The notes under the pieces: model-generated
Databases searched by the model: none
What the model saw: the letters and a program-made list of their open reading frames with translations, nothing else
Told to the model about the DNA's origin: nothing
Shown: positions 1 to 34,725 of the stretch, in pieces
How the letters are laid out: each line of letters opens with the position of its first letter
Numbering within the stretch: the stretch's first letter is position 1
Translations under genes and position numbers: made by a program
NCBI GenBank assembly: GCA_040882465.1
Contig: JBBEBG010000013.1
Span: 1 to 34,725, forward strand
Origin: Gemmatimonadota bacterium
Lineage (GTDB): Bacteria; Gemmatimonadota; Gemmatimonadetes; Longimicrobiales; Gaopeijiaceae
Reading direction: 5' to 3'
DNA length: 34,725 nt

Positions 1-104
1 GCGCAGATTGACTTTCGCGGGACGCGGCGGTTAGGATCGGATCTTTCCCCCGGATCCGCCGGATTCGCGACATTCTCTCGCCTAGCGTCACCGCTCGCCG
101 CCGT

Positions 105-1529
105 ATGGAGTTCACCGCCCCGGAGCTTTGGTCTCAGGTTCTTTCGTCCGCGAGGACGGGGATCCCGGAGCAGAGCTACCGCACCTGGCTCGCGGGAAGC
201 ACTGCGGTCGGGCTCTCCGACCACGAGCTGATCGTCGAAGCGCCGAGTGCCTTCCATGTCGAGTGGGTGGAGGACAAATACGGCTCGCTTCTCGGTGAAA
301 TCGTCGAGAAAGTGCTGGGGCGCCCGCTCGACCTGACCTTTCGCTGTTCCGCTCCGAGCGCCGCCGCCCAGCTCCCCGCGCTCGAAGTCGCAGAACCGAT
401 GCCCACCACCGCGCCTCCGTTCTCCGGCAGCGGGCCGCGGTCCCGGGGAGCAACTGGATTCGCGGCGGAGCGGGTGAGTGATCCCAAGCGCGCGGCGAAT
501 CTGAACGATCGTTACTCCTTCGACCGATTCGTCGTGGGCGCCAACAATCAACTGGCGGCGGCCGCGTGCAAGGCAGTCGGGGAGCGTCCGGCCAAGAATT
601 ACAACCCCCTCTTCCTGTACGGGGGCGTGGGACTCGGAAAGACGCACCTCATGCACGCGATCGGGCACCTCGTTCTCGAGCGAAATCCCTCCGCGCAGGT
701 CGCCTACGTCACGACCGAGCGCTTCATGAACGAGCTCGTGAACGCGATCCAACAAGGAACGACGCCCGCTTTCCGCCGCCGCTTCCGCATGATCGATCTC
801 CTTCTGGTGGACGACGTACACTTCCTCGCCCAGAAGGAGAGCACGCAGGAGGAGTTCTTCCATACCTTCAACGCCCTCTACGAAAACGGGAAGCAGCTCG
901 TCCTCACGAGCGACCGTCCTCCCAAGGAACTCCCGGGAGTCGAGGACCGACTCGTCTCCCGCTTCGAATGGGGACTCGTTGCGGACATCAAGCCACCCGA
1001 CTACGAAACGCGGGTGGCCATCCTTCAGAAGAAGGCCGCGCTCGACGGCCTCGTGATCGATCCCGAGATCTTCGACTTCATCGCGCGTTCCTGCACCGCG
1101 TCGGTGCGGGAGTTGGAGGGCGCGGTCATCAAGCTCCTCGCTTATTCGTCGCTCCGGAACGAGGAGATCAACATCGACCTTGCACGAGCCGCCCTCCAAA
1201 GCATGATCCGGGGGGGACTTGGGGGGGAAGGCGCACCTCTCACGCCGGAACGGATCCGGGACGAGGTCGCGCAGAGCTGGAACGTGCGCCCGGACGCCCT
1301 CACCTCCAAGAGACGGACGAAGGACGTCACCCTTCCTCGGCAGGTCGCGATGTTCCTCGTCCACGAAATCCTGGACGCCTCCCTCGTTCGAATCGGGCAG
1401 GCCTTCGGCGGGCGCGATCACTCCACCGTAATCCACTCCATCAAGAAGGTCGAACAGGAGATGGAAAAGGACCCGGCATTTGCATCACGGGTGACCGAGC
1501 TTCGTCATAGGCTGGAGGTCCGCGCGTGA
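105..1529 (+). CDS. dnaA: Chromosomal replication initiator protein DnaA
   Basis: The 474-aa product has the full DnaA layout. An N-terminal DnaB-interaction domain (about residues 5-75) is followed by a Pro/Ala-rich linker. The AAA+ domain has Walker A GGVGLGKTH at 173-181 and Walker B LLLVDDVHF with Asp236/237. The C-terminal domain IV carries the DNA-binding signature GRDHSTVIHS near residues 436-445. Length is normal for the family. DnaA-ATP binds 9-bp boxes at oriC and melts the origin. The start is ATG at 105. I see no clear Shine-Dalgarno sequence upstream, but the protein begins where the family does. dnaN follows on the same strand, the classical origin arrangement. Identification is essentially certain. 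Confidence 0.98.
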   Translation: MEFTAPELWSQVLSSARTGIPEQSYRTWLAGSTAVGLSDHELIVEAPSAFHVEWVEDKYGSLLGEIVEKVLGRPLDLTFRCSAPSAAAQLPALEVAEPMPTTAPPFSGSGPRSRGATGFAAERVSDPKRAANLNDRYSFDRFVVGANNQLAAAACKAVGERPAKNYNPLFLYGGVGLGKTHLMHAIGHLVLERNPSAQVAYVTTERFMNELVNAIQQGTTPAFRRRFRMIDLLLVDDVHFLAQKESTQEEFFHTFNALYENGKQLVLTSDRPPKELPGVEDRLVSRFEWGLVADIKPPDYETRVAILQKKAALDGLVIDPEIFDFIARSCTASVRELEGAVIKLLAYSSLRNEEINIDLARAALQSMIRGGLGGEGAPLTPERIRDEVAQSWNVRPDALTSKRRTKDVTLPRQVAMFLVHEILDASLVRIGQAFGGRDHSTVIHSIKKVEQEMEKDPAFASRVTELRHRLEVRA

Positions 1530-1826
1530 CGGACCCGACGCCGAGTCGTCACACCGGCGTGGACAACCCTGTGGATCGAGCGTGGTTTTTCATCACTCCC
1601 GAGAATCGCGTGGAGAGTGTGGAGAAACCGCCTTTCCTTTCCACCCCCTTCCCACCCTTTCCGGTACCCCCGGATGGTGGTGCGCGCCACCCTTTTCCGG
1701 TATCCTGTACCGACATCGTCCACACTTCCACTCTCCCTACTACTACTACTGTTTGAAGTACAATGGAGAAGTAGAAGAGAGCTTCCTGTGGAATAACACG
1801 GTCCCGACCCCATTCGTGAGGCCCGG
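1530..1826. other. Candidate chromosomal origin (oriC) between dnaA and dnaN
   Basis: This 297-bp gap has no convincing gene and is less GC-rich than its surroundings. It holds several degenerate DnaA boxes (consensus TTATCCACA, or TGTGGATAA on the other strand): 1558-1566 (CGTGGACAA), 1570-1578 (TGTGGATCG), 1618-1626 (TGTGGAGAA, 8 of 9), 1716-1724 (TCGTCCACA) and 1787-1795 (TGTGGAATA). A pyrimidine-rich stretch and a CTA trinucleotide repeat at 1737-1750 lie just after the 1716 box. A box cluster plus an unwinding tract between dnaA and dnaN is the known B. subtilis-type layout. No box is a perfect match, and the functional assignment is inference. Confidence 0.6.
1716..1750. promoter_or_regulatory. 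DnaA box followed by a DnaA-trio-like CTA repeat (possible unwinding element)
   Basis: TCGTCCACA (1716-1724, 7 of 9 to the DnaA box) is followed by a 12-nt spacer and then CTACTACTACTACT (1737-1750). The opposite strand reads as TAG repeats. In B. subtilis-type origins, DnaA-trios are 3'-GAT-5' repeats placed immediately beside a DnaA box across a short GC-rich spacer, and they start strand opening. Order and spacing fit that model. It was recognised by pattern only. Confidence 0.5.
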
Positions 1827-2942
1827 ATGAAATTCACGATCACCCGTCAGAACCTCCACCAGGGGCTGACCGCGGTTTCCGCGAGCATTCCTTCCAAGAC
1901 GACCCTTCCGATTCTCTCGAACATCCTGCTCGAGGCGAAGGACGACGCGGTCCGGATCAGTGGAACGGATCTGGACGTCGGTGTACGCGTGCGGGCACCG
2001 GCCGAGGTGAAGGAATCCGGAGCGCTGACCGCGCCGGGTCGAAAGCTCCACGAAATTGCGAGAGAGCTTCCAGACCAGCCGGTGGAAGTAAGCACGCGGG
2101 GGGACCAGGTCGAGCTCCGTTGTGGACGATCGCACTTCAAGTTGAACGGACTTCCACCGGGAGATTTCCCTTCGCTTCCGGAGGTTTCCTTCGAGGGGGG
2201 GTGGACCGCGACCGGGAAAGATCTCCTTTCGCTCATCCGCCACACCGCGTTTGCCGTTTCGACCGAAGAGAGCCGCCCAGTCCTCAACGGAGTCCTCTGG
2301 GAGCTCCGCGATGGTGAGATGAGAATGGTCGCGACGAACGGGCACCGTCTTGCGAAGATGACGATCCCGGCCGGCCCCTCCGTGCAGACGACGGCGCAAC
2401 TCATCGTTCCGCCGGCCGCCCTCCAGCAGGTCCAGCGCCTCTTTGCGGAAGGAGAGACCGTGAAGATCGCACGCGGGGGAAACCACCTCGGTTTCGCCTC
2501 GGAGGGGACAGAGGTTTATACGCGCCTGATCGAGGGGACCTATCCCAATTACGAGCAGGTGATTCCGAAAGACAACGACCGGTTCGCGGTCGTGGACCGG
2601 CGGGGGTTGGAGTCCGCGATTCGGCGTGTAGCAGCGGTCGCATCCGACCAGACGCACCGAATCCGGCTCAAGTTCGAGGAAGGAAGGGTCGAGCTCAACG
2701 TCCTCACCCCGGATCTCGGCGAGGCCCACGACGAGGTAGAGGTGAGCTACTCCGGCGAGCCGCTCGCCATAGGGTTCAACGCGAACTATCTGCTCGAGGT
2801 GCTCCGGTATGTCGGAACGGACGAGGTACGGATGGGATTCAAGGCGCCCGAACGGGCGGCGACCGTGGAGCCCGTGGTCGGGGAAGAAGAGACGCGCCCC
2901 GATTACCTTTGTCTGGTGATGCCTCTCCGGTTGGTGGACTAA
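1827..2942 (+). CDS. dnaN: DNA polymerase III beta subunit (sliding clamp)
   Basis: The 371-aa protein starts MKFTITRQNLHQGLTAV and contains the SIPSKTTLPILSNILLEA block typical of clamp domain 1. It has three repeated clamp domains and the usual C-terminal LVMPLRL ending, which forms the hydrophobic cleft for partner peptides. It forms the ring-shaped dimer that tethers Pol III to DNA. Length matches the family (about 365-380 aa). The start is ATG at 1827, preceded by a weak purine-rich stretch. It is co-oriented with dnaA across the candidate origin and is followed by a convergent pyrE after 24 bp. Confidence 0.98.
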   Translation: MKFTITRQNLHQGLTAVSASIPSKTTLPILSNILLEAKDDAVRISGTDLDVGVRVRAPAEVKESGALTAPGRKLHEIARELPDQPVEVSTRGDQVELRCGRSHFKLNGLPPGDFPSLPEVSFEGGWTATGKDLLSLIRHTAFAVSTEESRPVLNGVLWELRDGEMRMVATNGHRLAKMTIPAGPSVQTTAQLIVPPAALQQVQRLFAEGETVKIARGGNHLGFASEGTEVYTRLIEGTYPNYEQVIPKDNDRFAVVDRRGLESAIRRVAAVASDQTHRIRLKFEEGRVELNVLTPDLGEAHDEVEVSYSGEPLAIGFNANYLLEVLRYVGTDEVRMGFKAPERAATVEPVVGEEETRPDYLCLVMPLRLVD

Positions 2943-2966
2943 GAAGAACGCCGGGAAGCGTTTCGC

Positions 2967-3536
2967 TCAGGCGCCGGGCTCGTGCCCCGCGGCGCGGAGA
3001 ATGTCGTTCGCCGTGAAGAGCGAAACGACCTCGTGCCCGCCCGCGCGGATGCGAGAGCTTCCTCCCGCCTCCCTGTCCACGAGCGCCAACACGCCGAGGA
3101 TCTCCGCGCCATGATCGTCGAGGACCTGAAGAGCCTCGAGGGCGCTTCCCCCCCGCGTGAGCGTGTCCTCCATGATCACCACGGGGGCGGCGCGGGGAAC
3201 CCCTCCCTCGATCCGCTGCCCGGTCCCGTGGTCCTTGGCACTCTTCCGCACCGTGAAGGCGTCGAGGGGGGGCCCTTCGAGCCAACTTCGGTGGGCGATG
3301 GCGCAGGCGAGCGGGTCGGCGCCGAGGGTGAGTCCTCCGATCCAACGAGCCCGGGGGAAATGGGCGCGAACGGCCTCGAGGCCGACTGCCCCGACGAGGA
3401 ACTGTCCCTCCGCCGACATGGTGGTGAGGCGTGCGTCGATGTAATAGGTCGAACGAGCGCCGCTGGCGAGTGTAAACTCCCCGAGGGCGAGAGAGCGTTC
3501 GACCAGAAGAGAGAGAAGGCGATCGCGATGGCTCAC
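2967..3536 (-). CDS. pyrE: Orotate phosphoribosyltransferase
   Basis: This 189-aa protein transfers the phosphoribosyl group of PRPP to orotate, giving OMP (step 5 of de novo pyrimidine synthesis; cytosolic). It shows the PyrE N-terminal signature FTLASGARSTYYIDAR, the conserved GGLTLGADPLA region, the VRKSAKDHGTGQRIEG loop with its catalytic Lys residues, and the PRPP-binding motif VVIMEDTLTRGGSALEA. Length is normal. The start is GTG at 3536, chosen because homologues begin a few residues before DRLLSLL. The gene converges on dnaN, and its 5' end abuts or overlaps the divergent lipoprotein gene, so the two probably share a very short control region. Confidence 0.93.
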   Translation of the reverse strand: MSHRDRLLSLLVERSLALGEFTLASGARSTYYIDARLTTMSAEGQFLVGAVGLEAVRAHFPRARWIGGLTLGADPLACAIAHRSWLEGPPLDAFTVRKSAKDHGTGQRIEGGVPRAAPVVIMEDTLTRGGSALEALQVLDDHGAEILGVLALVDREAGGSSRIRAGGHEVVSLFTANDILRAAGHEPGA

Positions 3537-4613
3537 ACGACTGAAGTTTCACCGGTCCCGGTGCCCGTCAAGGCAAGGCACCCGGTCGGGTTCGTGTCGG
3601 CCGTGCTCCTGGCTTGGCTTCTCCCGGCCTGCGACGGGCCCGATCCGGTGGGGCCCGTGGAGGGCTTCGGGAAGGTGGGCGAGGTCCAGGTCGAGGTGCG
3701 ATCCCCGCTCGGTCAGCCGCTCGGGGGGCCTCAACTCGGGCTCTTCCAGGGGACACTCACCGAGACGCTCCGCTGGCGCTCGAATGGCGGATGGACGCTC
3801 GCCGAGCGGGTGAGTTACCTGGGGATTCTCGGGAGCGAGACGGTGCGGCGGAGCCGCCTCAACCCGGGAGAGCTCACGGACGAGTACCGGATTCTCGTCT
3901 TCCAACTCACCGAGGCGGCGGGAACGCGACTCCTCGGGACGGTCTCGCAGGACATCCTTCCGGCGTGTGGCGGCTTTTTCCTTCCCCAGCTCACGACCCA
4001 GGTGACCGTCACGATCCAGGACACCGAGCGGAACGAGACGGCCCGGTGGGTCCGCTGCACGCGCGGGATCTTCGTCCTCTCGTCCCTCTCCCCGGATCTC
4101 AATCCGGCGACCTCGGGCCCGGACGCCGAGGCGGCGCGCGTCGTCACGGCGGCGCAGCTCGCCCGTTTCTTCACGATCGGCTCGAGCACGACGTCCACCT
4201 ACGCGGGAACGGTGCCCTTCGGGACCCTGGACCGCGGCGAGTACTCCCCGGCACTGCCAACGGTGTCGCGGATCTTCACCTCCTCGGACGGGGGTCCGCC
4301 GCAGGAGTTCCTCGCCTTCTGGGCTCTTCACGCCAGCCCGGCCGCGGAGCTTCCGGAGGTGAACTGGTTTTCTCAGTCGGTCCTTCTCGGGGCGATCGGC
4401 GCGCGGCAGGAGGCCGGAGACTCGGTCCAGGTGCGCGGCGTCCACAAGGCCACGCAGGGGCACCGGGTGGACGTCGTCGAGCGGCTTCCGGGCGACTTCT
4501 GCTCACCGGCCGAAAAGCGGGTCTATCCCTTCCACATCGTCATCCTTCCGTCGATCTCTTTCCCGATCGAGTTCGCGGCACCGCTGGTGGAGAGGATCAC
4601 GTGCGGCTTCTGA
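3528..4613 (+). CDS. Predicted lipoprotein of unknown function
   Basis: Read from ATG 3528 the protein is 361 aa. A basic n-region (KARHP) precedes a hydrophobic stretch and the lipobox LLPAC, with lipidated Cys at about residue 35. The rest is rich in Thr, Val, Gly and aromatic residues in alternating patterns that suggest beta structure. There are a few scattered Cys but no motif I recognise. The start is uncertain. ATG 3528 has a fair AAGG ribosome site but overlaps the divergent pyrE start by 9 nt. GTG 3561 would give a shorter, more typical signal peptide. The open frame further upstream is pyrE antisense and was excluded. It lies 22 bp before the histidine kinase gene and could be co-transcribed with it. 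Confidence 0.7.
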   Translation: MAHTTEVSPVPVPVKARHPVGFVSAVLLAWLLPACDGPDPVGPVEGFGKVGEVQVEVRSPLGQPLGGPQLGLFQGTLTETLRWRSNGGWTLAERVSYLGILGSETVRRSRLNPGELTDEYRILVFQLTEAAGTRLLGTVSQDILPACGGFFLPQLTTQVTVTIQDTERNETARWVRCTRGIFVLSSLSPDLNPATSGPDAEAARVVTAAQLARFFTIGSSTTSTYAGTVPFGTLDRGEYSPALPTVSRIFTSSDGGPPQEFLAFWALHASPAAELPEVNWFSQSVLLGAIGARQEAGDSVQVRGVHKATQGHRVDVVERLPGDFCSPAEKRVYPFHIVILPSISFPIEFAAPLVERITCGF

Positions 4614-4635
4614 GGGCGGTGGGAGCTGGGGGATT

Positions 4636-6102
4636 GTGCAGACCGAGTCGGCCTGGATGAGCCTCAGACGGCGGTTCGTCCTCGCGCTCGCGGGATTTTC
4701 CCTTCTCCTTGCGGTGGCCGGAGGGTGGTTCGCCTGGAGCGTCACGAGCCGGGCGCTCGAGCGGGAGCTCGACGAGAAGCTGGTCTGGGTGGCGGGAGCG
4801 GCGGCGGAGGTGGGGCTAGACGGCGATCAGATCCTTCAGTTGCGGCCCGGAGACGAGCGGGGCCTCCTCTATACCGGGAATCGGAATCGGCTCCTGGGCC
4901 TCCTCCGCTACGTGGACGAGGCTCACCTCTTCCGCCGCGAAAACACGCTTCTCGTGACCTCTTACGCTCCCGAGGAGTTTCCCATCGGGACCGAGTTGCG
5001 CTTCCTCGCGGCCTACAGGGCCGAACTCGATCAGGCCTGGTCGGCGGGCGAAGCCGTGACACCCGTCTTCCAGGGCGAGGACGGACGATTCTACAAATAC
5101 GGCTTCAAGCGGCTCGGTGAAACGGACGCGATGCTCGTCGTCCTCATGCAGGCGGACTTCCTCGCGCCCCTGGTAGATTTTCGAAACACACTCGTAGCCG
5201 GGTCCCTGGCCGCGGTCCTCCTCGCGGTGCTGCTCGCGGCCCTTCTCGCCGGGAATATCGTCCGCCCTCTCGAGCGGCTTTCGCGGGCCGCCCTCCGGAT
5301 CCAGCGCGGACGGTGGGACCAGGCGATTGCGGACGAAGGAGGCGACGAGCTGGGGCGGCTCGCGCGGGCGATGGAGCGGATGCGGACGGGGATCGTGCAA
5401 CGCGACGAGCAACTTCGCCTCATGCTCGCCCAGGTCGCCCACGAGATTCGAAATCCCCTCGGGGGCCTCGAGCTCTTCGCCTCGGCCGCGCTCGAAACCG
5501 AAGATCGTGAGGAGAGACTTCGCTTGCTCGGGAGGGTGCGGAAAGAGGTGGAGGCCCTGAACGAAATCATCAACTCGTTCCTCACCTTCGCCCGCCCTCT
5601 TCACCCCCAAGTCGAACTCCACGATCTCCGCCATCCCCTCCAGGAAGCCGCGGACCTCATCGAGATGCAGATCGCCTGGGACGGAGGGACGCTCTCGACC
5701 GTTCTCCCCGACGAGCCGCTCCTTGGCCGCGCGGACCCGGACCATGTGAAGCGCGCGGTGCTCAATCTCCTCCAGAACGCGGCGCAGGCGGGAAAACACG
5801 TGCGACTCGAGGCGTGGTGGCAAAACGGGGAGGCCGTAGTCTCGGTCTCCGACGACGGTCCGGGGGTCCGGGAGGAGCTGCGCCAGAACATCTTCGAACC
5901 CTTCGTGACCGACCGTGAGCAGGGGGCGGGCCTCGGGCTCGCCATCGTGAAGCGGGTACTCGAATCGAATGGGGCGAGGGTCGTATTGGTAGATCCGGAG
6001 GAGGCGAAGGACTCCGGCGTGCCGGTGCGCCCCGTTGGGAGGGGTGCCGAATTCCGAGTATATTTCCAAGGATCCGAGGATCTCCCCGCCGCATTGCCCT
6101 GA
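4636..6102 (+). CDS. Membrane sensor histidine kinase
   Basis: The 488-aa protein has a first membrane helix (about residues 10-30), a periplasmic sensor region of about 150 residues, a second helix (about 186-206) and a HAMP linker (NIVRPLERLSRAALRIQRG). The dimerisation/phosphoacceptor box is AHEIRNPLGG with His269. The HATPase domain has N box LLQNAAQAG, G1 DDGPGV and G2 GAGLGLAIV. It should autophosphorylate on His269 and pass the phosphate to the adjacent NtrC-type regulator, encoded 44 bp downstream. The start used is GTG 4636, behind a GGAG-type ribosome site. ATG 4657 (MSLRRR) is an alternative that keeps the first helix. The signal sensed is unknown. Confidence 0.92.
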   Translation: MQTESAWMSLRRRFVLALAGFSLLLAVAGGWFAWSVTSRALERELDEKLVWVAGAAAEVGLDGDQILQLRPGDERGLLYTGNRNRLLGLLRYVDEAHLFRRENTLLVTSYAPEEFPIGTELRFLAAYRAELDQAWSAGEAVTPVFQGEDGRFYKYGFKRLGETDAMLVVLMQADFLAPLVDFRNTLVAGSLAAVLLAVLLAALLAGNIVRPLERLSRAALRIQRGRWDQAIADEGGDELGRLARAMERMRTGIVQRDEQLRLMLAQVAHEIRNPLGGLELFASAALETEDREERLRLLGRVRKEVEALNEIINSFLTFARPLHPQVELHDLRHPLQEAADLIEMQIAWDGGTLSTVLPDEPLLGRADPDHVKRAVLNLLQNAAQAGKHVRLEAWWQNGEAVVSVSDDGPGVREELRQNIFEPFVTDREQGAGLGLAIVKRVLESNGARVVLVDPEEAKDSGVPVRPVGRGAEFRVYFQGSEDLPAALP

Positions 6103-6146
6103 CCGGAAAAGGTGCCCGCGAGGGCGCCGGCGACCCGAGGTGGCCC

Positions 6147-7556
6147 ATGGCCCAAATCCTGATCATTGACGACCACGACTCCATGCGAGAGGGGCTCGAG
6201 CTCCTCCTCCGGCGCCGAGGTCATCGCACGTACTCCGCCGAGAGCGGGGTCGCGGGGATGGAGATTCTCGACGAAAACGGGGCGGACCTCGTCATCACCG
6301 ACCTGAAAATGGCGGGGATGGACGGACTCTCGGTCCTGAAGGCGGTGCGGGAGAAACACCCGGACACCGAGGTCCTCGTCATTACCGCGTACGGAACGAT
6401 CGAAAAGGCGGTCGAGGCCATGAAGCTCGGCGCCTCGGACTTCCTGACGAAGCCCTTCTCTTCGGAGGAGTTCGGCGTGAAAGTCGAGCGCCTCCTCCAG
6501 ACGCGGGAGGAACGGGAACGGCTTCGGAAGGAGAACCGCTCGCTTCGCGTGGAGAACACCTACCTGAAGGAGGGGCTCAAGGAGGGAGGGGACGCGCGTT
6601 ACGGCGCGATCGTCGGCGAGTCCGAGGCGATGCACCGCGTCTACCGATGGATCGATCGGGTCGCTCGAAGCGATTCCACAGTGATGATCTACGGGGAGTC
6701 GGGGACGGGGAAGGAGCTCGTGGCTCGGGCGATCCATGCGGGGTCGGGCCGGGCGGGCGGTCCCTTCATCCGCGTCAATTGCGGGGCGCTTGCCGAGAGC
6801 CTTCTCGACTCCGAGCTCTTCGGGCACGAGAGGGGAGCCTTTACGGGGGCCGAGCGCCGCCGCCGGGGGCGCTTCGAGCTCGCACACGGGGGAACACTTT
6901 TCCTCGACGAGGTGGCGACGGTCGCACCGCAGACCCAGATCCGCCTCCTCCGGGTCCTCCAGGAGCGCGAGCTCGAGCGGGTGGGGGGCGAAGAGACGAT
7001 CCAGGTGGACGTGCGTGTGATCGCCGCGACGAACCAGTCGCCCCGGGGCCTCCTGGAAGGCTCGGGCTTCCGCGAGGACCTCTTTTACCGCCTGCACGTC
7101 GTCCCACTGACACTCCCGCCCCTTCGGGAGCGCCGCGAGGACATCCCGGTCCTCGCCCGCCACTTCGTGGCGAAGCTCCGGGAGCGGACCTGCTCTCCGG
7201 CCGCTTCGCTCACCGAGTCGGCGATCGAGCGACTCCTCGGCCGCCTCTGGCCCGGGAACGTCCGAGAGCTGGAAAACGTGATCGAGCGCGCCCTCGTCCT
7301 CGCGGACGGCGATGCGTTGGACGCGGATGACTTCCCCGCGGTCGAGGCCTTCACCTCTTCCCGTGACGAAGGGACAGGTCCCACCCTTTCTCCCGACGGA
7401 ATGGACCTCAACCGGATCGTCGAGGGGATGGAGGAACGTCTCCTTCGACAGGCGTTGGAGAAGTCCGCGGGGGTGAAGGCGGAGGCCGCGCGCCTCCTCG
7501 GTCTCAAGCCGAGCGCGCTCTACTACAAGCTCGAGAAGTACGGAATCGAGGCGTGA
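6147..7556 (+). CDS. Sigma-54-dependent response regulator (NtrC/AtoC family)
   Basis: The 469-aa protein has three domains. The receiver (1-120) has acidic pair Asp8/Asp9, phosphoacceptor Asp52 in VITDLKM, and Lys in FLTKPFSS. The AAA+ sigma-54 activator domain has Walker A GESGTGKE at 183-190 and the sigma-54 contact loop GAFTGA at 230-235, both intact, plus the Walker B region TLFLDEVA. The C-terminal Fis-type helix-turn-helix is at about 440-467 (AARLLGLKPSALYYKL). Phosphorylated protein should remodel RNA polymerase-sigma-54 at -24/-12 promoters. I did not find a convincing -24/-12 element in this window. It is partnered with the upstream kinase. Its stop overlaps the next start by 4 nt (GTGA). 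Confidence 0.95.
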   Translation: MAQILIIDDHDSMREGLELLLRRRGHRTYSAESGVAGMEILDENGADLVITDLKMAGMDGLSVLKAVREKHPDTEVLVITAYGTIEKAVEAMKLGASDFLTKPFSSEEFGVKVERLLQTREERERLRKENRSLRVENTYLKEGLKEGGDARYGAIVGESEAMHRVYRWIDRVARSDSTVMIYGESGTGKELVARAIHAGSGRAGGPFIRVNCGALAESLLDSELFGHERGAFTGAERRRRGRFELAHGGTLFLDEVATVAPQTQIRLLRVLQERELERVGGEETIQVDVRVIAATNQSPRGLLEGSGFREDLFYRLHVVPLTLPPLRERREDIPVLARHFVAKLRERTCSPAASLTESAIERLLGRLWPGNVRELENVIERALVLADGDALDADDFPAVEAFTSSRDEGTGPTLSPDGMDLNRIVEGMEERLLRQALEKSAGVKAEAARLLGLKPSALYYKLEKYGIEA

Positions 7557-8521
7557 GCCCCTCTCCGCTGGGTCGCGTCCTGGCGCCGGGGGTCTTTCTT
7601 CCGATCCTCGCCGCCGCCCTCCTCCTCGCTGCCATGGGGAGCGCGGAGCCCGCTTTCGCGCAGCCGACGCGCGCAGCTCTCGAAAGTCGGTTCGACCTCC
7701 TGAGCCAGCGATACAACGACGCCCTCTCCCGCTTCCAGCAAGATCGGTACAACACGGAGCAGGCATTTCTCCGCGTCGTAAGTGCGAGGGCATCGGGCGA
7801 TCCGGACCAGATCGAGCAGGCTTTCTCGACTCACTTCACCCTAGCGGTCGAGGAAATGGCCGCGAGCGCGGAGGTCCGGCGGATCGCCGAGGAGCTACGT
7901 TTGGCGGCGGAGGACATGGTGGATGCGCTCGAGGCCCGCGAAGACGAAATCCTGAACGACCTCAACAGCCCCACTCCCTTTACGCCCGAGGGTCAGGCAT
8001 TGCTCCGGCTCGAGCTGCAAAGGGTCCGGACCCGGGTTCGAGATGCGGACACCATTCTCGACAGAATCGGTGGTGGCATCGGGGAGAATCTCGACCTGCG
8101 ACCGATCATTCGGCTCGAACAGGGGCCGCGCGACACCCCGGACGACCTGCGCTTCAAGGCCGCGGTGCTGGAGGAGCAGGCGGATAACTACGAGACGTAC
8201 TTGGTGGACCTCGATGCGCTCATCGCGGAGCTCGAGCGGCGCGAACGCGTGGAACAGGCGCGGGCGGACGTCATCGCCGATCTGAACCGGTTCGACGCGA
8301 ACGCCCCTGTCGTCATTCCGGGAGGGCGCACCGCCAGGCTCCCACAGGGCGTGTCCGCCGCAATTGCGGGTGCGAACGCCAGCGGGGCTCTGGCCCAGTA
8401 TTCCCTCGCCGAACAGATCGAACTCTTCACAGGCATCCGAGAAGTCGCCGCGGAGTATCGCGACCTTCAGCGACTTCGGGCCCAGGACTTCCGGGTCGCG
8501 GCCGGAGGAACGCCCGGGTGA
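7553..8521 (+). CDS. Exported, mostly helical protein of unknown function
   Basis: The 322-aa protein has an N-terminal signal peptide (hydrophobic stretch ending AEPAFA before QPTRAALES), so it is predicted to be periplasmic or outer-membrane associated. The mature part is rich in Glu, Arg, Ala, Leu and Gln with heptad-like spacing (about residues 35-150 and 200-250), suggesting coiled coils. No enzymatic motif is recognised. The start is GTG at 7553, overlapping the regulator's stop by 4 nt. The stop overlaps the next gene's start in the same way. Such coupling means it is made together with the two-component system and the barrel protein, perhaps as a periplasmic adaptor. That role is inference from context. 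Confidence 0.8.
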   Translation: MSPSPLGRVLAPGVFLPILAAALLLAAMGSAEPAFAQPTRAALESRFDLLSQRYNDALSRFQQDRYNTEQAFLRVVSARASGDPDQIEQAFSTHFTLAVEEMAASAEVRRIAEELRLAAEDMVDALEAREDEILNDLNSPTPFTPEGQALLRLELQRVRTRVRDADTILDRIGGGIGENLDLRPIIRLEQGPRDTPDDLRFKAAVLEEQADNYETYLVDLDALIAELERRERVEQARADVIADLNRFDANAPVVIPGGRTARLPQGVSAAIAGANASGALAQYSLAEQIELFTGIREVAAEYRDLQRLRAQDFRVAAGGTPG

Positions 8522-9648
8522 ACCGCCTTCTCGGATTCCGGGGCTGGTCCCTTCTCGTGGCCCCTCTCGCCGTCGTGGCGCCGCTCCCTCTCGCCGCACA
8601 GTTCACCCTCCGCGACTTCGTCGTGAGTGCGGGGGCATCCGCCGAGGGGTACCAGGGAAATTTCCCGGCGATCAGCGTGCCGATCACCGATTCGACGGAG
8701 GTGGTCTCTGCCTTTACCGGCGAGCTCGCCCTTCGAACCGAAGCGGACGTGCAGACGGCGACGAACGGCGCCTTTTTCTTCACCTTCGACGGTGGCGTGC
8801 GCCAGTTCGCCACGACGGGCTTCGAGCAGGCCGATTATTCACCCAGGGAATGGGTGGGGACCCTCGACCTCGGGTACGCGCGGGGGATCGGGACCGGGGG
8901 CTCGATCGCCGTGCAGACACGCCTTCGTGGACGGGAGATCCAGGATCGGCCGCCCATGCCCCTCTATCTCCAGCCCGGATACAGAAGCGGAGAGGCCTCG
9001 ATAACGGCGAGTTTCCCGGGTCCGGGGGAAGTGCTCTACGACTTCCGGGTCGCGGCCTCGAAGAGCGATTTCCTCGCCCCGGCTTTCGCACCGCAGATTC
9101 GCCTCCTCGATCGCGAGGCGTTGCTCGTCGAGGCGGGCGCGCTCATCACGAGCGGCCCCTCGACGCTCCGCCTCTTCGCGGGGGTCGAGGGAAGTCGCTA
9201 CCCGCAGCAAAACACCTTTGCGCCGGAAGACCCGTTCCGCCGGGATCGGACCTATCAGGGCGGAGTCACCTGGACCCGGCAGACCTCCTCCCTCCTCCAG
9301 CTCGCGCTCGACGTGCGGGCGAACAGGTCGAATTCGCTTCGCCCGGAGTACGACGCCTTCACCTTCAGCGGCCTCTTCGCGACGTCGCTGCCGAGAGACC
9401 TCTCGCTCTCCGTGTACGGGGCCATCTCGACGAAGTCGTATCTGCACCCTTCGGAATTCGCGCGGCTCCTCCCGGGCGAAGAGGCCGATAACGCGACCCT
9501 CGCCTATGTCGCGGTCTCGCGTGCGTTATCCTCGAGGCTCGATGGGACGGTTCGAGTCGGATGGACCCGGGCCGAGACGGATGTGGGTGACGCTTATTTC
9601 GAGCGTTTCGGGGGCTCTTTCATCGTTCGGTTTCGCCCCGAGTTCTGA
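8518..9648 (+). CDS. Predicted outer-membrane beta-barrel protein
   Basis: The 376-aa protein has a signal peptide (LLVAPLAVVAPLPLAA, probable cleavage before QFTLRDF). The mature sequence alternates polar and hydrophobic residues with many Gly, Thr, Ser and aromatic residues, as in transmembrane beta strands. It ends in FIVRFRPEF, with the C-terminal Phe typical of substrates of the BAM assembly machine. No specific family is recognised. The start is GTG 8518, overlapping the upstream gene by 4 nt. It is the last gene of the kinase-regulator-exported-protein unit, so it may be the effector or sensed component of that signalling system. Confidence 0.75.
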   Translation: MNRLLGFRGWSLLVAPLAVVAPLPLAAQFTLRDFVVSAGASAEGYQGNFPAISVPITDSTEVVSAFTGELALRTEADVQTATNGAFFFTFDGGVRQFATTGFEQADYSPREWVGTLDLGYARGIGTGGSIAVQTRLRGREIQDRPPMPLYLQPGYRSGEASITASFPGPGEVLYDFRVAASKSDFLAPAFAPQIRLLDREALLVEAGALITSGPSTLRLFAGVEGSRYPQQNTFAPEDPFRRDRTYQGGVTWTRQTSSLLQLALDVRANRSNSLRPEYDAFTFSGLFATSLPRDLSLSVYGAISTKSYLHPSEFARLLPGEEADNATLAYVAVSRALSSRLDGTVRVGWTRAETDVGDAYFERFGGSFIVRFRPEF

Positions 9649-9693
9649 TCGGCCAGGGGGCGGGGCACCCACCGCGTCCGCTTCGCAACGCAG

Positions 9694-10506
9694 TCAGGTG
9701 CGGTGCGGAAAAAGAAGCGCCCAGGCGAGGTAGCGCCCGTGGTGGGAGAGGGAAACGTCGAGGTCGGGGCGATCTTCCCCGGCAATCCGGATGCGCGGGG
9801 GCGTCCGCCCGGGCCGGTCGCGCGAGGTGAGAATTTCGACGGACTGGTCTGCGGGGTCCTCCGCTCCGGGCGCCCCGCGCGATGCGATCGCTGTCCTGAG
9901 CCGCTCCCGTACGAGCAATCGAACCCGCGCCGACGGAATGGAGTGGACGCCTTGCCACTCGACCTCGGAAAAGCGTCCGCGAAAGCTGTCGAGGGCCTCT
10001 TCCGCATCTCCCTCCGGCATCGTTTCGACGCCGACCTCGAAAAAGCCCGGAGGCGGACTTTCCTTTGCCGGACTCCAGCCGACCACATGCAGGAAGTTCC
10101 CGTCGGAGGTCCCCTCGACGCGCACCTCTCCGTTGCTCCCCGGACCCAGGACGGTCCCCTCGATGTGGACCCCGGCCGAGGATTTGCCGCCCGCTGGGGT
10201 GAACCCTCCCGGGGGGGCCTCGATGGTGAGGGAGCATTCCAGAGTTGCCGGCGCAAAAACCGAGGCGCCTTCGCTTTTCGCGCCGACCTTGAAGGCCGTT
10301 TCCTTCGCCGCCCAGAGCGCCCAGAGGCGCACCGGCCAGAGCGCATCGGTCCCCGAGTCCAGCCAGGCGTGCTCCTTCTCGGACAGGATGCGCGAGAGGA
10401 GGCGGTCTCCCGGGGAGCGCCCCTGACATGCGGGGTGCGCGAGGTCCACGACGTCGTTGCCCACGCGGGGGAGGGGGTAGGGACGGCTTTTTCGCATCCT
10501 GGGCAC
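9694..10506 (-). CDS. 4'-phosphopantetheinyl transferase superfamily protein
   Basis: The 270-aa protein carries the superfamily signatures in order: VGNDVVDL near the N-terminus (metal-binding Asp), WAAKETAFK at about residues 65-73 (the WxxKEAxxK motif with catalytic Glu/Lys), and a distal SLSHHGRYLAWA segment. These enzymes move the 4'-phosphopantetheine arm from CoA to a Ser of a carrier protein. A long insert between WAAKETAFK and SLSHHG (about 150 residues) makes it larger than AcpS and closer to Sfp-like or Bacteroidota-type members. No polyketide or peptide synthetase gene is in the window. It is convergent with the barrel gene. The start is ATG 10506; a nearby internal ATG (MRKSRPY) is possible. 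Confidence 0.82.
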   Translation of the reverse strand: MPRMRKSRPYPLPRVGNDVVDLAHPACQGRSPGDRLLSRILSEKEHAWLDSGTDALWPVRLWALWAAKETAFKVGAKSEGASVFAPATLECSLTIEAPPGGFTPAGGKSSAGVHIEGTVLGPGSNGEVRVEGTSDGNFLHVVGWSPAKESPPPGFFEVGVETMPEGDAEEALDSFRGRFSEVEWQGVHSIPSARVRLLVRERLRTAIASRGAPGAEDPADQSVEILTSRDRPGRTPPRIRIAGEDRPDLDVSLSHHGRYLAWALLFPHRT

Positions 10507-10686
10507 CGTCGGGGGAATGCGGACTCATTATCAACAAGCCGGCTCTCCGAGGGAGCCGCGGAAGGCGGCGGCCGTGGCCCGCCTCTGCGTTGAGGCACCC
10601 TCCACACCCTCCAGCGTTCCCCCCGCGCGCCGGGATCCCGACCGGCGGGAAACCCCGGCGTGCGCAGGGCCGCGTCCTTCTCTGAT

Positions 10687-11262
10687 TCGGTCTGGCCGGC
10701 GCCCTCCTCGGCGCCCCTATAACGCTCGCCGGCCAGCTCCCCGGGGGCGGAGGACAAACCCGCGGCCGGATCGCCGGGCGTGTCGTGAACGCAACGACCG
10801 GCGAGCCCATCGTCACGGCCCAGGTCCGCGTCCGCGACACCGGCCGGGTTGATCTGACGCACCAGGACGGGACCTTCCACCTGGAAAACCTTCCCCGGGC
10901 GAACACACTCGACTTTTCCGCCCTGGCCCTTCAGGGTATCTCGATGCAATCGTTCGGTCCGGCTCCCGCCCAGCCCATCGTCCGAGGGATGGGTGGCGAC
11001 CGGGTGCTCGTCCTGGAGGACGGTCAGCGCACAGGCGACCTCTCGACGAGCGGGGCGGACCATGCCGTCGGGATTGATCCGATCTCGTCTGAGCGGATCG
11101 CGGTCGTCCGCGGCCCGGCCGGCCTCCTCTATGGGAGCAACGCGCTCGGGGGGGGGCATCAATGTGATCCGCGAAGAGATCCCCCGCTCGAGGCCCGAAG
11201 GGGTCACCGGGGTCGTGGGTCTATCGGCTGCTTCGGTGAACAATCTCCTCGACACGACCTGG
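10687..11262 (+). pseudogene. TonB-dependent receptor remnant (N-terminal domain and plug only)
   Basis: From about 10,687 one frame reads a signal-peptide-like stretch (LAGALLGAPITLAG). A carboxypeptidase-like regulatory domain follows (GRVVNATTGEPIVTAQVRV, then TFHLENLP), and then a TonB plug (PIVRGMGGDRVLVLEDGQRTGD, ERIAVVRGPAGLLYGSNALGGG). At a run of nine G (11,148-11,156) the homology moves to another frame and continues as INVIREEIPRSRPEGVTGVVGLSAASVNN, so one extra G breaks the gene. Homology then stops: the whole 22-strand barrel is missing, and no good start codon precedes the signal-like stretch. The gene cannot make a receptor. The second frame stays open into the next gene without a stop, which can mislead gene callers. 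Confidence 0.82.
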
Positions 11263-11493
11263 CGGGAGCACCTTTCGCGGGCCAAGGAAGTGGCGCCGGA
11301 GCCCGGACGAAACGCGCAAATCTTGTATCGGGTTGCCTCTTTAAAATGGGGGACGATTGGGGGGCGTTTGGGCCTCCTCGCCGGTCTCCACCTGTTGACC
11401 GCGGCGATTCTAGCGCGTATCTCGTCTGCGGTAGGGGGGCACCGTTCCCTTCCGGGGACGGCGGTCACCCCTCCCGGTCGCGGGAGGCGGCCC

Positions 11494-12771
11494 ATGAGAA
11501 CTCTCGCTCGCTCCGCCCTTCTCGTCCCCCTTTCCCTTCTCGCTCTCGCGGGCTGCGAGGGAAGTGCCACGGATCCCGTGGCCGAGGCCGCGGCTTCCGC
11601 GATTTCCGGAGACAGGGCGCTTGGCGCCGCGGCTTTCCAGAACGACTGCGCCTCCTGCCACTCGGCAAGAGACGGATTCGATCTTGCCCTCTTTTCGTTC
11701 ACGGACACGACGATCGTGCGGCGGGCGCTGGCCCATGTGGACCTTCCTACGGCGCGCGACATCGTGGCCCACGTCCGCTCGATTCACGTCACACCCGCGG
11801 CGGAGGATTCCCGCCCCTTCCAGCCCGGCGGACAGGTTCTCGCTAACGACCGTGACTTCGCCATCGGTGTCTTCGGAGCGGACGGGTGGCCGGCCCATCT
11901 CACGACGGCGGACCTGCGTCGCGTGGACCCGAGGCGCACGGCGGTCGCCGTGGAATTCCCGATCTGGTCGCTCGAGGGAGATAACCGCGACTGGATGCCC
12001 GTCGTCGGTCTACCCCCCGGAATCTTGGAGTATCGGGACGGTCGGGCGGCACGTGCCCTCGCGGCGTATTACCGCGTTCCCACCACCCAGGCCCTCATCG
12101 CCGCGGTCGGGGCGATCGGCGCCGCCGACCGGGACCCCGCGAATCCCGATGCTCCGTGCGTGATGGAGCCGATCGACCGGCTTCGCCCCGAGGACTGCTT
12201 CGAGGCCCGCCGCTGGGCCGCCTCGCTCGGCGCCCAACATATGCTTCGGCTCGGGAGCGACATGCCCGTGCATCGCTTCGTCCACGGCCTCTGGTGGGAT
12301 ATCGGGAATGTCTCCCGCCGCACGGTGACGACCGAGGCGGTCCGCGGCCGCATATCGAACGGGGTGGACAACTGGGTGTCCTGGATGTGGGTCGGATGGA
12401 CCTTCGATCCTGCCGCGCACGCGAGCGTTTACCTCGCGAACGGTCTCAGCCGCAAAGGACTCTGGCGTCACGCCACTTTTCACATCCTGCGCGCCCAGGT
12501 GGCACGGGCTCCCGGTTCCGTGGCCGTTTATCACGATCTGCGAAATGTCCCGCGATTCGCGCCGGACGGGTGGCTCAAGAACGCGATGGTTTTTGGCTTC
12601 CGGCACCTTCTGGAGAGGCTGGACGCCGGGGAAGTCCAGGTGGGCGAGCGTCGCGACGAGGCGCTCGTCGAGGTGGAGCTCGCCCTTCGCGATGCCTCCC
12701 GCCGGCTTTCCGGGCCGGACGCCCAGGTCCTGCGAGACCTTCGCGACCAGGTGGTGGCGCGGCTCGACTGA
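11494..12771 (+). CDS. Cytochrome-c-like lipoprotein
   Basis: The 425-aa protein has a lipoprotein signal (LLALAGC, lipidated Cys21) followed by one haem c-binding motif CASCH at residues 52-56, within the context GAAAFQNDCASCHSARDGFDL. It should be anchored in the membrane facing the periplasm, with one covalently bound haem. The remaining 350 or so residues are rich in Trp, Arg and His (VSWMWVGWTFD, WRHATFH) and match no family I know. The start is ATG 11494, preceded by a good GGGAGG ribosome site. The same frame is open far upstream, but that part is the receptor remnant and not this gene. It probably has an electron-transfer or redox-enzyme role; the partner is unknown. Confidence 0.78.
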   Translation: MRTLARSALLVPLSLLALAGCEGSATDPVAEAAASAISGDRALGAAAFQNDCASCHSARDGFDLALFSFTDTTIVRRALAHVDLPTARDIVAHVRSIHVTPAAEDSRPFQPGGQVLANDRDFAIGVFGADGWPAHLTTADLRRVDPRRTAVAVEFPIWSLEGDNRDWMPVVGLPPGILEYRDGRAARALAAYYRVPTTQALIAAVGAIGAADRDPANPDAPCVMEPIDRLRPEDCFEARRWAASLGAQHMLRLGSDMPVHRFVHGLWWDIGNVSRRTVTTEAVRGRISNGVDNWVSWMWVGWTFDPAAHASVYLANGLSRKGLWRHATFHILRAQVARAPGSVAVYHDLRNVPRFAPDGWLKNAMVFGFRHLLERLDAGEVQVGERRDEALVEVELALRDASRRLSGPDAQVLRDLRDQVVARLD

Positions 12772-12789
12772 AGCGGGGCGAGCTCTCCA

Positions 12790-13197
12790 TCACCCACCCA
12801 GCGAAGCCCGAGCGCCCTCCGGTACCCGCATGGGGCGCCCGTTCTCGCCGATCCAGACGAGGACGACGCGCGCGGTGAGTGCGGGCTCGGCCCCCTCGCC
12901 CTCGGCCTCCCTCCGGATTTCATGGCGGATCACCATGGAAACCTTTCGAAACTCATCCACCCAGGTCCGGATTCGCAGAACGTCGCCCTGGAAACATTGT
13001 TTCTTGTAGTCCACTTCGACGCGGACGACGTAAATTCCCCACCCGCGCCCCAGCACTTCCGTGTGCGGAAATCCTCCGGCCTCCATGGCATCGTACCGCG
13101 CCTGCTCGAGGTAACTCAGGTACACGGCGTGGTTCACGTGACCAAGGGCGTCGAGTTCGTAGCTGCGCACGCGGAGGGTGTCGTCGAACGTCCGCAT
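12790..13197 (-). CDS. Acyl-CoA thioesterase, YbgC/FcbC hotdog family
   Basis: Read from ATG 13197, the 135-aa protein starts MRTFDDTLRVRSYELDALGHVNHAVYLSYLEQAR. That is the hotdog-fold active-site segment with the conserved Asp before GHVNHAVY, as in YbgC and 4-hydroxybenzoyl-CoA thioesterases. Later strands (GIYVVRVEVDYKKQCFQGDVLRIRTWV) also fit. These enzymes hydrolyse acyl-CoA or acyl-ACP thioesters, usually as tetramers. The frame extends upstream to 13344, but homologues start at the ATG used here, which has a GGAG ribosome site. It ends 18 bp from the convergent cytochrome-like gene. Confidence 0.88.
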   Translation of the reverse strand: MRTFDDTLRVRSYELDALGHVNHAVYLSYLEQARYDAMEAGGFPHTEVLGRGWGIYVVRVEVDYKKQCFQGDVLRIRTWVDEFRKVSMVIRHEIRREAEGEGAEPALTARVVLVWIGENGRPMRVPEGARASLGG

Positions 13198-13276
13198 CAG
13201 TTCGTCTCCGAGGAGAAGTTGAGGAGATTTGAGTGTAGCAGTCTGAAGGGACGGCCGGAACTTTTTTTGGGTGGAT

Positions 13277-13314
13277 TCTGTCCGTCTGGACAGAGACCGC
13301 CGTGCGCCTATAGT
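13277..13314 (+). promoter_or_regulatory. Predicted promoter with overlapping inverted repeat, upstream of the response regulator
   Basis: A -35-like TGGACA (13287-13292) and a -10-like TATAGT (13309-13314) are 16 nt apart. A perfect 7-bp inverted repeat, TCTGTCC-gtct-GGACAGA (13277-13294), overlaps the -35 box, as an operator would. Transcription would read into the response regulator starting at 13405, with a leader of about 85 nt. Found by eye; not confirmed. Confidence 0.45.
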
Positions 13315-13404
13315 TGGTTCGTCCCATGCGACCGGGGGCGCCAACCGCAGGGCGCGCTAGTCCCCGGTTACTTCAATCGCGCTCTTAACTCGAATCGAGC
13401 TTCA

Positions 13405-13791
13405 GTGAGCGACAGTCCGGAAAGTAGTGGGACCGTTTTGATCGTGGAGGACGACGACGCGGTGCGCGCCGTCATCCGGCGGGCCCTGACGCGCTTCGGC
13501 TACACGATCCTGGCTGCGTCCGGTGGCGAAGAAGCGCTCCGTATCGCAAGCGAGCACGCGGGAAAGATAGACCTCCTCCTCACCGACGTGATGATGCCGG
13601 GGATGAACGGGGTGGACGTCGCGGCCCGAGTCTCTGAGCTTTCGCCCGGGATCCGCGTGTTCTACATGTCCGGGTATGCGGACCGGGAGTTGATGGGGAA
13701 GGGGCTCCTCGATGCGGACACCCATTTCCTCCAAAAGCCCTTCACGCCCCAGGAACTTGGGGGACGGGTGAAGGAAATCCTGGCCCGCTGA
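13405..13791 (+). CDS. Single-domain response regulator (CheY-like receiver)
   Basis: Read from GTG 13405, this 128-aa protein is a lone receiver domain. It has VLIVEDDDAVRAVI with the acidic pocket, phosphoacceptor Asp61 in LLLTDVMMPGMNG, the Thr/Ser switch position in VFYMSGYAD, and Lys in FLQKPFTPQEL. There is no output domain, so it probably acts in a phosphorelay or by protein contact. The frame is open much further upstream, but that part is antisense to the thioesterase gene. No clear ribosome site is visible at this start. It converges on the hybrid kinase gene, whose own receiver domain is very similar in style, so the two probably work together. Confidence 0.85.
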   Translation: MSDSPESSGTVLIVEDDDAVRAVIRRALTRFGYTILAASGGEEALRIASEHAGKIDLLLTDVMMPGMNGVDVAARVSELSPGIRVFYMSGYADRELMGKGLLDADTHFLQKPFTPQELGGRVKEILAR

Positions 13792-13824
13792 CGCGCCGCC
13801 CGCCCTCCGAAGCGACGCGGTCCC

Positions 13825-16386
13825 TCACTTTCCCAGGACTTCGTTGAGGATCCCCGACAGCTCCTCCGGGGAAAACGGCTTTCGAAGGAAGGCCGCCGCA
13901 TCGTAGCGCGCTTCCCGCGACAGCTCCTCTTCCGAAAAGCCCGAGATGAGGATGACGGGGTGCGGGTGGCCCCGTTCCTTGAGCACCCGTACGAGCTCGG
14001 AGCCGCTCATCTCCGGCATGACGACGTCACTGATGATGAGGTCAACCGCGGAGGGATCGGCCTCCACGAGCTCCAGGGCCTCCCGACCGTTTCCCGCGCG
14101 CAAGACGACGTGCCCGGCCCGCTCGAGGACGAGCGTCACGATGCCGCCGACGCCGGGATCATCTTCGACGACCAGAATGCGGGCGCGCTCCGCCGCACCG
14201 CTCCGGAGTCTCGAACCGCGGCCTTCGCTCTCGTCCGCCGCTCCGGCAACCGACGGAAAGATGAGGCGGAAGGTCGAGCCTTTCCCGACTTCGCTCTCGA
14301 CAGCCACGAATCCCCGGCTCTGTTTCATCATTCCGTAAACCATCGAAAGACCCAGCCCCGTCCCCTGTCCCTCCGGCTTCGTCGTAAAAAAGGGTTCGAA
14401 GATCCGATCCAGAATCTCGGGAGGGATCCCCGTGCCCGTGTCTTCGACACTCAGGACGGCGTAACGCCCGGGCGCCATTTCCCATGGCATGGCCGCCGCG
14501 TCTTGCCGCGTGAACTCCCGCGTCTCCACGCGAAAAGTGAGGGATCCCTTCCCGGGGATCGCGTCGCGCGCGTTGATCGAAAGGTTGAGGAGGACCTGCT
14601 GGAGCTGAATCGGATCCACGCGCACGAAGGTCCCAGCCTCCGGGGTCACGAAACGGAGCGCGACTCGGGTCGGGATGAGGGGTCGGAGGAGTCCCTCCAT
14701 GTCGGTGGCCGTTGCCGAGAGGTCCACGATCCGCTCCTGCAGGACCTGGCTGCGGCTGAAGGCGAGGAGCCGGCTGGTCAGGCTTGCCGCGCGCTGGGAG
14801 GCCGAGATGATCTGACCGATGTCCTCCCGGAGCGGGGAATCCACCGGGAGGTCGTCCAAGAGGAGACGGGCGCGGCCCAAAATCACGGTCAGCACGTTGT
14901 TGAAGTCGTGCGCGATTCCGCCCGCGAGTCGCCCCACCGCCTCCATCTTCTGCGCCCCACGGATCCGCCGGTCGAGCTCCCTCCGCTCCGTGGTGTCGGA
15001 AGAGATCCCGATCACCCCCCTGAACCGTCCCTCCTCGTCGAAGATCGGGGAGTCGGTGATTGAGGCGTGGAAGAGCGAGCCATCCTTCCGTCGGACCTCG
15101 AATTCGCCGCTCCAGGACTCGCGGCTCTTGAGAATCTCGAGGATTCGCGCGGCGTCCGGGGCGTTTTCCCCGAAGGGCTTGATCTCGCGGATGGAGCGAC
15201 CGATCACCTCCTCGTTGGCCCATCCATAAAGCTCTTCGGCGGCGGCATTCCAATAGAGGATCCGCCCCCCTTCGTCCGTGGCGATCACCGCCTGGCCGAC
15301 CGCCTCGAGGAGACTCGCCTGGAATCGGATCCGTTCCTGGGCCCCCCGACGCTCTGTGATGTCACGCGCGCCGCCCACCATTCGGACCGGATTACCTTCC
15401 TCGTCCCGCACGACAAATCCACGGTCCAGGAATCGCGCATAGGTTCCGTTCCCGAGCTGGAACCCATACTCGGCCTCCCAGTCGCTACCCCCGCCGTCTA
15501 TCACTTCCTGGATCCCGCGCAACACCCGGTCGCGGTCCTCGGGGTGGATCCTCTCGGACCACGATTCGAGATCGGGGCGCAGATTGGCGATCTCGAGGTC
15601 GGGGGTCGCGTGGATACCGACTCCCCACCAATAAACGCCGGCTTGAAGGTCCCAATCCCAGAGGGCATCGGCGGTCACGCGGGCGATGTTCCGGAATCGC
15701 TCCTCGCTCTCTCGAATCTTGGCTTCGACCAGGTGTCGTTCGGTGATGTCACGGAAAAAGACGGCGATCCCCCCGGTCGTCCGGGAAAGTCGGACGCTTA
15801 GCCAACCCTCGCCCGAAGGGTGGAGGGCCTCGAACGCGGCGGTTTCCCCCTGGTCCATCGTCCTCCGGCAGGCGTCCTCGGCGGGCGTTCCGACGAGGTC
15901 GGGAAAGACCTCCCAAACGACCTTTCCCTCGAGGTCGTGTTTCGAGAGGCCCAGAATCCGCTCCGCCTCGGCGTTCAGGTAATCGAAGCGCCAGGACTTG
16001 TCGAGCATGAAGACGCCGTCCCCGATTCCGTCCATCGTCCGGCGGAACCAGGCCCGGAGCGAAGGGAGATCCGGCTCGCCGGCGAACCCGCCGCTCGCAT
16101 CCTGCGCGACGGACAGGCGCGCACGGGACCCGCCAAAGGTGATCTCCCGAGTCGCGATCTCGCGGGAGTGCATCCGATCCCGCTCGGCGGCTTCGATCTC
16201 AGGAAGGGTAGTCGTGAGGAGGTCGCCCCAGGGGCGTCCCAGGAACTCCTCCGCGGCCCGATTCACGGCGAGGATGCGCCCCGACACGGGGTCATGCACC
16301 CACATCGCCTGAGGGTGGGCCTCGAAGATCTCCCGGAACCCGGGTTCCCCGGGCTCGCGAGAGGAGGATTCGGACGGTCGGGGCAT
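13825..16386 (-). CDS. PAS-rich hybrid histidine kinase with C-terminal receiver
   Basis: The 853-aa protein has no membrane helix. About four PAS domains come first: near 15-110 ([22 protein letters not shown]), 115-230 ([21 protein letters not shown]), 235-350 (PAS_3/PAC type) and 355-480 ([23 protein letters not shown]). HisKA follows, with His493 in [12 protein letters not shown]. The HATPase domain has [19 protein letters not shown] and [11 protein letters not shown]. The C-terminal receiver has phosphoacceptor Asp787 in [12 protein letters not shown]. It should be a cytoplasmic sensor, perhaps of redox, light or ligand through the PAS domains, relaying phosphate His to Asp and on to the neighbouring lone receiver. 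The start is ATG 16386, where the first PAS begins soon after. Confidence 0.93.
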
Positions 16387-16593
16387 GACGAGCGGTTTCA
16401 GGCAGTGGTCCGAACGGTGGCGGCTCGGGAAGGGTGCAAGATGGCCCGCGTAGCGGGGCGGGGCAACGCGGTGGAGCCGAACCGGTCGCCCGACAAATGA
16501 ACTCCGCCGGAGGTCGAGCGTCCTTGTTCGTGCAAGGCGGCCTCGAAGGGCGCAGGGAAACCACCATTCGCAAATTCATGAGAGGGAGGGCGC

Positions 16594-18090
16594 GTGAGAA
16601 CCTCGATTCTGTTGATCGCACTGGCGGCGGCCTTGATCGAGCCGCTGGGGGCGCAGGTGACGGACTCCGCGCCGGGGCGGCGACAAGGGGCGGCCCGGAT
16701 GACCATGGAGTCCGCCGTAGTCGAAGCGTTTGGAGGCGTCGCGCTGGCTGCGGATGCCGGAGTCCTGATCGTGCCCGAAAGTCGCACGAAGGCGACTCGG
16801 CGGGTCATTTCCATTCCCTTCTATCGGCTTCGCTCGACCTCCGACACTCCCGCATCCCCGATTTTTCTCCTCCACGGTGGCCCAGGCGGATCCATGATCG
16901 ACGGGCTACAAGAGGAGGGCACCGTCGAGCACATCCTGTTTTACCGCGGGATCGCGGACGTCGTGATTTTCGACCAGCGGGGTGGGGGGCACGCGCTTCC
17001 CGAGCTGGCCTGCGACGAAACGTCGTTCATCCCGTCTCACGAGCCCGTGAACCTTGCCGCGATCGCCGCGGCCTTCCGGGAGACCTCGGCACGGTGCCGC
17101 GCGGACCTCGTGGCGGAGGGTGTGGATCTCGGCGCCTACAACACGATTGAGAACGCCGCGGATATGGATGCCCTGAGGTCCGCCCTCGGCTACGAGAGGG
17201 TGACGTTGATCGGAGGGAGCTACGGCACCCACCTCGCGCTGACCGTCATGCGCCTCTTCCCCGAAACCGTGGATCGGGTGGTTCTCCATGGCGTGGAAGG
17301 ACTCGATCACACGTGGGACAGCCCGGCCGGCCGCCTCGCGGTCCTGGAGCGCCACGCCGCCGCGGCCGAGGCCTCGGCGGAGATGGGATCCCGCATCCCC
17401 GCCGCCGGCCTCATCGCCGCGTTGAGGGGGGTGATCGAGCGCCTGGACTTGGAACCCGTCCGGGTCCCCGTCCCCGGCGCGCCCGACGGATCCTTCGAGA
17501 CAGTGGGCGGCGACCTGATCCGGTTCCTGGCCGGATACGAGGCGGGACAAAGGAATCGGCCGAACGCCTGGCCCGAGATGATCCTGGCGCTCTCCGAGGG
17601 GGACTATTCGTTTCCAGCGACGGTCGCGAGGGAGATCCGCGAGGAAGGCATCCAACCCGACGATCCTGTCCACTACACGATGGACTGCGCGTCGGGCATC
17701 AGCTCCGCCCGACGGGAGAGGCTCGCCGAGGAGGCTGGCGTGGATCTCCTAGGAGGGGTGAACTGGGAGTATGAGGAAATCTGCCCGGTGTGGGATGCAC
17801 CCGATCTCGGCGACGATTTTCGCTCTCCGCTGGAGTCGGCCATTCCGACGGTGATCGTTCACGGAACCTGGGACTACTCGACGCCGATCGAAAATGCGCG
17901 GGAGGTGGCCGCGACCCTCTCCAACTCCCAACTGGTGGAAGTCGTGACCGGGACCCATGGCGCCCTCTATAACGTCTTCGGACGGTGGCAGCCGATGAAG
18001 AGCTTGCTGGCAGCGTTTCTTCGCGGAGAAGAGGTCCGCTTTCCCGGCGAGGTTCAGCTGGAGGTCCAGTTCACGGCCCCGGAGGGATGA
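16594..18090 (+). CDS. Exported alpha/beta-hydrolase peptidase (proline iminopeptidase / TAP-like)
   Basis: The 498-aa protein starts with a signal peptide (ILLIALAAALIEPLGA before QVTDS). The oxyanion-hole motif is HGGPGGS at 94-100. The nucleophile elbow is GGSYGT with Ser209. The acid is Asp427 in HGTWDYSTP and the base His455 in GTHGALYN, giving a complete Ser-Asp-His triad. HGGPGG and the C-terminal arrangement are typical of proline iminopeptidases and tripeptidyl aminopeptidase-like enzymes, which remove N-terminal residues from peptides. A periplasmic location is inferred. The start is GTG 16594 behind a strong AGGGAGG site. Only 10 bp separate it from the ECF sigma gene, suggesting one transcript. 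Confidence 0.88.
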   Translation: MRTSILLIALAAALIEPLGAQVTDSAPGRRQGAARMTMESAVVEAFGGVALAADAGVLIVPESRTKATRRVISIPFYRLRSTSDTPASPIFLLHGGPGGSMIDGLQEEGTVEHILFYRGIADVVIFDQRGGGHALPELACDETSFIPSHEPVNLAAIAAAFRETSARCRADLVAEGVDLGAYNTIENAADMDALRSALGYERVTLIGGSYGTHLALTVMRLFPETVDRVVLHGVEGLDHTWDSPAGRLAVLERHAAAAEASAEMGSRIPAAGLIAALRGVIERLDLEPVRVPVPGAPDGSFETVGGDLIRFLAGYEAGQRNRPNAWPEMILALSEGDYSFPATVAREIREEGIQPDDPVHYTMDCASGISSARRERLAEEAGVDLLGGVNWEYEEICPVWDAPDLGDDFRSPLESAIPTVIVHGTWDYSTPIENAREVAATLSNSQLVEVVTGTHGALYNVFGRWQPMKSLLAAFLRGEEVRFPGEVQLEVQFTAPEG

Positions 18091-18100
18091 CGGCGAAATC

Positions 18101-18724
18101 GTGGAAAGTTCTTCGGACGCGGATCGCGGGAGTGGGGAGTCGAACAGCGACGTGCGTCAGCACCTCTGGGTGCTCAGAGCGCAACTGGGCGACGTCGGGG
18201 CGTTGACGAATCTCGTCGGTGCGCACCAGGGGCGAGTTCTGCATTACCTCGAGTCCATCGTAGGCTCGCGGGACGACGCCGAGGATGCGCTCCAGGACAT
18301 CTGGGTCACCGTCGTTCGCAAGATCGCAAAGCTCGAGGATCCGAGGGCGTTCCGGGCGTGGCTTTATCGAATCGCCCGAAATCGGGCGCTTTCCGGACTC
18401 CGAAGGAAGAGGCGCGAGGGGGAGCGGTTGGTGGACGAGGCGCATGGAAGCGAGAACACGTCCACCGAAGCCGACGAAAACGAAACGTGGTTAGGGGAAC
18501 TCGACCCGGAAGCTGTGCACGCTGCGATCAAGGACCTTTCCCCGGCCCACCGCGAGGCGATCGTCCTTCGGTACTTCCAGGGCATGGGATACGAGGGAAT
18601 ATCCGAAATCGCCGGTTGCAGCATCGGGACCATTCGATCGCGAATCCATTACGGCAAAGCCGAATTGCGAAAATTACTTATGCATCCTCGTAGTTCCGAG
18701 GCGAACCCGGAGGGACATCAATGA
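18101..18724 (+). CDS. ECF-type RNA polymerase sigma factor
   Basis: The 207-aa protein has sigma region 2 at about 28-98 (LVGAHQGRVLHYLESIVGSRDDAEDALQDIWVTV, then FRAWLYRIARNRAL) and region 4 at about 140-192 (LSPAHREAIVLRYFQGMGYEGISEIAGCSIGTIRSRIHYGKAELRKLL). The two are joined by an acidic linker with no region 3, as in ECF sigma factors. It should direct RNA polymerase to a dedicated promoter set. The start used is GTG 18101. The gene overlaps the next by 4 nt (ATGA), the usual position for an anti-sigma factor. The adjacent exported peptidase is probably in the same unit. Confidence 0.93.
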   Translation: MESSSDADRGSGESNSDVRQHLWVLRAQLGDVGALTNLVGAHQGRVLHYLESIVGSRDDAEDALQDIWVTVVRKIAKLEDPRAFRAWLYRIARNRALSGLRRKRREGERLVDEAHGSENTSTEADENETWLGELDPEAVHAAIKDLSPAHREAIVLRYFQGMGYEGISEIAGCSIGTIRSRIHYGKAELRKLLMHPRSSEANPEGHQ

Positions 18725-19086
18725 ATGAAGAAACGGGCGCCGTATCCGAGGAGACTCGACGACTTCTCGGAGAGATCGTAGCAGACGAGAGAAAGACGGA
18801 GGAGCGAATCCGGAAGGCGTCGCTCGTAGCTTGGGCTGCCGCCTTCGCGGCCGTCCCCCTCTTCGGGCTCGTCATGTATTTCACGAGGAACGTGGGGGGG
18901 AGCTCCGTGGAGGTCGCTCGGGCGCTGCTGGTCGTGGTGACGTTGACGGGCGGGCTGGCCCTCTTTCTAGCCGTCCTGATGACGCTGGCGTGGCTCTTTC
19001 GATCGCGGGCGCCCACGCTCGCCGTGATCGAGCGGCGACTCGCTGTGCTCGAAGAGATCCTACTTTCCCGCGGGGGGCCGCGGTGA
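18721..19086 (+). CDS. Small two-helix membrane protein, candidate anti-sigma partner
   Basis: The 121-aa protein has a cytoplasmic N-terminal segment rich in Glu, Arg and Lys (residues 1-35). Two membrane helices follow, about 37-56 (LVAWAAAFAAVPLFGLVMYF) and about 68-92 (ALLVVVTLTGGLALFLAVLMTLAWL). A short amphipathic tail is predicted to be cytoplasmic (IERRLAVLEEILLS). It has no zinc-binding HxxxCxxC motif, so it is not a standard ZAS anti-sigma factor. The start at 18721 overlaps the sigma-factor stop (ATGA), which implies translational coupling. A role in holding the sigma factor at the membrane is inferred from position only. Confidence 0.72.
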   Translation: MNEETGAVSEETRRLLGEIVADERKTEERIRKASLVAWAAAFAAVPLFGLVMYFTRNVGGSSVEVARALLVVVTLTGGLALFLAVLMTLAWLFRSRAPTLAVIERRLAVLEEILLSRGGPR

Positions 19087-19111
19087 GGCGGGGCTGAGGC
19101 TCGTCAGGCCC

Positions 19112-19378
19112 CTTGCAATCACTCAACTCCCGGCGGCACGACTACACTTCGCTTCGCTCGCGTGAGCCTCCGGGATTACGTCGGGACACTGCCAACCGGT
19201 TGGCCCGGAAGGGTTCGAACCTGCGACCCGCTGATTAGAGGTCACGGGGGGCCGTTGGGAGGCGGTCGGTTCAGGTGGGCTTAGGTCGGTCGCATAAGGG
19301 TTTCCGACGTTTCGCCGGCTCCCCAATTCGGTGGAGATCGAGGGTGTTTGGGGCGGCTGTGAACCGGGAGGCAATCGC
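19112..19378 (-). repeat. tRNA-Asn-derived direct repeat, copy 1 (interrupted 3' half)
   Basis: This 267-bp segment is repeated at 22713-22980 in the same orientation. The first 130 bp or so are nearly identical; the rest is clearly related but diverged. On the minus strand it contains the 3' half of tRNA-Asn from the anticodon loop to the T loop (19215-19237). A 72-nt insert follows (19143-19214), and then the rest of the T arm and acceptor end plus flank (19121-19142). This copy has decayed: CCCGGCGGCACGAC where the intact tRNA gene has CCCGCGGCAGGAC. It lies just after the 3' end of the permease gene. No gene is supported between 19087 and 19434. Confidence 0.85.
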
Positions 19379-19434
19379 CCTTTGGCTTCCGTATGCTCCC
19401 CAGGGCGAGAGCCCCGTCCGGTCCGGGGCACACT

Positions 19435-22215
19435 TCAGTCCGTCCGCAACGCCGACATCGCATCGATTCGTGCGGCGCGCAGTGCAGGGAGGAAACCTCC
19501 GACGAGAGCGGCGGTCGTTACGACCGCTGCGGCACCCAGGAACATCACGGGGTCGGTCGGCTCGACACCAAAGAGCACGGATCGCAGGAGCCCGGTGAGG
19601 GCGGCTGCCGAGACCGTCCCGAGCACGAGGCCGGCGAAGAGGAGCTGGGCGGTCCCGCGGAGCACCATGGCCAGGATTCGCGACGGGTCAGCGCCCAACG
19701 CGACACGAACGCCGAGTTCCTGAGTCCTCTGCCGCATTCCGTGCGCGACGACTCCATACACGCCAATCGTGCCAACAAGAAGCGAGATGCCTCCGCCGAT
19801 CGTGAGGAGGAGAGCAAGAAGCCGATCGCGGGAGGTCGCGAAGCGTACCACGTCAGTCATCGGGCGCACCTTGCCTACACTCACGTCGGGATCAGCCGTA
19901 CCAACGGCATTGCGCACGGACTCGATCAGGGCCGAAGGTGGGAGGGCCGTGCGGATCACGAGCGTAGCGTCTACAGGGAACCACGACGGGTCTACCCTCG
20001 GCTGGATGATCGGAATGTAGACGATCTCCTCCGCGCGCTCGCGCGGGGAGGCGTCCTGAACGTCTTCGACCACGCCGGCCACCGTGTATGGCGGGATGTC
20101 GCGGATCTGCCGTGTGTCGCTGTCGAGCATGTCCGCGATTCGGCCCTCTGGCGTGAGGCGGTTCAACCTGCGTCCGATCGCGCGCTCCCCGGAAAAAAGG
20201 CGTGCGGCGAGTGCGCGACTGATGAGCACTGGCTGCGGAAACTCGGCGGGGTTCGGGAGGGCATCGGACGCGTCCGACTCAACGCCGCTGCCCTCCAGAA
20301 CTTCAATTCCCGCGACTTCGAAGTACCCCGGGGTGAAGAATTGAAAGGTCACCTCCGGGGGAACGATGTCCTGACCGGCTTCCGCCTCAATCTCTCGGAC
20401 GGGGGCACGCTCGTACCCGCTGCCGCCGGCAAGCGGAACGCTCGTGACGGCCGCGACCGCCGTGACTCCAGGAATCGACGACACTCGAGCCATGACCGTC
20501 TCGTATGCCTGTTCGTAGTCCAGGTAGCGCCCGCGCTGAATTCCCATCTCCGCGGTCAGGATACCATCCGGCTCGATTCCGATCTCCACACCGCCTAACC
20601 TCGCGAAGCTCTTGGCCATGAGCCCTGAGCCGACGAGAAGCACAAGGGTAAGCCCGATCTGCACCACCACGAGACCGTTCCGGGTGCGGCGGTCCACTGC
20701 CCCGTGCGTCGATCCGGGTCTCGAAGTGCCCAAGGACCGGGGGGCATGAGGACCCAGCTGTCGTGCGGCCGACAAGGCGGCGATGGCCGCAGCGATGGCC
20801 AAGGACACCGAAACAGCAAAAAGGATGACTTCGCCGCTCATCCGGATCTCCGGAAGGCGAGGCAGCTCGATCGGTACGGACGATCCCAGGCCGCCGATTC
20901 CCCATTGGGCCAGGAGAATTCCCAGACCTCCTCCCACCACCGCAAGCAGCAGACTCTCGGTGAGGAAGAGACGAACGATGGGCAAATGACCCGATCCCAG
21001 GGCGACACGGACGGCGAACTCCCGCCCCCGTTCTTCGGACCTGAGGAGGACCAGGTTGGAGACGTTGGCGGCAGACACGAGCAGGAGCAGCGCCACGCTC
21101 CCAAATACGATCCAGATGGGGGCCTCGGCGCCCGCGATCATCTCTTCCCTGAGAGACTCGACCCTCGATGCGAGTCCGATCTCCTCCATCTGCGCCATGG
21201 CGGCAGCCGGGACCGATTCCGACAAACGCGGAAAGAGAGCCGAGAGCTCGGCCTCCGCGACCGACGGATCGACACCGTCCTGGAGGCGAGCCACCGCGTT
21301 CAGCTCGAAACTCAACCCGAAGTAAACGAACCCTGCCCCGGGCGCATCCAGAATCCAGATCCTTGTATCGGCTCTGGGAAAGTCGACGGCCGCCGGGAGC
21401 ACTCCGATGATCTCCCTAGGCGATCCATTGACCCGGATCACTCGTCCGAGGATGCCGGGATCCCTGCCATACCGGTTCAGCCAGAGCTCGTGGCTGACGA
21501 GGATGGGAACGGTCCAGGAGCTGTCGAAGACTCCGGGGGTCGCGCCGAAGGGCGCCGTGTCTTCCTCGACCCAGAGGCGACCGAGTTCGGGAGTCACGCC
21601 CAGGACCCCAAACAGATTGTGGGACGCGCGCGAGACCCGTACCCGCTCCCCTGGGCCGAAGTCATCGAAGAGGCTTCCGACGCCCTCGACGAAGGTCGCC
21701 ATTCCGTCCAGGGTCCGCGCATTCGAGCTGTAATGGCGGACGAGAGCGCTCGAGAGCCCGGTCTCCAAGAGCCCGAGTCCGGGAGCGACGTGCTTGACTG
21801 CCACGAGTCGATCGGGTTCCGCGAAGGGGAGGGGCGCGAGGACAACGCCGTTCAGCACAGCGAAGACTGCCGTCGCACCGCCAATGCCGAGGCCCAGCGT
21901 CCCGATGGCCGCGAGTGAGTATGCGGGCCGCCGAACCAGCCCCCGAACGGCGAGTCGCGCCTCGCGCACCCACGTCTCCAATCGAGGAAGCCCCCGCGCC
22001 GAAATTCCCTCTTCGCGAAAGCGCTCGACACCGCCAAAAGCGATCCTGGCGCGGCGTCGGGCCTCATCGAACGAAAGCCCTTGCCCGCGCGCTAGATACT
22101 CAGCCTCGAATTCGAGATGAGCCCGCATCTCCTCGTCCATCTCCCGCGACATTTCCCCCTTTCGCAACGTCGACCGGAATCGGCGCAGCACCTCTCGCAC
22201 TCGACGCTTCAGCAT
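19435..22215 (-). CDS. Large MacB/FtsX-type ABC permease (ADOP family)
   Basis: Read from ATG 22215 the protein is 926 aa. It has the features of the acidobacterial duplicated orphan permease (ADOP) group. An N-terminal cytoplasmic helical segment (REMDEEMRAHLEFEAEYLARGQGLSFDEARRRARIAFGG) is followed by a membrane helix and MacB-like periplasmic domain (GIGGATAVFAVLNGVVLAPLPF). Next are three FtsX helices around residues 360-500, a second periplasmic domain and three more helices at the C-terminus (ISLLVGTIGVYGVVAHGMRQRTQELGVRVALGA). No ATPase gene is adjacent, as usual for ADOPs. The open frame continues upstream to 22479, overlapping padR, but family N-termini start at MLKRRVRE. It follows padR by 14 bp, so they form one operon. 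Substrate unknown. Confidence 0.9.
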   Translation of the reverse strand: MLKRRVREVLRRFRSTLRKGEMSREMDEEMRAHLEFEAEYLARGQGLSFDEARRRARIAFGGVERFREEGISARGLPRLETWVREARLAVRGLVRRPAYSLAAIGTLGLGIGGATAVFAVLNGVVLAPLPFAEPDRLVAVKHVAPGLGLLETGLSSALVRHYSSNARTLDGMATFVEGVGSLFDDFGPGERVRVSRASHNLFGVLGVTPELGRLWVEEDTAPFGATPGVFDSSWTVPILVSHELWLNRYGRDPGILGRVIRVNGSPREIIGVLPAAVDFPRADTRIWILDAPGAGFVYFGLSFELNAVARLQDGVDPSVAEAELSALFPRLSESVPAAAMAQMEEIGLASRVESLREEMIAGAEAPIWIVFGSVALLLLVSAANVSNLVLLRSEERGREFAVRVALGSGHLPIVRLFLTESLLLAVVGGGLGILLAQWGIGGLGSSVPIELPRLPEIRMSGEVILFAVSVSLAIAAAIAALSAARQLGPHAPRSLGTSRPGSTHGAVDRRTRNGLVVVQIGLTLVLLVGSGLMAKSFARLGGVEIGIEPDGILTAEMGIQRGRYLDYEQAYETVMARVSSIPGVTAVAAVTSVPLAGGSGYERAPVREIEAEAGQDIVPPEVTFQFFTPGYFEVAGIEVLEGSGVESDASDALPNPAEFPQPVLISRALAARLFSGERAIGRRLNRLTPEGRIADMLDSDTRQIRDIPPYTVAGVVEDVQDASPRERAEEIVYIPIIQPRVDPSWFPVDATLVIRTALPPSALIESVRNAVGTADPDVSVGKVRPMTDVVRFATSRDRLLALLLTIGGGISLLVGTIGVYGVVAHGMRQRTQELGVRVALGADPSRILAMVLRGTAQLLFAGLVLGTVSAAALTGLLRSVLFGVEPTDPVMFLGAAAVVTTAALVGGFLPALRAARIDAMSALRTD

Positions 22216-22229
22216 GGATTGACCCCGGT

Positions 22230-22559
22230 TCAAGGAGCTTGCAGCACCAGTTCGACGGCGGAGGTGAGGCGTCGCCAGGTCGCTTGCTCTGCTCGGAATT
22301 GCCGGCGACCGTCGGACGTGACCTGATAGACTTTCACCTTCCTTCCCCCCGGACTCACGCTCCACTCGCTCGAGATCCATCCTCGCTCCTCCAGCCGGTA
22401 AAGCGCCGGATAGAGGGATCCCTGACCAATGGAGAGAACGTCCTCCGACATTTGTTCGATGCGCTTTCCGATTCCCCAACCATGTAGTGGACCAGCGGCG
22501 AGCGTCTTCAGGATGAGGAGATCGAGCGTTCCCTGGAGGAGATCGGTGCGGTCGCCCAT
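22230..22559 (-). CDS. PadR-family transcriptional regulator
   Basis: Read from ATG 22559, the 109-aa protein begins MGDRTDLLQGTLDLLILKTLAAGPLHGWGIGKRI. This is the PadR winged-helix start found in regulators paired with ADOP permeases. It continues with the wing segment GSLYPALYRLEERGWISSEW and a C-terminal dimerisation helix. PadR proteins are usually repressors of an adjacent transporter operon. The frame runs upstream to 22724, but that part covers the operator and terminator. A GAGGAAGG ribosome site sits just before the ATG. A perfect 13-bp inverted repeat 28 bp upstream is the probable autoregulatory operator. Confidence 0.92.
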   Translation of the reverse strand: MGDRTDLLQGTLDLLILKTLAAGPLHGWGIGKRIEQMSEDVLSIGQGSLYPALYRLEERGWISSEWSVSPGGRKVKVYQVTSDGRRQFRAEQATWRRLTSAVELVLQAP

Positions 22560-22586
22560 GCCTTCCTCGTTGAGGAGTGAGACCTC

Positions 22587-22626
22587 GACGTTCGACAATA
22601 GGATGGCGCGGGAATTGTCGAACGTC
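22587..22626 (-). promoter_or_regulatory. 13-bp perfect inverted repeat, predicted PadR operator
   Basis: GACGTTCGACAAT (22587-22599) and ATTGTCGAACGTC (22614-22626) are exact reverse complements with a 14-nt spacer, placed 28 bp upstream of padR. On the minus strand the arms include TTGACG (22628-22623) and TATTGT (22600-22595), which resemble -35 and -10 boxes, but their 22-nt spacing is too long for a standard promoter. Autoregulation by PadR is inferred from position and symmetry. Confidence 0.65.
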
Positions 22627-22670
22627 AAGGTATGTGTGACTTCTGGTCCCGGAGGATTGAAGAGGGCCTC

Positions 22671-22706
22671 AAAAAAAACGCCCTCCCGGCCGAAGCCAGG
22701 AGGGCG
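22671..22706 (-). terminator. Rho-independent terminator (minus strand)
   Basis: Read on the minus strand, an 8-bp perfect stem (CGCCCTCC with GGAGGGCG, at 22699-22706 and 22679-22686) closes a 12-nt loop and is followed directly by eight T (22678-22671). It ends transcripts coming leftward from the MFS gene through repeat copy 2, and insulates the padR promoter region just downstream. Confidence 0.85.
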
Positions 22707-22712
22707 CATAAC

Positions 22713-22980
22713 CCCTGCAATCACTCAACTCCCGCGGCAGGACTACGCTTCGCTTCGCTCGCGTGAGCCTCCGGAATTACGTCTGGACACTGCCAACCGG
22801 TTGGCCCGGAAGGGTTCGAACCTGCGACCCGCTGATTAACAGTTCACGGAGGGCTCTTTGGGGGCGGTCGGTTGAGGTGGGCGGACGTTGATTCCGTAAG
22901 TGCTTTCGGGGCTTCGCCGGGTCAGCTGTTCGGATGAAATCGGGGCTGTTCGGAGTGGCTGTCAACCGGGCGGCAATCGC
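22713..22980 (-). repeat. tRNA-Asn-derived direct repeat, copy 2 (interrupted 3' half)
   Basis: This is the second copy of the repeat seen at 19112-19378, in the same orientation and better preserved. On the minus strand it reads tRNA-Asn from the anticodon loop to the T loop (22842-22816, 27 nt identical to the intact gene at 30555-30627). A 72-nt insert follows (22815-22744), and then the rest of the T arm, acceptor strand and about 10 nt of flank (22743-22721). The insert includes the palindrome CCAACCGGTTGG. The copy lies between the end of the MFS gene and the terminator at 22671-22706. No gene is supported from 22560 to 22992. Confidence 0.87.
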
Positions 22981-22992
22981 TTCAGCCGGCCC

Positions 22993-24324
22993 TCAGGGGT
23001 GACCCTCCGCTCGTTCCGTTACATGAATTCCCAGCGTGAGCGCCGACGCCACGGCGACGGACAGCACGCCTCCCCAGAGCAGAGCATCGAGGCCCGCCCC
23101 GGAATCTATGACGGCGCCCACCAGGACGGGACTCCCGGCTGTGCTCACGGCAACGAGGGCTGCCATGAGGGATTTGATGGACCCGAGGTGCCGAAGGCCA
23201 TACATCTCGGCCCAGAGGGCGACCCGAGCGTTACCGCTCACGCCCGTCGTCACCCCGATGCAGGCCATGAAGGCGTACGACACCCATACGAAATCCAACG
23301 CCATGAGCAGTCCCATGGCGATGCCTAGCGGGAGCAGACTCAACGAAAAGACCGTTCTCGCGCCGAATCGGTCCAGCGTCTCGCCGCCCGCGAGCGAAAA
23401 CACCACACGAGTGACGGCGAACGCTGTGAACGCGGAGGCCATGACCGCGGCGCTCCATCCCCTGGACGCGCCGATCCCGGTCTGGTAAAGGAAGATCCCG
23501 GTAGCCCAGAAGGGAGGGAGCAGCGCGGCCGGAAGCGCGAACCAGAACCGGGGATCGCGGAGCATCTCGCGGCGCGTCCAGTCGCGGTCGTCGGCCACCG
23601 CTTCGTTACCCTGCTCGGAGAGGGATACCAGGTCTGGGTCCCACACGGCCGCGCCGGAGGGCACGGGTCTCGGCTCCGCGCGTCCTGAAGGAACCGCCAC
23701 ACCGCGATCGGGGCGCTCCTCCAGCTCGGGTTCGCCGGCATTCGCTCGGGAGATCAGGGCCAGGAACAGGGGCGCGAAGAGGAACACAGAAAGTGCGGAG
23801 ACACCCACCCACGTGCCTCGCCACCCGGCAAACGCGATGGCCGCGGTACCCAGGAGCGGCAGGACCGCCTCTCCGATCGAGAACCCGAGACTGGAGATTC
23901 CGAGAGCCCTTCCGCGACTCCCCGATGCGTGCCGCCGGGCCATCTCCGTCAGGGCGGTCAGGGCCGCCAGCCCGGGGCCCGCCAGGCGAAGCCCGAACAG
24001 GCCGACGAAGAGGGCAAGAAGATGATTCCCGCCGGCGAGAAGAAGCCCCGAGCCGGCCATGACGGCCGCGATGACCATCGAGAATCGAGCGAGGCTGGTC
24101 CGGTCCATCCACGCACCCGCCCACGGAAGCACGAGGGCGCTCGACAAGGTGGCGACGGCGTAGAGCAGGCCGAACTCGGCATTGCCCAGGGAATGCGCCG
24201 TCAACAGGTAGGGAACGAAGAGGGAGACGAAGAAGGTCTGTCCAAAACTGGAGAAGAACGTGAGCGAGAGGCCGACGGCCAAGGTGGGAAGCCGACTCCT
24301 CAGAGTGCTCCGTCGCTCAAACAT
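22993..24324 (-). CDS. Major facilitator superfamily transporter
   Basis: The 443-aa protein has about 12 predicted membrane helices in two halves of six, separated by a polar loop at about residues 195-250 (EPELEERPDRGVAVPSGRAEPRP). MFS-like features include the loop 2-3 motif GAWMDRTSLARF, a corresponding second-half motif GGETLDRFGARTVF, and Gly-rich helices. The substrate cannot be predicted from the sequence. Its style resembles organic-acid/MCT-like and CynX-like exporters. The start is ATG 24324. It lies 81 bp after the DksA-like gene on the same strand and is followed by repeat copy 2 and a terminator. Confidence 0.9.
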   Translation of the reverse strand: MFERRSTLRSRLPTLAVGLSLTFFSSFGQTFFVSLFVPYLLTAHSLGNAEFGLLYAVATLSSALVLPWAGAWMDRTSLARFSMVIAAVMAGSGLLLAGGNHLLALFVGLFGLRLAGPGLAALTALTEMARRHASGSRGRALGISSLGFSIGEAVLPLLGTAAIAFAGWRGTWVGVSALSVFLFAPLFLALISRANAGEPELEERPDRGVAVPSGRAEPRPVPSGAAVWDPDLVSLSEQGNEAVADDRDWTRREMLRDPRFWFALPAALLPPFWATGIFLYQTGIGASRGWSAAVMASAFTAFAVTRVVFSLAGGETLDRFGARTVFSLSLLPLGIAMGLLMALDFVWVSYAFMACIGVTTGVSGNARVALWAEMYGLRHLGSIKSLMAALVAVSTAGSPVLVGAVIDSGAGLDALLWGGVLSVAVASALTLGIHVTERAEGHP

Positions 24325-24405
24325 CCGGGCCCCTGAAAAGTGAGGCGCGTGAGAGAGGATGGGGCCCCGACCGGTTCGATGAATCGGCTCCCTGCCGGAA
24401 CCGGT

Positions 24406-24750
24406 TCAAGGCGTGGTGCAGCCCCCGCACTCCTCGGCCTCCAGAACGACGAATAGGCGACCCGGGTCGATGTCGGCGCCGCAGTGCGCGCAGATGCCGT
24501 ATGTTCCGGCGTCCATACGCTTCAGGGCCGACCGGATGGCGCCGAGGCGCGCCTCCTGACGCTCCTGAAGCCCCTGGCTAAGGTGCTGACTCTGAAGTGA
24601 ATCCATCCGCGAGAGCCTCCCCACCGCCTGCTGGTCCAACTCCACGGGGCGCGTCGCTTCCGCGCCGATCGAGAGACTGCGCTCGAGGCGGGCAGCCTCG
24701 GCGGCCAACTCCTCGCGAAGGGCCTTGCTCTGATCGTCCGTGAGGGGCAT
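24406..24750 (-). CDS. Short DksA/TraR-family zinc-finger protein
   Basis: The 114-aa protein has an N-terminal helical region containing PVELDQQAVGRLSRMDSLQ, a hallmark of the short TraR/DksA-like group. A C-terminal C4 zinc finger follows, with Cys87-x2-Cys90 and Cys108-x2-Cys111 separated by 17 residues (CAHCG, then CGGC). Such proteins enter the RNA polymerase secondary channel and alter promoter response, often under stress. The classical DksA coiled-coil-tip DxxDxA motif is not evident, so activity may differ from E. coli DksA. The start is ATG 24750. It lies upstream of the MFS gene on the same strand, and divergent from the chaperonin-like operon. Confidence 0.9.
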   Translation of the reverse strand: MPLTDDQSKALREELAAEAARLERSLSIGAEATRPVELDQQAVGRLSRMDSLQSQHLSQGLQERQEARLGAIRSALKRMDAGTYGICAHCGADIDPGRLFVVLEAEECGGCTTP

Positions 24751-25347
24751 TCGAGTGACTCCGGTGCGACACTCACCGAGAAGCGCTGTCGAGCATGCGG
24801 TCGAGCATCAGGATCGCGGGCGGGCCGCCCGACGAAAGAGTACTAGAGTAACGGATGTGACTTGGCGCACGCACCGGGGATCGTGGACCGAGGGATCCAA
24901 AGCGTGTTACCTTTTTCATTGGCTTCGATGTGTGCGAGCGGCCTCCGTGGACCAGGGGGCCCGGCGGCACGCCGCGATCCATGAAACGCTGCCGCCGCTG
25001 CGACGATCCGCCGCTTGCGGCCGCCGAGGCCACTCGTGCAGCGGGAGCGTGACATGTGCAATCCCCTTCCAGCCGCTTCCCAGTCGGTCCGGGCCACCCG
25101 CCGCGGTTTCCAGACTCCACCCTGACAGCACCGTTCTGAATCCGCGGGTCGCCCCCATGGGTGGCCCGCCGTTCCCGCACGCCTGCGATCGGCAGCGACG
25201 TCTTGCTTTGCGGTCGGGAGCCGTTCGGGGCGCGCCCGCTCCGCGGTCGGCTCCAAGCGCGGCGCATCGGTGCCGAAGGCGTTGCACCTCCCGCAGAGAC
25301 GTGGCCATTCGCACCGGCAAGGTCGTTCCAAGAGGACAGGAAAGGAC
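24751..25347. other. 597-bp region without a supported gene (divergent control region)
   Basis: This gap separates the DksA-like gene (minus strand) from the chaperonin-like operon (plus strand). Long open frames exist on both strands, but their translations are rich in Arg, Pro and Ser, show no domain pattern and look like GC-driven artefacts. It must contain the promoters for both flanking units, yet I could not pick out a convincing -35/-10 pair. A degraded coding sequence here cannot be excluded. Confidence 0.5.
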
Positions 25348-25455
25348 ATGAGGATGAGGCACAACGAGCAAGAATTCGATCCCTTCGTGCGGAGGACTCC
25401 GGCGATGCGGCGCGCAGGGACGCTCCAGCCGCGAAATCCGAAGGTGCGACCGTGA
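25348..25455 (+). CDS. 35-aa small ORF coupled to the GroEL-like gene
   Basis: ATG 25348 follows a purine-rich stretch containing AGAGGA and AAAGGA. It opens a 35-codon frame beginning MRMRHNEQEFDPFVRRTP, with many Arg and Pro. Its stop (TGA 25453-25455) overlaps the GTG start of the GroEL-like gene by 4 nt, the same coupling used by the genes that follow. It could be a small protein, a leader peptide that couples translation, or the stub of a lost gene; the EFDPF segment faintly recalls Hsp20 N-termini, which I cannot confirm. No homologue is recognised. Confidence 0.4.
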   Translation: MRMRHNEQEFDPFVRRTPAMRRAGTLQPRNPKVRP

Positions 25456-27044
25456 TCGCGTCTCGCGCCACCAGCGACGCGCACGAGACGCGGATCGGCC
25501 TTCGGAACGGCGTAAGCCGGGCCGCTCTGGTCGCCGGTGTCACGCTCGGGCCTCGGGGCGGAGTGGGACTCCGTCGGCCTTGGGGCGGCAGCATGGCCCG
25601 GGGGACGGGGCTCGAGGTCGCGGCGCCGGCCGCGCCGGAAGGCCCACTGGAGAGGCTCGGATTTCGCTTCGCTCTCGAAACGGCGCGACAAGTGGAGCGA
25701 AGGACGGGCGACGGAACAGCGACCACCCTGGTCCTTCTGGCGGAGTTGTTCCACGAGGTGGTCCGGTGGATCACCAGTGGCGCCGACCCAATCGAGGTTC
25801 GCGACTCCCTCCGATTCGCGGCGGATGAAGTGGACCGGCGCCTCGCGCGCGGGGCCGAGCCGCTCGACGGCGCCCACGGTATCACAGATCTGGCGACCTC
25901 CGCCTGTGCCGGCGATCGGAGACTGGGGGAGGCGGTCGCGACCGCGGTACGACGTGCCGGCTCTTGCGACGGAGTTCAGGTCGCACGTGCGGACACCCCG
26001 AACGACTACCTGGAGGGGCGCGTCGGCCACCTCTTTGGCGGCATAGCGCCGCACGGCGGCTCAGTGAGCGGTCTCAGCTCAGGGAACTGGACCGTGGAGT
26101 CGCCCATGGTCGTGGTGGCGTCCGGCGACCTCGACCCTGCCGGCGCCCGCCAACTCGTGCGATCCGTGGGCACGGATGTGCAGCCGATTCTGCTGATCGC
26201 GCCGGAACAGAGGCTTTCCGGGATCGACCGGAGCCAGGCTTTCCGGGAGAGGCCTCTCATTCCGCTCACGACCTCGAGAGGGGAAGGCGCCGCCGACCTC
26301 CTGGAGGATCTCGCGACGGTCACGAGTGGCCGACCCCTGCTGTTTCGGGGGGAACGCGGAGGAGGAGGCGCGCCCGCGAATCCCTGGATCCGAGCTGGGG
26401 CCGCGCGCCGCGCTCACCTCACCAAGCGCGGTTTGGTGATCGAACCCAATGCGGCGAGCGGGACCCAGATCGAAGCGAATCGGGCCGCCCTACAGCGCGA
26501 ACTGGAGGATCATGCCGATCCCGATGCGCTTCTGGGGAGACTCTTTCGACTCGCGCCGACCTCCGTCACGGTGCGGCTCGCCGATGCCCCGGAGAGCGAG
26601 TACTCGAGACGTCGGGATCTGGCCGTCCGAGCGCTCCGCGCGGTCCGAGGGGCGTCGGAGGCGGGGGTCCTACCGGGGGGTGGAGCCGCGCTCTTCCATG
26701 CCGCGAGCGAGGCTGGGTCTCCGGAGGGTCAGGGCGGGGTGCTTCGCGCCACCAGGTGCGTCGCCGCGGCCGCAGGGGCGGTGATACGACGACTGGCCGA
26801 GAATGCAGGATTCGATGGGCGGGGCGTCCTCGAAGAGGTGCAGGCGGCGGGCCCTCCCGCCCACGGCTTCGACGTGTCCACGCAACAGGTCCGGGACCTT
26901 CGCGGCGCCGGGGTGCTCGATGCCGCCAACGTGGTTCGCTGGTCGCTGCGCGCCGCGGTGGCGACCGCCGAGCTTCTGCTCCTGACCGAGACCGTGGTGG
27001 GCCGTGGTGCGGACGCGCGTCTCGGGGAAGGATTGGAGTCATGA
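25452..27044 (+). CDS. Divergent GroEL-like chaperonin (Cpn60 family) with altered ATPase residues
   Basis: Read from GTG 25452 the 530-aa product aligns along its length with GroEL. The N-terminal equatorial part is VAGVTLGPRG (GroEL VKVTLGPKG). The nucleotide loop is GDGTATT with Asp87. The apical start is NDYLEGRVGHLF, followed by ESPMVVVA. The later equatorial part has EAGVLPGGGAAL and GVLDAANVVRWSLRAAVATAELLLLTETVV. Two of the three Asp residues needed for ATP hydrolysis in E. coli GroEL appear lost: D52 is Thr52 and D398 is Arg393 by my alignment. GroES is not nearby. Upstream in-frame sequence to 25161 lacks family similarity. Its stop overlaps the prfC remnant start (ATGA). It may be a specialised or non-cycling chaperonin. 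Confidence 0.85.
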   Translation: MIASRATSDAHETRIGLRNGVSRAALVAGVTLGPRGGVGLRRPWGGSMARGTGLEVAAPAAPEGPLERLGFRFALETARQVERRTGDGTATTLVLLAELFHEVVRWITSGADPIEVRDSLRFAADEVDRRLARGAEPLDGAHGITDLATSACAGDRRLGEAVATAVRRAGSCDGVQVARADTPNDYLEGRVGHLFGGIAPHGGSVSGLSSGNWTVESPMVVVASGDLDPAGARQLVRSVGTDVQPILLIAPEQRLSGIDRSQAFRERPLIPLTTSRGEGAADLLEDLATVTSGRPLLFRGERGGGGAPANPWIRAGAARRAHLTKRGLVIEPNAASGTQIEANRAALQRELEDHADPDALLGRLFRLAPTSVTVRLADAPESEYSRRRDLAVRALRAVRGASEAGVLPGGGAALFHAASEAGSPEGQGGVLRATRCVAAAAGAVIRRLAENAGFDGRGVLEEVQAAGPPAHGFDVSTQQVRDLRGAGVLDAANVVRWSLRAAVATAELLLLTETVVGRGADARLGEGLES

Positions 27045-27900
27045 CCGAGGTCCTGTCCGAACGCGCACCTTCGGCGACCCTCACTGAGAAGCTCCTCCTC
27101 TACACGCCGGGGCACCAGGACTTTTTCGAGGACACCTGCCGCGCCTCGCGGCAGCCCACAGCGCGGTCATGCCTCTCGACAACCGGAAGGGCGTGGAGGA
27201 ACAGGCCCGAAAACTCTTTGGCGTATGCCGGAAGAGACGCCTTCCGATCTTCACCTTCGTCAACAAGTGCGACCGCCCCGGCACCGATCCCTTCGGCCTC
27301 CGCGACGACGTGGAGCGCGACCTCGGGATCGAGTGCTTCCCGGCGGTCTGGCCCCTCCGAAGAGGCGACCGGCTCATCGGCGTCTTCGACCGGCTTGACC
27401 GCGGGGCGCTTCAGGTAGGTGACACGATCTCGACCGTGGCCAGGCTCGAGTACCCGGGAGTTCCCCGCTTTTCGCCGGAATACTTCGCGTCGGTGCGCCT
27501 GGGAGACCCGCTGCGGCGGAAGCATCTGGCCCGTGGACTTTGACACCTCGCGGAAGAGGGCACGATCCTGCTCCTCTTCTCGGACTCTCTGTCCGGTCCG
27601 GTCCCGATCGTCGGAGCCGTGGGGCGGCTGCAGTTCGACGTGCTCCTGGACCGACTCGCGCGCGAGTACCGTGTGGCCGCGGAGCTCGAGCCGCTCCCGT
27701 TCCGGGCCGCTCGCTGGGTGACCGGCTCCCGGGAGGAGATCGGTCGGCTCGCGTCGCCCTACGGACCGAGGTTCGTCGAAGACGCCGACGGCGAGGCAAT
27801 GTTCCTCTTCGCGAACGAGTGGGCTTTGGAGCGGGCGGAGCGCGACGCGAAGGAAATCCAGTTTCACGATATTCAACCCACCGCGAGGACGGGAGGATGA
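27041..27900 (+). pseudogene. prfC: Decayed peptide chain release factor 3 gene
   Basis: Fragments match RF3 in order. TLTEKLLLY is followed directly by TPGHQDFFEDTCR, so about 50 residues are missing and the P-loop has gone (APSAT where DAGKT is expected). A frameshift near 27,143 leads into AVMPLDNRKGVEEQARKLF, then PIFTFVNKCDRPGTDP. A large internal deletion follows, joining GVFDRLDRGALQ to VGDTISTVARLEYPGVPRFSPEYF. After LARGL there is an in-frame TGA (27541-27543). The frame then continues as HLAEEGTIL, VGAVGRLQFDVLLDRLAREY and the C-terminal DAKEIQFHDIQP. About half the family length remains. Its ends still overlap the neighbouring genes by 4 nt on each side. GTP hydrolysis is impossible without the P-loop. 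Confidence 0.88.
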
Positions 27901-28457
27901 GGGCCGTCCTCGGCGAGGTGCGGATCTATCTCACGCATGGCGACATCGCCCGCCAGCCCGGCACGGACGTGGTGGTCAACGCGGCCAACGCCGAGCTCCG
28001 GATGGGCGGCGGCGTCGCGGGAGCTCTTCACCAGGCGGCGGGTCCCGCCCTCGAGGCACGATGCCGAAGCCTAGCTCCCATCGCCCCGGGCGAGGCGGTC
28101 ATCACTGAGGCCTTCCGACTTCCCAACCGGTGGGTCGTCCACGCGCTCGGCCCGGTGTACGGGAGGGACGAACCCCCTGAGGAGCTGCTCGCCCGCTGCT
28201 ACGAGAACGCGCTTGCGCTCGCGGAAGGTGTTCAGGCACGCTCGATCGCCTTTCCGGCCATCTCGACGGGAGCCTTCGGTTATCCCATGGACGAGGCGGC
28301 CGAGGTGGCGCTCCAGGCCGTGGCGGACGCGGCCGGACGGCTCGAGTCCATTCGAGAAGTCTTTTTCGTTCTCTACTCGGCGCTCGCGCTCGCCGCACAC
28401 GAGAAGGCCCTGAAATGTCTCATTCGTCGGATGGAGCACGCCCGATGGAGCTGGTGA
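27897..28457 (+). CDS. Macrodomain protein (ADP-ribose binding / deacylating)
   Basis: The 186-aa single-domain protein has the macrodomain signatures: THGDIARQPGTDVVVNAANAELRMGGGVAGALHQAAG (the NAAN and GGGV ADP-ribose-binding loops), then FRLPNRWVVHALGP, and ISTGAFGYPMDEAA forming the second phosphate loop. These proteins bind ADP-ribose and often remove it from proteins or nucleic acids, or hydrolyse O-acetyl-ADP-ribose. The start is ATG 27897, overlapping the prfC remnant stop (ATGA), with GGGAGG directly before it. It overlaps the nicotinate phosphoribosyltransferase gene, linking ADP-ribose turnover with NAD salvage. Exact substrate unknown. Confidence 0.93.
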   Translation: MRAVLGEVRIYLTHGDIARQPGTDVVVNAANAELRMGGGVAGALHQAAGPALEARCRSLAPIAPGEAVITEAFRLPNRWVVHALGPVYGRDEPPEELLARCYENALALAEGVQARSIAFPAISTGAFGYPMDEAAEVALQAVADAAGRLESIREVFFVLYSALALAAHEKALKCLIRRMEHARWSW

Positions 28458-29803
28458 CGCGTGCCGATCTGCCACTGCTCACGGACCAGTACGAGCTCGC
28501 CATGGTCCAGGCGTACTGGAAGGAAGGTATGTTCGGCCGGGCCGTCTTCAGCCTCTTCGTGCGAAGGCTGCCGGAGGGTCGCAACTATCTCCTGGCCTGC
28601 GGGCTGGACGACGCCCTCGGCTATCTGGAGTCCTTTCGCTTCGATGAGGACGCGCTCAGCCATCTCGCCGCATCCGGGCGATATGATGGCGACTTCCTGC
28701 GTTGGCTCGAAGAGTGCCGATTCACCGGGGACGTGTATGCGGTACCGGAAGGCACTCCTGTGTTCGCCGACGAGCCGATTCTCGAAGTGGAGGCGTGGCT
28801 CCCCGAGGGGCAGCTCGTTGAGACGCTCCTCATGAATCAAGTACATCTTCAGACGGTTCTGGCCTCCAAGGCATCCCGAGTCGTGACGGCTGCAGGCGGG
28901 CGCGACATCGTGGACTTCGGGCTTCGGCGGATGCATGGCGTTGACGCGGGGTTGAAAGCCGCCCGGGCGTTTCACGTGGCGGGTGTGAGCGGGACCAGTA
29001 ACGTGCTCGCCGGGCGCATCTACGGGATCCCGGTCGTGGGCACGATGGCGCATAGCTACGTGCAGGCCCACGATGACGAGTTGACTGCGTTTCGCGCGTT
29101 CGCCGCCCTGTATCCGGACACGTACCTTCTCGTGGATACGTACGACTCGATCCAGGGAGTGCGCCACGTCGTGCGCCTTGCGGAGGAGCTGGGCCCGGAT
29201 TTTCGCGTTCAAGGAATCCGGCTCGACTCCGGCGACCTGCGGAGACTCTCGCTCTGGGCCCGGAAGATCCTCGACGAGGCAGGGCTGTCCGACGTCCGGA
29301 TCTTCGCAAGCGGAGGACTCGACGAATACGAGATCGAGCGGCTGCTCCAGGAGGGCGCTCCGATCGACGGCTTCGGCGTGGGAACGAGCATGGGCGTCTC
29401 CGCGGACGCGCCGGCGCTGGACATCGCTTACAAGCTCACGGAGTATGCCGGTCGGGGGCGAATGAAGCTTTCACCGGGGAAGCGAACGTTTCCGGGGCGG
29501 AAGCAGGTCTTCCGGGTCGAGCGAAGAGGCGTCGCAAGGCGGGACGTTCTCGCGCCGACGGGAGTTGCGGAGCCCGGACGACCGCTTCTCGAGAAAGTGA
29601 TGGAGGGTGGCCGGCGACTCCCCGCGGGCCGGAGGACCCTCGAGGACGCCCGCGCGCGGGCCAAAGACGAGATCGCGATGCTTCCGGCCGAGATCCGTGC
29701 GCTCGCACCGGCGTCGCGTCCCTTCCCAGTCGACGTCAGCGCGGACCTCCAGAAGCTGCGCGAGGGCGTGATCGCCGAGGTGCAGGGCGAAGTCGCCGGA
29801 TAG
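28445..29803 (+). CDS. pncB: Nicotinate phosphoribosyltransferase
   Basis: This enzyme joins nicotinate and PRPP, with ATP use, to give nicotinate mononucleotide for NAD salvage. The N-terminus LPLLTDQYELAMVQAYWKEGM is diagnostic. Further family blocks are FSLFVRRLPEGRNYLLACGLDDAL, FGLRRMHGVDAGLKAARAFHVAGVSGTSNVLAG, GTMAHSYVQAHDDELTAFRAFA, QGIRLDSGDL and FASGGLDEYEI. Length (452 aa from ATG 28445) fits the family. ATG 28415 would add ten residues and has a GAAGG ribosome site; I prefer 28445 because homologues begin just before LLTDxYEL. It overlaps the macrodomain gene and is followed nine bases later by the nicotinamidase gene. Confidence 0.95.
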   Translation: MELVTRADLPLLTDQYELAMVQAYWKEGMFGRAVFSLFVRRLPEGRNYLLACGLDDALGYLESFRFDEDALSHLAASGRYDGDFLRWLEECRFTGDVYAVPEGTPVFADEPILEVEAWLPEGQLVETLLMNQVHLQTVLASKASRVVTAAGGRDIVDFGLRRMHGVDAGLKAARAFHVAGVSGTSNVLAGRIYGIPVVGTMAHSYVQAHDDELTAFRAFAALYPDTYLLVDTYDSIQGVRHVVRLAEELGPDFRVQGIRLDSGDLRRLSLWARKILDEAGLSDVRIFASGGLDEYEIERLLQEGAPIDGFGVGTSMGVSADAPALDIAYKLTEYAGRGRMKLSPGKRTFPGRKQVFRVERRGVARRDVLAPTGVAEPGRPLLEKVMEGGRRLPAGRRTLEDARARAKDEIAMLPAEIRALAPASRPFPVDVSADLQKLREGVIAEVQGEVAG

Positions 29804-29812
29804 GAGACGCCC

Positions 29813-30481
29813 GTGGAGAATGACATGCGAAGCGCCGCCGTGGATCCAAGGCACGCCGCGCTCGTTCTGGTGGACATTCAGCCTGACTTCCTCCCTGGGG
29901 GCGCGCTCCCCGTCGCGGACGGAGACCAGATACTCGATCCGATCGCGCGGCTGATGGGGTCCGACGTCTTTTCCCTTCAGGTCGCGACTCAGGACTGGCA
30001 CGCCCCCGGGCACGCGTCCTTCGCCAGCGGTTACCCGAACAAGGTACCCATGGACTCGATCGAGCTGCACGGACACGCGCAAACGTTGTGGCCGGATCAC
30101 TGCGTGCAGGGAACACCGGGCGCCGAGCTCATCCGCGGCCTCCCGTGGGAGCGGGTTTCACTGATTTTGAGGAAGGGAACCGACCGCGACACCGATTCCT
30201 ACAGTGGATTCCGGAACAACTGGAATTCGCACGGCGAACGGCCGTCGACGGGGCTGGCCGGCTGTCTCCGGGAACGGGGAGTGCAGGCCATCGTTCTCTG
30301 TGGCCTCGCGCGCGACGTGTGCGTGAAGTGGACGGCGGAGGATGGGGTCCACGCGGGATTCGAGGTCTACTTCCTCTGGGACCTCACGCGGAGCGTGAAC
30401 CCCGGCGGCGACGACACGCTTCGCGGCGAGCTTGAGCGGGCCGGGGTCCACGTCACGGAAGCCCGAGATATCCTAAAGTAA
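29813..30481 (+). CDS. pncA: Nicotinamidase (isochorismatase-like hydrolase)
   Basis: The 222-aa protein hydrolyses nicotinamide to nicotinate, the substrate of the enzyme encoded just upstream. The catalytic triad is visible: Asp21 in LVLVDIQPDF, Lys121 in LILRKGTDRD and Cys170 in GLARDVCVKW. The metal-binding segment DWHAPGHASF (Asp, His, His) is also present, as are the family block WPDHCVQGTPGAEL and the cis-peptide region before Cys. The start is GTG 29813 behind TAGGAG; ATG 29825 is a close alternative. It is the last gene of the operon before the tRNA-Asn gene. Confidence 0.95.
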   Translation: MENDMRSAAVDPRHAALVLVDIQPDFLPGGALPVADGDQILDPIARLMGSDVFSLQVATQDWHAPGHASFASGYPNKVPMDSIELHGHAQTLWPDHCVQGTPGAELIRGLPWERVSLILRKGTDRDTDSYSGFRNNWNSHGERPSTGLAGCLRERGVQAIVLCGLARDVCVKWTAEDGVHAGFEVYFLWDLTRSVNPGGDDTLRGELERAGVHVTEARDILK

Positions 30482-30554
30482 GTGGCGGGAGCGGGGAGGT
30501 GACCTCTCTCCGTCGGCTCCCGTGTGGCCGTGCCTCCACGGCCTCATCACTCAA

Positions 30555-30627
30555 CTCCCGCGGCAGGACTCGAACCTGCGACCCGCTGATTAACAGTCAG
30601 CTGCTCTACCAACTGAGCTACACGGGA
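30555..30627 (-). tRNA. tRNA-Asn (GTT)
   Basis: On the minus strand a complete 73-nt cloverleaf can be drawn. The acceptor stem is TCCCGTG with CGCGGGA (one G-T pair), followed by discriminator G. The D arm is GCTCAGTTGGTAGAGC. The anticodon stem GCTGA/TCAGC closes the loop CTGTTAA with anticodon GTT. The T arm is GCAGG-TTCGAGT-CCTGC. The CCA end is not encoded. Its 3' end points left, toward two interrupted copies of its own 3' half at 22.7 and 19.1 kb, which suggests use as an integration site. Confidence 0.97.
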
Positions 30628-31292
30628 TCATGTCCGGGTCCAGGGCCCGGGACATGTAAGGAATACCCGGCGGCGCCGAAAGGTGTCAACTCGGAGGCTG
30701 CCCCAGAGGGCGCCCCCCGCTGCAACGCCTCCTCGATGAGGGAGAGAAGCGGTGACCGCAGATCGTGGCCCCGGGCCCAGACTTCCTCGAACCGCCGCCT
30801 GGCCCGAAGGGCCGGCTCTCCCCCCAAGATGACCACAAAGGCTGGACCGGGATGCGGATAGGGTCGCTCGAACCAGTGTGGGCCCACAAGCAAGGTGGCG
30901 GACTCGAGATCGCCCTCGTCCCGTGTTTCGGTTTGGGCCTCCACCCGCTCTCGGGAAAAGACTGAGAAGTCGGGGCTCCAACCGGCGAGGGGCGAGATCC
31001 TGACCAGGAGACGGCTTTCCTCCAGAAGGCCGACGAGCAAGCGGAGACGCCCGCATCGGTCGGGGTCGGTGGCAAGCGAGTCCGCCTCGGAGGAGAGCGT
31101 AAGAGCGTTCGTCTCCGCCATGAGAAGCCGGATCCGCCGGATCCGGCCGAGCTCCTGCTCCCCGAGCGTCATTCCCCCGAGGCGCACCCGCGAGACGGCG
31201 GCGTCCAGAAAGTCCGCACCTCGCGCCAATTCACCGTAAGCCGTCCTCACGTCCGGCCGGCTTCTTTCGTCCAATAGCCGCTCGGGGTCCAC
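30618..31292 (-). CDS. Hypothetical protein
   Basis: Read from GTG 31292 this is a 224-aa protein of unrecognised family. The N-terminal two thirds are rich in Leu, Arg and Glu and look helical (LLDERSRPDVRTAYGELARGADFLDAAVSRVRLGG). The C-terminal third has a compact pattern ATLLVGPHWFERPYPHPGPAFVVILGG, followed by RARRRFEEVWARGHDL. That recalls effector-binding or phospholipase-D-like regulatory domains only loosely. GTG 31292 has a GGAG site; the frame is open to ATG 31412, which lacks a ribosome site and runs into the opposite promoter. Its TAG stop lies within the first ten bases of tRNA-Asn, so the extreme C-terminus may have been altered. Confidence 0.6.
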   Translation of the reverse strand: MDPERLLDERSRPDVRTAYGELARGADFLDAAVSRVRLGGMTLGEQELGRIRRIRLLMAETNALTLSSEADSLATDPDRCGRLRLLVGLLEESRLLVRISPLAGWSPDFSVFSRERVEAQTETRDEGDLESATLLVGPHWFERPYPHPGPAFVVILGGEPALRARRRFEEVWARGHDLRSPLLSLIEEALQRGAPSGAASELTPFGAAGYSLHVPGPGPGHDPV

Positions 31293-31412
31293 GGGGGGTC
31301 TCCGCAAGTTCGAGAGATTTCTGTACGGCCTATCGGGGACCGGTTTGGCCCCACTGGAAGATCGGAAGACTATTGGGCGATTCCATAGGAACATGTGAAG
31401 TAAGATAAACAT

Positions 31413-31441
31413 TTGACGCGTGGCATATTAGGTGCTAATCT
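31413..31441 (+). promoter_or_regulatory. Predicted sigma-70-type promoter of the 31.5-33.9 kb cluster
   Basis: TTGACG (31413-31418) and TAATCT (31436-31441) are separated by exactly 17 nt in an AT-rich patch unusual for this window. Transcription would run toward the 249-aa protein gene, with a leader of roughly 110 nt. A 10-bp direct repeat GGCCTATCGG occurs at 31327-31336 and again at 31447-31456, just past the -10 box, and may be an operator. Confidence 0.6.
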
Positions 31442-31559
31442 GTCTTGGCCTATCGGTGCTCGGGGGTGGAAAAACCGGCATCGCCACGACGATGAACCGG
31501 AGCGTCCCTCGCAGGGCGGCCGGCACTTAGCGCATCCGCAGATTCGGAGGGCAAGCCCC

Positions 31560-32309
31560 GTGTCGTCGCGTCCCAGGGAGGTCAGAGCTTCCCGGCTCTG
31601 GACCATCGAGGAGGCTGAGTCACTCCTCTCCACTCTCAATGGAGTGCTTTCGGCGCGCATCGTGGCCCGCCCCGGCGGGGAAGTCGAGGAGGTCCACGTG
31701 CTGACGACTGAGGCCGTCGCTCCCAAGCTTACTGTCCGGAACGTCGAGTCGGCCCTCCTGGCCCACTTCGACCTCGCGATGGACCATCGCAAGATTTCCG
31801 TCGCGCAGACTTCGCGGGCGATCCCCGAGGCGACCGCCTGGAACGTGCCCCCCGTATCTCTGGTTGTGGAAAAGGAACCGGCTCGCCAACTCGACCGCGT
31901 TCTCTTCAAGGACCAGAGGATCGAGACGGAAAACGCGCATCGAATTCGGGTTACCGTTTCCATCGAGTGGACAGGTGAAACTTACGAAGGCGTCGCCGCG
32001 GGTCCGAACCTCCCGAAGGGAAGGCTCGAGGCCACCGCCGGGGCGACTCTGAAGGCGATCGAAGCCGCGGCGGAAGCTGCACGGCAGGTCCGGGACGCAG
32101 ACGCCGCGCCCGTGGTCCTCGCCCTTGAAGGCGTGAAAGAAGTGGAGGCGTTCGAGCGACGGTTCGTCCTCGTCTCGGTGCATGGAATGCGAGGAAGGAC
32201 CGTCGTGACCCTAGCAGGCGCGGCCGCCGTTGCCGCGAACCCGGAGCAGTCGGTGGTCTTCGCCACACTCGAAGCCACGGACCGCTGGGTCCGGGGAACG
32301 AACCACTAA
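31560..32309 (+). CDS. Conserved-looking protein of unknown function, first gene of the peptide/HD-GYP cluster
   Basis: Read from GTG 31560 (GGAGG site nine bases upstream) the protein is 249 aa. Two halves are visible. Residues 12-80 (EEAESLLSTLNGVLSARIVARPGGEVEEVHVLTTE, then LTVRNVESALLAHFDLAMDHRKISVAQTSR) form an alpha/beta ACT-like pattern. Residues 120-245 repeat a similar beta-alpha style (RIRVTVSIEWTGETYEGVAAGP, GATLKAIEAAA, ERRFVLVSVHGMRGRTVVTLAGAAAVAANPEQSVVFATLEATDRW). There is no signal peptide or membrane helix, so it is cytoplasmic. I do not recognise the family. The open frame upstream to 31413 covers the promoter and was excluded. Co-transcription with the micropeptide and HD-GYP genes is likely. 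Confidence 0.75.
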   Translation: MSSRPREVRASRLWTIEEAESLLSTLNGVLSARIVARPGGEVEEVHVLTTEAVAPKLTVRNVESALLAHFDLAMDHRKISVAQTSRAIPEATAWNVPPVSLVVEKEPARQLDRVLFKDQRIETENAHRIRVTVSIEWTGETYEGVAAGPNLPKGRLEATAGATLKAIEAAAEAARQVRDADAAPVVLALEGVKEVEAFERRFVLVSVHGMRGRTVVTLAGAAAVAANPEQSVVFATLEATDRWVRGTNH

Positions 32310-32339
32310 GAATCGGAGGAGCCCCTCTCAGCCCAGCCC

Positions 32340-32397
32340 ATAGCGGAGCCATAGCGGAACAGCGGAGCGCATGCGGACCGCCAATAGCGGAAAGCGG
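32340..32397. repeat. Array of ATAGCGGA-type short direct repeats
   Basis: ATAGCGGA occurs at 32340-32347, 32351-32358 and 32384-32391. Shortened copies are AGCGGA at 32361-32366 and AGCGG at 32393-32397, with TGCGGA at 32372-32377. All are in the same orientation within 58 bp, in the gap before the micropeptide ORF. Tandem direct repeats of this size usually bind a regulator on DNA or RNA. No known consensus is matched. Confidence 0.6.
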
Positions 32398-32435
32398 CCG
32401 ACACCCCGTCCAAGAGACAAAGGGAGGTGATCGGT

Positions 32436-32495
32436 ATGGACGCGCTTCTAGCCTATCTGATTTCGCTGTTTTCGGGCGGATTCATTACTTGGTAG
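32436..32495 (+). CDS. 19-aa hydrophobic micropeptide
   Basis: ATG 32436 starts a 19-codon frame encoding MDALLAYLISLFSGGFITW, ended by TAG. Just upstream is GGGAGGTGATC, an almost exact complement of the 16S rRNA 3' end at suitable spacing and the strongest ribosome site in the window. The peptide is nearly all hydrophobic, with one Asp near the start and no basic residue. It could insert in a membrane as a single short helix, with a GG turn before the aromatic C-terminus. It lies 37 bp before the HD-GYP gene and 126 bp after the 249-aa protein gene. It might be a secreted signal, a membrane-protein regulator, a toxin-like peptide or a leader peptide. No homologue is known to me. Confidence 0.6.
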   Translation: MDALLAYLISLFSGGFITW

Positions 32496-32532
32496 TTCCA
32501 AGCTGAGCTGAGGGGGGCCGCCGCATACGCCA

Positions 32533-33906
32533 ATGCGACCGATCCAGATCTATGTGGGTGCAACGGTTGCAATCGCTCTTGTCGTCCTGCAACTCCTCGA
32601 TTGGTCAGCCCTTCTCGACCTTCCTCAAGATGCGCTAGTAGGCCTGGCAGCGCTCACATTTCTAGGATTTTTTTCAGAGGCCTCGGCGTTCACGTACAAG
32701 ATGGGTTCTTCGGGCGGGAGTTCTTCTCTCGTCTTCTTGCCACTTGTGGCGGCGATGATCCTCTTCGGGCCAGTCCCGGCCGTCGCTTTCATCTTGGTGA
32801 CCGCTACAATTGGTGAGTTCCTTGTGCGCCGGAACCCACTCATCCGGGCACTCTTCAATACGGCCCAATACGTCAACGCCACTGCAGTGTCAGGACTGGT
32901 TTTTTCGGCCACCGGCGGCGTCCCGCTTGCGTTGACGGCATCACCGCAACAGAGCTTTGATCCGCAAATCTGGCCAGTACTGGCCCTAGGCACGACATCC
33001 CTCTTCCTGAATCACCTCGCCGTGGCGGGTGCGATAACCCTTAGTCAGAAGGAGAAGCTGAGGAGGGTCGTTTGGATGGTCATGAATCGGATTGGAGGCA
33101 CGGTGGCCAACGACCTCTTGATCCTTCCGATTTCGATTCTTGTGGCCTTCCTCTACTTCGAGCTGGGTGTAATCGGCCTCTTCGTTGCGCTCCTACCTCT
33201 CATCTTCATTCGATACTCATATCTAGCAAAATTCAGGCTCCAGGCGGCCAACCGCGACTTGCTACAGGTGCTGGTCAAAGCGATTGAAACGAGAGATCCG
33301 TACACGTCAGGACACTCCATTCGCGTGCAGTCGATCGCCAAGAGCATTGGTGAAGAAATTGGCCTGACCCCGGCCCGACTCGAGGAGCTGGAAACCGCCG
33401 CCCTACTCCACGACATCGGAAAGATTGAGGTCGTATATGAAAAGATCCTCCAGAAGCCGGGGGACCTTTCGGAGCAGGAGCGCAAAATCATTGAGTCACA
33501 TGTGGATCGGGGCGTCGAAATCCTGACTTCACTATCATCATTCAACTCAAGGATCATCGGAGCCGTTCGTCACCACCACGAACTCTACGATGGTTCGGGG
33601 TACCCCGACGGGCTCGCTGGGGAAAAGATTCCGGTGTTCGGGCGCATCATCAAGATTTCTGATGCGATTGACGCCATGCTCTCCACGCGGCCGTACAGAG
33701 GTGCGTTGCCAATTCAAAAGGTTCGATCAGAGCTCCATGAATTCTCCGGCCGACAGTTTGACCCTAGGCTCGTGCAAGCAGTTGTGGATTCGCAGATTCT
33801 CGAGGAACACGCCTCATCCATCGATCTTCAGGTGACGTTGTCTACCCTTGGGACGACCAGGAAAGAAGCGCCAAGAGAGGGCTCACCGAATCCATTGCGC
33901 GTGTAA
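32533..33906 (+). CDS. Membrane HD-GYP domain protein (predicted cyclic-di-GMP phosphodiesterase)
   Basis: The 457-aa protein has an N-terminal membrane domain of about six to seven helices (residues 5-235; for example VGATVAIALVVLQLL and ILPISILVAFLYFELGVIGLFVALLPLIF). An HD-GYP domain follows (about 240-425), with RDPYTSGHSIRV, the metal-binding HDIGK at His293/Asp294, VRHHHELYDGSGYPDGL with the GYP signature at 356-358, and KISDAIDAMLSTRPYR. HD-GYP enzymes cleave cyclic-di-GMP. The membrane part is not a sensor domain I recognise and could receive the neighbouring micropeptide. The gene is visibly less GC-rich than the surrounding DNA, hinting at separate ancestry. Start ATG 32533; ribosome site weak, so coupling to the micropeptide ORF is possible. 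Confidence 0.92.
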   Translation: MRPIQIYVGATVAIALVVLQLLDWSALLDLPQDALVGLAALTFLGFFSEASAFTYKMGSSGGSSSLVFLPLVAAMILFGPVPAVAFILVTATIGEFLVRRNPLIRALFNTAQYVNATAVSGLVFSATGGVPLALTASPQQSFDPQIWPVLALGTTSLFLNHLAVAGAITLSQKEKLRRVVWMVMNRIGGTVANDLLILPISILVAFLYFELGVIGLFVALLPLIFIRYSYLAKFRLQAANRDLLQVLVKAIETRDPYTSGHSIRVQSIAKSIGEEIGLTPARLEELETAALLHDIGKIEVVYEKILQKPGDLSEQERKIIESHVDRGVEILTSLSSFNSRIIGAVRHHHELYDGSGYPDGLAGEKIPVFGRIIKISDAIDAMLSTRPYRGALPIQKVRSELHEFSGRQFDPRLVQAVVDSQILEEHASSIDLQVTLSTLGTTRKEAPREGSPNPLRV

Positions 33907-33939
33907 CGCAGGGACTTCGGGGGACTCCCCGTTCCTGCG
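33907..33939. terminator. Possible bidirectional hairpin between convergent genes
   Basis: CGCAGG (33907-33912) pairs with CCTGCG (33934-33939). Inside it, GGGG (33920-33923) pairs with CCCC (33927-33930) around a 3-nt loop. The hairpin sits between the HD-GYP gene and the convergent TPR gene. There is no U-tract, so intrinsic termination is doubtful. Confidence 0.35.
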
Positions 33940-33954
33940 CCCGAATGGGGGACA

Positions 33955-34725
33955 CTAACTACGGGTCAGCAAACGCTTTAGCTCTGCATGACGATGGGGA
34001 ATTCGGCGATCAGCCATGAAGGATTCCAACTCGTCAATTTCCTCTCTCGGGATGTTGATACCGCGCCGCGTCGCAATCTCGAAGCGGACTATGCGCAGTC
34101 GCATCCACGGAATGAGCATCTTCCCGACCAAGCTGGTCTCGACTGAGCGGAGGTCTTCCAGAACCGTCATTACATGCGTTCCCGAAGCCAAGCCGAGCCT
34201 CGCCTCAAGCGTCATCCAAAGCCACGGATCGAAAGTCCACGGCTCGGGTCGTGGGGGGAGTTCGCTGGCTAAGCGGCGCGCCTCGGACAGCTGGCCGTCG
34301 TGGAGGTGACATAGCCCGAGACCCGCGAGGGCGGAACACCTGTGGGCTTTCCAGGTCGAGACCGTCTCAGTGGCTAAGCTCGTGGAGAAGTGGTCCTTGG
34401 CTATGGCGGTGTCCCCGGATTCAAGAGCCAGCTGCCCTCGATTCGTAAGTAAGACTCGCCGCATGTGCGGCGCCGGAAGCTCTCGAAGTAAGTGCTCCGC
34501 CTCACGGAACTCGCGTTCGGCCGCGTCAAGGTCGGCGGTGTCCATATACCATGCGCCAAGATTGGCTGCGAACCAGAATCTGTGCTCCAGGTCTTCGGCA
34601 TTCGCTGCTGCCCGATGGGTTTCTTGAATGAGTTCGATGCCACGAGGTTGGTTCAGCCAGGCCAATTCGTAGTACGCAATAATCTTCCAGTTGTAAGCCC
34701 TGAGCAGCAGGTCGGGATTTCCCAG
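33955..34725 (-). CDS. TPR-like helical-repeat protein, C-terminal part (runs off the window)
   Basis: The frame is open from the right edge of the window (34725) to TAG at 33955-33957, giving at least 256 residues; the N-terminus lies outside. The visible part consists of paired helices with TPR-style spacing: FWFAANLGAWYMDTADLDAAEREFREAEHLL, then RVLLTNRGQLALESGDTAIAKDHFSTSL, then SALAGLGLCHLHDGQLSEARRLASEL. Such repeats form protein- or peptide-binding surfaces, and occur at the C-terminus of large regulators (LuxR/MalT or SARP types) as well as in peptide receptors. The missing N-terminus prevents a choice. It converges on the HD-GYP gene. Confidence 0.7.
   Translation of the reverse strand: MGNPDLLLRAYNWKIIAYYELAWLNQPRGIELIQETHRAAANAEDLEHRFWFAANLGAWYMDTADLDAAEREFREAEHLLRELPAPHMRRVLLTNRGQLALESGDTAIAKDHFSTSLATETVSTWKAHRCSALAGLGLCHLHDGQLSEARRLASELPPRPEPWTFDPWLWMTLEARLGLASGTHVMTVLEDLRSVETSLVGKMLIPWMRLRIVRFEIATRRGINIPREEIDELESFMADRRIPHRHAELKRLLTRS

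Follow-up and report, generated by a model that had tools for sequence, protein, structure and literature searches.

We found that the interval between dnaA and dnaN in the window, by which we mean the whole 34,725-bp contig (C13) of a 3,534,118-bp draft genome in 41 contigs, is probably the chromosome origin (oriC), with a basal unwinding system (BUS) of the Bacillus subtilis type. This assignment draws on its DnaA boxes, a genome-unique trio tract, the conservation of that tract in the family and a skew minimum in a relative. We further predict, with some reservation, that the unwinding core combines this forward BUS with a second DnaA module, which faces it and would seat a filament on the opposite strand. 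The addition of the facing module to the forward BUS is supported statistically, and its function is putative, as are the DnaA binding and the filaments, all of which are read from the sequence.

The dnaA-dnaN interval and its forward unwinding system

The gene on the left, dnaA (105..1529, + strand), codes for 474 residues with all the DnaA domains (Pfam DnaA_N, Bac_DnaA and Bac_DnaA_C), and the gene on the right, dnaN (1827..2942, +), for a 371-residue DNA polymerase III beta clamp with three Pfam beta-clamp domains. As far as its translation tells, DnaA is intact: residues 7-470 align to chain A (DnaA) of 8btg, the closest solved structure (E 2.5e-126), which we take to be the cryo-EM structure of the B. 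subtilis BUS. In this alignment, GRDHSTVIH lies opposite GRDHTTVIH and V212/I215 lie opposite I190/I193 of the 8btg chain, of which I190 is described as a single-strand binding residue of the ISM (PMC8287927). The nearest named relatives of this DnaA by identity are all from Gemmatimonadota, namely T3Sed10_83R1m (58%), Candidatus Benthicola marisminoris (56%) and jk18x9bins.40 (54%); the first and the last recur among the same-family genomes as G111 and G075, identical letter for letter in the stretches compared. No same-genus genome was found in the searches for relatives and family members, and the "close relatives" used below are therefore other genera of the family. The home genome also codes for another protein in which two DnaA-like ATPase stretches lie in a single frame open for 939 aa (G000:C36:50403-52058, -), and weaker second DnaA-like matches of a similar kind are displayed by many relatives. 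Near the origin lie a HAMP sensor histidine kinase (4636-6102, +) and a large PAS hybrid histidine kinase with a receiver domain (13825-16386, -), and the sole RNA gene in the window by ARAGORN and Rfam gathering scores is a tRNA-Asn (GTT) at 30555-30627 (-).

Exactly five 9-mers with at most two mismatches to the consensus box TTATCCACA are found in 1530-1826, as an earlier note on this DNA had counted, and, again in line with it, none is perfect: TTGTCCACG (1558-1566, -, two mismatches), CGATCCACA (1570-1578, -, two), TTCTCCACA (1618-1626, -, one), TCGTCCACA (1716-1724, +, two), which is the box of the forward BUS, and TATTCCACA (1787-1795, -, two), an inverted box on the far side of the AT-rich stretch. 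The positions given earlier were right; what had been missed is that 1787-1795 may belong to a facing element. The interval holds 16.8 boxes per kb against 1.09 per kb across the whole window, and its dinucleotide shuffles hold a mean of 0.59 boxes and a maximum of 4, with 0 of 500 reaching five. The forward box has a weak tandem partner, ACTTCCACT (1724..1732, +, four mismatches), such that the two cores start at 1719 and 1727, 8 nt apart, the same core spacing as is seen in Bacillus-group loci; at the place of ACTTCCACT, many relatives show a better tandem-box match (TTCCACA or ATCCACA).

The box at 1716-1724 is followed by a pyrimidine-rich 12-nt spacer, CTTCCACTCTCC (1725-1736, +), and then by the trio tract CTACTACTACTACT at 1737-1750 (in its longer form CTACTACTACTACTG, 1737-1751), as the earlier note had described. 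The tract belongs to a forward DnaA-trio array (1737..1754, +) of four CTA repeats, CTG and TTT, which present 3'-GAT-5' trios on the - strand, so that the order box-spacer-trio and the polarity, with the box on the + strand and the trios on the other, are those of the DnaA-trio model. The predicted AT-rich unwinding core (1737..1780, both strands) has 36% G+C in a contig of about 66%, and only 18 of the 34,685 40-nt windows of the contig, its own counted, are at or below 35% (minimum within 1737-1780). The repeat CTACTACTACTA occurs a single time in the draft genome, both strands counted, at 1737-1748, as against two occurrences of a reversed-pattern control; the number expected from base composition is about 0.06 per genome and about 2.5e-6 on the + strand of the interval. 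The layout proposed earlier agrees with the published BUS rule (PMC8287927) on these points: a box with at most two mismatches to TTATCCACA (two in TCGTCCACA), a spacer of 0-16 nt (12 nt), at least three consecutive 3'-NAN-5' trios, most commonly 3'-GAT-5' (six trios), and a location in the chromosome origin (between dnaA and dnaN, with the skew minimum at dnaA in the relative G004).

The tract is also conserved across genera of the family, as the earlier note would have it. DnaN was matched in 114 of the 121 family genomes, and 111 of these (37 genera) were used, excluding the partial DnaN matches of G101, G093 and G128. The 200 nt ahead of dnaN contain CTACTACTA on the + strand in 58/111 genomes (26/37 genera), as against 0/111 on the - strand; the shorter CTACT[AG] is found upstream of dnaN in 89/111 (36/37 genera) and on the - strand in 9/111. 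In an alignment of 16 hand-chosen near-relative genomes, scored as bits per column over 12 segments, the forward trios have the highest value of all segments (1.74) and the forward box has 1.47, with an interval mean of 0.86. A crude version of the BUS rule finds the element in 97 of 130 regions, some of these hits being low-scoring or off the conserved tract and two genomes, T3Sed10 and jk18x9, being counted twice; its commonest spacer is 12 nt, a length that the scoring mildly favored. The same order of box, tandem box and CTA is displayed by the Bacillus-group loci. In 21 of the 23 genomes of genus g26 (e.g., L179, L188 and L194) and the single g23 genome (L208), CTACTACTA is replaced after the boxes by [CT]TATGATGA, in which the middle base is no longer A past the first trio; these are candidate deviant trios of the kind suspected in PMC8287927.

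A GC-skew switch at this position, which had been proposed as a check, was looked for in G004, a same-family one-contig genome of 4.22 Mb, from forty 20-kb samples (19% of the genome). The cumulative minimum falls at the two samples that bracket dnaA (3.12 Mb): the skew is negative in 20/20 samples from about 1.06 to 3.06 Mb, and positive in 7/9 samples from 3.27 Mb on and in 10/10 below 1 Mb. The home contig starts only 104 bp before dnaA, and its skew can therefore be read on the right side only; in overlapping 1-kb windows, the cumulative value there is -0.23 near 2 kb, -0.26 near 16 kb and +0.54 near 31 kb, an unsteady rise that makes for weak evidence.

The earlier note saw in such an element a useful example outside Bacillota, but it is not unusual there: PMC8287927 predicted a BUS in the origins of 1755 of 2070 species and gave biochemical demonstrations in Gram-negative species, with S. 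elongatus, H. pylori and D. radiodurans as the cases shown. The forward BUS is, for this reason, ordinary in kind, and we see it as one more lineage with a known and probably ancestral system; a text search of the main text of PMC8287927 returned no mention of Gemmatimonadota.

An inverted element facing the forward system

On the - strand, 14 bases past the forward trio tract, lies a second element that is weaker than the forward BUS and points back at it. Read from its box TATTCCACA leftwards, it consists of a 9-nt facing spacer (1778..1786, -; 12 nt if counted to its CTA) and a facing DnaA-trio array (1766-1777, -) of the form CTT CTA CTT CTC, which presents the trios 3'-GAA-GAT-GAA-GAG-5' on the + strand. 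The BUS rule, which is permissive, accepts the element at 1795-1766 (-) with its two box mismatches, 9-nt spacer and four trios. The array has one CTA among its four trios and by itself reaches only p of about 0.01-0.015 in the home genome.

Within the family, the inverted core GTGGA is found 10-75 nt past the forward tract in 62/111 genomes, or 21.3/37 genera-weighted, against a mean of 2.13 and a maximum of 4.56 in shuffles. The direct-orientation core downstream is at chance (2.5/37 genera-weighted vs 2.21 in shuffles), and we accordingly rejected a second box in that orientation; the backward controls of the core test give 0.0 and 4.1 vs about 2.2 in shuffles. A complete facing BUS, with a box of at most three mismatches, is found in 5.6/37 genera-weighted, as against 0.05 (at most 0.7) in shuffles and none in the direct-orientation control; either of two more stringent score cut-offs lowers this to 3.57/37 vs 0.02 and 0.01 in shuffles. 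In the 16-genome alignment, the facing trios (1.16 bits) and facing box (1.30) stand above the facing spacer (0.58), the middle (0.82) and 1796-1815 (0.45), with the trios exceeding 1640-1715 (0.91) and the mean of the interval by a modest margin. The exact inverted core is present in 25 of the 37 family genera and in no genome of the other 12. Anchored on that core, a family-wide facing array was not upheld, because a majority with three trios including CTA is seen in just 7 of the 25 genera, and the claim of a facing array is narrowed to that extent.

The wider sample adds 14 genomes from two other families of the order and 40 from seven further families of the class, and the array test across the class covers 159 genomes (84 genera, 10 families), the remaining six of the 165 (G159, G155, G195, G173, G189 and G148) having been dropped, as a forward tract next to dnaN was not found or accepted in them. 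The tract was placed by hand for G082 and G074 in the inverted-core, complete-module and class array tests, and also for G163, G215 and G034 in the last of these. Minus-strand trio arrays at p<0.05 are found in 25/84 genera (21/84 with new shuffles) and plus-strand control arrays in 9/84 (6/84 with new shuffles), an excess over chance that probably stems from the forward array's tail. In the 62-nt segment ahead of the boxes, 3/83 genera have a minus-strand array and one has a plus-strand array. The trio weights were set by hand after the family had been seen and the shuffle p values ignore shared ancestry, so that only the counts from outside the discovery family are independent of the discovery: these are 17/47 genera for downstream minus-strand arrays (16/47 with earlier shuffles) vs 5 for the plus strand, and 2/46 vs 1 upstream. 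The 41 comparison loci labelled as Bacillota from their record titles, with shorter segments (median 54 nt), show a minus-strand array in 1/41, a plus-strand control array in 2 and an inverted core in 3.

The two parts of the facing element are distributed unevenly. Box and array are jointly displayed mainly by genera near the window, plus the one f8 genus; families f2 and f3 have the inverted core in 8/13 genera and a significant array in 0/13, and f4, f5, f6, f7, f9 and f10 have a significant array in 15/33 genera and the inverted core in 1/33. Outside the discovery family, the inverted core reaches 10.0/47 genera-weighted vs 7.0 for the direct core downstream, which makes the enrichment of the box mainly a property of the family and its order. 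Six non-Bacillota loci from other phyla include arrays at p<0.05 in L073 and L079 and the inverted core in L055 and L077, and none has both. In the dnaA-dnaN interval of L055 (Candidatus Saganbacteria), a facing BUS can be picked out by eye, opposite CTACTATTATTACTA and made up of TTATCCACT, 12 nt and CTATTATTA on the - strand; with p = 0.21 for the array alone, it is a lead only. Separately, in family genera such as g6, g34 and g25 (e.g., L165, L153 and L173), a conserved - strand motif resembling GATACTATC lies about where the window's clade has its facing trios; its TAGTAT is found in 7.04/37 genera-weighted vs 0.59 in shuffles and does not amount to a three-trio array.

Competing readings of the facing element

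The main rival to a second origin module is regulation of dnaN by the inverted box: only the forward BUS would be an origin element, and the conserved inverted box and the TAGAAG-type sequence next to it would serve DnaA in regulating the gene, as its promoter or operator. We regard this as rather unlikely, though it has the position of the element, 32-61 bases ahead of the dnaN start, on its side, along with the TATAGA- or TACAAT-like hexamers that can be seen by eye immediately to the left of this array, both in the window and in several near relatives, and the inverted cores of f2 and f3 that come without a significant array. Against these points, a scan of 1500-1900, which covers promoters of the sigma-70 type only, gave neither a promoter nor, in the companion search, a terminator, and a promoter or terminator reading of the region was dropped; moreover, the forward trio tract starts within the would-be -35 position (1736-1741). 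An operator would likewise not be expected to show the period-3 arrays, with A as the middle base on the + strand, that 21-25 of 84 genera have.

A further rival holds that base composition and a purine-rich, low-complexity sequence close to the ribosome-binding site gave rise to the facing array incidentally, and that the forward BUS alone is of consequence; we consider this improbable. The array is indeed purine-rich on the + strand and was scored with hand-set weights, the p value in the window is about 0.015 on its own, and the plus-strand control exceeds chance (9 and 6 of 84). However, the dinucleotide shuffles of the same segments preserve their composition, the upstream segments of the same genomes (3/83) and the Bacillota loci (1/41) yield few such arrays, and the array lies about 40 bases from the ribosome-binding site in columns better conserved than those of 1796-1815 (1.16 vs 0.45 bits). 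Still harder to credit is that the downstream conservation reflects the folding of single-stranded DNA or RNA into a dyad or hairpin and not reading by DnaA: palindromes do occur in some relatives, such as TTTCTATATATAGAAA (G017, p 0.02), but dyads at p<0.05 are seen in 5/84 genera, which is about chance and led us to reject this reading, the window itself has p = 0.72, and 1500-1900 holds no terminator-like site and no Rfam match at gathering scores.

Predicted initiation mechanism and comparison with known origins

Under the favored reading of a forward BUS with a second, facing module, DnaA would bind at 1716-1724, at the weak tandem partner of this box and at the boxes upstream, and a filament would then grow rightwards along the - strand, gripping the 3'-GAT-5' trios and opening the AT-rich stretch at 1737-1780 as in the B. 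subtilis BUS. From the facing module (1795 to 1766, -), a second filament of DnaA would grow leftwards along the + strand. With DnaA on each of the separated strands, each would be marked for one helicase, and DciA-assisted helicases would be delivered one per strand; the facing copy may in this way help to start the copying machinery in both directions. In published work, boxes are read by domain IV of DnaA and trios, as single strand, by DnaA, whose filament is proposed to be a docking site of the helicase loader (PMC10721633, PMC6669920). DciA was found in 19/19 genomes searched, and the DnaB_2 (DnaD) domain PF07261 in 0/19, the home genome included (the positive controls B. subtilis and L. 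lactis match), and these genomes thus returned no match for the DnaD protein that goes with a DRE/DnaD-type origin.

The gene order dnaA-oriC-dnaN is shared with the B. subtilis BUS, which is made of boxes 6/7, a spacer and DnaA-trios (PMC8287927, PMC6669920, PMC10721633), as are the box, the 12-nt spacer, the CTA repeats on the box strand and the AT-rich stretch after the trios (PMC8287927). Unlike in B. subtilis, the boxes here are poorer, with two mismatches in the key box, and a second module faces the first on the opposite strand. For the second strand in B. subtilis, the proposed mark is DnaD bound to the DnaD recognition element (DRE), and the two systems would be alike in having a strand-specific signal proposed to place helicase loading off the strand of the first filament; they differ in that the DRE, read by DnaD, is a TnnT motif located on the strand complementary to the trios, and the signal here is a candidate DnaA site beyond the trios (PMC10201434). 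With no DnaD match in the 19 genomes, a DnaA module that faces the first would solve the marking of the second strand in a different way. The oriC of T. maritima, with its eTrio, also has DnaA-bound TAG trinucleotides on one strand and a role for an inverted box, DnaA box 2, which lies within the box cluster and aids one head-to-tail oligomer (PMC10316083). Unlike this, the inverted box described here lies beyond the unwinding region and points back with an array of its own. In E. coli oriC, the two DnaA arrays share one flank of the unwinding element; unlike them, the two modules here bracket the unwinding stretch, and each has trios. The E. coli origin does have two opposite DnaA assemblies, of which the right-hand one stimulates helicase loading (PMC13220808, PMC8235120).

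A search of open-licence PMC text, read in selected passages, gave no description of facing box-trio modules. The published BUS search keeps the best-scoring BUS per origin, so that more than 99% of genomes end up with a single candidate (PMC8287927), and a second, weaker, facing module would hence be dropped by design. Extending the scheme beyond the window, we put forward only tentatively that origins of the class in general have two facing box/trio modules bracketing one unwinding stretch, with a DnaA filament on each strand that would dock a DciA-delivered helicase. The facing half, if it works, bears on the arrangement of dual helicase loading, which is stated as open (PMC10721633; PMC10201434), and a two-module origin of this kind, if true, would be a DnaA-only answer to the loading of two helicases in opposite directions.

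Follow-up and report, generated by a model that had tools for sequence, protein, structure and literature searches.

Split tRNA-Asn 3' halves at the ends of probable tandem islands and a family of tRNA-tail units in Gemmatimonadota

INTRODUCTION

What has twice split the 3' half of a tRNA gene at the same point of its T-loop? The question arises from a contig of a Gemmatimonadota bacterium of the family Gaopeijiaceae (GenBank assembly GCA_040882465.1, contig JBBEBG010000013.1, positions 1 to 34,725), in which two direct repeats, R1 and R2, each carry the 3' half of tRNA-Asn interrupted by 72 nt. The whole stretch analyzed, 34,725 nucleotides, is called the window below. A first-pass annotation of the window had proposed that the two repeats descend from one altered copy and had known of no described element with this form. 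Here, we compare the locus with its relatives and with other tRNA genes of the genome, and we relate the insert to a family of short units found behind tRNA genes.

RESULTS

Two tRNA-Asn halves with one interruption

R1 and R2 are 84% identical (BLAST, E 1.3e-76) and lie in the orientation of tRNA-Asn. Both are built in the same order: the outer arm comes first, then the stretch of tRNA-Asn that runs from its anticodon loop into the T-loop, then the 72-nt insert, and finally the tRNA end with 9 nt of its flank. The features of the locus are the following.

30555-30627, minus strand: intact tRNA-Asn(GTT) without insert (ARAGORN), read as the regenerated target gene
13792-30545, no strand: interval of about 16.7 kb that separates tRNA-Asn from the response-regulator gene found next to it in relatives (locus comparison)
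22993-30481, no strand: cargo between tRNA-Asn and R2 (MFS transporter, 114-aa ORF, chaperonin-like protein, RF3-like fragment, macro domain, NAPRT, nicotinamidase); relatives lack these genes next to tRNA-Asn
22711-22981, minus strand: R2, displaced 3' half of tRNA-Asn, preceded by a 5' arm and interrupted in the T-loop by the insert (tRNA and self-comparison)
22844-22981, minus strand: outer (element-side) arm of R2, 73.6% identical to the R1 arm (19242-19378)
22816-22843, minus strand: part A of R2, which covers nt 31-58 of tRNA-Asn from the anticodon loop as far as the T-loop core GGTTCGA, 28/28 identical
22744-22815, minus strand: 72-nt insert of R2, likely a degenerate right half of a tRNA-tail unit, with a GCGAAGC hairpin motif at its end adjoining part B (short-unit and long-unit model matches)
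22720-22744, minus strand: part B of R2, tRNA-Asn nt 58-73 and 9 nt of flank, after the insert, 25/25 identical
22678-22707, minus strand: strong terminator-like hairpin directly behind R2 (sequence)
19435-22625, minus strand: cargo separating R2 from R1, with a PadR-type regulator and an ADOP duplicated permease (NCBIfam TIGR03433, TIGR03434)
19110-19378, minus strand: R1, second displaced tRNA-Asn copy, more degraded than R2 (tRNA and self-comparison)
19143-19214, minus strand: 72-nt insert of R1, 69/72 identical to the R2 insert (long-unit model match)

The first-pass description of the repeats is borne out, from the tRNA half with its flank and the shared T-loop interruption to the palindrome in the insert, which is the 14-bp GCCAACCGGTTGGC, and the intact gene that lacks the insert. 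In R1, tRNA-Asn nt 36-58 are exact and the tRNA end is slightly damaged; the hairpin behind this copy has no T run. The repeat has diverged unevenly, since the identity between the copies is 73.6% in the outer arm and 95.8% in the insert (Fisher P 3e-5). We agree that both copies descend from one altered form, and a simple tandem duplication was rejected because the cargo differs on each side rather than being duplicated and because arm and insert diverged unequally.

A search for further copies, as the first-pass annotation had advised, found no third copy of the repeat in the genome or among 395 genomes of the phylum. The insert occurred nowhere in these 395 genomes outside R1 and R2, and exact pieces of the repeats were absent from the viral contigs and genome collections searched. 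Phage and plasmid records matched the tRNA part only, and a phage or plasmid origin was therefore discarded. The insert was also considered as the 3' end of a foreign tRNA; TTCGAACCCTTCCGGGCCA (at most one mismatch) occurs in no other genome among the 395 and in no tRNA gene examined here. A noncoding RNA gene was dismissed as well, for want of an Rfam match (scan of window positions 18900-23200, rtT included) and of unusual stability. Folding of the minus-strand RNA, which had been suggested as a check, did not point to a stable RNA at either repeat of the window (z +1.06 and -0.30 against shuffled sequences), and the window hairpins folded as DNA were no better than shuffled ones (z +0.59 and -1.28).

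The repeats lie in probable islands at tRNA-Asn

The upstream neighbor of tRNA-Asn, a gene at 30618-31412, is conserved beside tRNA-Asn in relatives. On the other side, four other genera of the family (G021, G032, G187, and G011) have an empty site, where tRNA-Asn is followed by a response-regulator/thioesterase/sfp/x8518 block near dnaN-dnaA, at a distance of 95 nt in G187, 635 nt in G032, and 1.5 kb in G021, and directly at x8518 in G011. Since at most 1.5 kb separates tRNA-Asn from this block in the relatives, where 16.7 kb intervene here, R1 and R2 are best interpreted as pieces of the tRNA that were displaced to the far ends of tandem islands. The sequences compared are draft assemblies. 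Beyond R1, the 16.7 kb continue with an ECF sigma operon, an esterase, and a PAS kinase. Near 13792, where the far end lies, no attachment scar was found.

Islands that target tRNA genes are normally marked by tRNA 3' halves displaced in direct orientation (PMC4383910, PMC9897764), so the statement that no described element has this form was too strong for the tRNA part of the repeats. As in those islands (Islander, PMC4383910; PMC9897764), an intact tRNA stands at one end and a direct 3' half at the far end, in tandem arrays, with cargo that has no core function; the differences are that no integrase is present here and that a unit with a further tRNA tail at its end divides the displaced half within the T-loop. 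Cargo at tRNA genes together with partial tRNA repeats is also typical of tycheposons and islands like them (cited in PMC10872708); these carry a tyrosine recombinase, whereas the islands described here have none. No PF00589 match was found on the window's contig, and the nine tyrosine recombinases of the genome are all on other contigs or outside the islands at tRNA-Asn, tRNA-Arg, and tRNA-Cys. We therefore speak of a locus that works like, or is a remnant of, a tRNA-associated genomic island, not of an intact integrase-bearing one; apart from the integrase that was not found, the islands are of the ordinary kind. Two gene fragments were seen in the window. A short reading frame at 27169-27540 with pieces of a translation GTPase and RF3 is probably a broken gene, and a TonB-dependent receptor at 10785-11150 is truncated, with the plug-side start only, followed by an unrelated frame.

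A family of units behind tRNA genes

In many genera of the family, units of 70-175 nt, here called tail units, follow the genes of Pro, Arg, Val, Cys, Ser, and Met tRNAs. Each is composed of an arm complementary to the 3' end of the tRNA in front of it, GNA-loop mini-hairpins, and a repeat of that tRNA's final ~16 nt; between the tRNA and the tail copy, the arm is followed by a constant core, GGATC-N-[GC-GNA-GC-GNA-GC-GNA-GC]-T. The units stand 17-170 nt behind the tRNA, on the same strand, and form rows of up to three with a period of 70-73 nt. Across genera, they occur behind only some copies of a given tRNA, and the same tRNA has from zero to three. The genome studied here holds seven extra tRNA tails, placed 55-170 nt behind six tRNA genes, a count drawn from the stretches around tRNAs and integrases and from genome-wide pattern and model searches; none was found behind 67 other tRNAs of relatives and other phyla. 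No tail unit is known behind tRNA-Asn itself.

The unit pattern occurred in 13 of 121 genomes of the family (the reversed pattern gave a single match). With a covariance model, units were detected in 23 of 395 genomes of the phylum, all 23 among the 94 of these that belong to the family and none outside it. An intact tRNA lies at most 400 nt upstream on the same strand at 23 of the 30 model loci, and nearly all of these 23 repeat the end of that very tRNA. The pairing of arm and tail is tRNA specific: its energy is -14.0 kcal/mol with the unit's own partner and -8.6 kcal/mol with swapped partners (0/2000 permutations), and arm and tail covary (0.244 versus 0.085 when shuffled, 0/500), with double changes in nine pairs. 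Because the search pattern did not include the arm beyond GGAT/TCC, this pairing is independent evidence.

Three of four single units tested fold strongly as DNA (z -3.2 to -4.8). The C-GNA-G loops are conserved in 26-27 of 31 units at each of three places, and GNA loops closed by C-G are a known class of extra-stable DNA mini-hairpins (PMC4686876). Seven unit loci gave no match in an Rfam scan that included the rtT model. We found no description of such units in the open-access literature searched, and the family seems undescribed so far. Two related genomes have the gene for RNase P RNA immediately in front of tRNA-Arg(CCG) with its tail units (L232 978-1359 and L225 858-1240); from sequence matches, the order in the source genome looks similar.

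One precedent is known to us, the tyrT distal repeats of Escherichia coli (rtT, Rfam RF00391), which are present in the transcript. Like the tail units, they are tandem repeats behind a tRNA gene that carry the last nucleotides of that tRNA. They measure 178 bp and are known from one tRNA gene only, whereas the tail units occur at many tRNA species, measure 70-175 nt, and have a tRNA-matched pairing arm and GNA mini-hairpins. Folded single-strand hairpins are also recombination or transposition substrates in integron attC sites and REP elements; the tail units differ from these in that no integron integrase or REP transposase was seen and in that each arm fits the tRNA beside it.

A shared split point in displaced Arg and Cys halves

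A search for tRNA 3' halves in the stretches of this genome around tRNAs and integrases revealed intact displaced halves for Gly-CCC, Lys-TTT, Met-CAT, and a second tRNA-Asn. Two others are split at the T-loop: an Arg(CCG) half into nt 28-59 and 59-74 with 83 nt between (L203 4019-3889), and a Cys half into nt 30-56 and 56-72 with 69 nt between (L213 4043-3931). Both are exact fusions at GGTTCGA of a tRNA half to the right part of a long unit. In relatives, G250 (Val) and G143 (Pro) have displaced halves with a tail attached. A mobilizing enzyme was sought in the Arg and Cys islands; they hold TOTE primase-helicase, PIN, Fic, and HTH proteins and no recombinase.

Some further loci deserve mention. 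A 4-kb block (L203 4328-7842, contig C16), from tRNA-Arg(CCG) to its displaced split half, encodes a PIN and an HTH protein as well as a primase-helicase of the TOTE conflict system (PF22548). The second tRNA-Asn gene (contig C40; L202 3346-3390 and 7897-7924) has tandem displaced halves too, with nearly identical outer arms, one of which halves stops at the T-loop beside an assembly gap. A tRNA-Gln(TTG) gene and a second, partial copy (L045 and L046; contigs C25 and C30), both at contig ends, suggest another repeat-bounded island.

Long units and the window inserts

In some genomes, the units are 150-175 nt long and have a decoy T-loop core, GAACC-GNA-GGTTCGA-GCCGAGCGG, upstream of the hairpin. 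The long units of G018 start with GGTTCGACCCTTGCGGCCC, close to the GGTTCGAACCCTTCCGGGCC of the window. Stretch L272 of G018 has four of them, three in a row with a period of ~165 nt behind the end of tRNA-Arg(CCG), and each unit of the row also repeats the terminator-like hairpin of the tRNA.

A model built from 13 long units, with the window left out, ranked R2 first (20.9 bits, E 0.0012) and R1 second (17.4 bits, E 0.0071) in the window, where the intact tRNA-Asn scored 12.4; over 541 kb, the window inserts had E values of 0.018 and 0.11 and were not cleanly apart from noise. A further match of this model, at L221 7774-7867, looked like coding sequence and was rejected as a unit. The short-unit model matched weakly, and only the R2 copy (17.1 bits, E 0.041). 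In the R2 alignment, whose scores are weak, a GNA mini-hairpin lies next to a tRNA 3' end copy beginning at nt 58-60, and of the arm complementary to the tRNA's own tail, R1 and R2 have only a short, imperfect version. We consider the window inserts likely, rather than proved, members of the tail-unit family. Given this resemblance and the like splits of the Arg and Cys halves, the insert does not stand alone.

DISCUSSION

Our best explanation, to which we assign a probability of about 0.6, is that tandem islands entering at tRNA-Asn displaced its 3' halves to their far ends as R1 and R2, that the insert is the worn right half of a tail unit, and that the units are T-loop recombination sites. 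The T-loop is among the three subsites at which crossover is established for integration into tRNA genes (PMC4383910), and because the fusion lies at one core at Arg, Cys, and probably Asn, site-specific joining at that core is suggested. Islands would enter at tRNA-Asn and leave R1 and R2 at their far ends as displaced 3' halves. A recombinase crossing over at the T-loop core would join the island-borne tRNA 3' half to the decoy core of a tail unit; the product at the far end would be [tRNA half up to GGTTCGA]-[right half of unit]-[tRNA tail], and the tRNA gene would stay whole. The tail units would thus be attachment sites that take the crossover and spare the tRNA. We infer this role of the units, as well as the type of recombinase and a contribution of single-stranded DNA hairpins. 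A wider proposal, which we make tentatively and at less than even odds, is that the family may keep its tRNA-matched hairpin tails as landing pads, that is, decoy T-loop attachment sites folded as single-stranded DNA via the GNA mini-hairpins, at which elements would recombine without breaking the tRNA; R1 and R2 would then be the scars of two landings.

The main rival is a role of the tails as RNA. Cotranscribed with the tRNA, the units could form minihelices resembling the acceptor/T-stem and so direct how the tRNA transcript is terminated, degraded, or processed at its 3' end. R1 and R2 would then be pseudogene pieces of the tRNA that had retained one element of this kind when islands pushed them away. 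Such a role is compatible with the pairing data, the arm being paired and covarying with a tRNA-specific tail, and it would suit the close, same-strand position behind the tRNA, the strong terminator after R2, and the tyrT transcript of E. coli with its tRNA-end repeats. We nevertheless regard it as doubtful, given that the RNA of the window repeats folds no better than shuffled sequence, that the units match no Rfam family and stand behind only some copies of a given tRNA, and that their conserved loops belong to a class extremely stable in DNA.

Each unit could also be a miniature mobile element moved in trans, a hairpin whose insertion at the T-loop duplicates a long target and thereby leaves the tRNA intact, the islands being bystanders. 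In favor of this, many different tRNAs have a constant hairpin linked to duplicated sequence of their own, in zero to three copies at the same tRNA. A preformed element would, however, not bring an arm adapted to each tRNA, no mobilizing enzyme was identified, and the exact fusion of displaced halves at the decoy core ties the units to islands, so that this origin appears unlikely. We judge it similarly improbable that one displaced tRNA-Asn half gained a random 72-nt insertion, was copied by homologous recombination with a neighboring island, and resembles the tail units by chance. The weak matches to the unit models and the absence of the insert from the phylum genomes and from the phage, plasmid, viral, and genome collections would fit such a history; against it stand the displaced Arg and Cys halves, with the same split position and inserts of similar length, the first and second ranks of the two window copies under a model built without them, and the better conservation of the insert than of the flanking arm.

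Under the preferred reading, in which the units take part in island entry, a further class of attachment site would follow, and island finders may miss such sites owing to their divided tRNA fragment. Bacterial islands dock at tRNA genes more often than anywhere else, and the means by which hosts and elements keep the tRNA working have long been in question. Tail hairpins that are tRNA specific and covarying throughout a family, and that also lie where displaced halves are broken, would open this question to tests.
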